Part shown: positions 1 through 64,000 of the stretch, one piece after another | Numbering within the stretch: position 1 is the first letter of the stretch | Layout of the letters: each line of letters starts with the position of its first letter | The notes under the pieces: model-generated | Databases searched by the model: none | Seen by the model: only the letters and a program-made list of their open reading frames with translations | What the model was told of the DNA's origin: nothing | Assembly: GCA_028289425.1 (NCBI GenBank) | Contig: JANQPL010000017.1 | Coordinates: forward strand, 62,001 to 126,000 | From: Alphaproteobacteria bacterium | GTDB taxonomy: Bacteria > Pseudomonadota > Alphaproteobacteria > JANQMY01 | Length of the DNA: 64,000 nt | Direction of reading: 5' to 3' | Made by a program: the position numbers and the translations under genes

Positions 1-348
1 AACCTCTCTAATAACGCCTTGATTGCGGTTGAAGACAGTTAGTCCCCCATTTGTGGAGCCTGTTACAAAAAACCAGAGAACCAAACCGGCGGCGATATAA
101 GGAAAAGCGGTTTCGTTGTCCATGCCGAACATCGAGCCATAGACGTAGCCCAACGCAACTGTCGTGATGCCAGTCCCCAACAATGACCAAAAGGGTCCTA
201 AGAGCGTGCCTCGAGATTGATTGAGGAAGTCGCGATATCCAAGAACCGTCCAAATGCGCCAAAGCTTCAATCCGGCCCAGAGATCGATGAGACCGCTCAT
301 GTAAAGCGCACGGTGATCGTTCGAATCGCAGATGTAGCTGTCTGTCAT
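1..348 (-). CDS. ABC-2 type polysaccharide export permease (Wzm-like), partial at window edge
   Basis: Own translation of the minus strand, absent from the ORF track because it runs off the edge: MTDSYICDSNDHRALYMSGLIDLWAGLKLWRIWTVLGYRDFLNQSRGTLLGPFWSLLGTGITTVALGYVYGSMFGMDNETAFPYIAAGLVLWFFVTGSTNGGLTVFNRNQGVIREV. LGPFW and the GLVLW..VTGSTNG pattern are typical of ABC-2 glycan exporters. The start could also be at 300. Confidence 0.85.
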   Translation of the reverse strand, partial: MTDSYICDSNDHRALYMSGLIDLWAGLKLWRIWTVLGYRDFLNQSRGTLLGPFWSLLGTGITTVALGYVYGSMFGMDNETAFPYIAAGLVLWFFVTGSTNGGLTVFNRNQGVIREV

Positions 349-865
349 TGCGGTGCCGGACTAACCCTCAGATGACGGAAGAACATGCACCGGACGCCCA
401 GCGCCACTCTTTTGATGGCGACGGATTTGTTGGTCGCGAAACAACGGAAGAGTGCGATAACACGAATCACCATTCAATCGGTCTTAAGCCCTCCAAAAGG
501 ACAATACAAGACGGTCGTTTTGTCTTTGGGGCGGTCAAGCAGTTATTTGATTGCGCACCGCTGCGTGCGGAGCGAAAAGTTTGAAAACGAAAAAGTACTG
601 ACGCGACTTGACTTATGCCGAATCACTCAAGAAATTTTTGACACACACAAAAAATTTGCGGCACATCATTCTTGTGGGCTCTTCAATGTATTGTAGCCGT
701 CCACATACACTGTAACGTTCGTAAGCTGGTTTGGCGCTATTGCTAATGTCTGCAGATGTAGTCTTCGGCGTTCATCACCTCTACAATTCAGGGCGCTTTT
801 GAGGCATTCGGCTATGGTGCCACCGCGTCTTCCAACTGAATGAACCATATGACAAAACACTCTTA

Positions 866-1906
866 TCAAAGGGGATTTTCGTATCGGCTTAGCATTGTTC
901 TGGCCTTGGCCAATTGCTGAGGCCGTGCACTGAATTGACTGGCGCCATTTGCTTGGCGGTCGATCCGATAAGTGTTTAGAAGGATCAGCGTCCACCTCAA
1001 AACGTAGAGTGGCAGCAGTCTCTCTAAACGGTCGAGGAATGCCGAGGTGGGGGAAAGTTCGGTGGCGATTGCCTCTACGACCTTAAGCTTATCATGGCGC
1101 GTCAGGGACATTGCAGGATGCAATAGAAAATCTGCCACCAGCTTTACCGGGTCGTCCCAGCCAAAATATTCAAAATCGAAAAACCGAAGTCGACCGTCCG
1201 CCTGCCGAAGTGCATTGTGAAACCCAAAGTCGGCTGCCACCAAACGTCTGTGTTTCAGTGGTAAATCGGTTGCTTGGCCGTCAAGGTCGTTGTTGGATAA
1301 ACACCAATGTTCTAAACGTGGTAAGAAGCTCTGCTCCAGAAACACCTCAAGTTCTGCGTCGGTTATAAACATATTCAGCCGATTTTGAATCTGTACTAGT
1401 ATCCGGCTTTCTGACAGACAGGCCTCCACGTCGGTTCCAAAAGATTCTTGACTGGCGTTTTCCGAGCTTTTGAAAACCGATGCCACAAACGTCAGGGCCT
1501 GGGCCAAATCAGAGTCTGAGTGACGTGATATCCGTACGCCATCGATCCATTCCATCACCAATATCTGGCGGGCATCATCTCGGTGGTGGGGCCGGGGGGC
1601 TGACGATATTCCTTCGGACTGTAGAAACGACAGTGCACACCATTCTGCGTCGAGGCGGTTGCGGCGATTGTCGAAGTGCGGCGGAAACAGCTTCACGGCC
1701 ACCGTCTGTTTGTCGGTTATGGCCTTGTAAACACTACTGTTGGCGCCTGCACCGATCATCTGGAACTCGCGCAATGGTGCGTGCAAAATCGCTTCCGCTG
1801 CAGATCTTGCTTCCTCGAGAATGCGTGCGGCGGACCGATCCACATCACTGAAAATTTCTGAATTCGGATTGGTCGCGTTGGCCACTGGGTGGACCTCAGG
1901 CCGCAT
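866..1906 (-). CDS. APH/choline-kinase-like phosphotransferase
   Basis: IGAGANSSVYKA, VAVKLF, VMEWIDG and ADFGFHNAL...FFDFEYFGWDDP kinase-type motifs. Confidence 0.8.
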   Translation of the reverse strand: MRPEVHPVANATNPNSEIFSDVDRSAARILEEARSAAEAILHAPLREFQMIGAGANSSVYKAITDKQTVAVKLFPPHFDNRRNRLDAEWCALSFLQSEGISSAPRPHHRDDARQILVMEWIDGVRISRHSDSDLAQALTFVASVFKSSENASQESFGTDVEACLSESRILVQIQNRLNMFITDAELEVFLEQSFLPRLEHWCLSNNDLDGQATDLPLKHRRLVAADFGFHNALRQADGRLRFFDFEYFGWDDPVKLVADFLLHPAMSLTRHDKLKVVEAIATELSPTSAFLDRLERLLPLYVLRWTLILLNTYRIDRQANGASQFSARPQQLAKARTMLSRYENPL

Positions 1907-3845
1907 CCACTTGTTTCCGGTCTGAATCTCCCGAGTCGCTTTTGGCAGGCAAAGCGACGGACGTGTCTCGGTCTACACGGCGCTTTTGCTCAACGGATGG
2001 AGAGACTCGGTAGCCTGGTAAGCTTACGCCCAGGTAATCGCCTATGGGGAAATACAAGTCGCTGGGGCTTTCTTCAAGGGTTCTAGCGGTTGTTTCCGCG
2101 AACGCGGCAAATGAAAGTTGCTCCGGCGTTTCCGGAAGGTCGCCATTTTCAAGCCAAGAGATCATGTCCTTCACAGCTAAGAGAATCTCCTTTGGCTCTG
2201 CGTTTTCTAGACGGATGCGGGCTTGCTCGAACTGGTGGTTATTGTCGAAGTGATAACACCCCAATTCCATTGCCTCTTCCAACGTCAATTGTCGCTCACC
2301 GCCATCGTCCGAGTGCTTGCGGAAGTACTTCTTAAAGCATGCCAGCTCTTGCGTAGACGGCAGCAATGTGTAGTGCAAGACCGCATTTATTGACAAGATT
2401 GGCACGCCAAATGCACGGGCGTAGGAACAGGGACCCGACTGGCACCCAATCATAAATCGCGCTTTAGAGATCAGATACGAATCCAATTCATGAGAATAAT
2501 TGTCTAGAAACGGCAGCTCAAAGTAGTCGTCGCGATTGACCCGCAGTTTGGGCATCCGCCTGTCGCCGATGCGAATGACTTGGTATCCGGCATTCAACAA
2601 ATATTCGACCGCCCCCTTATACGCATCAATGTTAGCGTCACGGTAAGACTGTGCCGCAATGCGATGATAACCGCTATCTCTTGCGTGAAGAACGACCAAT
2701 GGTCTCGCAATATCTATTCCCTCTATCGCGCAAAACGATTCCGCAATTTCCTTGAATTCGGGAGGGGGCTGAAAGTGCCAATTATTGTGGGCAAATGGAT
2801 CGTCATGGCATCGTGTCTTGTGGCATGATTGTCTCAACAATTGCCGATAATGGTTTGCAAACATTGTTACATTGCCCAGCTTCATGGATTCGAAGGCCAT
2901 CCACGAAAGATTGAGCAGCAAATCTGACTCTGTCTCTACATAGGTCGCGTATTGTTCGACAATTTCCAGACACGTGGCTGAAGCCGGTCGGTAACTTGCG
3001 CGCGGTGGACCGATCAAAATGATCTTGTCAAAGTTATCCTTCTGTTGCGCGATAAAGTGATATGGGTCGAGGATTGCGTGACCAAGCGCCTCTGTCGATG
3101 AGAAGAACATGACAGCGACCTTCAAATCACGGCCCAGTTTTCGCTCTTCATACTCGAGAAGGGGCGTGATTGTATGGTCAACCTGAAGAAAGATGGTGCG
3201 GATGAGCCGGTCTCGGTCTGCTTCGGTAAATCCCCGTTTATTGTCGGGTACAATGAGATACTGCCTTGCGAAATACTCCATCGCCTTGGCGCGCTCGTCT
3301 AAAATACTGGCAGCAAAAGCGGCTTTCAGAAAATCCAGGCGAAACCTCAAGGCTTCCGAATCATGGGTTTTTGCGAAATCAATTGCCTGAATCACGTCGC
3401 GATAGTCGGCAAGCTCATAGCTCACATTTGCAAAGGTTTGCATGACACTAGAGTGCTTTTGAGCGCTGGTCATCAACCTAGCGGCGTGAGGCTGCCTTAG
3501 AATTGATTGCGCCTCTCTAAGTCTTCCGGCCGACGATAAGGCCAATAGCAGTGTATCTAGCGCCGCATCACTGCGGGTGCCGTCGTAAACCGCTTTCGCA
3601 GTTTGCGGCATAGCATTCTTGCATTGCGCTTTGTGCAAAAGTTTGCCCAACTTGTCTATTAGCATGCGCCTTTCCATCGGCGGCATTTTTGACGCTACGC
3701 GGACAGTTAGACTCTGGACAAATCCATGTCTGACGAAATGAGGAATCAATCTCCGCGCAATTCGATTTGTGCGTAGCCGGCGCGCAACTTTCGCAAGAAT
3801 GGCCCATATTCTATCGGCAGCCATGGATGTCAAAGACATGCTCAC
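1896..3845 (-). CDS. TIGR04372-like glycosyltransferase with N-terminal helical repeat region
   Basis: PLVVLHARDSGYHRIAAQSYRDANIDAYKGAVEYLLNAGYQVIRIGDRRMPKL ... FMIGCQSGPCSYARAFGVPILSINA matches the remembered family pattern. Confidence 0.7.
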   Translation of the reverse strand: MSMSLTSMAADRIWAILAKVARRLRTNRIARRLIPHFVRHGFVQSLTVRVASKMPPMERRMLIDKLGKLLHKAQCKNAMPQTAKAVYDGTRSDAALDTLLLALSSAGRLREAQSILRQPHAARLMTSAQKHSSVMQTFANVSYELADYRDVIQAIDFAKTHDSEALRFRLDFLKAAFAASILDERAKAMEYFARQYLIVPDNKRGFTEADRDRLIRTIFLQVDHTITPLLEYEERKLGRDLKVAVMFFSSTEALGHAILDPYHFIAQQKDNFDKIILIGPPRASYRPASATCLEIVEQYATYVETESDLLLNLSWMAFESMKLGNVTMFANHYRQLLRQSCHKTRCHDDPFAHNNWHFQPPPEFKEIAESFCAIEGIDIARPLVVLHARDSGYHRIAAQSYRDANIDAYKGAVEYLLNAGYQVIRIGDRRMPKLRVNRDDYFELPFLDNYSHELDSYLISKARFMIGCQSGPCSYARAFGVPILSINAVLHYTLLPSTQELACFKKYFRKHSDDGGERQLTLEEAMELGCYHFDNNHQFEQARIRLENAEPKEILLAVKDMISWLENGDLPETPEQLSFAAFAETTARTLEESPSDLYFPIGDYLGVSLPGYRVSPSVEQKRRVDRDTSVALPAKSDSGDSDRKQVDAA

Positions 3846-3985
3846 AGAAGGTGTGTTGATTCGGTTTTAATAAGTTTAGTCCGTTTCGGGCTCGGCACTC
3901 GGAGATTTCGAGAAAACGACATTGCCAACTCCTGGTTAGGTTACATACTCACCTAAAGCTATATGACGTGATTCGGTGACCGATT

Positions 3986-5023
3986 ATGAACAGTCTGACC
4001 GCGATGCCTCCGGTTATCGGAATAGACGTTGGGTCGGAGTCGCGATCATCAGCACGCAAAGGACATGGCCGCCACGTAACCGTTTCCGTGGTCCTGCCAA
4101 ACTTCAACCACGCATCGGAGCTTGAAAGCTCAATCCCGGCTTTGTTGGAACAGACGGATCAGCCGGAAGAAATCATTGTGGTCGACGACGGATCAACGGA
4201 TGGCAGCGTCGAATTGTTGCAATCTTATGCGCGCCGAGCGCCCCATCTGAAAATTAGGCGTCACCAGGCAAACCGGGGTGTTGAGGCGGCCATTTCGACG
4301 GGTCTTGAGGCCGCAGCCGGCAACTACATCATTTTGGCAAGCGCCGATGAGCTTGTGCATCCGGAACTGTGTGCGTCGCTGCGCCAGGCGATCGAACAAT
4401 TTCCTAACGCGCGGATGGCGTTTGCTCGGTTTGGGGAATGGAACGCTCAGAATGGTCAGGCACGCTCACTAAATCCCCGTGATCCGCGTGAAATGTGGTA
4501 TGTCCGAGGCGATCAGCCAGAATTTGTGTCAAGTCAAGATTTCATTGAGCACCTCTCGCGGAGATTCGTGTGCTTAAGTGCGAACGCGGCAATCATAGAG
4601 CGGCGGGCATTGCTCGAAGTGGGCGGTTTTGATCCAGCTCTAAAATGGCACAGCGACTGGTTTGCCATGTATGCGTTGGCATTTAGATACGGTTTTGTCG
4701 CCGTTCCAAAGTCCCTGGCTCTTTTCCGGCTGTCTAACGATTCCTATTCGGCAAGGGGTATGAAGGTCCTCAAAAAACAGTCGGAAGTTGCCCTGAACAT
4801 TCAGCGAAAAATACATGCGGCAGAGTTTCAGGATGTTCGCAAGTGTCTGCAGCGCGCGCCGGCGGCAATGTCGACGTTTATGAGGGCGACGCTACTCACG
4901 CTGCCGTGGCATCCAAGGTACTATCCAATGTTGGCACGCATACTGATTTGGTGGTCGGGGGAGGTGGTTGCCGGCCGCAGACCCAAATTCTGGTCGGCCT
5001 TTCTCGGTCGAGAACAAGCTTGA
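3986..5023 (+). CDS. Glycosyltransferase family 2
   Basis: VSVVLPNFNHASELESSIPALLEQTDQPEEIIVVDDGSTDGS N-terminus of the GT-A fold. Confidence 0.9.
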   Translation: MNSLTAMPPVIGIDVGSESRSSARKGHGRHVTVSVVLPNFNHASELESSIPALLEQTDQPEEIIVVDDGSTDGSVELLQSYARRAPHLKIRRHQANRGVEAAISTGLEAAAGNYIILASADELVHPELCASLRQAIEQFPNARMAFARFGEWNAQNGQARSLNPRDPREMWYVRGDQPEFVSSQDFIEHLSRRFVCLSANAAIIERRALLEVGGFDPALKWHSDWFAMYALAFRYGFVAVPKSLALFRLSNDSYSARGMKVLKKQSEVALNIQRKIHAAEFQDVRKCLQRAPAAMSTFMRATLLTLPWHPRYYPMLARILIWWSGEVVAGRRPKFWSAFLGREQA

Positions 5024-5117
5024 GCGGCAGCATGAGAACCGCGACATCCGTAGACGATGTGATGAGACTCTTTCGCGGCGAAATGTCCGCCCAAAATCAA
5101 AGCGGGAGCAGGATTTC

Positions 5118-6365
5118 ATGACCGGCTGCATTCTTTGCGACTCTCGGTCAGTGGAAAAAGTGCTTGATGTCGGGGAACAGCCGATCTCCACCCACTTCAC
5201 ACGCGCTCCAAAGGAACATGTGCCGCTGTTTGGACTGTCGCTGGCGGTCTGCCATGATTGCGGGGCGATCCAACTGGAAAACCCGATCTCCTTCGATCAG
5301 CTGGTGCCGCCCTATGACTGGATAAGTTACCGGGAACCCGAAGACCATTTGGATCGCCTGGTTGAGCAGCTTACAGAGCTGCCGGGTGTCTCAGAACGGT
5401 CCAGTGTTCTAGGGATTTCCACAAAGGATCGAAGCGCCGTTGATCGCTTCAAGAGCCATGGATTTGAACGGACGCATACTTTGGATGTGCACCGCGACTT
5501 GGGGGCTTGCAACAGCAACGCCAATTTTGAGAGTGCTCATGGTCTGATGAGCGTTGATCGTTCTGAGCGCCTCGTTGAACGGCATGGCACGGCGGATGTT
5601 GTCATTGCGCGACATATCTTCGAACACGCTGAGAAGCCGAAGCGGTTCTTACAGGCGCTTGAATCGATGATAGCCGATGGCGGCTATTTGGTGATTGAGG
5701 TGCCCGATTGCGCTTCGAACCTTGATAAGCTTGACTACACAATGGTGTGGGAAGAACACACACTTTACCTAACGGCGCAACACCTACCGTTCATATTTTC
5801 CGGTTCGGCATTTTCGTTTGTCGATCAGTTTTCTTATCCCTATCCCTTTGAAGATGTGCTGGTGTTGATTGGGCAAAAAAGATCCGAAGATCAAAATTGC
5901 TTCGATCTAGATGAATCGGCATCTATTGCATCGAACATTGCGCTCGCCCGTCGATTTGGCGACATGTTTGATCGGCGTACCGAGCAAGTTTTTGGGAAGT
6001 GTCGTGAGCTTTCACAAGATGGTCGAAAACTCGCAGCCTATGGGGCCGGTCATTTGACGTCTGCCTTCATAAACATTCACGGACTGACCGAATTTTTTGC
6101 CGCCGTCATTGATGATACGCCGGAAAAGCAAGGCCTGTTCCTGCCGAAGAACGGACTGCCAATACGAAGCAGGGAATATTTGAATACGGACACCATATCC
6201 GCTTGTCTGCTTGGATTGTCTCCGGCAATCGAGGAAAAGGTGATCGCAAACAACCAACAATTCGTTTCCAATGGCGGCGTGTTCCAGTCCATGTTTGCCG
6301 ACAGCGGGAGATCGTTTCTGAAGGCCTTTGATACCGCACGAAAAGAAGTTGCGTTCGTTCAGTGA
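5118..6365 (+). CDS. Zn-finger class I SAM C-methyltransferase family protein
   Basis: MTGCILCDSRSV...CHDCGAIQLENP (CxxC...CxxC), methyltransferase core, C-terminal KLAAYGAGHLTSAFI...AVIDDTPEKQGLFLP domain. The ORF track start at 4968 overlaps the upstream gene; ATG 5118 is preferred. Confidence 0.8.
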   Translation: MTGCILCDSRSVEKVLDVGEQPISTHFTRAPKEHVPLFGLSLAVCHDCGAIQLENPISFDQLVPPYDWISYREPEDHLDRLVEQLTELPGVSERSSVLGISTKDRSAVDRFKSHGFERTHTLDVHRDLGACNSNANFESAHGLMSVDRSERLVERHGTADVVIARHIFEHAEKPKRFLQALESMIADGGYLVIEVPDCASNLDKLDYTMVWEEHTLYLTAQHLPFIFSGSAFSFVDQFSYPYPFEDVLVLIGQKRSEDQNCFDLDESASIASNIALARRFGDMFDRRTEQVFGKCRELSQDGRKLAAYGAGHLTSAFINIHGLTEFFAAVIDDTPEKQGLFLPKNGLPIRSREYLNTDTISACLLGLSPAIEEKVIANNQQFVSNGGVFQSMFADSGRSFLKAFDTARKEVAFVQ

Positions 6366-7322
6366 GTGGCGGGAGAAGAAGTTGCACGAGCGATCGATAA
6401 ACAGCGAGGTTCTCTAGTGGGACATAATATCGGCACCATCCATGAAATTGAACGCTTACGGACGGACGTGCTCGATCATCAGTCGCCCGCCCTTTTTGAT
6501 TTGGGGTCGCAGGACGTTTTCTTCTCAACGCAAGAAGAAATTGACCGAATGTGTGCACTAATTGCCGACCGTGGCGGCGATACCGGACGATTCTTGTCGG
6601 AGGTTGGTGAACGTGTTCCTGCTAGCTGTCCCGCGGGGGTCGTGTTCGCCAATCTTGGCTACGAATATGCGTGTTGCGACGTAGATCGACGGCCGGGCAC
6701 GGTCTATCTTGATTTTAACGCCTTGCCGGATGTGGGGCATTTGTTCGGGAAGTTTGATTTTGTGGTGAATTCGGGCACAACAGAACACGTGCTCAGTTCG
6801 GCGCACGCTTTCTTTTATATGCACAATTTGGCCACCGTTGGCGGCATTCTGTACAACAACGTCCCAATGTTCGGTATGGGAAATCACGGCATCATCAATC
6901 ACACACCGAAGTTTTGGCACACACTGCATTGGATGAATCAGTATCAGCTCATAGAAGCCCAAATAAGCAGGTCAGACGAAGCGACCCTTGATAGGTCTGC
7001 GGTGTTTGGGGACCATTTGAAGAAATTTAACGGTCTGGAAGAGTTGTCCGATATCTCTTGTATGGCGAAGGTGATCTTTCGGAAACACAAGGACACGATG
7101 TTTATTCCGCCTATGGACGCCGTGATTGATCCGGCGGACGATGGCAGCGCGCTAGGCGTTATCCTGGCTGGTTCTCTAAGGACATTTGTTTTGGCCAATC
7201 TCATGACCGCCCAAACAGCATTGACCGGGGTGAATCAGTTTCTTGAGTACAATGCAAAGCCGTATAGGTTCCAACCCGGTGAATGCGACGACCTGTTCGC
7301 CTCACAAAGAGGTGCTGGGTAG
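6366..7322 (+). CDS. Methyltransferase-like protein of the glycan cluster
   Basis: ALFDLGSQDVFF, CCDVD, FDFVVNSGTTEHVLSSAHAFFYMHNLATVGGILYNNVP resemble SAM-methyltransferase motifs; GTG start directly downstream of the previous gene. Confidence 0.55.
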   Translation: MAGEEVARAIDKQRGSLVGHNIGTIHEIERLRTDVLDHQSPALFDLGSQDVFFSTQEEIDRMCALIADRGGDTGRFLSEVGERVPASCPAGVVFANLGYEYACCDVDRRPGTVYLDFNALPDVGHLFGKFDFVVNSGTTEHVLSSAHAFFYMHNLATVGGILYNNVPMFGMGNHGIINHTPKFWHTLHWMNQYQLIEAQISRSDEATLDRSAVFGDHLKKFNGLEELSDISCMAKVIFRKHKDTMFIPPMDAVIDPADDGSALGVILAGSLRTFVLANLMTAQTALTGVNQFLEYNAKPYRFQPGECDDLFASQRGAG

Positions 7323-7399
7323 TTCTTGGCAAAAGGCTGGAGCATTGAGCAAAGACCTGGCGTGCCATAGGTCAGGAAGAGATAGGATTAAGATCTACA

Positions 7400-8632
7400 A
7401 TGAACAGTTACAGTCGCTTGTTTCGCCGGTCCGCACCTGGCTATAGCCAACTCGAGTCTGAGCTGCAGTCGTACAGGCATGCGTTTGAAACGACATCAGT
7501 TGACCGTGATCGCCTGCAGGGGGAGCTAAACAGGGCGAAAGAGAGGGTGGAAGTCGAACGTTTGGCATGGGCGGCATTTGTTTGGTTGAACGAAGCCAAA
7601 TTTTCGCCTCAAGAGATAGGCCAGCGATTGATAGCTCTCGAAAAAGCGTCGTTGCGGTCGGAATCGGCAAGCGTCGAAGAGGCTTTGTCCAGAGCATCCG
7701 ATGGATTGATACTTCTAGCCGACGATATATTGAGAGACTACTGGTCAAGCGAACTGGGCTTGGAGTTGGTGAAATCTGCCTTGAAACTTGACGATAGGTT
7801 CCGCGGCGTACGGCATTGCCTAAACGTGTATTTCGCCCGCAGCAACCTAGATCATGAATATGCAAACTACCTCTCCAAAGGTGTGGAAGAAAATCTATGG
7901 CCGGAAGTGGGGGCAAGAAGCGCTCAGAGGGCTGCAAAGGAGCGAAATCTCCCACCTGTTCTGCTCGCAACACTGCCCAAGTCGGGAAGCGTTTTCCTTT
8001 GGACCACTTTGCAGAAATCTCTGAACATGCCTCACTTTGGAATTGCGTTGTCATCCGGCAAGGGACCAACACAGGAAATGGTGGTGCCGAAACTTGCCGA
8101 AGTGTTTTCAGAGGGGGGATTCGTTACCATCGGCCACATCGAGCCCTCGGATGAGAACGTCAACATACTGAAGAAAAACGGTCTCAAGAGATTGATCGTA
8201 CATTTCCGCGATCCGAGGCAAGCGGCGGTTTCTTGGTGGTACTACAACACGAAGATCGGTATGCGTCGAGATACCTGGCACAATCATTCCGACGTCGAAG
8301 CGTGGCTTTGGGAGAATTTTGTGAAACCGGCCGCGCAATGGATAAACGGCTGGTTGAACCGAGCTGACCATGATCCCGATCTGGACATTTTCGTATCGAC
8401 GCAGGAAAGCATGGCGGGTCACGAAACAGACCATGTGGAAAAGATCGTGGATTTTCTAGGCATCCCTAGAGACCAATTAGACTTGGAGATTGCCGAGAAG
8501 TCGGAAGAGATGCATTTCAGGAAAGGTGACAAGAACGAATGGCTCACCTTTTTTTCAGACGATTTTAAGCGGCGTTCCCTTTCGGTAATTCCGAACGAAC
8601 TAGCGGCGAGATTCGGTTGGCATCAAATCTGA
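7400..8632 (+). CDS. Sulfotransferase-domain protein
   Basis: LLATLPKSGSVFLWTTLQKSL (5'-PSB loop), LIVHFRDPRQAAVSWW (3'-PB-like), coiled-coil N-terminus. Confidence 0.75.
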   Translation: MNSYSRLFRRSAPGYSQLESELQSYRHAFETTSVDRDRLQGELNRAKERVEVERLAWAAFVWLNEAKFSPQEIGQRLIALEKASLRSESASVEEALSRASDGLILLADDILRDYWSSELGLELVKSALKLDDRFRGVRHCLNVYFARSNLDHEYANYLSKGVEENLWPEVGARSAQRAAKERNLPPVLLATLPKSGSVFLWTTLQKSLNMPHFGIALSSGKGPTQEMVVPKLAEVFSEGGFVTIGHIEPSDENVNILKKNGLKRLIVHFRDPRQAAVSWWYYNTKIGMRRDTWHNHSDVEAWLWENFVKPAAQWINGWLNRADHDPDLDIFVSTQESMAGHETDHVEKIVDFLGIPRDQLDLEIAEKSEEMHFRKGDKNEWLTFFSDDFKRRSLSVIPNELAARFGWHQI

Positions 8633-10156
8633 GGCGGATGCCTCAAAAATGCGCTGGTACTCTGCAACATAATTTGGATTGTCAGGGCACATATTCTTTG
8701 CCGTTTCAATCAGGATGCGTGATCGTTCGACATGGCCAGACCGGTGCATGAGCCTGGCGAGCTGAAAATGGCCCTCCCCAAACGATGGTGTGAATTTGAC
8801 AAGAGCCTCGAACGCATTGGTTGCCTCCGCGATACCTGCGTCTCCCTTCGACAGGGCCGCTAACCCCAGTCGATAGACATCGTCGCGATGTTGAACTGTC
8901 CCGTCAAACTCAAACCAATCGGGGCTGACAATTGCTGCCTGTTCTTCGAGATAGGCTTCGAAGACTGGGCCCAATACTCTGATTGCCGCGGCATTTTGGA
9001 TGCCCGGCTCAAATCCCGTAAAGATCTTATTGATATGGCGGCCCATGCATGTCTTGCATTGACCATGAGCGTATTTTTGCGTGAGGATCTCCTCATTGGT
9101 TGTGTGCAGAAAGTCGTCGGCAATGACCGAATCCGGACCGTAGGTTGCGCAGCAGAGGGACACGGAACCGTCGAAGTTAATCGTGGTTCTTCGTTCACGA
9201 AATTGGCAATCGCTTGTCGGTCCAGCTGCCTGCGCATACAGGGAAAGTGTTTCGTCGACGCCGATGACGAGGTTGTCAAGCAAATCCTCCTCGACTGCCC
9301 CGGGTGTGCCATCTAATACATCAATGACTTTTTCCACAGGCATGATTGTTGCGAGAACAGGGGCAAACAAAAAACCAAGTTCGTCGCACAACGATCGGAT
9401 GGCCAAAAAATCGTCTGGGAAATTTGATCTGTAAACGTGAAATCCAACCTGGACGATCATCTCAGACTCGTATCTGTCCATGAACTCACGTAGCCGATAC
9501 ATGTTGGCCTTAACGGCGTTTATGTTTCCGAGCCGGTGCGTCATCCCATAGGTCTGGTTCCGTGATCCGGAAAGAGAGATTCGGAAATAGTCCGGCGATT
9601 CTCGGACCACATTCTTAAGGTCAGGAAACACATTTAGATTGCTTGATATCCCAACGACGAATTGCCGTTCTTTTGCCAGTCTCACCAGTTCCGACAGATT
9701 CCTGTGCAAACCGGGCTCTCCCCAATTGTACAGATCGACGGCGAGACGGGCACCGTGTGGCTGATCACTTCGAATCTTGGCTAGTGTTTCCTTAAATTTG
9801 GTCACAGTCATCACGCCTTTGGGCATGAGCTGCGCCATGTTTCCAACCGCGCAGGATGGGCATTTCAGATTGCAACTGCCGACAACGTCTACAAAGTAGT
9901 AGTGGTCCGACACGTGAATTTTGTTTAGTGCATGAGTTAGTTCACGTTGTTTCGCGAGATCGATGGCCGGCAAAGCGCTGTCGTGCGCTTTGCGCCGGTT
10001 CGCTTGACGCAGTAATTCTCGAATCCGCCCTAGTTCGACCGTCAGCTTTTCGTTCTGTTGGAGAGCCTCCCTCAAACGTTGTTCATCCGTCTCATCTCGT
10101 TGTCTCGGTTTCGCAGGCGCGAAGGATCGAACCGGCGGATCTTGTTCAGGCTTCAT
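8600..10156 (-). CDS. Radical SAM/SPASM-type protein with C-terminal TPR-like tail
   Basis: VVGSCNLKCPSCAVG (CX3CX2C), INFDGSVSLCCATYG ... CKTCMGRH SPASM-like cysteines. Confidence 0.85.
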   Translation of the reverse strand: MKPEQDPPVRSFAPAKPRQRDETDEQRLREALQQNEKLTVELGRIRELLRQANRRKAHDSALPAIDLAKQRELTHALNKIHVSDHYYFVDVVGSCNLKCPSCAVGNMAQLMPKGVMTVTKFKETLAKIRSDQPHGARLAVDLYNWGEPGLHRNLSELVRLAKERQFVVGISSNLNVFPDLKNVVRESPDYFRISLSGSRNQTYGMTHRLGNINAVKANMYRLREFMDRYESEMIVQVGFHVYRSNFPDDFLAIRSLCDELGFLFAPVLATIMPVEKVIDVLDGTPGAVEEDLLDNLVIGVDETLSLYAQAAGPTSDCQFRERRTTINFDGSVSLCCATYGPDSVIADDFLHTTNEEILTQKYAHGQCKTCMGRHINKIFTGFEPGIQNAAAIRVLGPVFEAYLEEQAAIVSPDWFEFDGTVQHRDDVYRLGLAALSKGDAGIAEATNAFEALVKFTPSFGEGHFQLARLMHRSGHVERSRILIETAKNMCPDNPNYVAEYQRIFEASASDLMPTESRR

Positions 10157-10688
10157 CGATCAATCCATCTATGTAGGCCCGCCCCTTGCCCAATTCGTCG
10201 GCCGCCGGCGCCCATGCGGCATCTTGTGAGTCATGCTTCTGGAAGGGGCCTTTCGTGCTTTCCACAAAAACAAGAAGTTCAGAGATCACTTTAAGACTGT
10301 GAAATTGGCCGACGGGCATGCGGTAGAAAAATGGATCCTGCGACCCAAACGGGCACATCTCGAAACTGTTTTGCAGTTGGCCTTTGTCATCGAAGAGCAA
10401 GATGAGCGCGCGCCCTTCTAGGACAAGAAACGATTCGGTTTTTTTGAGGTGTCGGTGTGGCGCCACATATGTATCCCGATGGGAAACGATCAGCATGTCA
10501 TGCTGCGCGCTCTCCGGAGACGGGTGCGCGCAAAGCCGTGCACGTTTTTTGTCGTTTGAACGCGCCGATTGCTTCAGGCAGTCAATTGCTTCCGAACCGA
10601 CGGCTACAAGCGGGCGCCTGGTGTAGAAAATGCCGGGAGCCGCCTCTTCCATTTCATCGGGGAGGACTGTGTTCTGCTGATGCTTCAC
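10146..10688 (-). CDS. WbuC-family cupin-fold protein
   Basis: HRDTYVAPHRHLKKTESFLVLEGRALILLFDDKGQL ... MPVGQFHSLKVISELLVFVESTKGPF. Confidence 0.75.
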   Translation of the reverse strand: MKHQQNTVLPDEMEEAAPGIFYTRRPLVAVGSEAIDCLKQSARSNDKKRARLCAHPSPESAQHDMLIVSHRDTYVAPHRHLKKTESFLVLEGRALILLFDDKGQLQNSFEMCPFGSQDPFFYRMPVGQFHSLKVISELLVFVESTKGPFQKHDSQDAAWAPAADELGKGRAYIDGLIDEA

Positions 10689-10846
10689 AACCCAACTGTT
10701 CCAATTCCGTAATTGTGGAAGGGGTGCAACTTGCTTGACTCAATCTAAGACTCTTCCTACCAGGTTTTTGACATTGATGCGCGGTATATGTGAACCGGGC
10801 TCTCTTGCGGGCGGTGCATCTACAACGAACTTCAGGCCGGAAGTGT

Positions 10847-11854
10847 ATGAGCGCAGACAAATGCGAAATCGATTTGGTGACCGGCGGTGCGGGCTTTATC
10901 GGGAGCCATCTGGTTGATCGCCTCCTCTCTTTGGGGCGAAGGGTTCGCGTCATCGACAATTTTTCCAACGGGTCACTGCGAAACCTTGAACACCACGCGG
11001 GCAATCACGCACTCGAAGTCGCAAAGTTTGACATTCGTGAACAAGAAGGCCTGGAAGCCTATTTTGCAGACGTCGGGCGCGTATTTCACTTGGCAGCGCT
11101 TGCAGACATTGTTCCCTCAATCACGAATCCGACGGACTACTTTCGGGCCAACGTGGACGGCACCTTTCATGTGGTTCAAGCTGCGGTGAAGGCACAAGTC
11201 GAGCGGTTCGTCTATTCGGCTTCGTCCAGCTGCTACGGAATTCCCGACAGTTACCCCACGCCAGAATCCGCTGAAATCCGCCCTCAATATCCTTATGCTC
11301 TGACAAAGTATCTGGGCGAACAGTTGGTGCTTCATTGGGCACATGTCTACAAATTGCCGGCCATATCCTTGCGGTTCTTCAATGTGTTCGGACCGCGCGC
11401 CCGCACAGGCGGTACGTATGGCGCTGTATTTGGTGTGTTCCTCGCCCAGCATATTCGTGGCGAACCGCTAACGATTGTCGGAGATGGCACCCAAACCCGT
11501 GATTTCACTTTTGTTGACGATGTGGTGGATGCGATCCTGACCGCAGCAGAGGCGCGGCAAGTGGGCGCGGTCTACAATGTTGGTAGCGGCGGGCACTATA
11601 GTGTGAATGAGCTCGTCCGACTGATCGGTGCTGAAAAGACGGTTGGAATTCCGAAGCGACCAGGGGAACCGGACTGCACCTTTGCTGACGTGAGCAAGAT
11701 CCAGCGTGAACTTGGATGGTCGGCAAATACTCCGTTTGAAGATGGAGTTAAAATCATGATGAAGAACATCGACTACTGGAAAGACGCACCCTTGTGGACA
11801 CCTGAGCGAATCACCGAGGCGACCAAAGACTGGTTCGCACTTCTGAGCGACTAG
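10847..11854 (+). CDS. NAD-dependent epimerase/dehydratase (UDP-sugar 4-epimerase-like)
   Basis: VTGGAGFIGSHLVDRLL, SSSCYGIP, YALTKY, FNVFGPRA. Start moved from 10790 to ATG 10847. Confidence 0.9.
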   Translation: MSADKCEIDLVTGGAGFIGSHLVDRLLSLGRRVRVIDNFSNGSLRNLEHHAGNHALEVAKFDIREQEGLEAYFADVGRVFHLAALADIVPSITNPTDYFRANVDGTFHVVQAAVKAQVERFVYSASSSCYGIPDSYPTPESAEIRPQYPYALTKYLGEQLVLHWAHVYKLPAISLRFFNVFGPRARTGGTYGAVFGVFLAQHIRGEPLTIVGDGTQTRDFTFVDDVVDAILTAAEARQVGAVYNVGSGGHYSVNELVRLIGAEKTVGIPKRPGEPDCTFADVSKIQRELGWSANTPFEDGVKIMMKNIDYWKDAPLWTPERITEATKDWFALLSD

Positions 11855-12219
11855 GTTTCAGTGTTCACCCGTTTGGATTGTTTTCATAAGTCGCAGAACA
11901 TTATGCGGAATATTCATTCCGTGCATTGATGAAAAATCGCCTGTAGTTGCGACCCGAATCCCTCTAAACTAGAATTGAGTGATTCGAAGCGAGTTCGGGT
12001 TGTCTTTACTCGTCAGATACAAGCAGATGTTGATTTTTTGTTCGACGGTTCGGAATTGTGATGGGCCACCAAGTAGGACCGGACGTGACGGGTGAGAAGA
12101 TCAAGCACTTTGCCCAAAAGGTTGATCTGCAGACGAACATTGTGTGGTTGGCTGGAACAGAGCAGTCACGTGTAACAGGCAGATGGGCAGTTAGCACTGT
12201 CGATTGAGGGGTTGTATTG

Positions 12220-13815
12220 ATGTTACGCGAGACAAGCGCAATGCGGCAGACGCTTGAGGCGTCTGAGGGGCATGCGCGGGGTGGCTCGAAAATCGTCACC
12301 CTTGAAGAGCTTGCGGCCATCGCCAATCGTTTGCGCACGGAGAACAGGCAGATTGTGTTGTGCCATGGTTGTTTTGACCTGGTACATGTTGGACACTTGA
12401 GGCATTTCAAAGCGGCACGTGATCATGGAGACGCTCTGGTTGTCACCATCACTGCCGATAATTTCGTCAACAAAGGCCCCGACAGACCCGTCTTTTCCGA
12501 TTTGCTGAGAAGTGAATTTCTTGCGAGCTTAGAGATGGTCGACTATGTCGCTGTCGTCCATGAGCCGAGTGCAAGACCGGCAATCGAAGCTGTCCGGCCG
12601 GCTTTTTATGCCAAAGGAAGCGAGTATTCGCAGGCCGACGACGATATCACTGGCAAAATCGTTCACGAAAAGGATTTGGTGGAGAAATTCGGGGGCACAC
12701 TGATCTTCACCGATGACATAACTTATAGTTCTTCAAATCTGCTCAACAAGCACTTTGCGGTGCGGAATCCGGCTGCGCGGGACTATCTAGAACAGAAGCG
12801 TGGATCAAATTTCGAGGATCTGCTGACCCATTTCTTGGACAGAATTGCGGATATGAAGGTCCTCCTCGTCGGCGAAACGATCATTGATCGTTACGTCTAT
12901 GTGGCGCCAATGGGGAAAGCCTCCAAAGAAAACATTATTGCGACGCTTCATCAGGATGAAGAGGCTTTTGCGGGGGGCGCTGTTGCCGCGGCCAACCACT
13001 TGGCAGCAATCTGTCCAAACGTGGAATTGGTGACCTCATTGGGCGATGCCAATTGCGGCGAAAACTACGAGCAATTGGTGCGGGACCAACTGCATGATGC
13101 GGTGGTTCCCACATTCCTTTACAAAACGGATGCGCCCACTGTCGAAAAGACCCGGTTCGTGGAACCGACTCATGTGCGCAAACTGTTTGAAGTATATCGC
13201 ATGGATGACAGCCGCTTGGAGCAAGCTCAGCAGGCTGAACTGCACACCCTGCTGTCAGAAAGATTTAGTGACGTTGACCTAGTCGTCGCGTGTGATTTTG
13301 GGCACGGACTGATCTCAAAGCAAACTGCAGATTTGCTTGGAAAAGAGAGCCCATTCCTCGCCATAAACGTCCAGTCCAACGCGGGTAATATCGGATATAA
13401 TCTAGTCCCGAAATATCACCGTGCGGACTTTTTGTGTATTGACGCCATGGAAGCGAGATTGGCCGCCCGTGAAAAACACGCCGATGTGCCCACACTTGTC
13501 GAACAACACTTGCCGAGCATTATTGATTGCGACCGTTTCATCGTGACTCACGGCAAGTCAGGGTGCTTCACTTCCTCTGAAGATCGTCCCGAAGCATCAC
13601 ACATTCCCGCCTTCAGCGACACGGCAATCGACACGGTTGGGGCGGGGGACGCGTTTTTTGTAATGGCATCTTCGATGGTAGCAGCCGGTGCAGATTGTCC
13701 CACAGCAGGCTTCCTTGGAAATGTGGCCGGCGCGATCAAAATCGGAATCGTAGGACACCGTCGATACATCAACAGGCTTGAGATCCTTAGAAGCGTGAAG
13801 ACCCTACTCAAATGA
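12220..13815 (+). CDS. Bifunctional nucleotidyltransferase (N-terminal) / PfkB-family sugar kinase (C-terminal), HldE-like with reversed domain order
   Basis: N-terminal VLCHGCFDLVHVGHLRHFKAARDHGD (HxGH), C-terminal GETIIDRYVYV...GGAVAAANHLAA and DTVGAGDAFF. Confidence 0.85.
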   Translation: MLRETSAMRQTLEASEGHARGGSKIVTLEELAAIANRLRTENRQIVLCHGCFDLVHVGHLRHFKAARDHGDALVVTITADNFVNKGPDRPVFSDLLRSEFLASLEMVDYVAVVHEPSARPAIEAVRPAFYAKGSEYSQADDDITGKIVHEKDLVEKFGGTLIFTDDITYSSSNLLNKHFAVRNPAARDYLEQKRGSNFEDLLTHFLDRIADMKVLLVGETIIDRYVYVAPMGKASKENIIATLHQDEEAFAGGAVAAANHLAAICPNVELVTSLGDANCGENYEQLVRDQLHDAVVPTFLYKTDAPTVEKTRFVEPTHVRKLFEVYRMDDSRLEQAQQAELHTLLSERFSDVDLVVACDFGHGLISKQTADLLGKESPFLAINVQSNAGNIGYNLVPKYHRADFLCIDAMEARLAAREKHADVPTLVEQHLPSIIDCDRFIVTHGKSGCFTSSEDRPEASHIPAFSDTAIDTVGAGDAFFVMASSMVAAGADCPTAGFLGNVAGAIKIGIVGHRRYINRLEILRSVKTLLK

Positions 13816-14444
13816 CCAAAGAGATTTCGCCGGACAGCTTTGCTGGTAGCATTCCCAACGCTTTATATTCGTCGTACGCATCAACGCTGGAGCGTGTCCT
13901 TGTCGGTGCCATCGCGACGAATGGGGCGGGCGAACACTTTTCGATGGAATCCGCCATCCGAGCGATGGGGCACGCCATGCGAGAAGCGCATGATCGAGGC
14001 AATCAACTTTTTTTTGTTGGTAACGGCGGCAGTGCGGGAATCTGTAGTCACATGGCTACGGACTACAGTAAGAATGGCGGCATTCGATCGACTTCGCTAA
14101 ATGACGGCGCAACACTGACCTGTCTCGGTAACGACTATGGCTATGAGCATGTGTTCCAGAAACAAATTGAATGGCACGCGCGTTCGGGTGACATCATCAT
14201 AACCATCAGCAGTTCCGGAATGTCGCAGAACATTTTGAATGCGGCGGACCAGGGCCGGTCAAGCGGCTGCACCGTGTTTACGCTGAGTGGATTTAGTCAG
14301 GATAACCCATTGCGTTCCAAGGGCGACTTAAACGTATATCTCGACAGTACCGAATACGGTTTTGTTGAAGTTGGGCACTTAGCCGTTCTACATGCGGTTC
14401 TGGATATCCAGATGGGTTGGGTGCCGCCTGCAAGGCCCAATTGA
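13812..14444 (+). CDS. SIS-domain sugar isomerase, GmhA-like
   Basis: FFVGNGGSAGICSHMATDYSKNGG ... CLGNDYGYEHVFQKQIEWHARSGDIIITISSSGMSQNIL; ATGA overlap with the upstream kinase gene. Confidence 0.85.
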   Translation: MTKEISPDSFAGSIPNALYSSYASTLERVLVGAIATNGAGEHFSMESAIRAMGHAMREAHDRGNQLFFVGNGGSAGICSHMATDYSKNGGIRSTSLNDGATLTCLGNDYGYEHVFQKQIEWHARSGDIIITISSSGMSQNILNAADQGRSSGCTVFTLSGFSQDNPLRSKGDLNVYLDSTEYGFVEVGHLAVLHAVLDIQMGWVPPARPN

Positions 14445-14487
14445 ATCGGATTTACTAACCAGCGAGAATGTGAGGGCTTGAGCATTT

Positions 14488-15504
14488 ATGACATCGGCAA
14501 GACACGTCTTGGTCACCGGTGGTGCCGGTTACGTTGGCAGCTTACTCGTGCCCAGATTGCTCGATCTAGGGCATGCTGTAACAGTATTGGATCTGTTTTT
14601 GTACGGAGCAGATGTATTCGAGGATGTGTCGCAAAATCAAAACCTGGTTCAGGTGAGAGGGGACATTCGTAATCCCCTGGCCGTGAAAACCGCATTGACC
14701 AACTGCGATTCAGTAATCCACCTGGCATGCATTTCAAACGATCCGTCCTATGAGCTTGACCCAGGGCTTGGAAAGTCAATCAACCATGATTGTTTTCGGC
14801 CGCTTGTGCGAGCTGCTAAGGAGGCGGGTGTTGAGCGATTTATCTATGCTTCCTCCTCTAGCGTTTATGGCGTGAAAGACGAGGATGAGGTCACGGAGGA
14901 ACTGCCGCTCGAACCTTTGACCGACTATTCAAAATTCAAGGCGGTCTGCGAAAACGTCCTTGAAGAGGAAAGGGCGCCGGGGTTCGCGGCGTTGACTATT
15001 CGACCTTCCACTGTATGTGGGTACGCGAAGCGTCAACGATTAGACGTTATCGTCAATATACTGACTAATCACGCTGTGATAAACCGCAAGATAAAGGTAT
15101 TCGGAGGCGAACAGCTTCGTCCCAATATCCACATTCATGACATGTGCCGGGTATACGAGAAGGCATTGGAGTGGCCTGCTGACGCAATCGACGGCAAAGT
15201 TTACAATGTGGGCTATGGCAATGCGACTGTCATGGATCTTGCCAAAATGGTGAAGCGCGTTGTTGAAGGCGATAATGAGTTTGGCGGCGAAATAGAGCTT
15301 GAAGTCGTGCCGACGGACGACAACCGCTCATATAAGGTATCGTCAAAGAAGATTGCGGAGGAATTGGATTTCACGCCGGAAAAATCGATCGAAGATGCCG
15401 TTAGAGATTTGTTGAACGCCTTCAAGGAAGGCCGTCTTGCCGACACGATGAATGACAGCCGTTACTTCAATATCCGAACGATGCAAGAATGCCAGCTGAG
15501 GTGA
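14488..15504 (+). CDS. NAD-dependent epimerase/dehydratase
   Basis: VLVTGGAGYVGSLLVPRLL, ASSSSVYG, YSKFK. Confidence 0.9.
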   Translation: MTSARHVLVTGGAGYVGSLLVPRLLDLGHAVTVLDLFLYGADVFEDVSQNQNLVQVRGDIRNPLAVKTALTNCDSVIHLACISNDPSYELDPGLGKSINHDCFRPLVRAAKEAGVERFIYASSSSVYGVKDEDEVTEELPLEPLTDYSKFKAVCENVLEEERAPGFAALTIRPSTVCGYAKRQRLDVIVNILTNHAVINRKIKVFGGEQLRPNIHIHDMCRVYEKALEWPADAIDGKVYNVGYGNATVMDLAKMVKRVVEGDNEFGGEIELEVVPTDDNRSYKVSSKKIAEELDFTPEKSIEDAVRDLLNAFKEGRLADTMNDSRYFNIRTMQECQLR

Positions 15505-15556
15505 CGCGAACGCATCTACAACGAAGAGCTGCGGGTTCAATGGATTCGACCGAGTC

Positions 15557-16612
15557 ATGAAAGCGCCCGTTGGTATCGGCATCATTGGCGGCGGGATGAT
15601 CGCTCAGATCGCGCATCTACCATTTTATCTTTCGGACGACAGGTGTGACGTCCGGTGTATTGCCGAAGAGCGACCTTCCCTGAAGGCCGTTTTGGCTGAT
15701 TCTGTCGGTCGACAGAAAGTGGTCGAAGACCATGAGGAGTTGTTGTCTGACCCTGAGATATCAGCCGTAATTGTGTCGGCACCACGACCGGCTACGGGAA
15801 GCTTGACGCTCGCGTGTCTCCAGGCCGGAAAGCATGTGCTCGCCGAAAAACCGATGGCTCACACGACAGAGCAAGCAAGGCAATTGGTCGGCGCTGCCAA
15901 GGCCAAAGAGCTTGTTTACGCGGTCGGGTACATGAAGCGATTTGATCCAGGTCTCGAAGCTGCAAGATCGCTGTTCGAAGAATTTGTAGCAGATGGTCGT
16001 CTCGGTCCTCTCCTATCTGCAAGGTTCTACGATTATTCTAAATCCTATGCGGTGCCGCCTCCGCCTCACGCGCGCCCCAAGGAAAGTCGGAAAAAGAGAT
16101 TCAGCTCTTGGCCGACTGCGCCTGCCTGGTTGCCCGAAGAGTTAAGCGACGAATATGCGTGGTTTGTGAACGCAGGAAGCCATGATGTAAATCTCCTGAA
16201 CTGGTTTTTCCCGGAAGGCGTGTCGTTGATATCCGCATTTGGCTCTGGCAAAGGCGTCGTTTCGGCGATGTTCGAAGGGCGCGGATGCCCCATACACCTG
16301 GACGTGACCAAGACCGAGGCGGGCAGATGGCTTGAAGGCGCAGAGTTCCTGTTTGAGCGGGGACGGCTCGCAGTTTCAATTCCATCGCCCATGTCGGTCG
16401 GGGAAGTATCTCGGGTCATTGTGGATGATCTGTCAGGTGAAGGAACCGAAATTACAAAACCAGAAAAGGCGGTTTGGTCATTCGAGGCTCAGGCGCGCGG
16501 ATTTCTCGATGTTTTGACGAATGGAACATCGCCGAGAACAAGCGGCGTCGATGGACTCGCCGATCTCGAACTGATCGAAACAATGTGGAAGGACATTGTG
16601 AGCAAGTCATGA
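15557..16612 (+). CDS. Gfo/Idh/MocA-family oxidoreductase
   Basis: VGIGIIGGGMIAQIAHLP, AVIVSAPRPATG, KHVLAEKPMAHT. Confidence 0.9.
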   Translation: MKAPVGIGIIGGGMIAQIAHLPFYLSDDRCDVRCIAEERPSLKAVLADSVGRQKVVEDHEELLSDPEISAVIVSAPRPATGSLTLACLQAGKHVLAEKPMAHTTEQARQLVGAAKAKELVYAVGYMKRFDPGLEAARSLFEEFVADGRLGPLLSARFYDYSKSYAVPPPPHARPKESRKKRFSSWPTAPAWLPEELSDEYAWFVNAGSHDVNLLNWFFPEGVSLISAFGSGKGVVSAMFEGRGCPIHLDVTKTEAGRWLEGAEFLFERGRLAVSIPSPMSVGEVSRVIVDDLSGEGTEITKPEKAVWSFEAQARGFLDVLTNGTSPRTSGVDGLADLELIETMWKDIVSKS

Positions 16613-17901
16613 AAGCGGCTTTACAGGTGCAACCTGACATTCCATCAGTGGTCAGACGGACTGAATGCCGTCTGTGCGGCAGCACCGACCTCATCTGTTC
16701 TGTGCCGCTTGCCCAGGTGCCTATCGCCTCTCCAAATGTGGGCAAAATTGAGGATTATTCAGGGGGCCGACTTGACCAAATCGTTGCGCCCCTGGACAAT
16801 TACCTGTGTGGCTCATGCGGTCTCAATCAACTCGTCCACGTGGTCGATCCGTCCTTGATTTATCGTGATTATCTCTATCGGACGTCCGTATCAATGGGAC
16901 TGTCGGACCATTTCAAAGATCTGGCGAATGGCGTTGTGGAAACGCTTCAACTGCCCGTGGGCAGTTTTGTCGTCGAATTTGGCAGCAATGACGGCACCCT
17001 GCTGAGGCACTTTAAGAACGCCGGCATGAAGGTGCAGGGCATCGATCCCGCGCAAGCAATTGCGTCCGAAGCGACCGCGGCAGCAATACCTACGATCGCT
17101 GATTTTTTTTCTGAATCAATTGCGAAGCAGATCGTGGCAGATTCGGGAGAGGCCGATGTTATCGTTTCGAATAATGCGATGGCGAACATCGACTCCCTTG
17201 ATCAGATCTTGAATGGTGTTCGTGCTCTTCTGAAGGCTGACGGTGTTTTTGTATTCGAGACCCAGTACGCCCTCGATGTGTTTGAGAAATTCTTGCTGGA
17301 CGTAATTTATCACGAACACATTTCTACATTTTCGGTGAAACCGGTGGTCGAGGCTTTTGCACGGTATGGTCTTGAGGTTTTTGATGCGCAGAGAATTCCG
17401 ACGAAAGGGGGATCAATACGATTTTGGGTTCAGCACAAAGACGGCGGGCGCATCAGATCACCCGAAGTCATGCGGCTCATTCGACTAGAACATGAAGCGG
17501 GTCTTTACGATCCCGCATATCACGAGCAGTTCGCGGCCAAGGTATTGAACCTAAAGCAGCAGGTTCACGCAATCGCGGAAGCCGCCCAGCACAGCGGCCG
17601 TCTGATTGCGGGTTACGGAACGTCAGTAGGTTGCGCTGCGTTAATCCACCAGCTTGAGCTTGAACAATGGTTAGACTGTTTGTACGACGATACACCGTTT
17701 AAGTCTGTGATCGAAGGACCGGGATATCGATTGCCAGTCCACAAGGGTGAGAATCTCAGCACGCAGAACCCTGCAATCGTCTTCGTTTTGGCCTGGCGAT
17801 ACGCGAAACCGATAATGGCAAAACAAAAATCCTACCTCAAATCCGGCGGCCGCTTTATCGTGCCCCTGCCGGATTTGTCCGTGCTTTCTGGGTGTGCTTA
17901 G
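16609..17901 (+). CDS. Zn-finger class I SAM C-methyltransferase
   Basis: CRLCGSTDL...CGSCGLNQLVHVVDPSLIYRDYLYRTSVS, VVEFGSNDGTLL, ADVIVSNNAMANI, VIYHEHISTFS; ATGA overlap with the upstream gene. Confidence 0.85.
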   Translation: MKAALQVQPDIPSVVRRTECRLCGSTDLICSVPLAQVPIASPNVGKIEDYSGGRLDQIVAPLDNYLCGSCGLNQLVHVVDPSLIYRDYLYRTSVSMGLSDHFKDLANGVVETLQLPVGSFVVEFGSNDGTLLRHFKNAGMKVQGIDPAQAIASEATAAAIPTIADFFSESIAKQIVADSGEADVIVSNNAMANIDSLDQILNGVRALLKADGVFVFETQYALDVFEKFLLDVIYHEHISTFSVKPVVEAFARYGLEVFDAQRIPTKGGSIRFWVQHKDGGRIRSPEVMRLIRLEHEAGLYDPAYHEQFAAKVLNLKQQVHAIAEAAQHSGRLIAGYGTSVGCAALIHQLELEQWLDCLYDDTPFKSVIEGPGYRLPVHKGENLSTQNPAIVFVLAWRYAKPIMAKQKSYLKSGGRFIVPLPDLSVLSGCA

Positions 17902-17906
17902 TGCGT

Positions 17907-18572
17907 TCACTCCATGAAGATGAACTCGTAGTCTCCGGTGTAGCCGAAACGGTTGTAGAGCCAAATCCACTCGTCCGTATCGAGAAAGGATTCGGCGGTC
18001 AGTGCCCAACATTGCAAGTTGAAAAGCTCCTGTTCATCCCGATAGCTCTCGACCATGATGTATTTTTTCCGTCCGACGCGCTCAATTTCTCGAACGGCAC
18101 ACTCCAGCTCCATCAGTCGAAGATTGTGAAGACACCCAAGTGAGATGACGAGGTCGAAGGTATCTGCGGGCCATGGATAGGGCTGTTCGGCGCGGTGCCG
18201 GATCAAGTGCTTTCTAACGTCTTCCTTAGCGTCTTCAAGACCGTGCCGGGAAATATCAAAACCGGATACCTCAAGGCCAGGCACAAGCTTCAGCATCTCG
18301 TGAAGTAGGTAAGCTTTGCCGCAGCCCACGTCCAATACTTTGGAGCCCTCGCTCAAATCATAAGTCTCAATCAGAGCCTGGGCGACCGGGGTCCAGCGGC
18401 CGGGAATGTACCTATACCCACCGTATCCGTATCGCCGATCGCCATCCCAGTAGTCGGCTTCATAGAATTTGGCCTTTTTCATGCAATGAACTTTGTCGTC
18501 GACCATGCGCGCCAAATAATCCCGGCTGGTCATTTGATGCAGTGGCGTCACGATGTTCATCAGTCGTCCCAT
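17907..18572 (-). CDS. Class I SAM-dependent methyltransferase
   Basis: GSKVLDVGCGKAYLLHEML ... FDLVISLGCLHNLR. Confidence 0.85.
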   Translation of the reverse strand: MGRLMNIVTPLHQMTSRDYLARMVDDKVHCMKKAKFYEADYWDGDRRYGYGGYRYIPGRWTPVAQALIETYDLSEGSKVLDVGCGKAYLLHEMLKLVPGLEVSGFDISRHGLEDAKEDVRKHLIRHRAEQPYPWPADTFDLVISLGCLHNLRLMELECAVREIERVGRKKYIMVESYRDEQELFNLQCWALTAESFLDTDEWIWLYNRFGYTGDYEFIFME

Positions 18573-19042
18573 GGTAGTGGTCCCTGCACTGTTGGGGCGC
18601 TAACCGACAGGTTGGAGAGTTTGTTTTGTTCTATGGGCTGCCGAGAATCCGCTTGGGCCTGTTCCCCAATTTTGAGCTCGTACATATGCCCGAGCTCGCT
18701 CAGCCCTTGTTCGTCATTGATCTCTAGGTTTTCCACGGCGCCGTGAATTGATGCGCCCGCTTGAAAGATTGCTCGACAAAAGGTGTCGCGACGCTCGCGT
18801 TTCATTGGCAGCATGAACACTGAGTACAGCACGAAACCGTCTACTCGCTCGACCTCACGCAGCAGCTCGTGGAGCATGATATAGCAACTGGGCATGGCGT
18901 ACTCGGTGGCAGACAATAGATACGCAATGCCATTACGCTGACAGTAGTCACGGACAACCAAGTTTTGGACATGCTGGGGCACGCGGTCGCCAAAATACGG
19001 CCGAGACCCGATATATCCTCTGTATCCGAACCGATTGGTCAT
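18560..19042 (-). CDS. Sporadic carbohydrate cluster protein, LIC12192-like (TIGR04323 by memory)
   Basis: RGYIGSRPYFGDRVPQHVQNLVVRDYCQRNGIAYLLSATEYAMPSCYIML matches the remembered family signature. Confidence 0.7.
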   Translation of the reverse strand: MTNRFGYRGYIGSRPYFGDRVPQHVQNLVVRDYCQRNGIAYLLSATEYAMPSCYIMLHELLREVERVDGFVLYSVFMLPMKRERRDTFCRAIFQAGASIHGAVENLEINDEQGLSELGHMYELKIGEQAQADSRQPIEQNKLSNLSVSAPTVQGPLPWDD

Positions 19043-19065
19043 TGCGCTATTGCCGTAATTTGAAC

Positions 19066-19890
19066 CTACTCGCTAAAGCCTTCTGGCAGACGATAGTCCA
19101 AACCAATGCGGCTCGCTGGCCGCAAATTGACGAATTCAAAAAATTCTCCCAGCTTCTTGTCTGCATAGGGAGACAGAGCACTTTTGAATCGGCAATTAAG
19201 GCTCCACCGGGTTTCGTCCTCGATGTTGATGCGATTTCCATGCATCACGGTTTGTGTGAATATGAGGATGGATCCAAAATCGATTTTGAGAAACTCTAAG
19301 TCACCAGAGACGCTTGCATACAAGTCTTCTGCGGAACCGTTTTGGTGGTCCGACATCACCATTTGATAAGAGCGATCGCTGCCAATGGGCAATATGTACA
19401 TGCTCTTAGTCTTGAAGCAGTCTACAAGAGGTACCCACACCACCACTTCGAAAGGCGAGTCACCGTCCCAGACGTCCGCGTGGATCGGCAGCAGAGAACT
19501 CGAGTCGTTGGGTAATTGAACACTAAGACCAAGGCCGCGCTGCATGGCGAGTTCATTGCCCACCAGCGTGTGTAGCGCTTCGAGAACTAGGGAGTAATAG
19601 GTGGGCCGGACCCAGGGGGTGCTGCGCAAGGTTTGAATCACTTCAAGCCGCAAGTCATTCAATGACTCAGCACCGACGTAAAGGTGGATGTTGTTCAGAA
19701 GGTCTTCCGGCGACTTCGTCGGCGATATGTTGAGCGTCTCAGAAACGGTGTCTGCTACCAGTTCCCGAATGGCATGAAGCCCTTCTGAATTCTCGGTGGG
19801 CAGAATTACATATCCCTTACCCAGAAAATCTGAGACCAGCGGCGATTCTTCAAGTGCTTCAAAGCAATCGGGGCGGGAGATGTTCATCAC
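19066..19890 (-). CDS. 2OG-Fe(II) oxygenase-like protein of the sporadic carbohydrate cluster
   Basis: LPIHADVWDGDSPFEVVVWVPLVDC (HxD motif) and distal H in QTVMHGNRINIEDETRWSLNCRFKS; adjacent to the LIC12192-like gene and the transketolase pair. Confidence 0.7.
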   Translation of the reverse strand: MMNISRPDCFEALEESPLVSDFLGKGYVILPTENSEGLHAIRELVADTVSETLNISPTKSPEDLLNNIHLYVGAESLNDLRLEVIQTLRSTPWVRPTYYSLVLEALHTLVGNELAMQRGLGLSVQLPNDSSSLLPIHADVWDGDSPFEVVVWVPLVDCFKTKSMYILPIGSDRSYQMVMSDHQNGSAEDLYASVSGDLEFLKIDFGSILIFTQTVMHGNRINIEDETRWSLNCRFKSALSPYADKKLGEFFEFVNLRPASRIGLDYRLPEGFSE

Positions 19891-20828
19891 GCCACATTCT
19901 TCTGTGCCACATCGTTCAAAATCCGATTAGTGATCTGATCCGGCTGAAGCCCATTCAGCGACAGCAAATCATCTTGCACGCCGTAGTTTGTTGCGAAAGC
20001 GTCTGGTAGACCCAGGCGGACGAGTGCCGGCATGCCGCTTCTCTCGGCGAACAGTTCAGCGACGGCACTTCCCAGGCCGCCTATTCGAGTGTGCTCTTCC
20101 ACGGACACCACAAGACTCGCGTGATGTGTTCTTTCGATGATGAGTTCTTCGTCCAGCGGTTTGATTGTGTGTATGTGAATAACCTCAGAGTCGATCCCCT
20201 GTCTCGAAAGGAGTTTGCTTGCAGAAAGGCATCGGTTGGTCATGACACCACAGGAAACGAACACAACAGCGCCTGTGCCCGCCGCTTCGCGCATGACGAT
20301 CCCTTTGCCGATTTCAAATCCTCTTCGATCGTGGCTGACAATAGGGTCGCCCCCCTTGCCCAAGCGGATGTAGATCGGATGCGGCCAATCGAGGGTCGCC
20401 TTCATAAGGCGCACCATCTCGTCAGAGTCCGCAACGGCGGTTACGGTCATATTCGGAAGCGCCCGCATGATGGCGATGTCTTCTACGGCGAGATGGGTGG
20501 GTCCCAAAGGCGCGTACACTACGCCGCCGCCATTTCCGATAAATCTCACTGGAAGGTCGTGCAGGCAAAGGTCCAAGGCGACCTGCTCATAACTGCGGCG
20601 CGTAATGAATGTGGCGATTGTGTTTACGAACGGCACAAAACCATCCATGGCCATGCCGGCGGCCATTCCGATCACGTTGGCTTCGGTAACGCCCTCCATG
20701 AAGTAGCGGGCGGGCATTTCTTCTTTCATTTCTTGAAGGAGGCCGGGGCTTAGGTCGGACCCGATGAAGACCACACGCGGATCTTGCTGCGCCAATTGAT
20801 GGACCATGTTGAGGCAGGTCTTTCTCAT
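19887..20828 (-). CDS. Transketolase, C-terminal subunit
   Basis: FIGSDLSPGLL...FMEGVTEANVIGMAAGMAMDGFVPFVNTIATFITRRSYEQV transketolase pyrimidine-domain pattern. Confidence 0.9.
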   Translation of the reverse strand: MRKTCLNMVHQLAQQDPRVVFIGSDLSPGLLQEMKEEMPARYFMEGVTEANVIGMAAGMAMDGFVPFVNTIATFITRRSYEQVALDLCLHDLPVRFIGNGGGVVYAPLGPTHLAVEDIAIMRALPNMTVTAVADSDEMVRLMKATLDWPHPIYIRLGKGGDPIVSHDRRGFEIGKGIVMREAAGTGAVVFVSCGVMTNRCLSASKLLSRQGIDSEVIHIHTIKPLDEELIIERTHHASLVVSVEEHTRIGGLGSAVAELFAERSGMPALVRLGLPDAFATNYGVQDDLLSLNGLQPDQITNRILNDVAQKNVA

Positions 20829-21685
20829 GCAGGCGTCCTCAGCGCTTCGTTCATCTCGGTCAGTATCTCGGGAGAGAATTTAGAATGGTGGTGCCATTTC
20901 GGATTGTTCTCGGCGAACGGGATCCCTTTTCCCTTGACCGTGTGGCAAATCACGGCGGTCGGTCTGTTGGAGGCAATGGGGACAGATTTAAATACGTCGG
21001 ACAACGCGCTCATGTCGTGCCCATCCACATCCACGGCTTTGAATCCAAAACTTGTCCATTTGTCGAGGAGCGGTTCAAGCGTCTGAATCTCTTCCGTCGG
21101 GCCTGCCGATTGGATCTTGTTGTAGTCGACAATGGCGCAGAGATTTGACAGCTTGTGCTTTCCTGCACACATCGCGGCCTCCCAGACGGACCCTTCATTG
21201 ATTTCGCCGTCGCCCATCACCACGAAGACTCTGCTGTTGCGGTTTTGCATGCGCGCCGCCAGCGCCATACCCACGCCAATAGAAAGTCCATGACCGAGTG
21301 CACCGGTCGACGCCTCCACGCCCGGTACTTTGCCGCGCTCCGGATGACCGCCCAAGATTCCATCAACATGGCAAAAGCGATCCAGCTCTTCCGCGTCGAA
21401 AAATCCTTTGTCCGCCAAGAGGGCGTAGAGTGCCAGACAACCATGCCCTTTCGACAAGATACAGCGATCACGTTCCGGCCAACCGGGCTGGTCCGGTTGG
21501 AACCGCAAGACCTCATCGTAGAGCGATCGTAGAATCTCAATGAGCGACATTGACGAGCCGACGTGACCGCGATTGCCGCCCACCAGCCCCCGCACGACCA
21601 ATTGGCGCAAATATAATGACCGTTCATCGAGAAGTGCCGGTTGGACGGACGAAGAAGCGATACCAGTCAAATTCATGCTCCGCAT
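20825..21685 (-). CDS. Transketolase, N-terminal (ThDP-binding) subunit
   Basis: NRGHVGSSMSLIEIL, SKGHGCLALY, VFVVMGDGEINEGSVWEAAMCAGKHKLSNLCAIVDYN; 4-nt overlap with the C-terminal subunit gene. Confidence 0.92.
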   Translation of the reverse strand: MRSMNLTGIASSSVQPALLDERSLYLRQLVVRGLVGGNRGHVGSSMSLIEILRSLYDEVLRFQPDQPGWPERDRCILSKGHGCLALYALLADKGFFDAEELDRFCHVDGILGGHPERGKVPGVEASTGALGHGLSIGVGMALAARMQNRNSRVFVVMGDGEINEGSVWEAAMCAGKHKLSNLCAIVDYNKIQSAGPTEEIQTLEPLLDKWTSFGFKAVDVDGHDMSALSDVFKSVPIASNRPTAVICHTVKGKGIPFAENNPKWHHHSKFSPEILTEMNEALRTPA

Positions 21686-21812
21686 GGTTGTCGACTAATC
21701 TGAGCACGATCTATGACACGATTCGGACGCCCATCAGAGGGCAGAACGACGTTTGAGCGCGCCGCTTCAACAATTGAACACCTGACGAATCAGACGACCT
21801 TACGCGCGGGAA

Positions 21813-22451
21813 TCAATGCGCCGATCCAAACAGAGTCGCTTCGATATCTTGCCACGAGTTATGGGCCACCAAGGGGGTGCTAACAGGTCCAGGCCGGCTA
21901 TTTGCAAACCAGATGGGCGTTACGCCAGAAGGGAAATCCCTGTGCGAAAGGACTTCCGGCAAATCGTCCACGAAGAATTGACAGCCCAGAGATCGAATGC
22001 GGTCAATCTTGGCATCGCGTGTTTCTTCAAAATGCACGTCCGCCGGTCGAAGACCATACCCGTCAAGGTCAAAAAATTGGTGATCTTCAAGCCAGTCACG
22101 GGCGGCATCCCATAGATTGATCTTGTGTTTGTCGAAATGTCCGCGCTTAGTCTTGTGGCTCACAATGCTGATTGTGCATCCAGCCGATCGGGCCCTGAGC
22201 AGACAGTTGCCGGCGCCGGCAAACAACTGGGCCCGCTTGATAAATCGGCCGTATACCTGCCCCTGTAGCCGCATCCATACCTTTTCCCCTTGTGCCGAGT
22301 TTGTCAGATACGATTTCGTTGCGACTTTTGAGGAAAGCGCAGTGCCCTCGGGAACCAAGCCAATTTCAACAGCTACCTGGCCGAACACACGATCGTAGTC
22401 GATCAGGGTGTTGTCGAGATCAATTCCAATGTGAAAGGGGGCCGGTTTCAC
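21813..22451 (-). CDS. HAD-superfamily hydrolase
   Basis: IGIDLDNTLIDYD (DxDxT), SIVSHKT, K...FFVDDLPE motifs. Confidence 0.8.
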   Translation of the reverse strand: MKPAPFHIGIDLDNTLIDYDRVFGQVAVEIGLVPEGTALSSKVATKSYLTNSAQGEKVWMRLQGQVYGRFIKRAQLFAGAGNCLLRARSAGCTISIVSHKTKRGHFDKHKINLWDAARDWLEDHQFFDLDGYGLRPADVHFEETRDAKIDRIRSLGCQFFVDDLPEVLSHRDFPSGVTPIWFANSRPGPVSTPLVAHNSWQDIEATLFGSAH

Positions 22452-22508
22452 GTCGATTGAATGCGGTGCTGACAGTGCGATGTGGGGATGCTGGACCTCA
22501 CTTGGACG

Positions 22509-23729
22509 CTAGAGTCGCCGTGTAGCAGACAGATAGATCGTTTCACGTCCGAACAGGGCTTTGAAGTGTTTCATTTGCGCTACCGAGGCCACGTCCAGCG
22601 ACTTTTTGGTCCAGAGTTGCAGGACTTCTCGAACCGGGTCGTTAAAATTGTCGGCCACGTTTTCCAATTCGGCCGCAATAAGTGAAAGTGACGCCGCCAC
22701 ATGATCATTCAGCTCGCTCAGGGCATCGTTGTCGGACTGGTAGAACGCCTCCTGCCACCGGCGAGCAGACCGATGAAGGTCCCTAAATCCATTCTCAAGT
22801 TTATGGTTCTCGCTAACGTTACGTTCTGGAAACACGCAACGGTGATCGATGAAATTATGGATGTTGCGCCGGCTGGCGGCCAATAGGTGCTCATTGAACG
22901 CCCTATGCTTTCCGACCAATCCTTTGAACCATCGCCAATCTGTCGCAAATCTGGGAAATGTCGCTAGAGCTTCGAACTCTGTGCCAATAGCTTTAAGAGC
23001 AGTTTCAAGCGGTAACGCCACGTTGAAGTAGTGCGGGTTCAACATACAGTCATGAATCCAGTCTTCATGGCTGCGGGTCATGCCGGGCAGTGTTTGCAAA
23101 TGGGGTCCAAAGGCGCGTCGTAGTGTTTTGGTTTTTCGGTCAAAATCGTCATTCGGATCCACTAAGCGAAGTGCGATCAGTCTACGCATAACATTGGCAA
23201 AGAAGCCGCTGTGTGGAACAACCGTCAGCACCAGGACTCCGCCGGGCGCGACATGCGCCGCGAGTTTCTCGATCAGCGTCAATTCGCTCGGAAGCGAACC
23301 GAGCCAGTTTTCGCAAAAAACAATGTCAAATAGCTGCTCACTTTTGAAATCCTGGAACCTCTCGGCGCGAATTTCCGGTTTGGTATGCGGTGCCTCGTGG
23401 ATGCGGTAGGTGAGTTCTATGTCGCGGCGGCCGGTTGGGTTCGGCTCGACAAGAACATAAGTCTCAGGAAGCTGAGAGGCCACGTACAAACTGTTTTGTC
23501 CGGACCCAGGGGCAATTTCCAGCACTCGTGCGCCACGGAAAGAGAATGGCGGCAGGCCGATAGACCGATAAAGCGAATCGCGCCGTGAAAAGTGCTGTTC
23601 GATTGATTCAGCGTGGTAGCGGACGGGCGAGATATTGTGGCGCTTGTAGTATTCAAGGTGACCGTCTTGAACTTCTTCCTGAACTGCCACTAACTGGCTC
23701 CTCATGCTCGAACGAATCATATTACTCAA
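22509..23729 (-). CDS. Class I SAM-dependent methyltransferase
   Basis: ARVLEIAPGSGQNSLYVASQLP ... FDIVFCENWLGSLPSE. Confidence 0.8.
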   Translation of the reverse strand: MSNMIRSSMRSQLVAVQEEVQDGHLEYYKRHNISPVRYHAESIEQHFSRRDSLYRSIGLPPFSFRGARVLEIAPGSGQNSLYVASQLPETYVLVEPNPTGRRDIELTYRIHEAPHTKPEIRAERFQDFKSEQLFDIVFCENWLGSLPSELTLIEKLAAHVAPGGVLVLTVVPHSGFFANVMRRLIALRLVDPNDDFDRKTKTLRRAFGPHLQTLPGMTRSHEDWIHDCMLNPHYFNVALPLETALKAIGTEFEALATFPRFATDWRWFKGLVGKHRAFNEHLLAASRRNIHNFIDHRCVFPERNVSENHKLENGFRDLHRSARRWQEAFYQSDNDALSELNDHVAASLSLIAAELENVADNFNDPVREVLQLWTKKSLDVASVAQMKHFKALFGRETIYLSATRRL

Positions 23730-23841
23730 CTAAGATTGAGTTGGTCACAGCCTCACAATCCGAATCAATTGCCCCATCGAGCTTAGTATGGCTCATGGGA
23801 AACGAGCGGCAAAGGGAGCGCTTCAGCGTGAAAGGAGTTCA

Positions 23842-24525
23842 ATGTCCGAGCGTCGCATGAGAGACCCGGTCAATCAGCCCAACATCGATTTTATAGAGCA
23901 ACGTGGCGAGGTTTCGCTTGGGCTGCTCAAAAGCAGGGAGTGGATTGAAGACCCTCGTCGTTTCCTCTTTTCCCTGGCACGCTACAAGTTCGTCGCAAAA
24001 ATGCTGTCGGGTCGGCAAAGCGTGTTGGAGATCGGTTGCGGCGATGCCTTTAATGCCCCCATTGTGATGCAGGAAGTCGGCCATCTGACCGTGTCAGACT
24101 TCGATGAAGAATTCATTCATGATGCTAAAGCGCGCGTGCCGCCGGAGTATCCATACGAAGCGGTTGTGCATAACTTTCTTGATGGCCCGCTGATATCAGA
24201 CGACATGTTCGATGCGGCGTATACACTGGACGTCTTGGAGCACATCGATCAAGACAATGAAGATCGGTTTCTGCAAAACATCATGTGCGCGCTGACAGCC
24301 GAAGCGGTGATGATTGTCGGCATGCCCTCTTTAGAATCTCAGGTTCATGCCTCCGAGGGGAGCAAGAAGGGTCACATCAATTGCAAATCCGCTCCAGAAC
24401 TCAATCATGTCATGTCACGCTACTTCCACTCGGTGTTCCTGTTCAGCATGAACGACGAAATGGTGCATACGGGCTTTCACAAGATGGCTCACTACATCAT
24501 AGCCGTGTGCGCTCATCGTAAATGA
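23842..24525 (+). CDS. Class I SAM-dependent methyltransferase
   Basis: SVLEIGCGDAFNAPIVMQ ... FDAAYTLDVLEHID; AAAGGAG Shine-Dalgarno precedes ATG 23842. Confidence 0.88.
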   Translation: MSERRMRDPVNQPNIDFIEQRGEVSLGLLKSREWIEDPRRFLFSLARYKFVAKMLSGRQSVLEIGCGDAFNAPIVMQEVGHLTVSDFDEEFIHDAKARVPPEYPYEAVVHNFLDGPLISDDMFDAAYTLDVLEHIDQDNEDRFLQNIMCALTAEAVMIVGMPSLESQVHASEGSKKGHINCKSAPELNHVMSRYFHSVFLFSMNDEMVHTGFHKMAHYIIAVCAHRK

Positions 24526-24578
24526 AGATGCGCGTCGCAATCAACGCTTGAGAACTAGGCGGGGTCGACCCCTATCAA

Positions 24579-25790
24579 TTAGACGATCAATAGCTGCGCA
24601 GTCACACCAAGGGATTTCAATTCTGCTCGAATCTCGTTCTCGTAGGTGGCGTTCATCAAATAGATCACGTCGGGTTTGATCCCCTTCAAAGCCCATGGCG
24701 GAACAATCTCCTGACCCGTGCCAGGGATGAACTTGCCGTGTTTGCGGGGGCTAATGTCCACTGCATAGGGCAGGCGATCTCGCTCGCCGTCGCCTTGAGT
24801 GAGATTCAGAAATGTAACCCCCTTTGAACCGGCGCCCCAAATGGCGGCGGTCTTGTTCTGCAAAGCAAGCTGACGTCGTGTTTCTTTCCAAAACTCGCAC
24901 TTTCTGTGGAAGCTCTCCGAAAACCGATCTGCGAGTTCGGTCACATTGGAGAGTGCTGAGCCGTTAGCGGTGTCGGACTTGGTGGCCTGAGATTTTTGTG
25001 AAGTGAGTTGTAGGTCAATTGACAAGAACTGCCGATCATAAGCCGGCTCAACGCGCAAAACCTCAAAGCCGCACCGCTTGAAAAGATGAGAAAGCGACCC
25101 GGACCAAAAGTAGGAACAATGTTCGTAGATCAGGTCCCAAATGCCGAGATCTTCCAGCGTGAACAGACCGTTGGGCACTTCGAAATAGGCAATCGCACCT
25201 GGATTGTGTTTGAGCGCTTGCTTCACTGGCGTGATAAATGTAGCCGGCTCAGGCACATGTTCCAGAACGTGACGGCAGCAAAAAAAATCGGCGGAATGGA
25301 CTTCAAATTCCGGACTGAAGTTTTCAGGAAACACTTGAACACAGTCCGGCAGTTCTGCGCTGGACCGGTCGAAGCTTTGATCGAATCCCAATCCGGCATT
25401 GTTTCCCAAGCGGCATATCTCCGCGAGAAACTCTGCCTGACCACACCCCAGTTCGATGATCGTTCGTTCGCGCAAATCATAGGTATCGATTAGGCGAAGG
25501 GCTAGGGTTCGCGCATATGTTCTGAAATGTTCAGAAAAGTGAAGTGATGTCTCGTAGTTTTCGCCATACTCCAACAGCTTGGGTTGAAAATCGCTATTGA
25601 AGCAATGTCCGCACACGTCGCAAAAGGTAAGGTCGATATTCCCCTTCGGTGCGCCGAGCGCTGAGGCACGATCAAGCCACAGATTGTTGCACACAACCGG
25701 GACATTGCTCATTTGCAACAAGCGTTTGGTGTGCCGGGAAAAGCAAACCGGGCAAGTCGCGGTTTGCGTATTTAAGGATTCTGTGCTCAC
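24579..25790 (-). CDS. Zn-finger class I SAM C-methyltransferase
   Basis: CPVCFSRH...CDVCGHCFN, TIIELGCGQAEFLAEI, FCCRHVLEHVPEP, IWGAGSKGVTFLNL C-terminal domain. Confidence 0.88.
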   Translation of the reverse strand: MSTESLNTQTATCPVCFSRHTKRLLQMSNVPVVCNNLWLDRASALGAPKGNIDLTFCDVCGHCFNSDFQPKLLEYGENYETSLHFSEHFRTYARTLALRLIDTYDLRERTIIELGCGQAEFLAEICRLGNNAGLGFDQSFDRSSAELPDCVQVFPENFSPEFEVHSADFFCCRHVLEHVPEPATFITPVKQALKHNPGAIAYFEVPNGLFTLEDLGIWDLIYEHCSYFWSGSLSHLFKRCGFEVLRVEPAYDRQFLSIDLQLTSQKSQATKSDTANGSALSNVTELADRFSESFHRKCEFWKETRRQLALQNKTAAIWGAGSKGVTFLNLTQGDGERDRLPYAVDISPRKHGKFIPGTGQEIVPPWALKGIKPDVIYLMNATYENEIRAELKSLGVTAQLLIV

Positions 25791-25802
25791 AGAAATCAGG
25801 CC

Positions 25803-27029
25803 CTAGGATGCCAAGGCTTCTTCAGACGGCATGTAATGGGTTATGGGCAGCACTTCGGGAGAAAGTCCACGCTCTGACAGCGTTGATTGAATTTCGTCAG
25901 TATAGACTGGGTTCATCACAATCACCAGATCTGGATTGAGCGCCACCAGCGTATCTGGACCAACAACTGGATGGCCCGTTCCCGGCAGAAAGGTGTTCCA
26001 CTTGTGCGGGTTAATGTCGACCGCCGCCTCGATACTGGCACCCGTCTCGATCGTTGTCAGAAAAGACACTGCTTTCGATCCGCCTCCCCATAGGACGGCC
26101 TTTTGTTTTTTGTTTGCCACGGCATTCAGTCTGTTCGACCAGGCGTCTCTAAACTGAGCCACCGTATTACGGAAACTCTGTATACGATGTGTGCTTAATG
26201 GCTCTTGTTTTGACGGAGCGACAGTTGGTTCGCCCGCTATATCTGCTTCGGCAACAAGATACTGATCGTCATAAACGGGATAAATATCAGTGACGTCGAA
26301 TTGCGCAAGGCTCAAGAGGCGACGAAGCGCCGCCGGAGTGAAATAAGAACAGTGTTCGTAGTAGACGTCCCAAAAAGCCTTTTCGTCCAAGATGTAGTCG
26401 GCATTGGGTATCATAAAGAAGAGAGATGCATTCTGCTTTTCGCCGATTGCACGCCGAATACCGTGCATGAACGAAAGCGTGTTCGGAATGTGCTCCAACG
26501 TCATTTTGCAGCAGAATAGGTCAGCTTGTTCTGTCTGGTACGCGTCGGAATAGAAATCGGCGACAAAAGACGCACCAGTGCTGCGTTCCACATCGGCGCG
26601 AGAAGGATCGTAGGCCGGGTCGAATCCAAGGCCTTCGTTGCCGCCCAAGTCGCAAAGCAGTGACAAGAACTCCCCCTGTCCGCAACCTATTTCGATGACC
26701 CTTTTTTTCTTTAGGCCGAAGCGGTCGATCACATGCTGTGCGAGTTTGTGGTGGAATGTATTGAATGTCTCAGAATATGCCTGCGTCGCTTCGTAACCAG
26801 CGCCATATGCTTCCAGATGCGGATCGAACTGCGTATTCCAAATGAAATCGCAAGATGTGCAGTGCGCAAGCGTGATGTTTCCCTTCTGAAATGCTTTCGC
26901 CTTGTCGCTTTCATCGAAAAGCAGAACACTGTGAGTCGGAACAGAGGGGACTTCGTAAAACACCGAGCCAATGCCGTCGGCGCAATTGGGGCATACCAAT
27001 CCCGTCTGATTGTTTTGTTCGGTGCTCAT
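25803..27029 (-). CDS. Zn-finger class I SAM C-methyltransferase, tandem paralogue
   Basis: CPNCADG...CTSCDFIWN, RVIEIGCGQGEFLSLL, FCCKMTLEHIPN, LWGGGSKAVSFLTT. Confidence 0.88.
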   Translation of the reverse strand: MSTEQNNQTGLVCPNCADGIGSVFYEVPSVPTHSVLLFDESDKAKAFQKGNITLAHCTSCDFIWNTQFDPHLEAYGAGYEATQAYSETFNTFHHKLAQHVIDRFGLKKKRVIEIGCGQGEFLSLLCDLGGNEGLGFDPAYDPSRADVERSTGASFVADFYSDAYQTEQADLFCCKMTLEHIPNTLSFMHGIRRAIGEKQNASLFFMIPNADYILDEKAFWDVYYEHCSYFTPAALRRLLSLAQFDVTDIYPVYDDQYLVAEADIAGEPTVAPSKQEPLSTHRIQSFRNTVAQFRDAWSNRLNAVANKKQKAVLWGGGSKAVSFLTTIETGASIEAAVDINPHKWNTFLPGTGHPVVGPDTLVALNPDLVIVMNPVYTDEIQSTLSERGLSPEVLPITHYMPSEEALAS

Positions 27030-27044
27030 AAAATCGCCCCACGC

Positions 27045-28298
27045 TCAAGTAACAACGTGCGGTTCCGGAACGGGAATAATGAACTTACCACCACGGCGTC
27101 TGAACTCGTCTTGTTGGTTGATGATTTCGTCGGCAAAATTCCAAGCAAGAATGAGAAGATAGTCCGGCACTTCGTTGTCAATTCTTTCAGGTCCACAGAT
27201 CGGCAGCGCATTTCCACTCATAAAGCGTCCCTGCTTGTGGGGATTGCGGTCGGCAATAAAGTCCAGATGATTGGCGTCTATTCCGCAATAGCTCATCAGA
27301 GTGTTTGCTTTTGCGGCAGCCCCATAACCGGCAATCCTTTTCTCATCGCGTTTGATGTCCTCAAGGATATCCATCAGGGCCGTTTTCAAGCGCTCGACGC
27401 GATTCCCAAATTGTTCGTAGTAATCTGCTTTCGTAACGCCAAGCTCGGATTCGTACTTCAGGAAATGTCGGACACTTTCCCTTAGGTTCTCCTTAGGCTC
27501 AACGAACAGCCGTAAGGAACCGCCATGAATATCGGTTTTGACGACGCGATTTAGATGCAGTCCGTGGCGACGGAACAGAGACACCAGTGCCGTCACCGAG
27601 AAGTAGCACAAATGTTGATGATAGATTGTGTCGAACTCGAGCTTCTCAACAAGGTCCACCAAGTAAGGCGCTTCAATGACTGCGACGCCGTCGTCTTTCA
27701 AGACGTGTTGAATCCCTGCAACAAAGCCATTCAAATCTGCGACATGTGCGAGAACGTTGTTCGCCAGGAATACGTCCGCAGACTGACCATCGAGTACTAG
27801 TTTTTCGGCCAAGTCACTAGTGAAGAATGTTTTTAGTGTGGGAATCCCGTCTGCGATCGCTTTGTCGGCTGGGCCTTCGGCTGGGTCCACTCCCAACACC
27901 TTGATGCCTTGCTCCACAAAATGGCGCAGCATATATCCGTCATTGCTGGCCGCTTCGACCACCAGATGATCTGTCCCAAGATTTCTTTCTTCGATGAGCG
28001 CCTTAGCGCTGGTGCCGAAATGCTTCATCAGGTAGGGAGAAACCGATGAATAGTAGGGGTAGTCGTTGCAGAACAAGACGTCCGGCTCAACAGTTGCCAG
28101 GATTTGCACCAAGCTGCAGTTTTCGCAAAAGACCAGATCAAGGGGGGCTTTGGGTTCTGGAGCAGTCAATGACTCCTGTGTCAACAACCGATCGGCAAGA
28201 GGCGTCTCTCCAAGATCCAAGATCTTTGTAAGACGTGCCTCGCCGCAAGAGCGGCAACCATCAATGATCTCAACAGGTGCCCCGATACCCTTACGCAT
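27045..28298 (-). CDS. Zn-finger class I SAM C-methyltransferase (NDP-hexose C-methyltransferase-like)
   Basis: [25 protein letters not shown]...[54 protein letters not shown]. Confidence 0.9.
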
Positions 28299-29334
28299 CG
28301 CACACCTCGGATTGTTTCAGGCGCAGATCAGTGCCGATCATACCTTCCTCAATTTTGCTGCGCAGGTATTTGATACGGCTGAATGTGGCACCCTCAAAAT
28401 CCTCTAGGCGCAACCCCTCGGAAACGTACGTTTCATATAGTTCGGTAATCCCTCGTTCGGCTGTCCAGCCGGCAGAAAACGATGGAAGCTGCCGCACAAT
28501 CTTGGAGCAATCGACGCGATAATTCCGTGTGTCCGGTCCTGCGTCCGGCGCAAAATCAACTTCGCAGTCAGGAACGATTTGAGCGACCAAATCCGCGATT
28601 TCCCGAATGCGAAAATTCTCATCATTACGGCCCACATTGAAAGCTTCATTGTGAATCGTTTCGCTGGGAGATTCTAGAACAGCTATGAATGCGCGAGCAA
28701 TGTCTGCGATGTGGACGATGGGGCGCCATGGGCTGCCATCGCTCTTTAGGTAGACTTGGTGCGTCGTAAATGCCCAGGCGGTCAGATTGTTTACCACCAG
28801 ATCGAAGCGCAGCCGCGGCGACACGCCATATGCTGTCGCATTTCGTAGATAGGTTGGCGAGAAATTATCGTCGGCAAGGAGCGCGAGCTCTTGTTCGGCC
28901 AGCACCTTCGACTGTCCATAGGGCGTCACCGGGTTGAACTCGCTTTGCTCGTCAAGGAGATCATTACCTGCGGCGCCGTAAGTGCTGCAAGAGGACGAAA
29001 ACACAAATCGCTGAACGCCGGCCTGTTTGGCTAGTTTGGCGAGCTTCACGGTCGCGCGGTAGTTGATGTCGAGAGTCAATTCGGGGTTCAAGTCGCCAAG
29101 GGGATCATTCGACAAGCCTGCTAAATGCAGAACGGCGTCAAATCCGCTTACGTCCGATTTATCCACGTCGCGAACATCCTTCTTTATCGAAGGCAGCTCC
29201 GTTGCCGCACCGGTATACACGCAAGGCTCAAACAAGCCGCTGTCCAGGCCCACCACCTCATAGCCGGACTGAACTAACATTGGTGCCAATATCGAGCCGA
29301 TATAGCCTTGGTGGCCTGTAAGAAGTACGCGCAT
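28291..29334 (-). CDS. NAD-dependent epimerase/dehydratase
   Basis: [33 protein letters not shown]; 8-nt overlap with the downstream methyltransferase gene. Confidence 0.9.
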
Positions 29335-29485
29335 GGGGTCCATTCGTCTTTCTGGTCTCAACAGACAGTATCATCAATGCGGGAGGTTGCTGTCCCGTAA
29401 AACCTGACCTCGGGTCTCAACAAGATTTGGCAGTTGCCGCATTTTGCGACAGCCTCCAACCGGCGACATTCACTCGGTTTCGTTG

Positions 29486-29632
29486 CTACTCGAGAAACAA
29501 AGCACGTAATGTGTTTGCGCCATCAGTCGACGCCAACACGGACGCTAAAGCCACGAAGCCTGCAAGTATTACGTATTCGACAACATTAGCGCCGCTGTTG
29601 TTCTTAAAGAATCGAAGAGCAAGTCCGCGCAT
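29486..29632 (-). CDS. Flp family type IVb pilin, orphan
   Basis: MRGLALRFFKNNSGANVVEYVILAGFVALASVLASTDGANTLRALFLE: G/A..VEY followed by a hydrophobic helix is the Flp/TadE-type pilin signature. The track start at 29716 extends into upstream regulatory DNA. Confidence 0.8.
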   Translation of the reverse strand: MRGLALRFFKNNSGANVVEYVILAGFVALASVLASTDGANTLRALFLE

Positions 29633-29680
29633 GGCAAACCCCCACAATAGACACCCAATGCCGAGCGTTGTTTCTCGGTT

Positions 29681-29713
29681 TTGTGCCAGATTGAAGCAGG
29701 ACTTGTGCCAGAT
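29681..29713 (-). promoter_or_regulatory. Candidate sigma54 (-24/-12) promoter for the Flp pilin
   Basis: Minus strand TGGCACAAGTCCTGCTT: GG at -24 and GC at -12 with 10-nt spacing. The -24-like TGGCAC hexamer recurs 22 bp downstream. Confidence 0.55.
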
Positions 29714-29781
29714 CATTCCTGCGAATGATGGGGCCGAAACGTGCCGCGATGAAACATCAACGTCGGATTGTTGCGCCTCGT

Positions 29782-29817
29782 TCCAAATTGAAACAAATAT
29801 GATCCAAATCGAAACTA
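29782..29817. repeat. Two 15-bp direct repeats at 21-bp period (TCCAAATYGAAACWA)
   Basis: TCCAAATTGAAACAA (29782-29796) and TCCAAATCGAAACTA (29803-29817), 13/15 identical, about 72-107 bp upstream of the candidate -24 element. Confidence 0.75.
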
Positions 29818-30855
29818 AATTCGTGGGTCCACCAAGATTTTGACTTCTTCCGGGTCGGTAGCCAATCGGGCAAAGGCTCCATCGATCCCATCAAGGGACA
29901 CAGTAGACGTATGCAACGGGGCCAGTTTTAGCCGTTCGTCTTCCACCAGCGCTTGAGCCACGTCGAATTCTTCGCGTAAATATCCAAGTGAGGCGACAAG
30001 CTCTATTTCCTTAACCAGCCATTCGGCAGCGTTTATCTCAGCCGGCAGGTTTGGAAAACCAACCAAGGACACGACGCCCCCACGGCGGCACAGCCCAACG
30101 GATTGGTTAATCGTTTGAGGGATTCCGGCGCATTCAAACACCACATCCGCACCTTCCTTGCCGACATGATTCTGAACCTGTTCGAGCGTCTGTTCTTTGC
30201 TGGGATCGATGAGTAGATCGGCACCCAACACCCCTCCCAAATTCCGGCGGGACTCTTGTGGTTCAATCAAAACCACTGTTCCCGCACCGGCCGCACGGGC
30301 GCATTGGAGTGTGAGCAATCCGATTGGTCCTGCGCCGACTACGACAACACTGTCTCCTAAGCTCAGCCTGGTACGCCGAACCGCGTGAATGGCGACGGTC
30401 GCCGGTTCAAGTAGTGACGCCTCGATGTCAGAGAGTTTTGACGTGACGCCATAGAGGCGGGAGGCGTCGATGGCGATGGACGGTGCAAACCCGCCGTGCG
30501 CTGCTGCCATCGGTCCGACGCCGATCATCCCAGCAAACGCGGTTTCGCAGTAAGCTGTCTCACCCCGCAGACAAGGGGCGCATTGACCGCAAGCGCTTGA
30601 AATCCCGATGGCGACGCGATCGCCCTCCTTGATGTGCCCGACTTCTTTGCCGAGGGCGCTGACATTGCCCATCCACTCATGGCCGCAAATGGCAGGGTTG
30701 TAGGGCTCACCTGATTGGTACGCATGCAAATCAGTTCCGCAAATCCCGCAATAAGCGATGTCGACCACCGCCTTACCGGTGCTTGGTTCGGGCGTAGGCA
30801 TGTCGACAAGCTCAAGCTTGTTCTTTCCGGTTACCAGGGCTGCTTCCATCGTCAA
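29815..30855 (-). CDS. Zinc-dependent medium-chain (MDR) alcohol/sugar dehydrogenase
   Basis: YCGICGTDLHAYQSG, GHEWMGNV, CGQCAPCLRGETAYC structural-zinc loop, VVVVGAGPIGLL Rossmann motif. Confidence 0.92.
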   Translation of the reverse strand: MTMEAALVTGKNKLELVDMPTPEPSTGKAVVDIAYCGICGTDLHAYQSGEPYNPAICGHEWMGNVSALGKEVGHIKEGDRVAIGISSACGQCAPCLRGETAYCETAFAGMIGVGPMAAAHGGFAPSIAIDASRLYGVTSKLSDIEASLLEPATVAIHAVRRTRLSLGDSVVVVGAGPIGLLTLQCARAAGAGTVVLIEPQESRRNLGGVLGADLLIDPSKEQTLEQVQNHVGKEGADVVFECAGIPQTINQSVGLCRRGGVVSLVGFPNLPAEINAAEWLVKEIELVASLGYLREEFDVAQALVEDERLKLAPLHTSTVSLDGIDGAFARLATDPEEVKILVDPRI

Positions 30856-31054
30856 CTCCTTATTTTCTTCATTTTTTTGGCTATTACGACCGATGAGGCC
30901 GTTGCGGTCAAGGTGACAGGACCTCTCGAGTTGCGGCCGGTGGAAGGGGCTTGAGCTACCTTATGTTGGCGCTCTATTTTCCGTTCTCGATTCCGGTTTT
31001 TGTGGTAAAGAATCTGAGATTAGATCGCCGCCGGCAGGAAAAGGAGCGCAAAGA

Positions 31055-31297
31055 ATGAGCGATAACAAGCAAGACGACGGATCGCAGGAGCGTATCACTG
31101 TCCTTGCAAAGGAGTTTCTTCCCGCCGCGATGGAGTATCACCGCCGGAACATGGGCGAGAAGGGGTATGAGCTCGAGGGGCGCATTACCCAGCGGCGCTT
31201 CATGATGATTGAAGGCATGGGCGAACCCAGCGACCTGTTCGAAGGCGAAGTTTTCTATGCGGCGACCTTTGTGAAGAAGGGTTCGGGTAAAGGATAG
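31055..31297 (+). CDS. Small uncharacterised protein (80 aa)
   Basis: ORF with AAGGAG upstream of the ATG; no family recognised. Confidence 0.6.
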   Translation: MSDNKQDDGSQERITVLAKEFLPAAMEYHRRNMGEKGYELEGRITQRRFMMIEGMGEPSDLFEGEVFYAATFVKKGSGKG

Positions 31298-31414
31298 ACC
31301 CACCTTTTCCGGAAAGTTTCAAACAAGAATAAAGAGCTGGTTTTGCGGCCGATCTGCCCCGGACCCTGATTTTGGGGGCTGCCCTGGCAGGTTGCGGCGG
31401 GATATGGAGTGATC

Positions 31415-33094
31415 ATGGCATCCTATCAATATGTTTATGTCATGCAGGACCTGTCCAAGACTTTTACGGGCGGCAAACAGGTCTTGAAGAACATCAGATT
31501 GTCCTTCTTTCCTGGCGCGAAAATTGGTGTCATCGGCGTTAATGGTGCCGGCAAGTCCACACTGTTAAAGATAATGGCTGGATTGGACACGGAGTTCCAA
31601 GGCGAGGCTTGGGCGGCGGACGGCGTCAAAGTAGGGTACCTCGCACAAGAGCCCGAACTCGATCCGTCCAAAGATGTATTTGGCAATGTGATGGAAGGCC
31701 TTGCCGATACGAAAGCCCTATTGGATGAGTTCGAGGCCGTGTCGGCGAAGTTTGCAGAGCCGATGGACGATGATGAAATGAATGAGCTCATCGCCCGACA
31801 AGCGGAGATACAGGAAAAGATTGATGCTGCTGACGCCTGGGATGTGAGCAATCGGGTCGAAATGGCGATGGACGCATTGCGCTGCCCACCTAGTGATGCG
31901 GATGTCTCAAAACTGTCGGGAGGCGAACGCCGCCGCGTAGCACTTTGCAGACTCTTGCTCGAGAAGCCTGACATGCTCTTGCTGGATGAACCGACAAACC
32001 ATTTAGATGCGGAATCGGTTGCTTGGCTCGAACAATATCTAAAGGATTACGCTGGCACGGTCATGCTGATAACACACGACCGCTATTTTTTGGACAACGT
32101 GACCGGATGGATTCTTGAACTTGACCGCGGCCAAGGCATTCCATGGGAAGGCAACTACTCAAGCTGGTTGGAGCAGAAGCAAAAACGCTTGGCCCAAGAG
32201 GGCTCAAAGGAAGAGGCACGGCAGCGAACACTTGCACGGGAATTGGAATGGGTTCGATCAAGCCCCAGGGCCCGTCAGGCCAAAAGCAAAGCACGCATTC
32301 GTGCCTACGAAGAACTCCTCGCGCAATCGGCAGACTCTGGGCCGGGTAGTGCCCAAATTGTTATTCCAGCAGGTCCGCGATTGGGTGATCTCGTGGTCGA
32401 GGCTAAGAACCTTCGGAAGGGATTTGAAGATAAGTTACTCATCGATGATCTCTCATTTCTCCTGCCGCCGGGTGGCATCGTCGGTGTTATTGGACCGAAC
32501 GGCGCTGGCAAGACGACACTTTTTCGGATGCTCACGGGCCAGGAACAAGCGGACTCAGGCTGTCTTAGATGTGGCGAGACGGTCGTTATGGGTTATGTGG
32601 ACCAAAGCCGAGACGCCCTCACGGCGACGAACACCGTTTGGGAGGAAATCTCCGAAGGGCTGGACGTTTTGCAACTGGGAAAGCGTGAGGTTCAGAGCCG
32701 GGCTTATGTGAGTGCCTTCAATTTCCGCGGGCCTGACCAGCAAAAGAAGGTGGGGCAGCTATCGGGGGGCGAACGGAACCGCGTTCATCTGGCAAAGATG
32801 CTGAAGTCCGGCGCAAATCTTCTTTTGTTGGACGAGCCCACAAATGACCTGGACGTGGACACGCTACGCGCGCTTGAAGATGCGCTCACTGAATTCGCCG
32901 GATGTGCGGTTGTTATCAGCCACGACCGTTGGTTTTTAGATCGAATTGCTACTCACATTCTTGCCTTTGAAGGTGACAGTAACGTGGTCTGGTTTGAGGG
33001 GAATTATCAGGACTATGAGGCGGACTACCGTCGCCGGTATGGCGCTGAAGCGGAGCGTCCACATCGAATCAAATACAAGAAGTTGGAGCGTTAG
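31415..33094 (+). CDS. ettA: Energy-dependent translational throttle protein EttA (ABC-F)
   Basis: Two ABC domains ([24 protein letters not shown]; two LSGGE signatures), [18 protein letters not shown]-terminus, full-length. Confidence 0.95.
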
Positions 33095-33205
33095 GGGGCG
33101 TTTGGCCGGTTCAGTCGCTCGGCGTAGCTTGTTTATTGATGTGCCGTTCCGCTACTAGCAATCAAGGTTTGCCAAACACGGCCTCTATTGAAAGCGGTCG
33201 TTGTT

Positions 33206-33841
33206 TTAGGTCGGTCGAACTTCGTCCCTTAGGTAGTCGATCAAAGCGCTTACTTGGCGATTGTTGTTATTGATGAACGACGTAAATTGCTCACGCTGCT
33301 CAATCGCCATCCAAATGCCTTCTACCTGAACGTCGACGACCTTGTAACCTTGGCCCGAATTTAAAACACGCCAGTTGACACGAAAGTCAGCCTCGCCAGA
33401 CCGGATCTTCGACTGGACAACCGCCTCTTTTTCACTGGTGGCTTCGGCCCCAACGATTTCAAACGTCTCACCCGAATACTGTCCGAGCCGTGCCGCATAT
33501 ATGTTTACGACGTACTCGCGGAAGAGCGCTTGATATTCTTGCAATCGGTTTTCTGCGCGCATTTGATTGGCGTAGCGACCGAGTACAAAGCGGCCGATCC
33601 GTTCTAGATCCGCGCCTTCTTGAAACAATTTAGCGAATTTTTGTCTGCGTTCCTGGGGGCTTGCGTTTTCGTCTTGGAGGATCGCAAGAGTTTGGTTTGC
33701 GAGGTCCTCCACGAAAGCCTTAGCTTCATCCACAGTTGCATGGGCAGGGGATGCCACAGAGATCAGGGCGGCAACTGTCGCGAACAAGAACGCGTTCTTG
33801 ATGTGCAAAGCGCCCGCAGCGCATCGACGCACGAAAGTCAT
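33206..33841 (-). CDS. mlaC: MlaC/Ttg2D-type phospholipid-binding ABC transporter auxiliary protein
   Basis: Signal peptide then KFAKLFQEGADLERIGRFVLGRYANQ...EYQALFREYVVNIYAARLGQYSGE ... VNWRVLNSGQGYKVVDVQVEGIWMAIEQREQFTSFI. Confidence 0.88.
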   Translation of the reverse strand: MTFVRRCAAGALHIKNAFLFATVAALISVASPAHATVDEAKAFVEDLANQTLAILQDENASPQERRQKFAKLFQEGADLERIGRFVLGRYANQMRAENRLQEYQALFREYVVNIYAARLGQYSGETFEIVGAEATSEKEAVVQSKIRSGEADFRVNWRVLNSGQGYKVVDVQVEGIWMAIEQREQFTSFINNNNRQVSALIDYLRDEVRPT

Positions 33842-33927
33842 GGTTAACCTCACTTACTTGTCCGTTTCGGACATATTCTATTGACCCACTATGCCAAATT
33901 GAAGCTGACTGCCGAATGAACAAACAG

Positions 33928-34779
33928 TTACTGGGGCTGTGGGTTCTCATTGTCGAAAGTTTCGAACTCGTCGCTCGATTCATCATCAAAAGATGGTAAA
34001 TCTTCGAAGCTCGTCGCGCCGTTCAGAATCGCGTCGCGGCGACTCTGTTGATAGAGGCTGCGCAGCGACGCATAGGGATCTAGAGACGTTTCTTCTATCT
34101 GCTTCAGCCCGGGGCGTGCTCGCGAGTAGGCGTCAAGGCCGTCCGCACCTGTGATTGCGAACGGCACCCAGATAAGCTGCATGTCGTCCCAGTCAATATA
34201 GGTAATCGGATCAAACGCCGTATCGACTGCCATTCCAACCCCGTCCCTCAGGGTCGTTGGGCCAAGAAACGGCAAAAAGAAATAGGGACCCGGTCCGACC
34301 CCCCATACCGCGAGAGTTTGGCCAAAGTCTTCTCGGTGAAACTCGTAACCAAGCTTTCCAGCAACATCGAACATCCCACCCAATCCGACGGTCGAATTGA
34401 TGCCAAAGCGAGCGATCGTCGTGCCTGCCCGTTCCCATTCGGTTTGCAAGAGATCGTTAGCGAGAATAACCGGCGTGTCCGCGTTGTTGAGGGCATTCCG
34501 CAGCCTGTTGCGAATTTGCCTGGGGAATATGGCGGTATAGCCAACAACAATTGGCCCGAATATGTATTTGTCGAGCTGCTGATTGACCCCGTACGACCAG
34601 CGGTTGAAACCTTCGTAGGGGTCGTTGATTTCCAGATCGGACTCTTTCATTTTTGTCGAAGAGCACGCGCCCAACACGAGTGAGCAGGCAACGGTCATAA
34701 CCAAAGTTGCCCGGCCCGCATTGGACACAAAATCCGCCATTCCTGCCGCAAGCGGGCTACCGAAACGCCGTAAATCCAT
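33928..34779 (-). CDS. mlaA: MlaA/VacJ family lipoprotein
   Basis: Lipobox LVLGAC; NDPYEGFNRWSYGVNQQLDKYIFGP...NRLRNALNNADTPVILANDLLQ...FGINSTVGLGGMFDVA. Confidence 0.92.
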   Translation of the reverse strand: MDLRRFGSPLAAGMADFVSNAGRATLVMTVACSLVLGACSSTKMKESDLEINDPYEGFNRWSYGVNQQLDKYIFGPIVVGYTAIFPRQIRNRLRNALNNADTPVILANDLLQTEWERAGTTIARFGINSTVGLGGMFDVAGKLGYEFHREDFGQTLAVWGVGPGPYFFLPFLGPTTLRDGVGMAVDTAFDPITYIDWDDMQLIWVPFAITGADGLDAYSRARPGLKQIEETSLDPYASLRSLYQQSRRDAILNGATSFEDLPSFDDESSDEFETFDNENPQPQ

Positions 34780-35042
34780 ACTGCTCTGAAGCTCCCCAAA
34801 CACCACGGTCACACAGTGCGCGACTCGCAATCCTAAGAAGATGGCGATCCGGCCCTTTTCGAGAATTAGCACGCAGCGTTAGCAACGTCCTGCGAACCGC
34901 GGTTTACCGTCGTTTGGTTAACATATCCGTTCTGCACAAGCCAGCCAACCGATGCCTCTTCACAATCAAATTGATGGCATTTGTTGCCAATTTGACCCAG
35001 CAATTCGAGATGCACGTTAACGATTTTTTCAGTAGATAACCA

Positions 35043-35062
35043 CATAAAGATATGTTTATATA
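35043..35062. promoter_or_regulatory. Candidate operator of the downstream ArsR-methyltransferase regulator
   Basis: ACATAAAGAT/ATGTTTATAT, a 20-bp imperfect palindrome (8/10 per arm), 37 bp upstream of the start codon. Confidence 0.55.
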
Positions 35063-35098
35063 TGGTCTGGCGCTGACGGCTTCGAAAACGGCGAAGAT

Positions 35099-36133
35099 AT
35101 GGAGCATCTAATTTCAGGTCTGAGGGCAGCAGGTGAGCCCACTCGATTGCGGCTGCTCAATCTGCTTTCTAAAACGGAACTCACCGTCTCCGACCTAACG
35201 CACATACTTGGCCAAAGCCAACCCAGGGTGAGCCGCCATCTGAAACTGCTGACAGAAGCCGGCCTAATCACCCGCTTTCGTGAAGGTGCCTGGGTTTTCT
35301 ACAAGCTCGTTCGCCCTCCAAAAACCAATGGACCGGGCGATCCTGACCAGTCTTCTAGGGATTACCTGTCTCCTTCCCTCGCGGCGGCCCTTGTCGATCT
35401 CATACCCCAAAACGACATCACCGTTCTTCGGGACTTGGATCGCCTCGAAGCTGTCAAACAAAGGCGAGCGGCGGTGGCGGCCGCATACTTTGCCGAAAAT
35501 GCGGACGAGTGGAGCCGCATTCGGTCACTTTATGTCTCCGAAGCCGATGTGGAGGCTGCTATCCGCGAGCTGCTCGAAAACGAAAAATTTGGCTTCTTGC
35601 TGGATATTGGCACCGGTACAGGGCGCATTCTGGAAGTGTTGTCCGATCGGTTTGATGAGGGGGTCGGTATAGACCTTAGCCATGAAATGCTGGGAATAGC
35701 GCGGGCCAACATTGAACGCGTTGGGTTACCCAACACCTATGTCAGATTTGCAGACCTTTACGCATTGCCTTTTGAAAACGACAGCGTCGACTTGGTGACG
35801 ATCCACCACGTCTTGCATTTTTTGGAGGAGCCTGCGAATGCCATCTCTGAAGCCGCACGGGTATTGAAACCTGGTGGAAAGATCTTGATTGCTGACTTTG
35901 CCCCACACGACGTCGAGTTCCTAAGAGACGAGCACGCGCACCGACGGCTTGGATTTGATGACAAAGAGATTGCCGGGTGGTTCGAGGACTGCGGGTTACA
36001 GTCCGCCAAGACCTGCCATTTGATGGCCGATGCTGAAAATCTTGATACGGAGCAAAATTTGACGGTCACTCTATGGCTCGGCTGCCGCGAAACATCGACG
36101 GTGCGACGTCTTCCATTGGAACAAGCCTCATGA
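35099..36133 (+). CDS. ArsR-family HTH regulator fused to a SAM-dependent methyltransferase domain (SahR-like)
   Basis: LRAAGEPTRLRLLNLLSKTELTVSDLTHILGQSQPRVSRHLKLLTEAGLI wHTH, then FLLDIGTGTGRILEVLSDRFDEGVGIDLSHEML. Confidence 0.9.
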   Translation: MEHLISGLRAAGEPTRLRLLNLLSKTELTVSDLTHILGQSQPRVSRHLKLLTEAGLITRFREGAWVFYKLVRPPKTNGPGDPDQSSRDYLSPSLAAALVDLIPQNDITVLRDLDRLEAVKQRRAAVAAAYFAENADEWSRIRSLYVSEADVEAAIRELLENEKFGFLLDIGTGTGRILEVLSDRFDEGVGIDLSHEMLGIARANIERVGLPNTYVRFADLYALPFENDSVDLVTIHHVLHFLEEPANAISEAARVLKPGGKILIADFAPHDVEFLRDEHAHRRLGFDDKEIAGWFEDCGLQSAKTCHLMADAENLDTEQNLTVTLWLGCRETSTVRRLPLEQAS

Positions 36134-37059
36134 ATCACAATACGTTCTCTGACGATGATCAAGCCGGTGGCGTAGGACTTTTGTCCAAGAACTTTGATTC
36201 GGGCACGGATCTTCGTATTTCATTCGAGTTTTCGCCGCCAAAAACACCCGAGCTGGAGGAAAAGCTCTGGCTTGCAATAAAGCGGCTGGAACCGCTGCAG
36301 CCGGATTTTGTATCCGTAACTTACGGCGCTGGCGGATCCACGCGAGAACGCACCCATGCCACCGTCAAAAGAATCGTTGAAGAAACCAGCCTTAGACCGG
36401 CGGCACATTTGACCTGTGTTGGTGCCGATCGAGAATCAGTGGACGACGTTATCAAGTCCTATTGGGATGCTGGCGTCCGTCACATCGTTGCGTTGCGTGG
36501 CGATCCGCCAACGGGCATTGGCACGAAATATGTGCCTCATCCGGGCGGCTACGCCGGTAGCCCTGAACTCGTTCGTGGAATCAAGGAAATTGGCGATTTC
36601 GAAGTCAGCGTCGGGTGTTATCCGGAACAGCATCCCGATGCGCAGACGCCTCAAAGTGACCTGGATATTCTGAAACGAAAGATCGAGGCGGGGGCGGACC
36701 GGGCAATTACTCAGTTCTTCTTCGATCCGGATGTCTTCCTGCGATTTCGAGATCACACGGAGGCCGAAGGCATAAGCATCCCGATTGTGCCGGGCATCAT
36801 GCCGGTTAGTGGATTCAAGGGTGTGCGCCGAATGGCAGAAGCGGCGGGAGCCTCTGTTCCGAACTGGGCAATCGAATTGTTCGATGGATTGGAGAAGGAT
36901 GCGGAAACGCGAAGGTTGGTTGCAGCATCGCTGGTTGTTGAACAGTGCTTGCGTCTTCGTGATGCCGGCGTCAACCAGTTCCACTTCTACACCATGAACA
37001 AGGCCGATTTGACCTTCGCGATTTGCCACATTCTCGGTTTGCGCGCCAAAAGTCAGTAA
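36130..37059 (+). CDS. metF: Methylenetetrahydrofolate reductase
   Basis: [44 protein letters not shown] overlap with the upstream gene. Confidence 0.95.
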
Positions 37060-37084
37060 CGCATCAAAATCTTGGAAAACTAAA

Positions 37085-40000
37085 ATGTCGTCACAACAAA
37101 GTCGGACGGACGCCCTTATCGGCGCAGCCAAAAATCGTATTCTTGTTCTTGATGGTGCCATGGGCACCATGATCCAGGGATATGCGCCGGATGAAGCCGC
37201 CTACCGGGGCGAGCGGTTCGATAATCATACGGATGATCTGAAGGGTAACAACGATCTGTTGTCGATCACGCAGCCGCATATTATTCGAGAGATCCACGCG
37301 GCCTATTTGGCAGCGGGTGCCGACATCGTTGAAACCAACACATTCAATGCATCGTCAGTATCGCAAGCGGACTATAACCTCGAACATTTGGTCACGGAGA
37401 TCAATTTTGAGAGTGCCCGTTTGGCGCGGGAAGCTTGCGACGAAGCGACTGCAAGGACGCCCCACAAGCCACGTTTTGTAGCTGGTGTTCTTGGGCCGAC
37501 AAATCGCACCGCTTCCATCTCGCCAGACGTAAATGATCCAAGTCTGCGCAATGTCTCGTTCGATGAACTGCGCTTTACCTATCAAGATTCCACCCGTGCC
37601 CTCATCGAAGGTGGCGCTGATATTATCCTTGTAGAGACAATATTCGATACCCTCAATGCGAAAGCCGCTTTGTTCGCCGTTGAAGAGGTCTTTCAAGAGC
37701 TTGGGTTTCGCTTGCCAATCATGATCTCTGGAACGATTACCGACTTGTCGGGCAGAACACTTTCCGGCCAGACAAGCGAAGCTTTCTGGAATTCGGTGCG
37801 CCATGTAAAGCCTTTCAGTGTCGGATTGAATTGTGCGTTGGGCGCCAAGGAAATGAGGCCCCACGTGGCCGACCTTTCACGTGTGGCAAACACGTTGGTC
37901 AGCGCCCACCCCAATGCCGGCTTGCCGAATGAATTTGGCGGCTATGATGAGACACCTGATGATATGGCCGGCATGCTGCACGAGTTTGCCAGCAGTGGAT
38001 TGCTGAACATTGTTGGCGGCTGTTGCGGCACCACGCCCGAACACATAAAGGCAATTGCCGAATCTGTCTCGAAACTGTCTCCGCGCGACACGCCAGAAAA
38101 ACCACAAAGATTGTATCTGTCCGGCCTCGAACCATTCGAAGTTGGACCGGACACAAACTTCGTTAACATCGGTGAGCGGACGAATGTGACTGGATCGGCA
38201 CGATTCCGCAAATTGATTACGAATGGTAACTATGAAAAAGCGCTCGACGTGGCGCGCGGCCAGGTTAATAACGGTGCTCAAGTCATTGACGTCAACATGG
38301 ACGAAGGCATGCTCGACAGCAAAGGCGCGATGACCACTTTTCTCAATCTCATCGCATCAGAACCGGACATTGCGCGTGTACCGATCATGATCGACTCCTC
38401 TAAATGGGATATTATTGAGGCGGGTCTTAAATGCGTTCAAGGAAAGGGTGTTGTAAACTCGATCAGCCTTAAGGAAGGTGAAGAGCCGTTCTTGGAACAG
38501 GCGCAATTGGTCAAACGCTATGGCGCGGCGGTTGTGGTCATGGCGTTCGATGAGGTCGGGCAGGCGGACACGGCTGAACGAAAGTTTGAAATTGCTAAGC
38601 GGTCGTATGACCTGCTGACCCAAAAAATTGGATTTCCACCGGAAGATATCATTTTTGACCCTAACATATTTGCTGTCGCAACAGGCATCGAAGAGCACAA
38701 CAACTACGGGGTCGATTTCTTGGACGCGACAAAACGCATTCGAACCGAACTTCCCCATGCACATGTGTCTGGCGGCGTCTCCAACTTTTCTTTTTCGTTT
38801 AGGGGAAACGAGCCGGTACGCGAAGCCATGCACGCGGCATTCCTCTACCACGCCATTCAAGCCGGCATGGACATGGGTATCGTCAATGCTGGGCAGCTAG
38901 CGATTTACGAAGATATTCCCGAGGAATTGCGGGAGCGCGTCGAAGACGTATTGCTGAACCGCCGCGATGATGCCACCGAGCGACTTCTGGAGATTGCGGA
39001 ACAGTTTCGGGGCGAAGGCCAAAAGAAAAAGGTTGAAGACCTGTCTTGGCGGGACGGTGACGTAAACGAACGCTTGAAACATGCGTTGGTCAACGGGATC
39101 ACAGAATACATCATTGATGACACCGAAGAAGCGCGGCTTTCCGTAGATCGGCCGCTTCATGTCATTGAAGGTCCGCTAATGGACGGGATGAATGTGGTAG
39201 GTGATTTGTTTGGCGCCGGTAAGATGTTTCTGCCGCAGGTTGTCAAAAGCGCGCGGGTCATGAAACAGGCCGTCGCGCACCTTATTCCGTTTATGGAAGA
39301 GGAAAAAGCCCGCGCCGGAGATGCCGCGCCGCAAAGTGCTGGTAAGATACTGATGGCGACGGTCAAGGGCGACGTTCACGACATCGGCAAGAACATTGTC
39401 GGCGTCGTGCTTCAATGCAACAATTTCGAAGTCATCGACCTTGGCGTGATGGTGCCGGCACAAAAGATCTTAGAAGAAGCTAAGAAACACAGCGTCAACA
39501 TCATTGGTCTTTCTGGGCTAATTACGCCAAGCCTCGATGAAATGTGCCATGTGGCTGCGGAGATGGAGCGCGAGGGGTTTGACATTCCGCTTTTGATTGG
39601 TGGTGCCACGACAAGCCGCGTCCATACCGCGGTCAAGATTCATCCCAACTATGGGCGTGGACAAGCGGTCTATGTGACCGATGCGTCTCGAGCCGTCGGC
39701 GTTGCGTCGAGCTTGGTCGCGGAAGACCAACGGGCAAGCTATGTCGACGAGATACGAACCGAGTATCGTCGGATTGCGGAAAGTCATGCGGCGGCCAACG
39801 AAAACGCGCAGCGTCAGAAGATCGAAGATGCGCGCGCAAACCGGCATGCACCGGATTGGTTGTCCTACGTGCCACCCGTGCCAAAACAATTAGGGCTGCA
39901 AGTCTTTGACAACTACGACCTGAATGAGCTTGCCGACTATATTGATTGGACACCGTTCTTCCAGTCCTGGGAATTGGCTGGAAAGTATCCGCAGATCTTG

Positions 40001-40801
40001 GATGACAAGAAAATCGGCGAAGCGGCCCGGACGCTTTTTGCCGATGCCCAGGCAATGCTCCGGCGCTTGATTGACGAAAAATGGGTTACGGCGAAAGCAG
40101 TCATCGGCTTGTGGCCTGCAAACTCGGTCGCCGACGATATTCAGGTTTATGCCGGTAATGACCGAGACAATCCGTTGGCGACGTTACATTCGCTCCGTCA
40201 GCAAATGTCCCGGCGGTCGAATCGCGCGAATCTCGCCTTGGCGGACTTTGTCGCGCCGAAGGAAACCGGTTTGCAAGACTTTGTCGGGGGATTTGCGGTG
40301 ACGGCCGGTATAGGTGAAGACGAAGCGGCTAAGAGGTTCGAGGAGAGTCATGACGATTATTCGGCGATTCTTGTAAAAGCGCTTTGTGACCGCTTGGCCG
40401 AAGCTTTCGCCGAAAGGATGCACGAACGCGTTCGCAGGGAATTCTGGGGCTATGCTGCAGAAGAAGCATTGTCGCCCGATGATCTGATTGCGGAAAAGTA
40501 TCAAGGAATCCGCCCGGCACCGGGCTATCCCGCGCAGCCGGACCATACTGAGAAGGCGACTTTGTTCCGTTTGCTTGAAGCAGAAAGAAATGCGGGTATC
40601 GAGCTTACGGAGAGTTTCGCCATGTGGCCTGGTTCCTCCGTCAGCGGATTATATTTTTCCCATCCGGACAGCCATTATTTTGGCGTTGGCAAGATCGAGG
40701 AAGATCAGGTTGAGGACTACGCAAAACGAAAAGGGATGTCAAAAGCCGAGATGGAACGGTGGCTTGCGCCGATCTTGAACTATACGCCCAAACGAAGCTG
40801 A
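37085..40801 (+). CDS. metH: Cobalamin-dependent methionine synthase
   Basis: Full-length 1238 aa; [42 protein letters not shown]-terminal SAM-binding activation domain. Confidence 0.98.
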
Positions 40802-40852
40802 CCGCTCATGCACCACTCGGGCGTCGACTGACTGGACGTGCTGACAAAAAGA

Positions 40853-40880
40853 AGAGCGGCGCATTTTTTGGCGCCGCTCT
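40853..40880. terminator. Intrinsic-terminator-like hairpin; T-tract lies on the minus-strand side
   Basis: AGAGCGGCGC-ATTTTTTG-GCGCCGCTCT perfect 10-bp stem. Read on the minus strand it is followed by TCTTTTTG. Confidence 0.75.
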
Positions 40881-40943
40881 AAACTCTTTACCCCTTCTGT
40901 CCCTCAAATTTGGTGGGTTCGGGGACAATAGCTCAAAAAGTTC

Positions 40944-41015
40944 CTACAGAACTCCCATCACGATTGCACCGATAAACGCAAACACAACACCAGTCGCAAT
41001 ATAGCCAAGGTCCAT
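40944..41015 (-). CDS. Putative 23-aa single-span membrane microprotein
   Basis: MDLGYIATGVVFAFIGAIVMGVL*; AGAAGGG Shine-Dalgarno 8 nt upstream; followed by the terminator hairpin at 40853-40880 in the same direction. Confidence 0.5.
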   Translation of the reverse strand: MDLGYIATGVVFAFIGAIVMGVL

Positions 41016-41340
41016 GTCGTCTACCCTTCTGAGGTTTGGGTTGGCGCGAATTGTGCCTTCAAACTTTTCCGCCGCAAACAAAATTCGTTGCTGCATCGCG
41101 ACAAATCGAATTGATTGGTTAGCAAAAAGAAAACTATAACAACCCAAGTTTTGTGCACTGCGAACAAAACAAAGCTATCTGATTGAAATAGAAAAGATTT
41201 TTGTTCAAAGGCGAATGAGAGTGAGATGCAAAACTCTTCTGTCATTGTTATGACAGCATCACGTCTAGGCTGCCATCTGAGTGTGGCGTTCTATTTAAGC
41301 GCTAGACAAAGTCAGATTTGCACTAAGAAACACGACCGGA

Positions 41341-44300
41341 CTATTTTTCGCCGGGAGTACCAAAGCCGCCGCCACCCGGCGTCGTGATTACGATGCGGTC
41401 GTCGGTCCTTAGAGCGACATGGTTGCAACCTTTGAGGGGTTGGCGGGTACCGTCCGCTCGAATGACCACGCCGGATCCACATTTTGCGTCTCCGCCGCCA
41501 GCTAGTCCGAAAGGTGCGGTTGTCCTACGCGACGAGAGCAGCGAAACGTCCACGTCTTCCAAAAAACGAATTTCTCGCCGGGTGCCGTTGCCGCCGGAAT
41601 ACTGGCCCAGACCACCGGTTTCCTTCCGTATCGAGAATGACTCAAGACGGACCGGAAACCGGAACTCCAACACCTCCGGATCGGTTAGACGTGAGTTTGT
41701 CATATGCGTATGCACTGCGCTGGTGCCATCGAAACCGTCACCGGCCCCCGAACCGCCGCAGATTGTTTCATAGTATTGGTGCTTTGCATTGCCGAAAGTC
41801 AAATTGTTCATTGTGCCTTGCGCTGCGGCCATGACACCACACGCGCCAAACAAAGCGTCGGTGACAACCTGGCTGGTTTCCACATTGCCTGCAACCACTG
41901 CTGCCGGATATGCAGGGTCCAAAAGCGAGTTTTTCGGGATGTTGATATTGAGTGGTTTCAGACAACCGTCATTAAGCGGAATATCCTCACCGACCAAACA
42001 GCGGAAGACATACAAGATCGCGGCGCGTGTGACAGCGGCCGGAGCGTTGAAGTTCGATGTGGTCTGAGGGCTTGTACCCTTAAAATCTATGCTCGCTTCT
42101 CGAGCCTGGCGATCAACTGAGATTTTGACTTGGATCCGGTCTCCAGCATCGGTGTCGATCGAGAATGCGCCGTCATCAAGGCGATCCAGTACGCGCCTGA
42201 CGGACTCTTCCGCATTTGCCTGGACGTGCTTCATATAAGATTGCACGACATTGAGTCCGTAAACACCGATCAAGTTTTTCAGCTCGTCAATGCCTTTCTG
42301 ACATGCTGCGACTTGTGCTTTGAGGTCGGCCACATTCTGAGTGGGATTGCGTGCCGGATACTCCGCGCTGGTCAGAAGCGATCGCAATTCCTCCTCGTTG
42401 AATCGTCCATTTTCGACCAGAAGAAAGTTGTCGATGAGGACACCCTCGTCGGCAATTGTTTCGGAATGTGCGGGCATCGAGCCCGGCGTAATCCCGCCAA
42501 TGTCCGCATGATGACCGCGAGCGGCGACAAAAAATATGATGGTTTCGCCGGCATCGTCGAAAACTGGTGTGATCACCGTAATGTCCGGCAAATGTGTGCC
42601 GCCATTGTAGGGATTGTTGAGCGCGTAGACGTCGCCCGGCCTTAGGCGAGCGCCTACGGCCCCGATGACAGACTTCACACTTTCGCCCATCGAGCCAAGG
42701 TGAACTGGCATGTGCGGGGCATTCGCCACGAGATTGCCGGTTTCATCAAAGAGTGCGCAGGAAAAATCGAGACGTTCTTTAATGTTCACTGAGTGGGCCG
42801 TCTTCTCAAGCGCGAAGCCCATTTGTTCGGCGATGCTCATAAATAAGCTGTTGAAGATTTCGAGCATGATTGGATTCACGGTTGTATCGGCGCGTGACTC
42901 AGTTTGTTTACTTTCCTGCCTCTCCAAAATGACGGCTTCCGGACCGACAAGTGCGCGCCAATTCTTTTCGACGGTAATGCTGCTCAGTGGCTCCGAGATG
43001 ATAGACGGTCCGTCAATCCGACTATTCTCTTCCAGTTGATCTCTTGAGAAGATTGGAATCTTCCGCCAATTGCCCTCGGTGTAGAGCTCGCCATAGACCG
43101 AGGTGGAGGCTTCTATTGTATCAGGGGTGCCGATGCTAAGTTCGGTGGCGGCCACCTTGTGTGCTGACTCCGTTGACCCCACACTTTCGATGGCAACCGC
43201 TTCAATGACGAGAGATTTGGTTGCGTCAACAAATCCAAACTGCGTCTTGTGCCGCAGATCGAAGTTTTTCTGTGCTTCATTTAAATCAGAGAACGGTACC
43301 TCAATCGCATTGTCGGTTCCCGCGTATTTGAGATACATGCTGCGATGATGCTTTAGGTTTTCGGGTGCTATTCCTTGCCGGATGACCTCTTCTCTTGTTT
43401 GCTCCTCCAAGTGCGCCAATACATCTTCGGCATGCTCAAGAGCGGATCCGGAAAGCGGTTCCTCAATGGCCTGTTCGCGATGGGCACCTACATCCGCCAG
43501 CCCCATGCCATAGGCGGACAAGACACTCGCGTTGCGGTTAACGATAATGGTTTTCATGCCCAGCGCGTCAGCGACTTGGCAGGCCAATTGACCTGCCGCG
43601 CCACCAAAACACACGAGAGCATGCGTTGTAATGTCGTGCCCCCGTTGCACAGAGATTTTCTTGATGGCCTGTGCCATGTTTTGGACAGCGATTTGAGTAA
43701 ATCCCTCTGCAACCTCTTCCGGCGTATAGGAGCCACCGACGTCTTTTGCCATGGATTCGAATTTTTCCGATACCACTTGACGGTCTAGGGGCTGGTTGCC
43801 ATCCGGCCCAAATATGTTGGGGAACTGACTGACTTGTATTCTGCCGGTGATGAGATTTGCGTCGGTCACGGCAAGCGGGCCGCCCCGGCGGTAACAGGTT
43901 GGCCCAGGATCAGCGCCCGCCGATTCCGGCCCCACGCGAAGCCGCGCACCGTCAAACTTTAGAATGGAGCCGCCGCCTGCTGCCACAGTATGGATTTGCA
44001 TCATCGGTGCCCGGATCCTGGTGCCGGCTACGACGGTTTCAAGCGTTCGTTCATACGATCCGGAATAGTGCCAAACGTCAGTAGACGTGCCACCCATATC
44101 GAATCCGACAAGTTCACGATAGCCAAGCGCTTCCGCGCATTTGACACCACCCACAACGCCGCCGGCCGGTCCAGACAAGATCGCGTCTTTTCCCTCAAAC
44201 TGACCGGCCTCGGTCAAAGCACCATTGGACTTCATGAAGAACAGCGAGGCCGTTTCGCTCGCGCTTTGGATTTCCCGTTCAATTTTCGTGATGTACGCCT

Positions 44301-44967
44301 GAAGAACCGGTGTCAAATAGGCGTCCGCGACGGTGGTGTCGCCGCGTCCGACAAGTTTCATCAATGGGCTGACGTTGTGGCTGCAGGAAATTTGCGTAAA
44401 TCCTGCTTCTTTCGCAATTTCGGCTGCCACGCGTTCATGTTCGGGATATTTGTAGCCATGCATAAATGAGATGGCGATAGATCGGCATCCTTCTTCCGCG
44501 GCACGCTCTAATTCAGTGGAAAGAACATCGCAGTCCAGCTTTCGTACAACGGTACCGTCGGCGCTAACCCGCTCATCAGCTTCTACAACGCTGCTATAGA
44601 GCATTTCGGGGAGCTCAATATTCAGCGCAAAAAGATCTGGTCGATTTTGATATCCGATGCGCAGCGCGTCGGCGAATCCCCGTGTCGTGAGCAGAACGGT
44701 CGGTGCCCCCTGGCGTTCGAGCAAGGCATTTGTTGCGACTGTTGTCCCCATTTTTACGGCAGCGATCTTCTTGGTCGGTATACGGTCACCCTTAGCCACG
44801 CCCAGCGTCTGGCGAATTGCTTCGATTGCTGCGTCTTCATATCTGTCCGGATTTTTGGAGAGCAACTTGATGACGTTCACGTTGCCATCGGGACCTTTCG
44901 CAATTACGTCCGTAAAGGTGCCGCCGCGGTCGATCCAAAATTCCCATTTGCCATGTTGACCGTTCAT
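41341..44967 (-). CDS. Fused hydantoinase A/B family protein (5-oxoprolinase-like)
   Basis: FWIDRGGTFTDVIA N-terminus; FDMGGTSTDVWHY; HuyB-like GNLVANAPHMPVHLGSMGESVK; C-terminal TPGGGGFG. Confidence 0.93.
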   Translation of the reverse strand: MNGQHGKWEFWIDRGGTFTDVIAKGPDGNVNVIKLLSKNPDRYEDAAIEAIRQTLGVAKGDRIPTKKIAAVKMGTTVATNALLERQGAPTVLLTTRGFADALRIGYQNRPDLFALNIELPEMLYSSVVEADERVSADGTVVRKLDCDVLSTELERAAEEGCRSIAISFMHGYKYPEHERVAAEIAKEAGFTQISCSHNVSPLMKLVGRGDTTVADAYLTPVLQAYITKIEREIQSASETASLFFMKSNGALTEAGQFEGKDAILSGPAGGVVGGVKCAEALGYRELVGFDMGGTSTDVWHYSGSYERTLETVVAGTRIRAPMMQIHTVAAGGGSILKFDGARLRVGPESAGADPGPTCYRRGGPLAVTDANLITGRIQVSQFPNIFGPDGNQPLDRQVVSEKFESMAKDVGGSYTPEEVAEGFTQIAVQNMAQAIKKISVQRGHDITTHALVCFGGAAGQLACQVADALGMKTIIVNRNASVLSAYGMGLADVGAHREQAIEEPLSGSALEHAEDVLAHLEEQTREEVIRQGIAPENLKHHRSMYLKYAGTDNAIEVPFSDLNEAQKNFDLRHKTQFGFVDATKSLVIEAVAIESVGSTESAHKVAATELSIGTPDTIEASTSVYGELYTEGNWRKIPIFSRDQLEENSRIDGPSIISEPLSSITVEKNWRALVGPEAVILERQESKQTESRADTTVNPIMLEIFNSLFMSIAEQMGFALEKTAHSVNIKERLDFSCALFDETGNLVANAPHMPVHLGSMGESVKSVIGAVGARLRPGDVYALNNPYNGGTHLPDITVITPVFDDAGETIIFFVAARGHHADIGGITPGSMPAHSETIADEGVLIDNFLLVENGRFNEEELRSLLTSAEYPARNPTQNVADLKAQVAACQKGIDELKNLIGVYGLNVVQSYMKHVQANAEESVRRVLDRLDDGAFSIDTDAGDRIQVKISVDRQAREASIDFKGTSPQTTSNFNAPAAVTRAAILYVFRCLVGEDIPLNDGCLKPLNINIPKNSLLDPAYPAAVVAGNVETSQVVTDALFGACGVMAAAQGTMNNLTFGNAKHQYYETICGGSGAGDGFDGTSAVHTHMTNSRLTDPEVLEFRFPVRLESFSIRKETGGLGQYSGGNGTRREIRFLEDVDVSLLSSRRTTAPFGLAGGGDAKCGSGVVIRADGTRQPLKGCNHVALRTDDRIVITTPGGGGFGTPGEK

Positions 44968-45079
44968 ATGGTTACTGCAGACCCGCTAGTAGATGACCTT
45001 CATGACCGTTTCAATTTCTCCCGAAGTGAGGCAATGCGCTCAGTCGAATTCTTCCACGGATTGTTGTAGACATATACCA

Positions 45080-45811
45080 ATGTCTGTTTGGGGAAAAATC
45101 GCCGATGCTGTCTCTGGTTTGACATCCGGAAGCTCATTGGGAAACCTGTTTGGCCAAGTGGCCGGACATTTGGGTATTGATGTCGGATCGGATAAAGGAC
45201 AGCAAGAGGGTCTCAGCAATCGAAACCAGATTGCCTTCACGATTGGTTTCATCGCACTGAGCGCCAAGATGGCTAAGGCGGACGGCGTTGTGACGCCGGA
45301 CGAAGTCGACGCGTTCAAAGAAGTTTTCGACGTGAAACAAACTGAGTTTCGCAATGTTGAGCGAGTTTTCAATTTCGCGCGCCAGGACGTGGCGGGATAT
45401 GACGCCTACGCGCGACAGGTCGCCAATCTTTTCCGCAGCAATCCAGGTATACTTGAAGATGTTCTCGATGGATTGTTTCATATCGCTAAGGCTGATGGCG
45501 TTTTTCACGAGAACGAATTATTGTATCTCCAAAGTGTTGCCGAAATCTTTGGCTTCTCGGACGGCGAATTCGCGCGAATCAAAGCCAGTCACCTTGGTCC
45601 TGACGAGGCCGATCCCTACGTGATCTTGGGCGTGGACTACTCAATTTCGGACGAGGACCTACGGCGCGCCTATCGCAGGCTGGTGCAGGAAAATCATCCG
45701 GATCGCTTGATCGCGCGGGGTGTCCCCGAAGAATTCGTTGAATTGGCCAACGAAAAGCTTGCGGCAATCAACGCTGCATACGACGTCATCGTAAAGGATC
45801 GAAGCGGCTAG
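45080..45811 (+). CDS. TerB-DnaJ domain co-chaperone (DjlA-like)
   Basis: FTIGFIALSAKMAKADGVVTPDEVDAFKEVF TerB-like region; C-terminal J-domain DPYVILGVDYSISDEDLRRAYRRLVQENHPD. Confidence 0.88.
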   Translation: MSVWGKIADAVSGLTSGSSLGNLFGQVAGHLGIDVGSDKGQQEGLSNRNQIAFTIGFIALSAKMAKADGVVTPDEVDAFKEVFDVKQTEFRNVERVFNFARQDVAGYDAYARQVANLFRSNPGILEDVLDGLFHIAKADGVFHENELLYLQSVAEIFGFSDGEFARIKASHLGPDEADPYVILGVDYSISDEDLRRAYRRLVQENHPDRLIARGVPEEFVELANEKLAAINAAYDVIVKDRSG

Positions 45812-45868
45812 GTCCTTTCGCTGCCTCCGCGCGCGCTGACTTTCCCGTTCCTCAGGATTAGCAATCAA

Positions 45869-46744
45869 ATGCCGCTGCCCCATCTGTTGTTCATGATTGT
45901 GATCACCTTCCTTTGGGGGTTTGCGCCTATCATTATGAAGGTTGCGTTTGAATCAGTGCCGCCTCTTGTTTTTACAGGCGTTCGCTTTGTCCTGGTTCTG
46001 GCCGTTCTTGCGCCCTTCCTGAAATGGCACGGCAGCAAAATGCCATTGATCATTGCGATCGGTTCAACAGTGGGGTGGCTCGAATTCTCTCTGTTTTTTT
46101 CCGGTCTCGCGATCTCGGGTGATGTCGCACCGATTGCGGTCGCTGCCCAGCTCTCAGTGCCATTCGCCACAATCCTTTCGATTTTTCTCTTAGGCGAAAT
46201 TGTAAGGTGGCGCCGCTGGACGGGAATCTTGCTCGCTTTCGGCGGCGTGATGTTGTTTTCTTTTGACCCGCGTGTCGTCGGGTACCTTGGGGGCCTTTCT
46301 CTGGCAATTGGGGGCGCCTTGTCGCACGCGATGGCCATGGTACTCATGCGCAAATTGGATGGGATCGGAGTGTTTGAGCTGCAAGCCTGGGTGGCTGTGG
46401 TTTCCGCCCCCGTGCTATTTCTTCTGTCTTTCATCGTTGAGGGTGGGCAAATTGCGGCGTTTACCAGTGCACCTTGGCATGTTTGGCTCACGCTGTTCTA
46501 CGGCGCATTTCTGTCGAGCCTGGTTGCCCATGCGGGGTTCTACTGGATGGTGCAACGTTATGAGGTAACGGTCTTAGCGCCCTTTACACTCTTGGCACCA
46601 ATTTTCACTATTCTGCTTGGGTATTTTGTTTTAGGGGATCAGCTCACCGCGCGAATGCTGATTGGCAGTGCCATTACGCTGGTCGGCGTTTCGATCGTGA
46701 CACTTAGAACAGAAGATCTTAGGGAATCAGATCCGCTGCCATGA
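45869..46744 (+). CDS. EamA/DMT-family transporter
   Basis: Ten hydrophobic helices; WGFAPIIMKVAFESVPPLVFTGVRFVLV. Confidence 0.9.
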   Translation: MPLPHLLFMIVITFLWGFAPIIMKVAFESVPPLVFTGVRFVLVLAVLAPFLKWHGSKMPLIIAIGSTVGWLEFSLFFSGLAISGDVAPIAVAAQLSVPFATILSIFLLGEIVRWRRWTGILLAFGGVMLFSFDPRVVGYLGGLSLAIGGALSHAMAMVLMRKLDGIGVFELQAWVAVVSAPVLFLLSFIVEGGQIAAFTSAPWHVWLTLFYGAFLSSLVAHAGFYWMVQRYEVTVLAPFTLLAPIFTILLGYFVLGDQLTARMLIGSAITLVGVSIVTLRTEDLRESDPLP

Positions 46745-47484
46745 CTTCAACGCTGAAAATCCAAGAACGCCCTTCACCAAACAAGGACGCAAGGCCTGCA
46801 AGCAAAAAGATTTGCCATTTGGTCCTTCATTACACCGGGATGCAGACGGCAGACGAAGCCATCGACCGGTTGACGGATGCTGAAGCACGAGTGAGCGCTC
46901 ACTACACCGTCGATGAATCCGGCAACATTTTCCGTCATGTGCACGAGTCAGAGAGAGCATGGCATGCCGGCGTTTCTTCCTGGAGCGGAGAAACGGACAT
47001 CAATGGAACATCCGTTGGAATCGAGATTGCAAACTGCGGCCATGAATTTGGTTACTCGGGTTTTCCAGGTACGCAAATCCAAGCTGTAATTGATTTGTGT
47101 AAAGAGGTATTGCGGCGTCATCCAATCCCACCAAGGAACGTGATCGGACATTCGGACGTGGCGCCAATGAGAAAAATGGATCCGGGAGAACTGTTTCCGT
47201 GGGAGGAACTGGCGTCACAAGGCATTGGATTGTGGCCGCAAGACGTTCCGATCATCTCAGCTGAGACGCTTGGACCGATGAGTTCAACGCCAAAAGTGAG
47301 ACAGGTCCAGCGGTCTTTGGAGGCTTTTGGGTACGGTCTCAATGTGAATGGCATGTATGATGGTGTTACACAGGCCGTTGTCACCGCGTTTCAAAGACAC
47401 TTCCGGCCACAAAAGGTGGATGGGTTGGCCGACGCAGAAACGCAATCATTGTTGGGCACGCTTTTGGAAATGGTTGACGACTGA
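46741..47484 (+). CDS. N-acetylmuramoyl-L-alanine amidase (AmpD-like) with C-terminal peptidoglycan-binding domain
   Basis: LVLHYTGMQTADEAIDRLTDAEARVSAHYTVDESG...GTSVGIEIAN...VIGHSDVAPMRKMDPGELFPW; PG_binding repeat in the C-terminus. Confidence 0.92.
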   Translation: MTSTLKIQERPSPNKDARPASKKICHLVLHYTGMQTADEAIDRLTDAEARVSAHYTVDESGNIFRHVHESERAWHAGVSSWSGETDINGTSVGIEIANCGHEFGYSGFPGTQIQAVIDLCKEVLRRHPIPPRNVIGHSDVAPMRKMDPGELFPWEELASQGIGLWPQDVPIISAETLGPMSSTPKVRQVQRSLEAFGYGLNVNGMYDGVTQAVVTAFQRHFRPQKVDGLADAETQSLLGTLLEMVDD

Positions 47485-47506
47485 CGGTCAAACCGACACT
47501 TTTGGT

Positions 47507-47873
<367 letters not shown>

Positions 47874-47893
47874 TTTATCGGCCCAAACCGGCA

Positions 47894-47908
47894 TTAACGG
47901 CCTGTTAA
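47894..47908. promoter_or_regulatory. Candidate CtrA-binding site (TTAA-N7-TTAA)
   Basis: TTAACGGCCTGTTAA, also the core of a perfect GCATTAAC-GGCCT-GTTAATGC inverted repeat (47891-47911). Confidence 0.5.
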
Positions 47909-48136
47909 TGCTTCATAACGCAGGCTTAATGCGTGGAATTGGGCGCTCAACGCTCAAAAGCCGCTAAAATCATCATACATGGGCTCAATTGGGCAAACTC
48001 CCCACATGTGGTGTGGGCGATCGAATAGTTCCTAGAATGTTCTATAAGTGTTCTTGCTTAATACTGGTCAGCAATTCTCGATAACTGTCTGAATTCTAAA
48101 GAATTCTTGGCCGCAAAGTATTGACGGGACACGATT

Positions 48137-48175
48137 TCCCATGATATCCCAAATCAACCCAATACATTTGGGTTG
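48137..48175. promoter_or_regulatory. Candidate MraZ-binding box array plus overlapping inverted repeat
   Basis: TCCCA-N5-TCCCA-N5-ACCCA (48137-48161), i.e. three TGGGN repeats at 10-bp period on the minus strand; overlaps CAACCCAA-TACAT-TTGGGTTG (48155-48175). Confidence 0.65.
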
Positions 48176-48251
48176 GGTGCTTCTTCGCATCCTGTGGGAG
48201 GTCGGCGTTCTGAGTTCGATCGGAGCGCCGATATTGATTTGGCTTTTGTAG

Positions 48252-48740
48252 ATGGGGGTCTCGGGGACCGTGAAGACGTTTGTCTCCACCGTGACCAACA
48301 AAATCGACGGAAAGGGCCGGGTTTCTGTCCCGGCGCCATTTCGCCAAGCATTGGCGCTGCAAGGTGCCAGCCATTTCTATTGCTTCCAGTCATTTAACCA
48401 AAAGGCGCTAGAGGCATTTGGCCCTACGCTGATGGACAAGATCGAAGATCGCATTGGCGAGCTTGATCCCTTCAGTGAGGAGTACGACACGCTGGTGCGC
48501 TGCATATTGGGCGGCTCCATCGAATTGTCGTTCGATGGGGAAGGCCGCATCAAGCTGCCCCAGTCATTTCTCGACCATGCGGGGATCAAGGATTCGGTGG
48601 CCTTTGTCGGAATGGGTCTGAAGTTTCAACTTTGGGACCCGAAGAATTTTGCACCGCTGCGGGAGAGTGACACGGATAAGGCGCGCCAAGGCCACGGTGT
48701 ACTCGGAAATCGCTCTGCGCCGGCTGGGGGAACCCAATGA
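48252..48740 (+). CDS. mraZ: Transcriptional regulator MraZ
   Basis: FVSTVTNKIDGKGRVSVPAPFRQAL...SIELSFDGEGRIKLPQSFLDHAGI; true start may be GTG 48270. Confidence 0.93.
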   Translation: MGVSGTVKTFVSTVTNKIDGKGRVSVPAPFRQALALQGASHFYCFQSFNQKALEAFGPTLMDKIEDRIGELDPFSEEYDTLVRCILGGSIELSFDGEGRIKLPQSFLDHAGIKDSVAFVGMGLKFQLWDPKNFAPLRESDTDKARQGHGVLGNRSAPAGGTQ

Positions 48741-49744
48741 ACGTTGCCGGACATCATCAGCCAGTCTTGCTCGACGAAGTGGTTCAAGCGCTTGGTCCCA
48801 CGTCAGGCAAAACGTATGTCGACGGTACCTTTGGCAGAGGCGGATACGCCAAGGCAATTATGTCTGCTTGCGCCAGTTGCAAGGTCGTCGGGATCGATCG
48901 TGATCCCGACGCTGTAGAGGCCGGCCAAGAACTAGCCGGATTACATCCCGACAGATTTCAGATTGTCGAGGCCAGATTTTCCGAAATCGATCGCGTAACA
49001 CGATCCTTGGGCATCAACGAAGTTGACGGAATAGCTTTGGACATTGGCGTATCTTCCGTTCAACTCGATGACGGTAGCCGCGGGTTCTCTTTTCGGAAAG
49101 ACGCTCCTCTCGACATGCGCATGTCAAAAGTTGGTATTTCAGCGGCCGACGTGGTCAATGATGCCACCGAGCAAGAGTTGTCGGATATCATTTATCAGTA
49201 TGGAGAAGAAAGAAACGCACGTAGAGTTGCAAAGGAAATTGTTCGCTTCAGGGCAATTAAACCGATCGTGACAACGAAAGAACTTTCTTCTGTTGTAGAA
49301 CGCGTTGCCGGTCGATCAAGATCCAAGAATCGAACCCATCCCGCGACAAAAACCTTTCAAGCGTTGCGCATCTACGTAAACGATGAAATTCACGAGCTGG
49401 CCTACGGTCTGTTGGCTGCCGAGCGGGTGTTGAATGAAGGGGCGTGCTTAGCTGTCGTCACGTTTCATTCTCTTGAAGACCGGTTGGTAAAACAATTCCT
49501 TGCGATTAGGTCGCGCAGTGGGCGCCCTGTGTCACGCCATCAACCGCCCCACACAGAGGAATCTAGTCCCACGTTCCGGATGAAAGCACGTCGGGTAATC
49601 AAGCCTTCTGACGCAGAAATTGCCTCAAACCCAAGGGCGCGATCCGCCAAACTGCGCACAGCCTATAGAACGGCATCCACCCCGACCGAGTTAGATTTGG
49701 ATGAGCTGGGCCTGCGCGGTTTGCCGAACATGAGGGCTGCATAA
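48737..49744 (+). CDS. rsmH: 16S rRNA (cytosine(1402)-N(4))-methyltransferase RsmH
   Basis: HQPVLLDEVVQAL, DGTFGRGGYAKAI, DIGVSSVQLDDGSRGFSF, TFHSLEDRLVKQF. Confidence 0.97.
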   Translation: MNVAGHHQPVLLDEVVQALGPTSGKTYVDGTFGRGGYAKAIMSACASCKVVGIDRDPDAVEAGQELAGLHPDRFQIVEARFSEIDRVTRSLGINEVDGIALDIGVSSVQLDDGSRGFSFRKDAPLDMRMSKVGISAADVVNDATEQELSDIIYQYGEERNARRVAKEIVRFRAIKPIVTTKELSSVVERVAGRSRSKNRTHPATKTFQALRIYVNDEIHELAYGLLAAERVLNEGACLAVVTFHSLEDRLVKQFLAIRSRSGRPVSRHQPPHTEESSPTFRMKARRVIKPSDAEIASNPRARSAKLRTAYRTASTPTELDLDELGLRGLPNMRAA

Positions 49745-50133
49745 TGTTTCGTGTAACGAACATACTCTTGGTCTCGCTAGCGATAATGACCGCCTGTTTA
49801 AGCTACGCAGTAAAATACGACACCCAGTTTAAGGCGGAGACACTCGAACAGTTGGGCAAACAGATCTCCAAAGAGATGGAGGGGCTTCGGGTCACCAATG
49901 TTGAGTGGAATTACCTCACCCGGCCAGAGCGTCTCAAAAACCTAGCCTCCATGCGACCAGATCTGCAGACCATGAGCCTCTCGCAAATTGTCACACCAGA
50001 CGAAGTGGCCGCCCGAATACCTCTAACCGTCGAAGCCGAGATCGACGACCTGGAAAGAACCACCATACGAAAGTTCTCCAGTCTGCCTCGTCAAAAACCA
50101 AATATGCCAATCAAGGGGAGCATGCCCCAATGA
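49744..50133 (+). CDS. ftsL: Cell division protein FtsL
   Basis: Single TM then coiled-coil, position between rsmH and ftsI; NVEWNYLTRPERLKNLA. Confidence 0.85.
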   Translation: MFRVTNILLVSLAIMTACLSYAVKYDTQFKAETLEQLGKQISKEMEGLRVTNVEWNYLTRPERLKNLASMRPDLQTMSLSQIVTPDEVAARIPLTVEAEIDDLERTTIRKFSSLPRQKPNMPIKGSMPQ

Positions 50134-51863
50134 CCACTTCGTCGCCCGACTTTTCTCCAAAGTGTTCGGGAGTCCATGTTCCTTGTTCCGGTGCACATCG
50201 ATTGTCGGGAAATCGTGCACGAAAAGTGCTGCTCGATGGTGAAGCCAAGCAAATGGTGCAACACGGCCGAGACAGGGTTTTCATTACGGCTGTGCTATTT
50301 GTGTGTTGCTTTGCAGTGCTCGCCTTTCGGCTGATCGACCTGGCCGTTTTCAAGGCCTCGACGTCCGTCCAGGCTGGGGCTTACGTCCGCGACGAGTCAA
50401 TTGACCGAGCCGAAATTCGCGATCGAAATGGGGATGTTCTTGCGACCAATCTTGCGGTTCCCTCGGTGTTTGCGGACACCCGCGAGATTTGGGACGTCTA
50501 CGAAACAGCCACCAAGCTGCAGGAGGTTTTTCCCGATCTGGAGCTGGCAGGCTTAATGAACCGCCTTTCATGCGGCCGGGCCTTCGTGTGGATCAAACGC
50601 GATATCACACCCAAAGAGCACCAAGAGGTTCATCGGCTTGGGCTGCCGGGCATTGGCTTCCGAATGGCATCCCAGCGGGTGTATCCTAACGGCAATGTGG
50701 CGTCGCACGTCCTGGGTTACGTGGACATTGACAATCGCGGTATCGCCGGAATCGAGAAGACCATGGACGATGCGCTTCAAGATCTGGCCTTCGATGGTCA
50801 ATCGCTGGAGCTTGCCATTGACCTCCGTGCGCAACATGCGATGACGGACGAGCTCGTAAAGTCCATGAATACGTTCGACGCCAATGCGGCTGCCGGTCTG
50901 ATTATGGATGTGCAGACGGGCGAAATTCTCTCGATGGTGTCGCTGCCCGATTTCGATCCGAACCAAATCGCAAAATCTGAGGCCAACCACCGCTTCAACA
51001 GAACGACGCTTGGCACTTACGAGATGGGCTCGACCTTCAAAACTTTCACCGTCGCCATGGCACTAGAATCGGGATACGCAAACCTGAACACAAGGTTTGA
51101 CGCGCGGGCGCCCATTCGTATCGGCAGATTTTCAATTCGCGATTTTCATGCGGAGAACCGGTGGCTTTCGTTGTCGGAAGTGTTTCTTCATTCGTCGAAC
51201 ATTGGGTCGGCGCGCATCGCGTCTCAGATAGGCGCTGGCGCCCAAAAGAAATTCCTTACAAAACTCGGGTTGCTGGACAAGCCTTCACTAGAACTACCCG
51301 AAATAGGAATTCCCCAATTCCCCGATAAGTGGGGAGAGATCAGTACAATGACAATATCGTTTGGTCACGGAATTGCCGTAAGCCCAGTACAACTTGTTAC
51401 GGCAACGGCGGCGCTTGTGAATGGCGGCACTGTGGTCAAGCCAACGATATTGAAAAGGTCGTTTAAATCTAAATCAAATGGCCGGCGTGTCGTTACCGAA
51501 AAAACAAGCCAGCAAGTCCGAAACTTACTGCGCAACGTGGTACGCGATGGCACCGGCGGAAAAGCGGACGTCCAATATTACGATGTGGGTGGCAAGACCG
51601 GGACCGCCGAAAAGGCTAGCTCCAAAGGTTACCAACGGAAGGCCTTATTGTCGTCCTTTTTGGGTGTTTTCCCAATGAACGATCCAAAATATGTGGTCTT
51701 TGTGATGCTTGATGAGCCCAAGGGAATTCCTGAAACCTACGGCTATGCGACCGGCGGTTGGACGGCGGCGCCGACAGTTGGCAACGTCATCAAAAGATTG
51801 GGCTTCCTGTTTCCAATGGACCCCGTAGATGAAGAGGGAAGGGCGGTGCTGGCCTCCTTTTGA
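50130..51863 (+). CDS. ftsI: Peptidoglycan transpeptidase FtsI (PBP3)
   Basis: GSTFKTF (SxxK), SSN, GKTGTAEKA. Track start 49905 overlaps ftsL; ATG 50130 preferred. Confidence 0.96.
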   Translation: MTTSSPDFSPKCSGVHVPCSGAHRLSGNRARKVLLDGEAKQMVQHGRDRVFITAVLFVCCFAVLAFRLIDLAVFKASTSVQAGAYVRDESIDRAEIRDRNGDVLATNLAVPSVFADTREIWDVYETATKLQEVFPDLELAGLMNRLSCGRAFVWIKRDITPKEHQEVHRLGLPGIGFRMASQRVYPNGNVASHVLGYVDIDNRGIAGIEKTMDDALQDLAFDGQSLELAIDLRAQHAMTDELVKSMNTFDANAAAGLIMDVQTGEILSMVSLPDFDPNQIAKSEANHRFNRTTLGTYEMGSTFKTFTVAMALESGYANLNTRFDARAPIRIGRFSIRDFHAENRWLSLSEVFLHSSNIGSARIASQIGAGAQKKFLTKLGLLDKPSLELPEIGIPQFPDKWGEISTMTISFGHGIAVSPVQLVTATAALVNGGTVVKPTILKRSFKSKSNGRRVVTEKTSQQVRNLLRNVVRDGTGGKADVQYYDVGGKTGTAEKASSKGYQRKALLSSFLGVFPMNDPKYVVFVMLDEPKGIPETYGYATGGWTAAPTVGNVIKRLGFLFPMDPVDEEGRAVLASF

Positions 51864-51869
51864 TACTCG

Positions 51870-53345
51870 GTGGCCGCGCAACTGATGAGTTTGGTGGAAG
51901 ACAGAATGCCAATCACACTTTCCGAACATGAGCGAGAGCTGGACGTCGCGGGGTTGGCTGCTGATAGCCGAGCGGTGGAACCTGGATTCCTGTTTGCGGC
52001 GCTCGCCGGGTCCCAGACTGATGGTGCCTTATATGCGCGGGAAGCAATTCAGCGAGGCGCTGTCGCCGTGTTGTGTTCTAATTCCGCGTTTCATGAGTTA
52101 AAGGATGAGGCGGCAGTCATAATACCCGACGAGAATCCGCGTTTGAAACTGGCGCAGATCGCCTCTCGTTTCTATCCAAGGCAGCCGCAATCCATAGCCG
52201 CTGTGACGGGTACCAATGGAAAAACAAGCATTGCCTCGTTCGCAAGGCAAATTTGGTCGTCTGTTGGGTTGCGCGCGGCAAGTATGGGAACTTTGGGAGT
52301 CGTTTGGCCGGGCGGCGAAACCAAGCTCGCTCACACCACCCCAGATCCGATCGCTGTTCATCAGGCGTTGGATGACCTAACCGGTAAGGGCGTTACCCAT
52401 TTGGCGCTGGAGGCGTCCAGTCATGGGCTGGCGCAACATAGGTTGGATGGTGTGCGAATAAAGGCGGCGGCGTTTTCCAATCTCACGAGGGACCATCTAG
52501 ACTACCATCACAGCTTTGAAGCCTATCAATACGCCAAGTTTCGTCTCTTCGGAGAGCTTTTGGATCCTGGTCGTACGGCCGTGCTCAACGCCGATAGCGA
52601 CGTGTTCGCAGAGTTGGAGAATCTCTGCTGGGGCCGCGGTCAAAAGGTTTTTTCTGTCGGCTGGAGCGGTAAAGATATTCGATTGGAGTCGACAGATCTT
52701 CATCGCCATGGGCAGACACTAAATCTTCGATACAAGGGACAGCCAATTAAGGCCGAAATTCCGTTGGTTGGAAGTTTTCAAGCAACAAACGCATTGTTAG
52801 CGGTCGGATTGGTGATCGCTTGTGGAACGCCTGCCTCTGACGCCATCGGCGCAATCGAGCGCTTGGAAGGCGTTCCCGGCAGGCTTGAGCATGTGTTGGA
52901 CACCCGAAATGGAGCCTCCGTTTATGTCGATTACGCGCACACGCCGGATGCATTGTCGGCGGTCTTGACGGCCTTACGCCCGCATACAGAAGGTCGCCTA
53001 CATCTGGCATTTGGATGCGGTGGGGATCGCGACAAGGGGAAGCGCCAACAAATGGGCGACATCGCGCGACAGTTGGCCGATTTAACGATCATTACGGACG
53101 ATAATCCGAGGTCAGAGGAACCATCGACTATAAGGTCCGACATTCTCAAAGGCGCGCCTGCTGCAGAGAACATCGGAAACCGTGCAGATGCGATCCGACA
53201 CGCGTTGAAGAATCTTGACCCCGGCGATTTGCTGGTTGTTGCCGGCAAGGGGCACGAAGTGGGTCAAATTCTTCGCGACCGTACGGTCAGTTTCGACGAC
53301 CGGCTCGAAATCGCAAAGGCCGCGTCAGAATTGAGGCTCGTATGA
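51870..53345 (+). CDS. murE: UDP-N-acetylmuramoylalanyl-D-glutamate-2,6-diaminopimelate ligase
   Basis: VTGTNGKTSIASF, TTPDP, EASSHGL, DDNPRSEEP; GTG start. Confidence 0.96.
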   Translation: MAAQLMSLVEDRMPITLSEHERELDVAGLAADSRAVEPGFLFAALAGSQTDGALYAREAIQRGAVAVLCSNSAFHELKDEAAVIIPDENPRLKLAQIASRFYPRQPQSIAAVTGTNGKTSIASFARQIWSSVGLRAASMGTLGVVWPGGETKLAHTTPDPIAVHQALDDLTGKGVTHLALEASSHGLAQHRLDGVRIKAAAFSNLTRDHLDYHHSFEAYQYAKFRLFGELLDPGRTAVLNADSDVFAELENLCWGRGQKVFSVGWSGKDIRLESTDLHRHGQTLNLRYKGQPIKAEIPLVGSFQATNALLAVGLVIACGTPASDAIGAIERLEGVPGRLEHVLDTRNGASVYVDYAHTPDALSAVLTALRPHTEGRLHLAFGCGGDRDKGKRQQMGDIARQLADLTIITDDNPRSEEPSTIRSDILKGAPAAENIGNRADAIRHALKNLDPGDLLVVAGKGHEVGQILRDRTVSFDDRLEIAKAASELRLV

Positions 53346-54766
53346 ATTTGTCCAATGCGAGCTTGTGGACTTCAGAGGATGCGGCACGCGCCACTACGGG
53401 AACGAGTTCCCAGCCATGGACTGCGGAAGGTGTGTCGATCGACAGCCGCACCCTAGAGCGCGGTGACTTGTTTGTCGCCATCGATGGCCTGAATCAAGAT
53501 GGACATAAATATGTTTCGGCAGCCTTTGCAAAGGGTGCCTCAGCGGCGGTGGTTCACAAAGAAACGCAGAATTCGGACGGGCCGCTTCTGCAAGTATGCG
53601 ACACGTTGGAGGCCTTAAACGGTCTAGGGCGTGCGGCGCGAGAGCGTACTGAAGCGCGTATTGTCGCGGTGACCGGCAGCGCGGGTAAGACGAGCACCAA
53701 AGAAGCCTTGAAGGTCGCTCTTAGCCCTTCAGGAAAGACACACGCATCAGCAGCGTCTTACAACAATCTTTGGGGCGTGCCGCTGAGCTTGGCGAGAATG
53801 CCGGCAGACACCGAATATGGTGTTTTCGAGGTCGGCATGAACCATCCCGGAGAGATCGCTCCACTCGTCGGGCTCGTCAGGCCGCATGTTGCGATCGTAA
53901 CGACGATCCAGCCCGTTCACATCGAGTTTTTTGACAACATCGAACGCATTGCAGACGAAAAATCGGAGATATTTGGCGCGTTTGTAGAAGGCGGGTCCGC
54001 CATCGTCAACGCCGACAACCCTCATTACGAGCGGGTTAGACAGCATGCTGAACAGTTTGGAAGTAAGCGGATCATCGCCTTCGGAGAAAAAGCCGATGCC
54101 GACGCTCGCCTCATTTCCGCCAATGCCGGGGCCACCGGCAGCGACGTTGACGCCGATATTGTTGGACACAGAGTTAAGTTTCGCATCGGCATTGCAGGCC
54201 ATCACTTTGTCATGAATTCGCTGGCTGTACTTGCAGCGGTATCTGAACTCGGCGCGGATGTGGAAGCGGCGGCAGAAGCGCTTGGTAAACTTCAGCCGAC
54301 AGCCGGTCGGGGCGCCAGACATGAAATAGAACTGGCCGGAAACAAACTTTTGCTGATCGATGAAAGCTACAATGCCAATCCATCTTCTGTAGCAGCAGCC
54401 CTTCGCGTGCTGTCATCCGTTTCGCCAAACAAGGGCGGACGTCACATTGCCGTTCTCGGCGACATGCTTGAATTGGGTGAAGACGCGGATGCTTTCCATC
54501 GCGGACTGTCAGAAAATCTTGTTCAAAACCGAATTGATCGTGTGTTTCTGTCCGGCGAACATATGGCAGCGCTTTGGGAGGTGCTGCCTGATGATTTGCG
54601 TGGTGCTTATGTCCCAAATGCCGAGGATCTCATTGACCCCCTTTGCGGGGATTTGCGGGGCGGTGACGTTGTCATGGTCAAGGGGTCATTGGGAAGTCGA
54701 ATGGGAAAGATAGTTCAGCATTTATTGGCCCACCGCGCCGGTGCTGAAGCGACCGGGGGAGGGTAA
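53342..54766 (+). CDS. murF: UDP-N-acetylmuramoyl-tripeptide-D-alanyl-D-alanine ligase
   Basis: VTGSAGKTSTKEAL, YNNLWGVPLSLARMP, DESYNANPSSVAAAL, GDMLELG. Confidence 0.96.
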   Translation: MNLSNASLWTSEDAARATTGTSSQPWTAEGVSIDSRTLERGDLFVAIDGLNQDGHKYVSAAFAKGASAAVVHKETQNSDGPLLQVCDTLEALNGLGRAARERTEARIVAVTGSAGKTSTKEALKVALSPSGKTHASAASYNNLWGVPLSLARMPADTEYGVFEVGMNHPGEIAPLVGLVRPHVAIVTTIQPVHIEFFDNIERIADEKSEIFGAFVEGGSAIVNADNPHYERVRQHAEQFGSKRIIAFGEKADADARLISANAGATGSDVDADIVGHRVKFRIGIAGHHFVMNSLAVLAAVSELGADVEAAAEALGKLQPTAGRGARHEIELAGNKLLLIDESYNANPSSVAAALRVLSSVSPNKGGRHIAVLGDMLELGEDADAFHRGLSENLVQNRIDRVFLSGEHMAALWEVLPDDLRGAYVPNAEDLIDPLCGDLRGGDVVMVKGSLGSRMGKIVQHLLAHRAGAEATGGG

Positions 54767-54772
54767 GGGTCA

Positions 54773-55864
54773 GTGCTGTATCATCTTTTGTTTCCCTTAA
54801 GCGATCAATACGGCGTGTTTAACGTATTTCAGTACACCACTTTTCGAACCGGTGGTGCGGTGATGACTGCCTTGTTCGTCAGTTTGTTTTTCGGACCACG
54901 CATCATCGACCTGCTGCGCTCGAAACAGAGTGTCGGTCAACCCATTCGGGAAGAGGGTCCGGAAACCCATCTATTGACCAAGAAGGGAACGCCAACGATG
55001 GGCGGTTTCCTTATTCTCTTCGGCGTCCTGGTCGGTACTTTGTTGTGGGCGGACCTGACTAACCAATATGTGTGGGCTGTGCTGCTTGTCACGGTCGGAT
55101 TTGGGTTTGTCGGATTCGTCGACGACTATCTGAAAGTGACAAAACAATCGAGCGATGGGATTTCGGGCCGGCTGAAGCTTGCGTCCCAATTTCTGTTTGC
55201 GTTTGGCGCGGTGGTGTGGGTGCAGTCCATCATGGGTCCGGAATTAGGCGCGTCTGTCGCCGTGCCGTTCTTTAAGGATCTGCTGATCAATCTTACATGG
55301 TTCGGGTTTATTGTCTTTGCCATGCTGGTCATTGTCGGCTCGTCGAATGCCGTAAATCTTACGGACGGTTTGGATGGACTTGCGATCGTTCCCATAATGA
55401 TCGCCGTGTCGAGTTTCGCGCTGATTGCTTATCTCACCAGCAATGAAGTGTTCGCGAACTATCTGCAAATCAATTTCGTTCGCGGGACTGATGAGCTCGT
55501 GATTCTGTGTGGCGCGATTGTCGGCGCCGGTCTTGGCTTCCTCTGGTTCAATGCGCCGCCGGCGATGGTGTTCATGGGCGACACGGGGTCGCTTTCGCTC
55601 GGAGGCGCCGTTGGCGCAATTAGCGTTGCCACAAAACATGAGCTGGTATTAGCCATTATCGGTGGTTTGTTCGTGCTTGAGGCTGTCTCGGTGATCGTGC
55701 AGGTTGCATCTTTCAAACTGACGGGAAAACGCGTTTTTCGAATGGCGCCTATCCACCATCATTTTGAGCAGATGGGGTGGTCGGAGCCGACAATCGTCAT
55801 CCGGTTTTGGATTATTGCCGTTGTGCTCGCCCTGATTGGGCTTACCACATTGAAGTTGAGGTAG
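54773..55864 (+). CDS. mraY: Phospho-N-acetylmuramoyl-pentapeptide transferase
   Basis: [53 protein letters not shown] start. Confidence 0.97.
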
Positions 55865-55869
55865 GGTCG

Positions 55870-57288
55870 TTGATCCCTGTACGCACGTTGTGTGGAAAGA
55901 AAGCTGCCGTATTCGGTTTGGCGCGATCAGGCCTCGCTGCCATTCGTGCTTTAAAGGCGGCTGGTGCTGACGTGGTGGCGTGGGACGATGACGAAGAAAA
56001 AAGGGGAGAAGCGGCAACGACCGGTGCGGACGTCGAAAACTTGTATGACGCGGATTGGGCGACAATCGACGCTTGCATCTTAAGTCCCGGAGTGCCGCTT
56101 ACCCACCCGGCACCACATACAATCGTGACAACGGCGCAGGAGAACGACGTCGAGGTAATTGGTGATCTCGAGTTGTTTGCGCGCGAACTAGCAAATGTCG
56201 TAACTGCCCCAAAACTGATTTGCATAACCGGCACAAATGGCAAGTCAACGACGACCTCTCTTGTCGGCCATCTTTTGAGCGATGGCGGTGTGTCTTGTGA
56301 CATTGGCGGCAACATAGGCGAGCCTGCCCTGGCGCTAACTGAGTTTTCTGCCAACAAAAAAGCATATGTGCTGGAGGTTTCTTCATATCAATTGGACCTC
56401 TCGCCAAGCCTTAAACCTGATGTGTCGGTTCTGCTTAATATATCTCCGGACCACTTGGACCGGCATGGCGGTATAAATGGATATGTTTCTTCCAAGAAGA
56501 AAATCTTCAAAAATCAGGGAAGTTCTGAAACGGCGGTCGTGAGCGTAGACGATCCGCATACGTCGGAAATCTGTACGGAGTTATCGCAAAGTGGCATTGG
56601 CCAAGTTATTCCCATTTCTGTTGGCAAAGCGCTCAGTAAAGGTATCTACGTAATCGATGGAATCTTATTCGATGGGCTCGACACTCCCGCCGTCGAAGTT
56701 GCCGATCTCCACGAATGTCCAAATCTCTTAGGCCCGCACAATTGGCAAAATGTAGCGGCGGGATTTGCTGTCGGAAGAACGCTGGGTGTTGCAAGCGATG
56801 CCGTTGTCCGCGCGCTCATGTCGTTTGCAGGTCTCCCTCACCGGCTAGAATTGATTGCACGATTGAATGGAGTCCGCTTCATCAATGACTCCAAGGCGAC
56901 TAACGTCGACGCGGCTAGACAAGCGCTGTCTGCGTTTGACAATATCTATTGGATTGCGGGCGGAAGGTCGAAAACGAATTCTCTGGACAGTTTGGAGCCT
57001 TACCTGCCACGCGTAAAACACGCATACCTCATCGGCGAGTCGGCCGAAGCTTTATCTGGATCGCTCAACGGACTGGCCGACAGTAAGGTATCCGGTACGT
57101 TGATGGCTGCCTTGCATCAAGCCTACGAAGACGCGCGGAGCGATGGTGTATCAGATCCCGTAATTCTGTTGTCTCCGGCCTGCGCATCGTTTGATCAGTT
57201 TTCGGATTTTGAAGACCGCGGTGATCAGTTTCGTCGCGCTGTTCAAGACCTGGTCGCACATGACGATCGGGGGGGAGCGGCGGCATGA
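55870..57288 (+). CDS. murD: UDP-N-acetylmuramoylalanine-D-glutamate ligase
   Basis: VFGLARSGLAAIRAL, ITGTNGKSTTTSLVGHLL, EVSSYQLD, NDSKATN. Track start 55777 overlaps mraY; a TTG start at 55870 is likely. Confidence 0.95.
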   Translation: MIPVRTLCGKKAAVFGLARSGLAAIRALKAAGADVVAWDDDEEKRGEAATTGADVENLYDADWATIDACILSPGVPLTHPAPHTIVTTAQENDVEVIGDLELFARELANVVTAPKLICITGTNGKSTTTSLVGHLLSDGGVSCDIGGNIGEPALALTEFSANKKAYVLEVSSYQLDLSPSLKPDVSVLLNISPDHLDRHGGINGYVSSKKKIFKNQGSSETAVVSVDDPHTSEICTELSQSGIGQVIPISVGKALSKGIYVIDGILFDGLDTPAVEVADLHECPNLLGPHNWQNVAAGFAVGRTLGVASDAVVRALMSFAGLPHRLELIARLNGVRFINDSKATNVDAARQALSAFDNIYWIAGGRSKTNSLDSLEPYLPRVKHAYLIGESAEALSGSLNGLADSKVSGTLMAALHQAYEDARSDGVSDPVILLSPACASFDQFSDFEDRGDQFRRAVQDLVAHDDRGGAAA

Positions 57289-58424
57289 ATTCGGTACCCA
57301 GAACCGACCGGAGTGTTGTTGGCCAATGGTGGTGGACTGTCGATCGAGTTTCCCTGTTGGTTATTCTGACACTCATTCTTGGGGGCGTGGTTTTTTCTAT
57401 GGCTGCAAGCCCTCCTGTCGCGGATCGATTGGACCTGAACTCATTCCACTTTGTCTACAGACAAATTCTCTTTGTCGTTCCGACGCTTATGTTCTTGGTG
57501 GCTATTTCATTGCTGAGTCCACGGGGCGTCAGACGTGTTGCTGCAATTGTCTTTGTATCGGGCATGTTGTTGATGATTGCGACCCTCTTTGTAGGGGCCG
57601 AGGTAAAGGGTGCCACCAGGTGGATCTCGATTGGGTCATTCACATTGCAGCCTTCGGAGTTTGTTAAACCAGCCTTCGTCGTCTTGGCGGCGTGGCTGTT
57701 TGCGGAAGGCAAGCGGCACGCAGATATTCCGGGCAATGCACTATCGGCGATTATCTTTCTGCTTTTTTTGGGGCTGCTGGTTTTGCAGCCGGATTTCGGC
57801 CAAGCAATCCTGATATCGCTTGTCTGGGGAACGATGTTCTTTCTGTCGGGCATCTCCTGGCCATGGATTGGCGGACTGGCGATGGCCGGGTTGGCTGGAT
57901 TGATTGCGTCGTATCATCTTGTGCCTCATGTCTCGAGCCGTGTTGACCGGTTCCTGTTTCCGGAGTCCGGCGATACCTATCAGATCGACAAAGCACTAGA
58001 CGCATTCACCCACGGCGGTGTGCTTGGAAGAGGGCCCGGTGAGGGGCGCATAAAGGAGATCATTCCTGACGCGCATACTGACTTCATTTTTGCGGTCTTG
58101 GCGGAAGAATATGGTCTTGTTCTCTGCTTGGTGATCATTGTTCTCTTTGCAATCGTTGTAATGCGGGTTTTTGCCAGAGCGCTGGAGGAAGTTGACGATT
58201 TTTCCTTCATAGCGTCTTGCGGCTTGATTTCCTTGTTTGGCTACCAGGCGATCATCAATATGGCGGTGAACTTAAACCTGGTCCCGGCCAAAGGGATGAC
58301 GCTGCCGTTCTTGTCTTATGGCGGTTCGTCCCTGCTGTCTCTGTCGATAACGATGGGAATGGTGCTCGCGTTAACGCGGCGTCGAAGTATGTTCGCCGCA
58401 CTACAGGCTTCCGCGGTACGATGA
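57285..58424 (+). CDS. ftsW: SEDS peptidoglycan polymerase FtsW
   Basis: Ten TM; GATRWISIGSFTLQPSEFVKPAFVVLAAW, LQPDFGQA, PAKGMTLPFLSYGGSSL. Confidence 0.97.
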   Translation: MNSVPRTDRSVVGQWWWTVDRVSLLVILTLILGGVVFSMAASPPVADRLDLNSFHFVYRQILFVVPTLMFLVAISLLSPRGVRRVAAIVFVSGMLLMIATLFVGAEVKGATRWISIGSFTLQPSEFVKPAFVVLAAWLFAEGKRHADIPGNALSAIIFLLFLGLLVLQPDFGQAILISLVWGTMFFLSGISWPWIGGLAMAGLAGLIASYHLVPHVSSRVDRFLFPESGDTYQIDKALDAFTHGGVLGRGPGEGRIKEIIPDAHTDFIFAVLAEEYGLVLCLVIIVLFAIVVMRVFARALEEVDDFSFIASCGLISLFGYQAIINMAVNLNLVPAKGMTLPFLSYGGSSLLSLSITMGMVLALTRRRSMFAALQASAVR

Positions 58425-59611
58425 ACGCAAACGTACAAAATAGGTTGCCGCCGATTATCATTGCGGCAGGAGGCACTGGCGGCCATTTGTTTCCCGCGCA
58501 AGCACTCGCGACCGAGATGATCCGGAGGGGCCGCCGCCTCGTGCTTATTACAGATAACCGTGGTGAGGGGTTTGCGAAAAGCTTTCCCGGTGCGGACGTT
58601 GCGCACATTAGAGCAGCGACATTTGCCGGCGCTGGCATAGTCGGTCGCTTGCGCGCCGGCATTAAGATCATGCTTGGTATTTATGATGCGTTTCGCATCC
58701 TAAGGGCGGAAAAGCCCAGGGTGGTCATTGGATTTGGTGGGTATCCATCATTCCCAACCATGGTTGCCGCCATGTTGGCAGGTATCAGGCGGTGCGTACA
58801 CGAACAGAATGCGATTTTAGGGCGCGTCAATAGAGTAATTGCAACGCGCATTAATGTTATTGCGTCAACTTTCGGAAAGTTTGATGGCGTATCGGCAAGC
58901 ATAAACGAGAAGGTGGTAATAACCGGCAATCCGCTACGCGACCCGATCACTGCAAGGGCCGGAAGCTCTTTCAGCGGGCCCTCGCCGCAGGGTGAAATAC
59001 AATTGCTTGTTTTCGGCGGAAGCCAAGGGGCACGCATATTTAGCGATATGATGCCAGAAACCATCGAGCGCTTGCCTCAAGAAATCAAAACTCGTTTGCG
59101 GGTTGTGCAGCAATCTCGTCCGGAAGACGAGGCGCGTGTTGTACAGGCTTACAAGGACGCAGGCGTGAACGCTGAGGTCTCTTCCTTTTTCGACGATATG
59201 GCGGAGCGTATTGCGCGCGCCCATCTAATCATCTGCCGGTCGGGTGCCTCGACGGTTTGTGAAATTGCCGCAATTGGCAGGCCTGCCATATTCGTTCCCC
59301 TGCCGACGGCGATGGATGACCATCAGACGGTCAATGCAGCATATTTGGCGGCGTCGGGTGCAGCATGGACAATTCCACAATCGCAACTTTCAGCCCCAGC
59401 ACTTGCCGATAAGTTAGCAGGCTTGTTTGCCGGTTCGGATGATCTCGCGAATGCTGCTCAGAAGGCAAGGGCGTTCGGTCGAGTCGGCGCAGCGGCGGTA
59501 TTGGCGGATGTGCTGGAGGATGTGGAGGCTAGAAGGCCACTGCGCGTGTCGAGCTCCGAAGAAAACGGAAGTTCAAGCGTCAATGATTTCAACCGTGCGG
59601 TGAACTCATGA
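58421..59611 (+). CDS. murG: UDP-GlcNAc:undecaprenyl-pyrophosphoryl-MurNAc-pentapeptide transferase
   Basis: [58 protein letters not shown]; start moved to ATG 58421. Confidence 0.96.
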
Positions 59612-59627
59612 TCAGCCGGGGCAAATC

Positions 59628-61052
59628 ATGAGAGCGCTTCCGTTTGACATTGGCACAATTCACTTCGTCGGCATTGGAGGTATCGGCATGAGCGGCATTG
59701 CCGAAGTCATGCACAATCTTGGGTATTCGGTCCAGGGCAGTGACCTTGCCGAAAACACAAATGTACTCCGGCTGAAAGAGTTGGGAGTCCCGATCTACAC
59801 GGGACAAAAATCCGAACACCTGGGAAGTGCGTCTGTGGTTGTTGTGTCCTCGGCGATTGCGGAAGATAACGAGGAGTATTTGGCTGCCCAAAAACGTCAT
59901 CTTCCCATCGTGCGACGTGCCGAAATGCTTGCCGAGTTGATGCGCTTCAAGTGGTCTGTCGCAATTGGCGGTACCCATGGCAAAACAACCACCACGTCGC
60001 TCGTGGCGGCATTGTTTGATGGTGCAGGCATGGACCCCACGGTCATTAACGGCGGCATCATCAACGCCTACGGCACAAATGCCCGCAAGGGTGAAGGCCA
60101 ATGGATGATTGTGGAAGCCGACGAAAGTGATGGCTCATTCATTCGGCTGCCGGCAACCGTCGGCGTCGTGACAAACATCGATCCGGAACATATGGATCAC
60201 TACGGAAGCCTTGAGCAATTGAGGCTGTCGTTTCAAACATTTATTGAAAACATCCCGTTTTATGGATTCGCGGTGATGTGTATCGATCATCCGGAAGTGC
60301 AGGCCATGATTGGTCGTGTGCGGGACAAGCGGATCATCTCCTACGGGTTAAGCCCCCAAGCGGATGTTCGGGCGGAAAACCTGACACGCGACAAAGACGG
60401 ATCGTGTTTCGATGTGGTTGCAACCAATCGGATCACCGGCGAAGTAAAGTACGTATCGGAATTGTGGTTGCCGATGCCCGGCGATCACAACATTCAGAAC
60501 GCATTGGCGGCGATCGCCGTTGCGCTTGAATTGGATATCTCGCCCGATCGCATACGCAATGCATTGAAGGCTTTCGGCGGCGTTAAACGACGCTTCACCA
60601 AAACCGGTGAATGGAATGGCGTTACGATTATTGATGACTACGGACATCATCCGGTGGAAATCGCATCCGTACTCAAAGCAGCAAGACAATCATTGGACGG
60701 AAACCTGTTTGCCGTGGTTCAGCCGCATCGCTATTCGAGATTGAAAGACCTGTTCGACGATTTCTGCACCTGCTTCAACGATGCGGATACGGTGATTGTG
60801 GCGCCGGTATATCCGGCGGGCGAGCAACCGATTGATGGATTCGACCGGGACAGTTTGATCGAAGGCGTGCGGGCGCATGGCCACAGACATGTTGTTGCTC
60901 TGGACAGCTCCACTGAATTGGCTGGTTTGATCTCGAAACTGAGTAATCCCAGGGATGTCGTCGTCTGCCTCGGGGCGGGCTCCATCACGCAGTGGGCAAA
61001 CGAACTGCCGTCCCAGCTCAACAAACTAACTGGCGTTGGTCGGAGAACATGA
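59628..61052 (+). CDS. murC: UDP-N-acetylmuramate-L-alanine ligase
   Basis: [50 protein letters not shown]. Confidence 0.97.
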
Positions 61053-61993
61053 GCGTGCCGGCGCGAAATGGCATTGGCGATTGGCTGCCCGATCACTTGC
61101 ACCGTCGGGTGGATTCGGACGTTCCCCTGGCGCCCATCACGTGGTTTCGCGTTGGAGGACCGGCAAAGATCTTGTTCAAGCCCAAGACCATTACTGAGCT
61201 GTCCGAGTTCATGCAGTGCATGCCGTGGGACATGCCTTATGCAACACTTGGTGTTGGCTCGAATGTGCTCATACGAGACGGCGGATTTGATGGGGTGGTC
61301 ATCCGGCTTGCCGGTGATTTCACAAAAATAGAAATTGAGGATGAAAACCGCGTTCGCGTTGGCGCAGCGGCGCTCGATGTTGCCGTGGCCCGATTGGCCG
61401 CAAAACATTGCGTTGCAGGCCTCGAATTTTTGCGGGGAATTCCAGGTACCATCGGAGGCGCGCTGCGCATGAATGCGGGCGCCTACGGCCGCGAAATAAA
61501 AGACGTACTTGTTGAAGCGACTGCGGTGGGCCGGGACGGCGAATTGCAACGCCTGATGCTGAGCGACTTAAACTACGGCTATAGATCAAGCGGTGCGGAT
61601 GAAAAACTTGTGTTCACCGGTGCGGTGCTTTGCGGCGCAAAAGGTACGCAAGAAGAAATCCGCGACAAGATGGACCAAATCACTGAAGCTCGAGAATCCT
61701 CCCAACCGATCCGCAGCAGAACCGGCGGCAGCACATTCAAAAATCCGCCGGCCGACCAATCTGCTGGGCGTCGCGCGTGGGAACTCATTGATGAAGCCGG
61801 CTGCCGTGGGCTTCGAAATGGCGGAGCGCAGGTCTCCGAACAGCACTGCAACTTCTTAATCAACCATGGCGACGCGACTTCGAAAGATCTGGAGGAGCTT
61901 GGCGAAACAGTTCGGCGAAAAGTCCTCGAAAAAACCTCTGTCTCTCTGGATTGGGAGATAAAGAGGTTGGGCCAGGAGGCACCAAGTGAATAA
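61049..61993 (+). CDS. murB: UDP-N-acetylmuramate dehydrogenase
   Basis: [61 protein letters not shown]; start moved to ATG 61049. Confidence 0.95.
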
Positions 61994-62927
61994 TCCGTCC
62001 TCGCGCCGATACTCCAACGTTACTGTCCTGATGGGAGGGTGGTCCTCAGAAAGAGAGGTCAGTCTGGTAAGCGGCGCTGCCTGCGCCGAGGCGCTTCGCA
62101 AGGCGGGATACGATGTAACGGAACTGGATGTGACCCGTGACATCGCAACTGCGCTTAAGGATTTGAGACCGCAAGTCGCGTTTAACGCCCTCCACGGTCC
62201 TTGGGGTGAAGATGGTTGCGTTCAAGGTCTGTTGGAGATCTTGGAAATTCCGTACACCCATTCAGGCGTTTTGGCGTCGTCGCTGGCGATGGACAAGGAA
62301 AAGGCAAAGCACGTGTTTCGCGCTGTCGGTCTTCCTTGTGCCGACAGTGTTGTCGTTCGGCGAAAGGATTCGCTCACCCAAAATACGATCGACCCACCTT
62401 ACGTCATAAAGCCGATCAATGAAGGATCCAGCGTTGGAGTTTATCTGGTTCGTGCGGGTGACAATCTTCCTCCGCCAAATTTTGATTCCACCGACGAATC
62501 GGAAGATGACTTGGTGATGGTGGAAGAGTTCATTCCCGGGCGGGAACTCACTGTTGCTGTGATTGGTGACCGAGCTCTGACGGTCACAGAAATACATCAG
62601 GATGCGTCCTTCTACGATTATCATTCGAAGTATGCGCCGGGTGGGTCGCAACATACATTGCCAGCAGCATTGCCGGACAAAGTCGTCCAAGACGCCCTCC
62701 AGATAAGTCTGGATGCCCACAATGCACTGGGCTGCCGAGGCGTCACGCGATCCGATTTCCGCTATGACGATACAGGTGGCGCAGCCGGGCGGCTTATACT
62801 TCTTGAATTGAATACGCAACCGGGAATGACGCCGACCTCACTTGTGCCCGAACAAGCAGCGCATGCTGGAATGACTTTTCCTGAATTAGTTCAATGGATA
62901 ACAGAGGACGCTTCATGTTCTCGGTAA
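61986..62927 (+). CDS. ddl: D-alanine-D-alanine ligase
   Basis: [71 protein letters not shown]. Confidence 0.96.
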
Positions 62928-63829
62928 GGAGAAAACCTCAGCGCAAAAAGACCAAATCGCAGCAACTCGGTGCAATTCACATTGGGCCTGCGCGAGTCCG
63001 GCGATCGAAAAGATCCGGCGCGCGTCGGTGGAAGGATTGGCGTCGGTCCGTTTACGGATATCGTCCCGCAATTGTTTTTGCATCCTGCGTCTCGATTGCC
63101 GTTGCCGTATACGGCGCATTTGCCGGAGGCTATGTGGCTCAACTTGCTACGTTCGCAGGTGAAGCCATAGACAAAAAAATTCAGGCAATGGGTGTGCGGG
63201 TTGAGAGCGTGGTTCTCACAGGTCGAAAAAACTGCGACGTCGACGAAATAAAGCGCGCAATCGCTCTTGAGCGCGCAGACTCAATGTTGAATGTTAATAC
63301 TAAAGTGATTCGCAAAAGGTTGCTGGAATTGGGCTGGGTAGAGCAAGCTACAGTGCAGCGTTTGCTGCCTAACCGCATCAAAGTCGATATTGTGGAGCGA
63401 AAACCGTTTGCAGTTTGGCAACTAAACGGGTCGTTCTCGCTTGTCGACGTAACTGGGGCGGTAATAGAAGGGGGCAATACCGCCCAGTTCAGTCACTTGC
63501 CATTGATTGTGGGCGAAGGGGCAAATCTGCATGCGGAACGTCTGCACAATGCGTTGTCTCCGTACCCTGAAATACAAAGTAGGGTTAGGGCCGCGGTAAG
63601 GATCGGAAATCGACGCTGGAATCTAAGGTTAGCGTCGGGAATTGATGTAAAGCTTCCGGAAGGTTCACTTGAGGAGTCGTTGCGAGAACTTTCGATTCTC
63701 GAATCCGAGACAAGGTTACTCGTTCGCAACATTCGGGCCTTGGACCTTAGATTTCCCGATCGTCTGATCATTCAGACAAAGGATGGCACGATCACCGACA
63801 CAAAACAGCGTTCCGGTAAGGAGACCTAA
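62894..63829 (+). CDS. ftsQ: Cell division protein FtsQ
   Basis: Single TM, POTRA-like [50 protein letters not shown]; start could be ATG 62915. Confidence 0.9.
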
Positions 63830-64000
63830 ATGGCGTCTTTGATCGGATCGCAAACCATTAGAGACAAGCTGATCAGTTCCGGCCGTCAAGGGGTTGTGGC
63901 GGCTCTTGATATTGGAACCTCCAAGATCTCGTGTTTCATTGCCCGGCTCGAGCGGGCCGGTGACAGTGAAAACAGCGTGGTTCGCGTAGTCGGCATTGGG
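63830..64000 (+). CDS. ftsA: Cell division protein FtsA, partial at window edge
   Basis: Own translation: MASLIGSQTIRDKLISSGRQGVVAALDIGTSKISCFIARLERAGDSENSVVRVVGIG; actin-fold phosphate-1 motif LDIGTSKI; missing from the ORF track. Confidence 0.92.
   Translation, partial: MASLIGSQTIRDKLISSGRQGVVAALDIGTSKISCFIARLERAGDSENSVVRVVGIG

Follow-up and report, generated by a model that had tools for sequence, protein, structure and literature searches.

The window (the whole 64,000-nucleotide stretch of alphaproteobacterial DNA analysed) contains what seems to be a cassette for an unusual surface-glycan sugar, common to bacteria of many phyla (Table 1). Our main reading, to which we give a probability of about one half, is that an activated heptose-type sugar gains a hydroxyacetyl unit from a split transketolase (TK) and is then oxidised and methylated. 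What was observed, and what this reading draws on, is the gene content and its order, which genes co-occur or exclude each other, and which residues have changed.

Table 1. Cassette genes in the window, by position
Feature	Coordinates	Strand	Basis or remark
APH-fold small-molecule kinase	866..1906	-	Pfam APH, 37 bits
SDRa, NAD-dependent epimerase-type SDR	10790..11854	+	Pfam Epimerase, 203 bits; conserved first cassette gene
NTK, fused nucleotidyltransferase and PfkB kinase	12217..13815	+	Domain matches, HldE-like
GmhA-like SIS isomerase, own subfamily	13812..14444	+	Pfam SIS_2
SDRb, NAD-dependent epimerase-type SDR	14488..15504	+	Pfam Epimerase, 137 bits
Gfo/Idh/MocA oxidoreductase, accessory	15557..16612	+	Only some cassettes have one
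Methyltransf_13/14 C-methyltransferase, accessory; start uncertain	16474..17901	+	Also in L033, L056, L060
Class I methyltransferase, last in TK operon	17907..18572	-	Present in 35/35 long-flank TK loci
TIGR04323 (LIC12192 family) protein, probable oxygenase partner	18560..19042	-	NCBIfam match
TIGR04324 2OG-Fe(II) oxygenase	19066..19890	-	NCBIfam match, fold
TK-C, C-terminal half of split transketolase	19887..20828	-	Pfam Transket_pyr and Transketolase_C
TK-N, thiamine-binding half of split transketolase	20825..21685	-	Pfam Transketolase_N, 165 bits
HAD-type phosphatase	21813..22451	-	Catalytic motifs, TK coupling

An earlier sequence-only reading had proposed a single functional unit with its own TK, and the comparison with other genomes upholds this. 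All of its open reading frames are present where it had placed them and the genes it named stand, but its list omitted the oxygenase, the TIGR04323 protein, the class I methyltransferase and the APH-fold kinase. The cassette gene set is found, with its order conserved, in 80 named loci that span many phyla, and across phyla the ordered genes are co-directional. Among 387 genomes of the same class, NTK is present in 21 of the 22 with a cassette-type split TK and in 9 of the 365 without one (p = 1e-26), while other split TKs in this genome set show no link to NTK. A cassette-type TK without an NTK partner is thus confined to 1 of 22 genomes, and the co-occurrence, together with the conserved order, indicates that the grouping is not due to chance. 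Some gaps were only apparent: where TK seemed absent (L080, L086, L089, L046, L071, L057), a cassette-type TK, 53-60% identical, is encoded elsewhere in the same genome, and SIS, seemingly absent from many loci, lies as a GmhA-like gene just beyond the first flank in G335, G365, G159 and G035.

The SIS isomerase and the kinase-nucleotidyltransferase had also been called heptose-like, and their nearest relatives are indeed GmhA and HldE, yet both form separate branches. NTK carries its nucleotidyltransferase at residues about 49-159 and its PfkB kinase at about 214-510, the reverse of HldE, in which the kinase comes first. It scores 151.6 bits against the NCBIfam HldE equivalog (cut-off 521); HldE is the top family for 25 of 25 NTK relatives, always below cut-off, and the motifs HxGH and GAGD are invariant. 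Canonical HldE and HldD are encoded elsewhere in the genome, with the HldE (at C20) scoring 488 and passing both domain cut-offs. The SIS protein reaches 78 bits against the gmhA equivalog (cut-off 209). It has Asp in place of GmhA Glu65 in 32 of 32 sequences, keeps His180 in 29 of 32 and has Glu at Gln172; Glu65 and His180 (E. coli numbering) we take to be the functional pair of GmhA. Its phosphate-site serines are retained, and it forms its own branch beside GmhA, grouping with no other known family. No second GmhA-like isomerase was found in the genome, where the cassette SIS is the sole GmhA-like gene; that it merely replaces GmhA was rejected because many carriers encode both. With the ADP-heptose pathway (GmhA, HldE, GmhB, HldD) the cassette has in common a GmhA-like isomerase, HldE-like kinase and nucleotidyltransferase domains, a HAD protein and an SDR, and it differs in that all these counterparts score below the NCBIfam cut-offs, the nucleotidyltransferase and kinase are swapped, isomerase residues are changed and a dedicated TK is present. 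Of the two SDRs, SDRa is GalE/LegB-like with scores below the cut-offs and has the epimerase-like motif SSSCYG...YALTK; SDRb has SSSSVYG...YSKFK and is 45-67% identical among cassette loci. A Gfo/Idh/MocA gene is also found in L033, L056, L060, L116, L117, L119 and L199.

In the split TK the cofactor site is kept and the acceptor site is changed. The ThDP/Mg and catalytic residues (H26, H66, GDG, N185, H261, E411, H473) are kept in nearly all 57 cassette enzymes. The acceptor positions S385, H461, D469 and R520 have become Gly, Gly, Leu and Lys, and the first three are replaced in nearly all 57. Positions 385, 469 and 520 are those mutated to shift E. coli TK away from phosphorylated acceptors (PMC5073344), making the cassette enzymes natural variants at positions that engineers change for acceptor choice. 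The closest solved relative of TK-C, the Carboxydothermus hydrogenoformans split transketolase (6YAK, E 4e-55), is likewise two-chain, but it retains the His and Asp at the H461 and D469 positions that the cassette TK has lost. Because R358 is retained and R520 is replaced by Lys, the acceptor may still be phosphorylated, which counts against the branching reading. D469L was considered as a hallmark of the cassette TK subfamily and dropped; the same change occurs in TKs of other polysaccharide clusters, and this too counts against the branching reading.

A second thiamine enzyme takes the place of TK in other genomes. A pyruvate-dehydrogenase-E1-like pair, identified by Pfam and NCBIfam, is found in 10 TK-less NTK loci, and no locus has both the pair and TK. 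In 6 of the 10 it lies straight after SDRb, in the slot otherwise held by HAD-APH-TKN-TKC. Beside SIS, NTK and the SDRs, the pair can thus stand where TK, APH and HAD would otherwise be. Acetyl transfer yields a 1-deoxyketose, which is no substrate for an aldose-ketose isomerase. Because an acetyl-transferring enzyme cannot feed such an isomerase, the swap speaks against placing TK upstream of SIS. Of the two roles that the sequence-only reading had considered for TK, C2 transfer to a different acceptor is accordingly the better supported; supply of sedoheptulose-7-phosphate as its main role is disfavoured by the changed acceptor pocket and by the isomerase and NTK being found without TK, with the E1-like enzyme instead.

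Antibiotic clusters offer parallels to both versions. E1-like pairs of this kind attach two-carbon branches to keto sugars; the C2 branch of avilamycin stems from one that acts together with a non-heme iron enzyme (PMC4425429). AviB1/AviB2, Pau11/Pau12 and the aldgamycin system (alpha-keto acid dehydrogenase 2) all place a split thiamine enzyme within a sugar cluster; AviB works with a non-heme iron enzyme, and such a pair is also present in our E1-type loci. Whereas AviB-type systems use an E1-like pair, the window locus has TK and would add hydroxyacetyl, not acetyl. Miharamycin and amipurimycin clusters contain, as the window does, a dedicated split TK, for which hydroxyacetyl transfer to a keto sugar has been proposed; TK branching is so far a proposal, awaiting in vitro proof, for a small number of Streptomyces antibiotics (PMC12247030). 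By cluster type and gene content the cassette is distinct, being of surface-glycan type and having HldE/GmhA-like genes, APH and HAD; the 13 miharamycin-type candidates listed are all from Streptomycetes.

In the pathway that we infer, covering every substrate and reaction, the GmhA-like isomerase and NTK would convert a phosphoketose, probably sedoheptulose-7-phosphate of the housekeeping pathway, to an activated sugar of the heptose type. This would be epimerised or oxidised by the SDRs, perhaps with help from the Gfo-type oxidoreductase. A C2 hydroxyacetyl (ketol) unit would next be added by the remodelled split TK, so that the sugar, now branched or extended, has about nine carbons; the E1-like pair of other genomes would add an acetyl unit at the same stage. 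Finishing steps would fall to the methyltransferase and to the oxygenase together with the TIGR04323 protein. APH and HAD would probably act on something brought by the TK reaction, for example the hydroxyl that comes with the added unit, or the donor phosphate. In long-flank loci they are found only with TK (APH in 31 and HAD in 27 of 35 loci with TK, both in 0 of 8 without), so their function is probably tied to TK chemistry. The APH kinase is 37% identical to the L033 cassette copy, with its catalytic D, N and D invariant, and in relatives its gene is placed between those of HAD and TK-N, or forms a fusion with the HAD gene. The HAD protein has no Pfam match at E<=0.001, no NCBIfam match and no significant similarity to GmhB; in a profile comparison it weakly resembles phosphoserine phosphatase (E 0.01), and the HAD-type residues D11, D13, T15, S98, K100, D162 and D163 are invariant among 32 relatives. 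Precedent does not account for what APH and HAD do, which counts against the branching reading, as does the core set's want of a 4,6-dehydratase as the source of a keto acceptor, both SDRs being epimerase-like. Somewhat more tentatively, at a little short of even odds, we suggest that this is a widespread, uncharacterised route by which bacteria make branched or extended sugars, of roughly nine carbons, for their surface glycans: a heptose-type sugar nucleotide would gain hydroxyacetyl from TK, which in the course of evolution is exchanged for an acetyl-adding E1-like pair in the same operon slot. If true, TK sugar branching extends to many Gram-negative and some other phyla. Since the cassette exists in a TK and an E1-like version, the idea can be tested directly.

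Other arrangements of the same enzymes deserve weighing. TK might build the carbon chain before activation, lengthening an unusual aldehyde by a C2 unit, after which APH would phosphorylate the ketose, SIS isomerise it, PfkB phosphorylate C1, HAD remove the terminal phosphate, the nucleotidyltransferase activate the sugar and the SDRs finish it. This order gives every enzyme a job and agrees with the coupling of APH and HAD to TK, the retained phosphate-site serines of SIS and the changed acceptor pocket. It also has a precedent in the LmbR transaldolase and LmbN isomerase (PMC5854111) of the lincosamide GDP-octose pathway (LmbR, LmbN, LmbK, LmbO), which combines heptose-like activation with its own carbon-chain enzyme (PMC5854111; PMC12945683), although that enzyme is a transaldolase transferring C3. 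We nevertheless regard it as rather unlikely, given that SIS, NTK and the SDRs also accompany the E1-like pair, whose 1-deoxyketose product the isomerase could not use. That TK simply supplies ordinary sedoheptulose-7-phosphate to an NDP-heptose pathway would suit the heptose enzymes nearest to SIS and NTK and the strong TK-NTK co-occurrence; it appears very improbable in view of the separate full-length TK that the genome already encodes, the loss of D469, H461 and S385 from the acceptor site and the substitution of the E1-like pair for TK.

The genes could instead belong to two or three separate sugar pathways, merely neighbours travelling together in a polysaccharide island. The two halves of the cassette lie on opposite strands in the window, TK and NTK are uncorrelated within oxygenase-seeded loci (p=0.6), and L070 and L081 have APH, TK, oxygenase and TIGR04323 but no NTK in about 20 kb. 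Against this stand the genome-level TK-NTK link, the conserved co-directional order across phyla and the presence, for most TK-less NTK loci, of another thiamine enzyme at the locus or of a cassette-type TK at a different place in that genome, and we consider separate pathways quite unlikely. A link to bradyrhizose was also considered and rejected: the paper on the O-antigen cluster of photosynthetic Bradyrhizobium, which has 11 genes (PMC4743980), makes no mention of a transketolase, and no match to its gdh primers was found among the loci compared.

The oxygenase, whose gene overlaps that of TK-C by 4 bases, and the neighbouring TIGR04323 protein place the locus within the NCBIfam 'sporadic carbohydrate cluster' (TIGR04323, TIGR04324), both markers being adjacent and above cut-off (oxygenase 296 bits, cut-off 150; TIGR04323 protein 127 bits, cut-off 55), while some TK loci are without them. 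Literature searches found nothing for the cluster name, LIC12192 or 'split transketolase', and the NCBI names carry no function; if our main reading is true, these two orphan families gain a pathway. Neither sequence gave a usable match to solved structures, and fold prediction was therefore used for both. The oxygenase fold matches 2OG dioxygenases, and its iron triad (H137-x-D139...H217) and 2OG-binding R228 are invariant. The TIGR04323 protein, probably the partner of the oxygenase, is predicted to have a serine-recombinase-like catalytic-domain fold: the top Foldseek match of its AlphaFold2 model (pLDDT 90) is the TP901-1 integrase catalytic domain (E 9e-5, probability 1.00, TM 0.56/0.67). 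Serine recombinases have an invariant nucleophilic serine after strand 1; in the TIGR04323 protein Ser13 follows strand 1, but some members carry Cys, Thr or Ala there.

The cassette is a conserved unit. In the window it comprises two gene groups facing each other, one on each strand, with overlaps of a few bases between the two halves of the split transketolase (TK-N and TK-C, together TK), between TK-C and the oxygenase, and between the TIGR04323 and methyltransferase genes. The oxygenase and the TIGR04323 protein are NCBI's markers for a 'sporadic carbohydrate cluster', a name for which a literature search found no paper, and both score above cut-off here. Eighty named loci gathered with the oxygenase as search seed come from alpha-, beta-, gamma- and deltaproteobacteria, Actinobacteria, Acidobacteria, Cyanobacteria, Chloroflexi and one Chitinophaga MAG, usually in the order SDRa-NTK-(SIS)-SDRb-HAD-APH-TKN-TKC-oxygenase-TIGR04323-methyltransferase; by gene order, the closest named relative of the window is a Rhodospirillales MAG (L033). 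Five TK loci (L192, L193, L197, L198, L201) have TK, APH, HAD, SDRb, SIS and NTK and lack the oxygenase.

Features of the cassette, in window coordinates
Feature	Coordinates	Strand
SDRa, epimerase-type SDR	10790-11854	+
NTK, fused nucleotidyltransferase-PfkB kinase	12217-13815	+
SIS, GmhA-like isomerase	13812-14444	+
SDRb, epimerase-type SDR	14488-15504	+
Gfo/Idh/MocA oxidoreductase		+
C-methyltransferase		+
Methyltransferase	17907-18572	-
TIGR04323 protein	18560-19042	-
2OG-Fe(II) oxygenase	19066-19890	-
TK-N and TK-C		-
HAD-type phosphatase	21813-22451	-
APH-fold kinase (window copy)	866-1906	

Because the eighty-locus set was oxygenase-seeded, a TK-C search of 387 genomes in the window's class was added. 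Its matches form two clean groups: 22 genomes whose best full match has at least 52% identity to the window TK-C, and 57 with other split transketolases at about 40% identity or less. NTK is present in 21 of the 22 genomes with cassette-type TK versus 9 of the 365 others (p=1e-26), and in 2 of the 57 (p=0.64), p-values that overstate independence since the genomes are related to one another. Many loci come from MAGs. Locus counts are not independent, some genomic regions having been retrieved repeatedly, and these genome counts are cleaner. Among long-flank loci (presence counts vary with flank length), an APH-fold kinase accompanies TK in 31 of 35 and HAD in 27 of 35, versus none of the 8 loci without TK in either case. 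This kinase, a partner the sequence-only reading overlooked, is the product of a gene of about 330 residues that in relatives separates HAD from TK-N or forms one fused gene with HAD; its family catalytic residues are invariant, and in another genome of the same genus (L204) HAD, APH and TK share one strand within 11 kb. The start of the window's APH gene is overlapped by a 649-residue ORF (1896-3845, minus strand) with no Pfam family.

HldE domains score best for both NTK halves in 25 of 25 relatives; the window NTK lies far below the HldE cut-offs, with domain order swapped. The closest solved structure to its kinase half is the heptose-7-phosphate kinase HldA, and its nucleotidyltransferase half is equally close to cytidylyltransferases. 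Phosphoheptose isomerases are the closest relatives of SIS, which retains the serines of the phosphate site; most members also retain His180. Residues 65 and 172 are Asp and Glu in 32 of 32 cassette members, and Glu and Gln in 27 of 27 canonical sequences; GmhA residues 65 and 180 have catalytic roles. In a tree from a short search, SIS forms a branch (support 92) separate from GmhA, with which DiaA groups. Canonical HldE and HldD are encoded elsewhere in the window's genome, in which no GmhA-like gene besides SIS was found.

Cassette TKs keep every thiamine-site residue. At the positions of E. coli TktA S385, H461 and D469, nearly all of 57 cassette enzymes have mostly Gly, Gly and Leu; R520 is Lys in nearly all, and R358 is kept. 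Engineering of E. coli TK away from phosphorylated acceptors altered positions 385, 469 and 520 (PMC5073344). No such substitutions are present in a characterised split TK (PMC7661550), which has His and Asp at the H461 and D469 positions, and the second split TK of the window's genome retains H461, D469 and R520. That enzyme (L114, C12:248000-267999, about 9.0-10.8 kb), its canonical acceptor site intact, has Ala at the H473 position; the genome also encodes a separate full-length TK. The acceptor-residue change recurs in TKs of other polysaccharide clusters, and so marks a class, not the cassette alone. Those TKs sit near relatives of NTK, SIS, APH, HAD or the oxygenase; split TKs without the change have other genomic surroundings.

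Of the NTK loci without TK that were inspected, ten instead have two genes whose products match the alpha and beta chains of pyruvate dehydrogenase E1, and no single locus has both this E1-like pair and TK. In 6 of the 10 the pair directly follows SDRb, the slot otherwise taken by HAD-APH-TKN-TKC, and in L082 and L104 it precedes the oxygenase and TIGR04323. For six further loci the apparent lack of TK was misleading, their genomes having a cassette-type TK elsewhere. E1-like pairs reportedly add C2 branches to sugars (PMC4425429; PMC4753412; PMC12247030), as AviB1/AviB2 do with the non-heme iron enzyme AviO2 for the avilamycin C2 branch (PMC4425429). In one E1-type NTK locus (L227, 10667-14096), further genes for a radical-SAM protein and a PseC-like aminotransferase raise the possibility of an amino-sugar variant.

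Replacement within a single operon slot points to a cassette TK that likewise acts on a cassette-made sugar and is not a feeder of the isomerase, because an acetyl-transferring replacement could not feed an aldose-ketose isomerase; the earlier proposal that TK supplies the ketose for SIS is accordingly disfavoured. A less likely alternative is that TK builds the carbon chain first, as in the lincosamide parallel of LmbR and LmbN (PMC5854111). The reading we favour, at a probability of about 0.5, is a C2-branched or C2-extended heptose-type sugar, with TK attaching the C2 unit. According to a 2025 review, split TKs of the miharamycin and amipurimycin pathways are proposed to pass a hydroxyacetyl unit to a keto sugar, a reaction not yet demonstrated in vitro; it lists 13 candidates, all from Streptomycetes (PMC12247030). 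A weak point of the C2-attachment reading is the source of the keto acceptor, as neither SDR resembles a 4,6-dehydratase.

The predicted fold of the TIGR04323 protein (pLDDT 90) matches serine-recombinase catalytic domains, and members of the family vary at the serine that follows strand 1. Since it occurs in all, or all but one, of the oxygenase loci, it is probably an oxygenase partner, not a recombinase; the family (LIC12192) has so far been named only as a carbohydrate-cluster protein. Beside the cassette (7400-10156), a sulfotransferase-like gene (plus) faces a weak radical-SAM-like gene (minus). Three adjacent Methyltransf_14 C-methyltransferase-like genes (24579-28298, minus), followed by an SDR gene (28291-29361), are perhaps a second branched-sugar set. 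Genes at 35099-40801 (plus) probably form a methionine-synthesis group: an ArsR-methyltransferase fusion gene next to those for methylenetetrahydrofolate reductase and a 1238-residue ORF.
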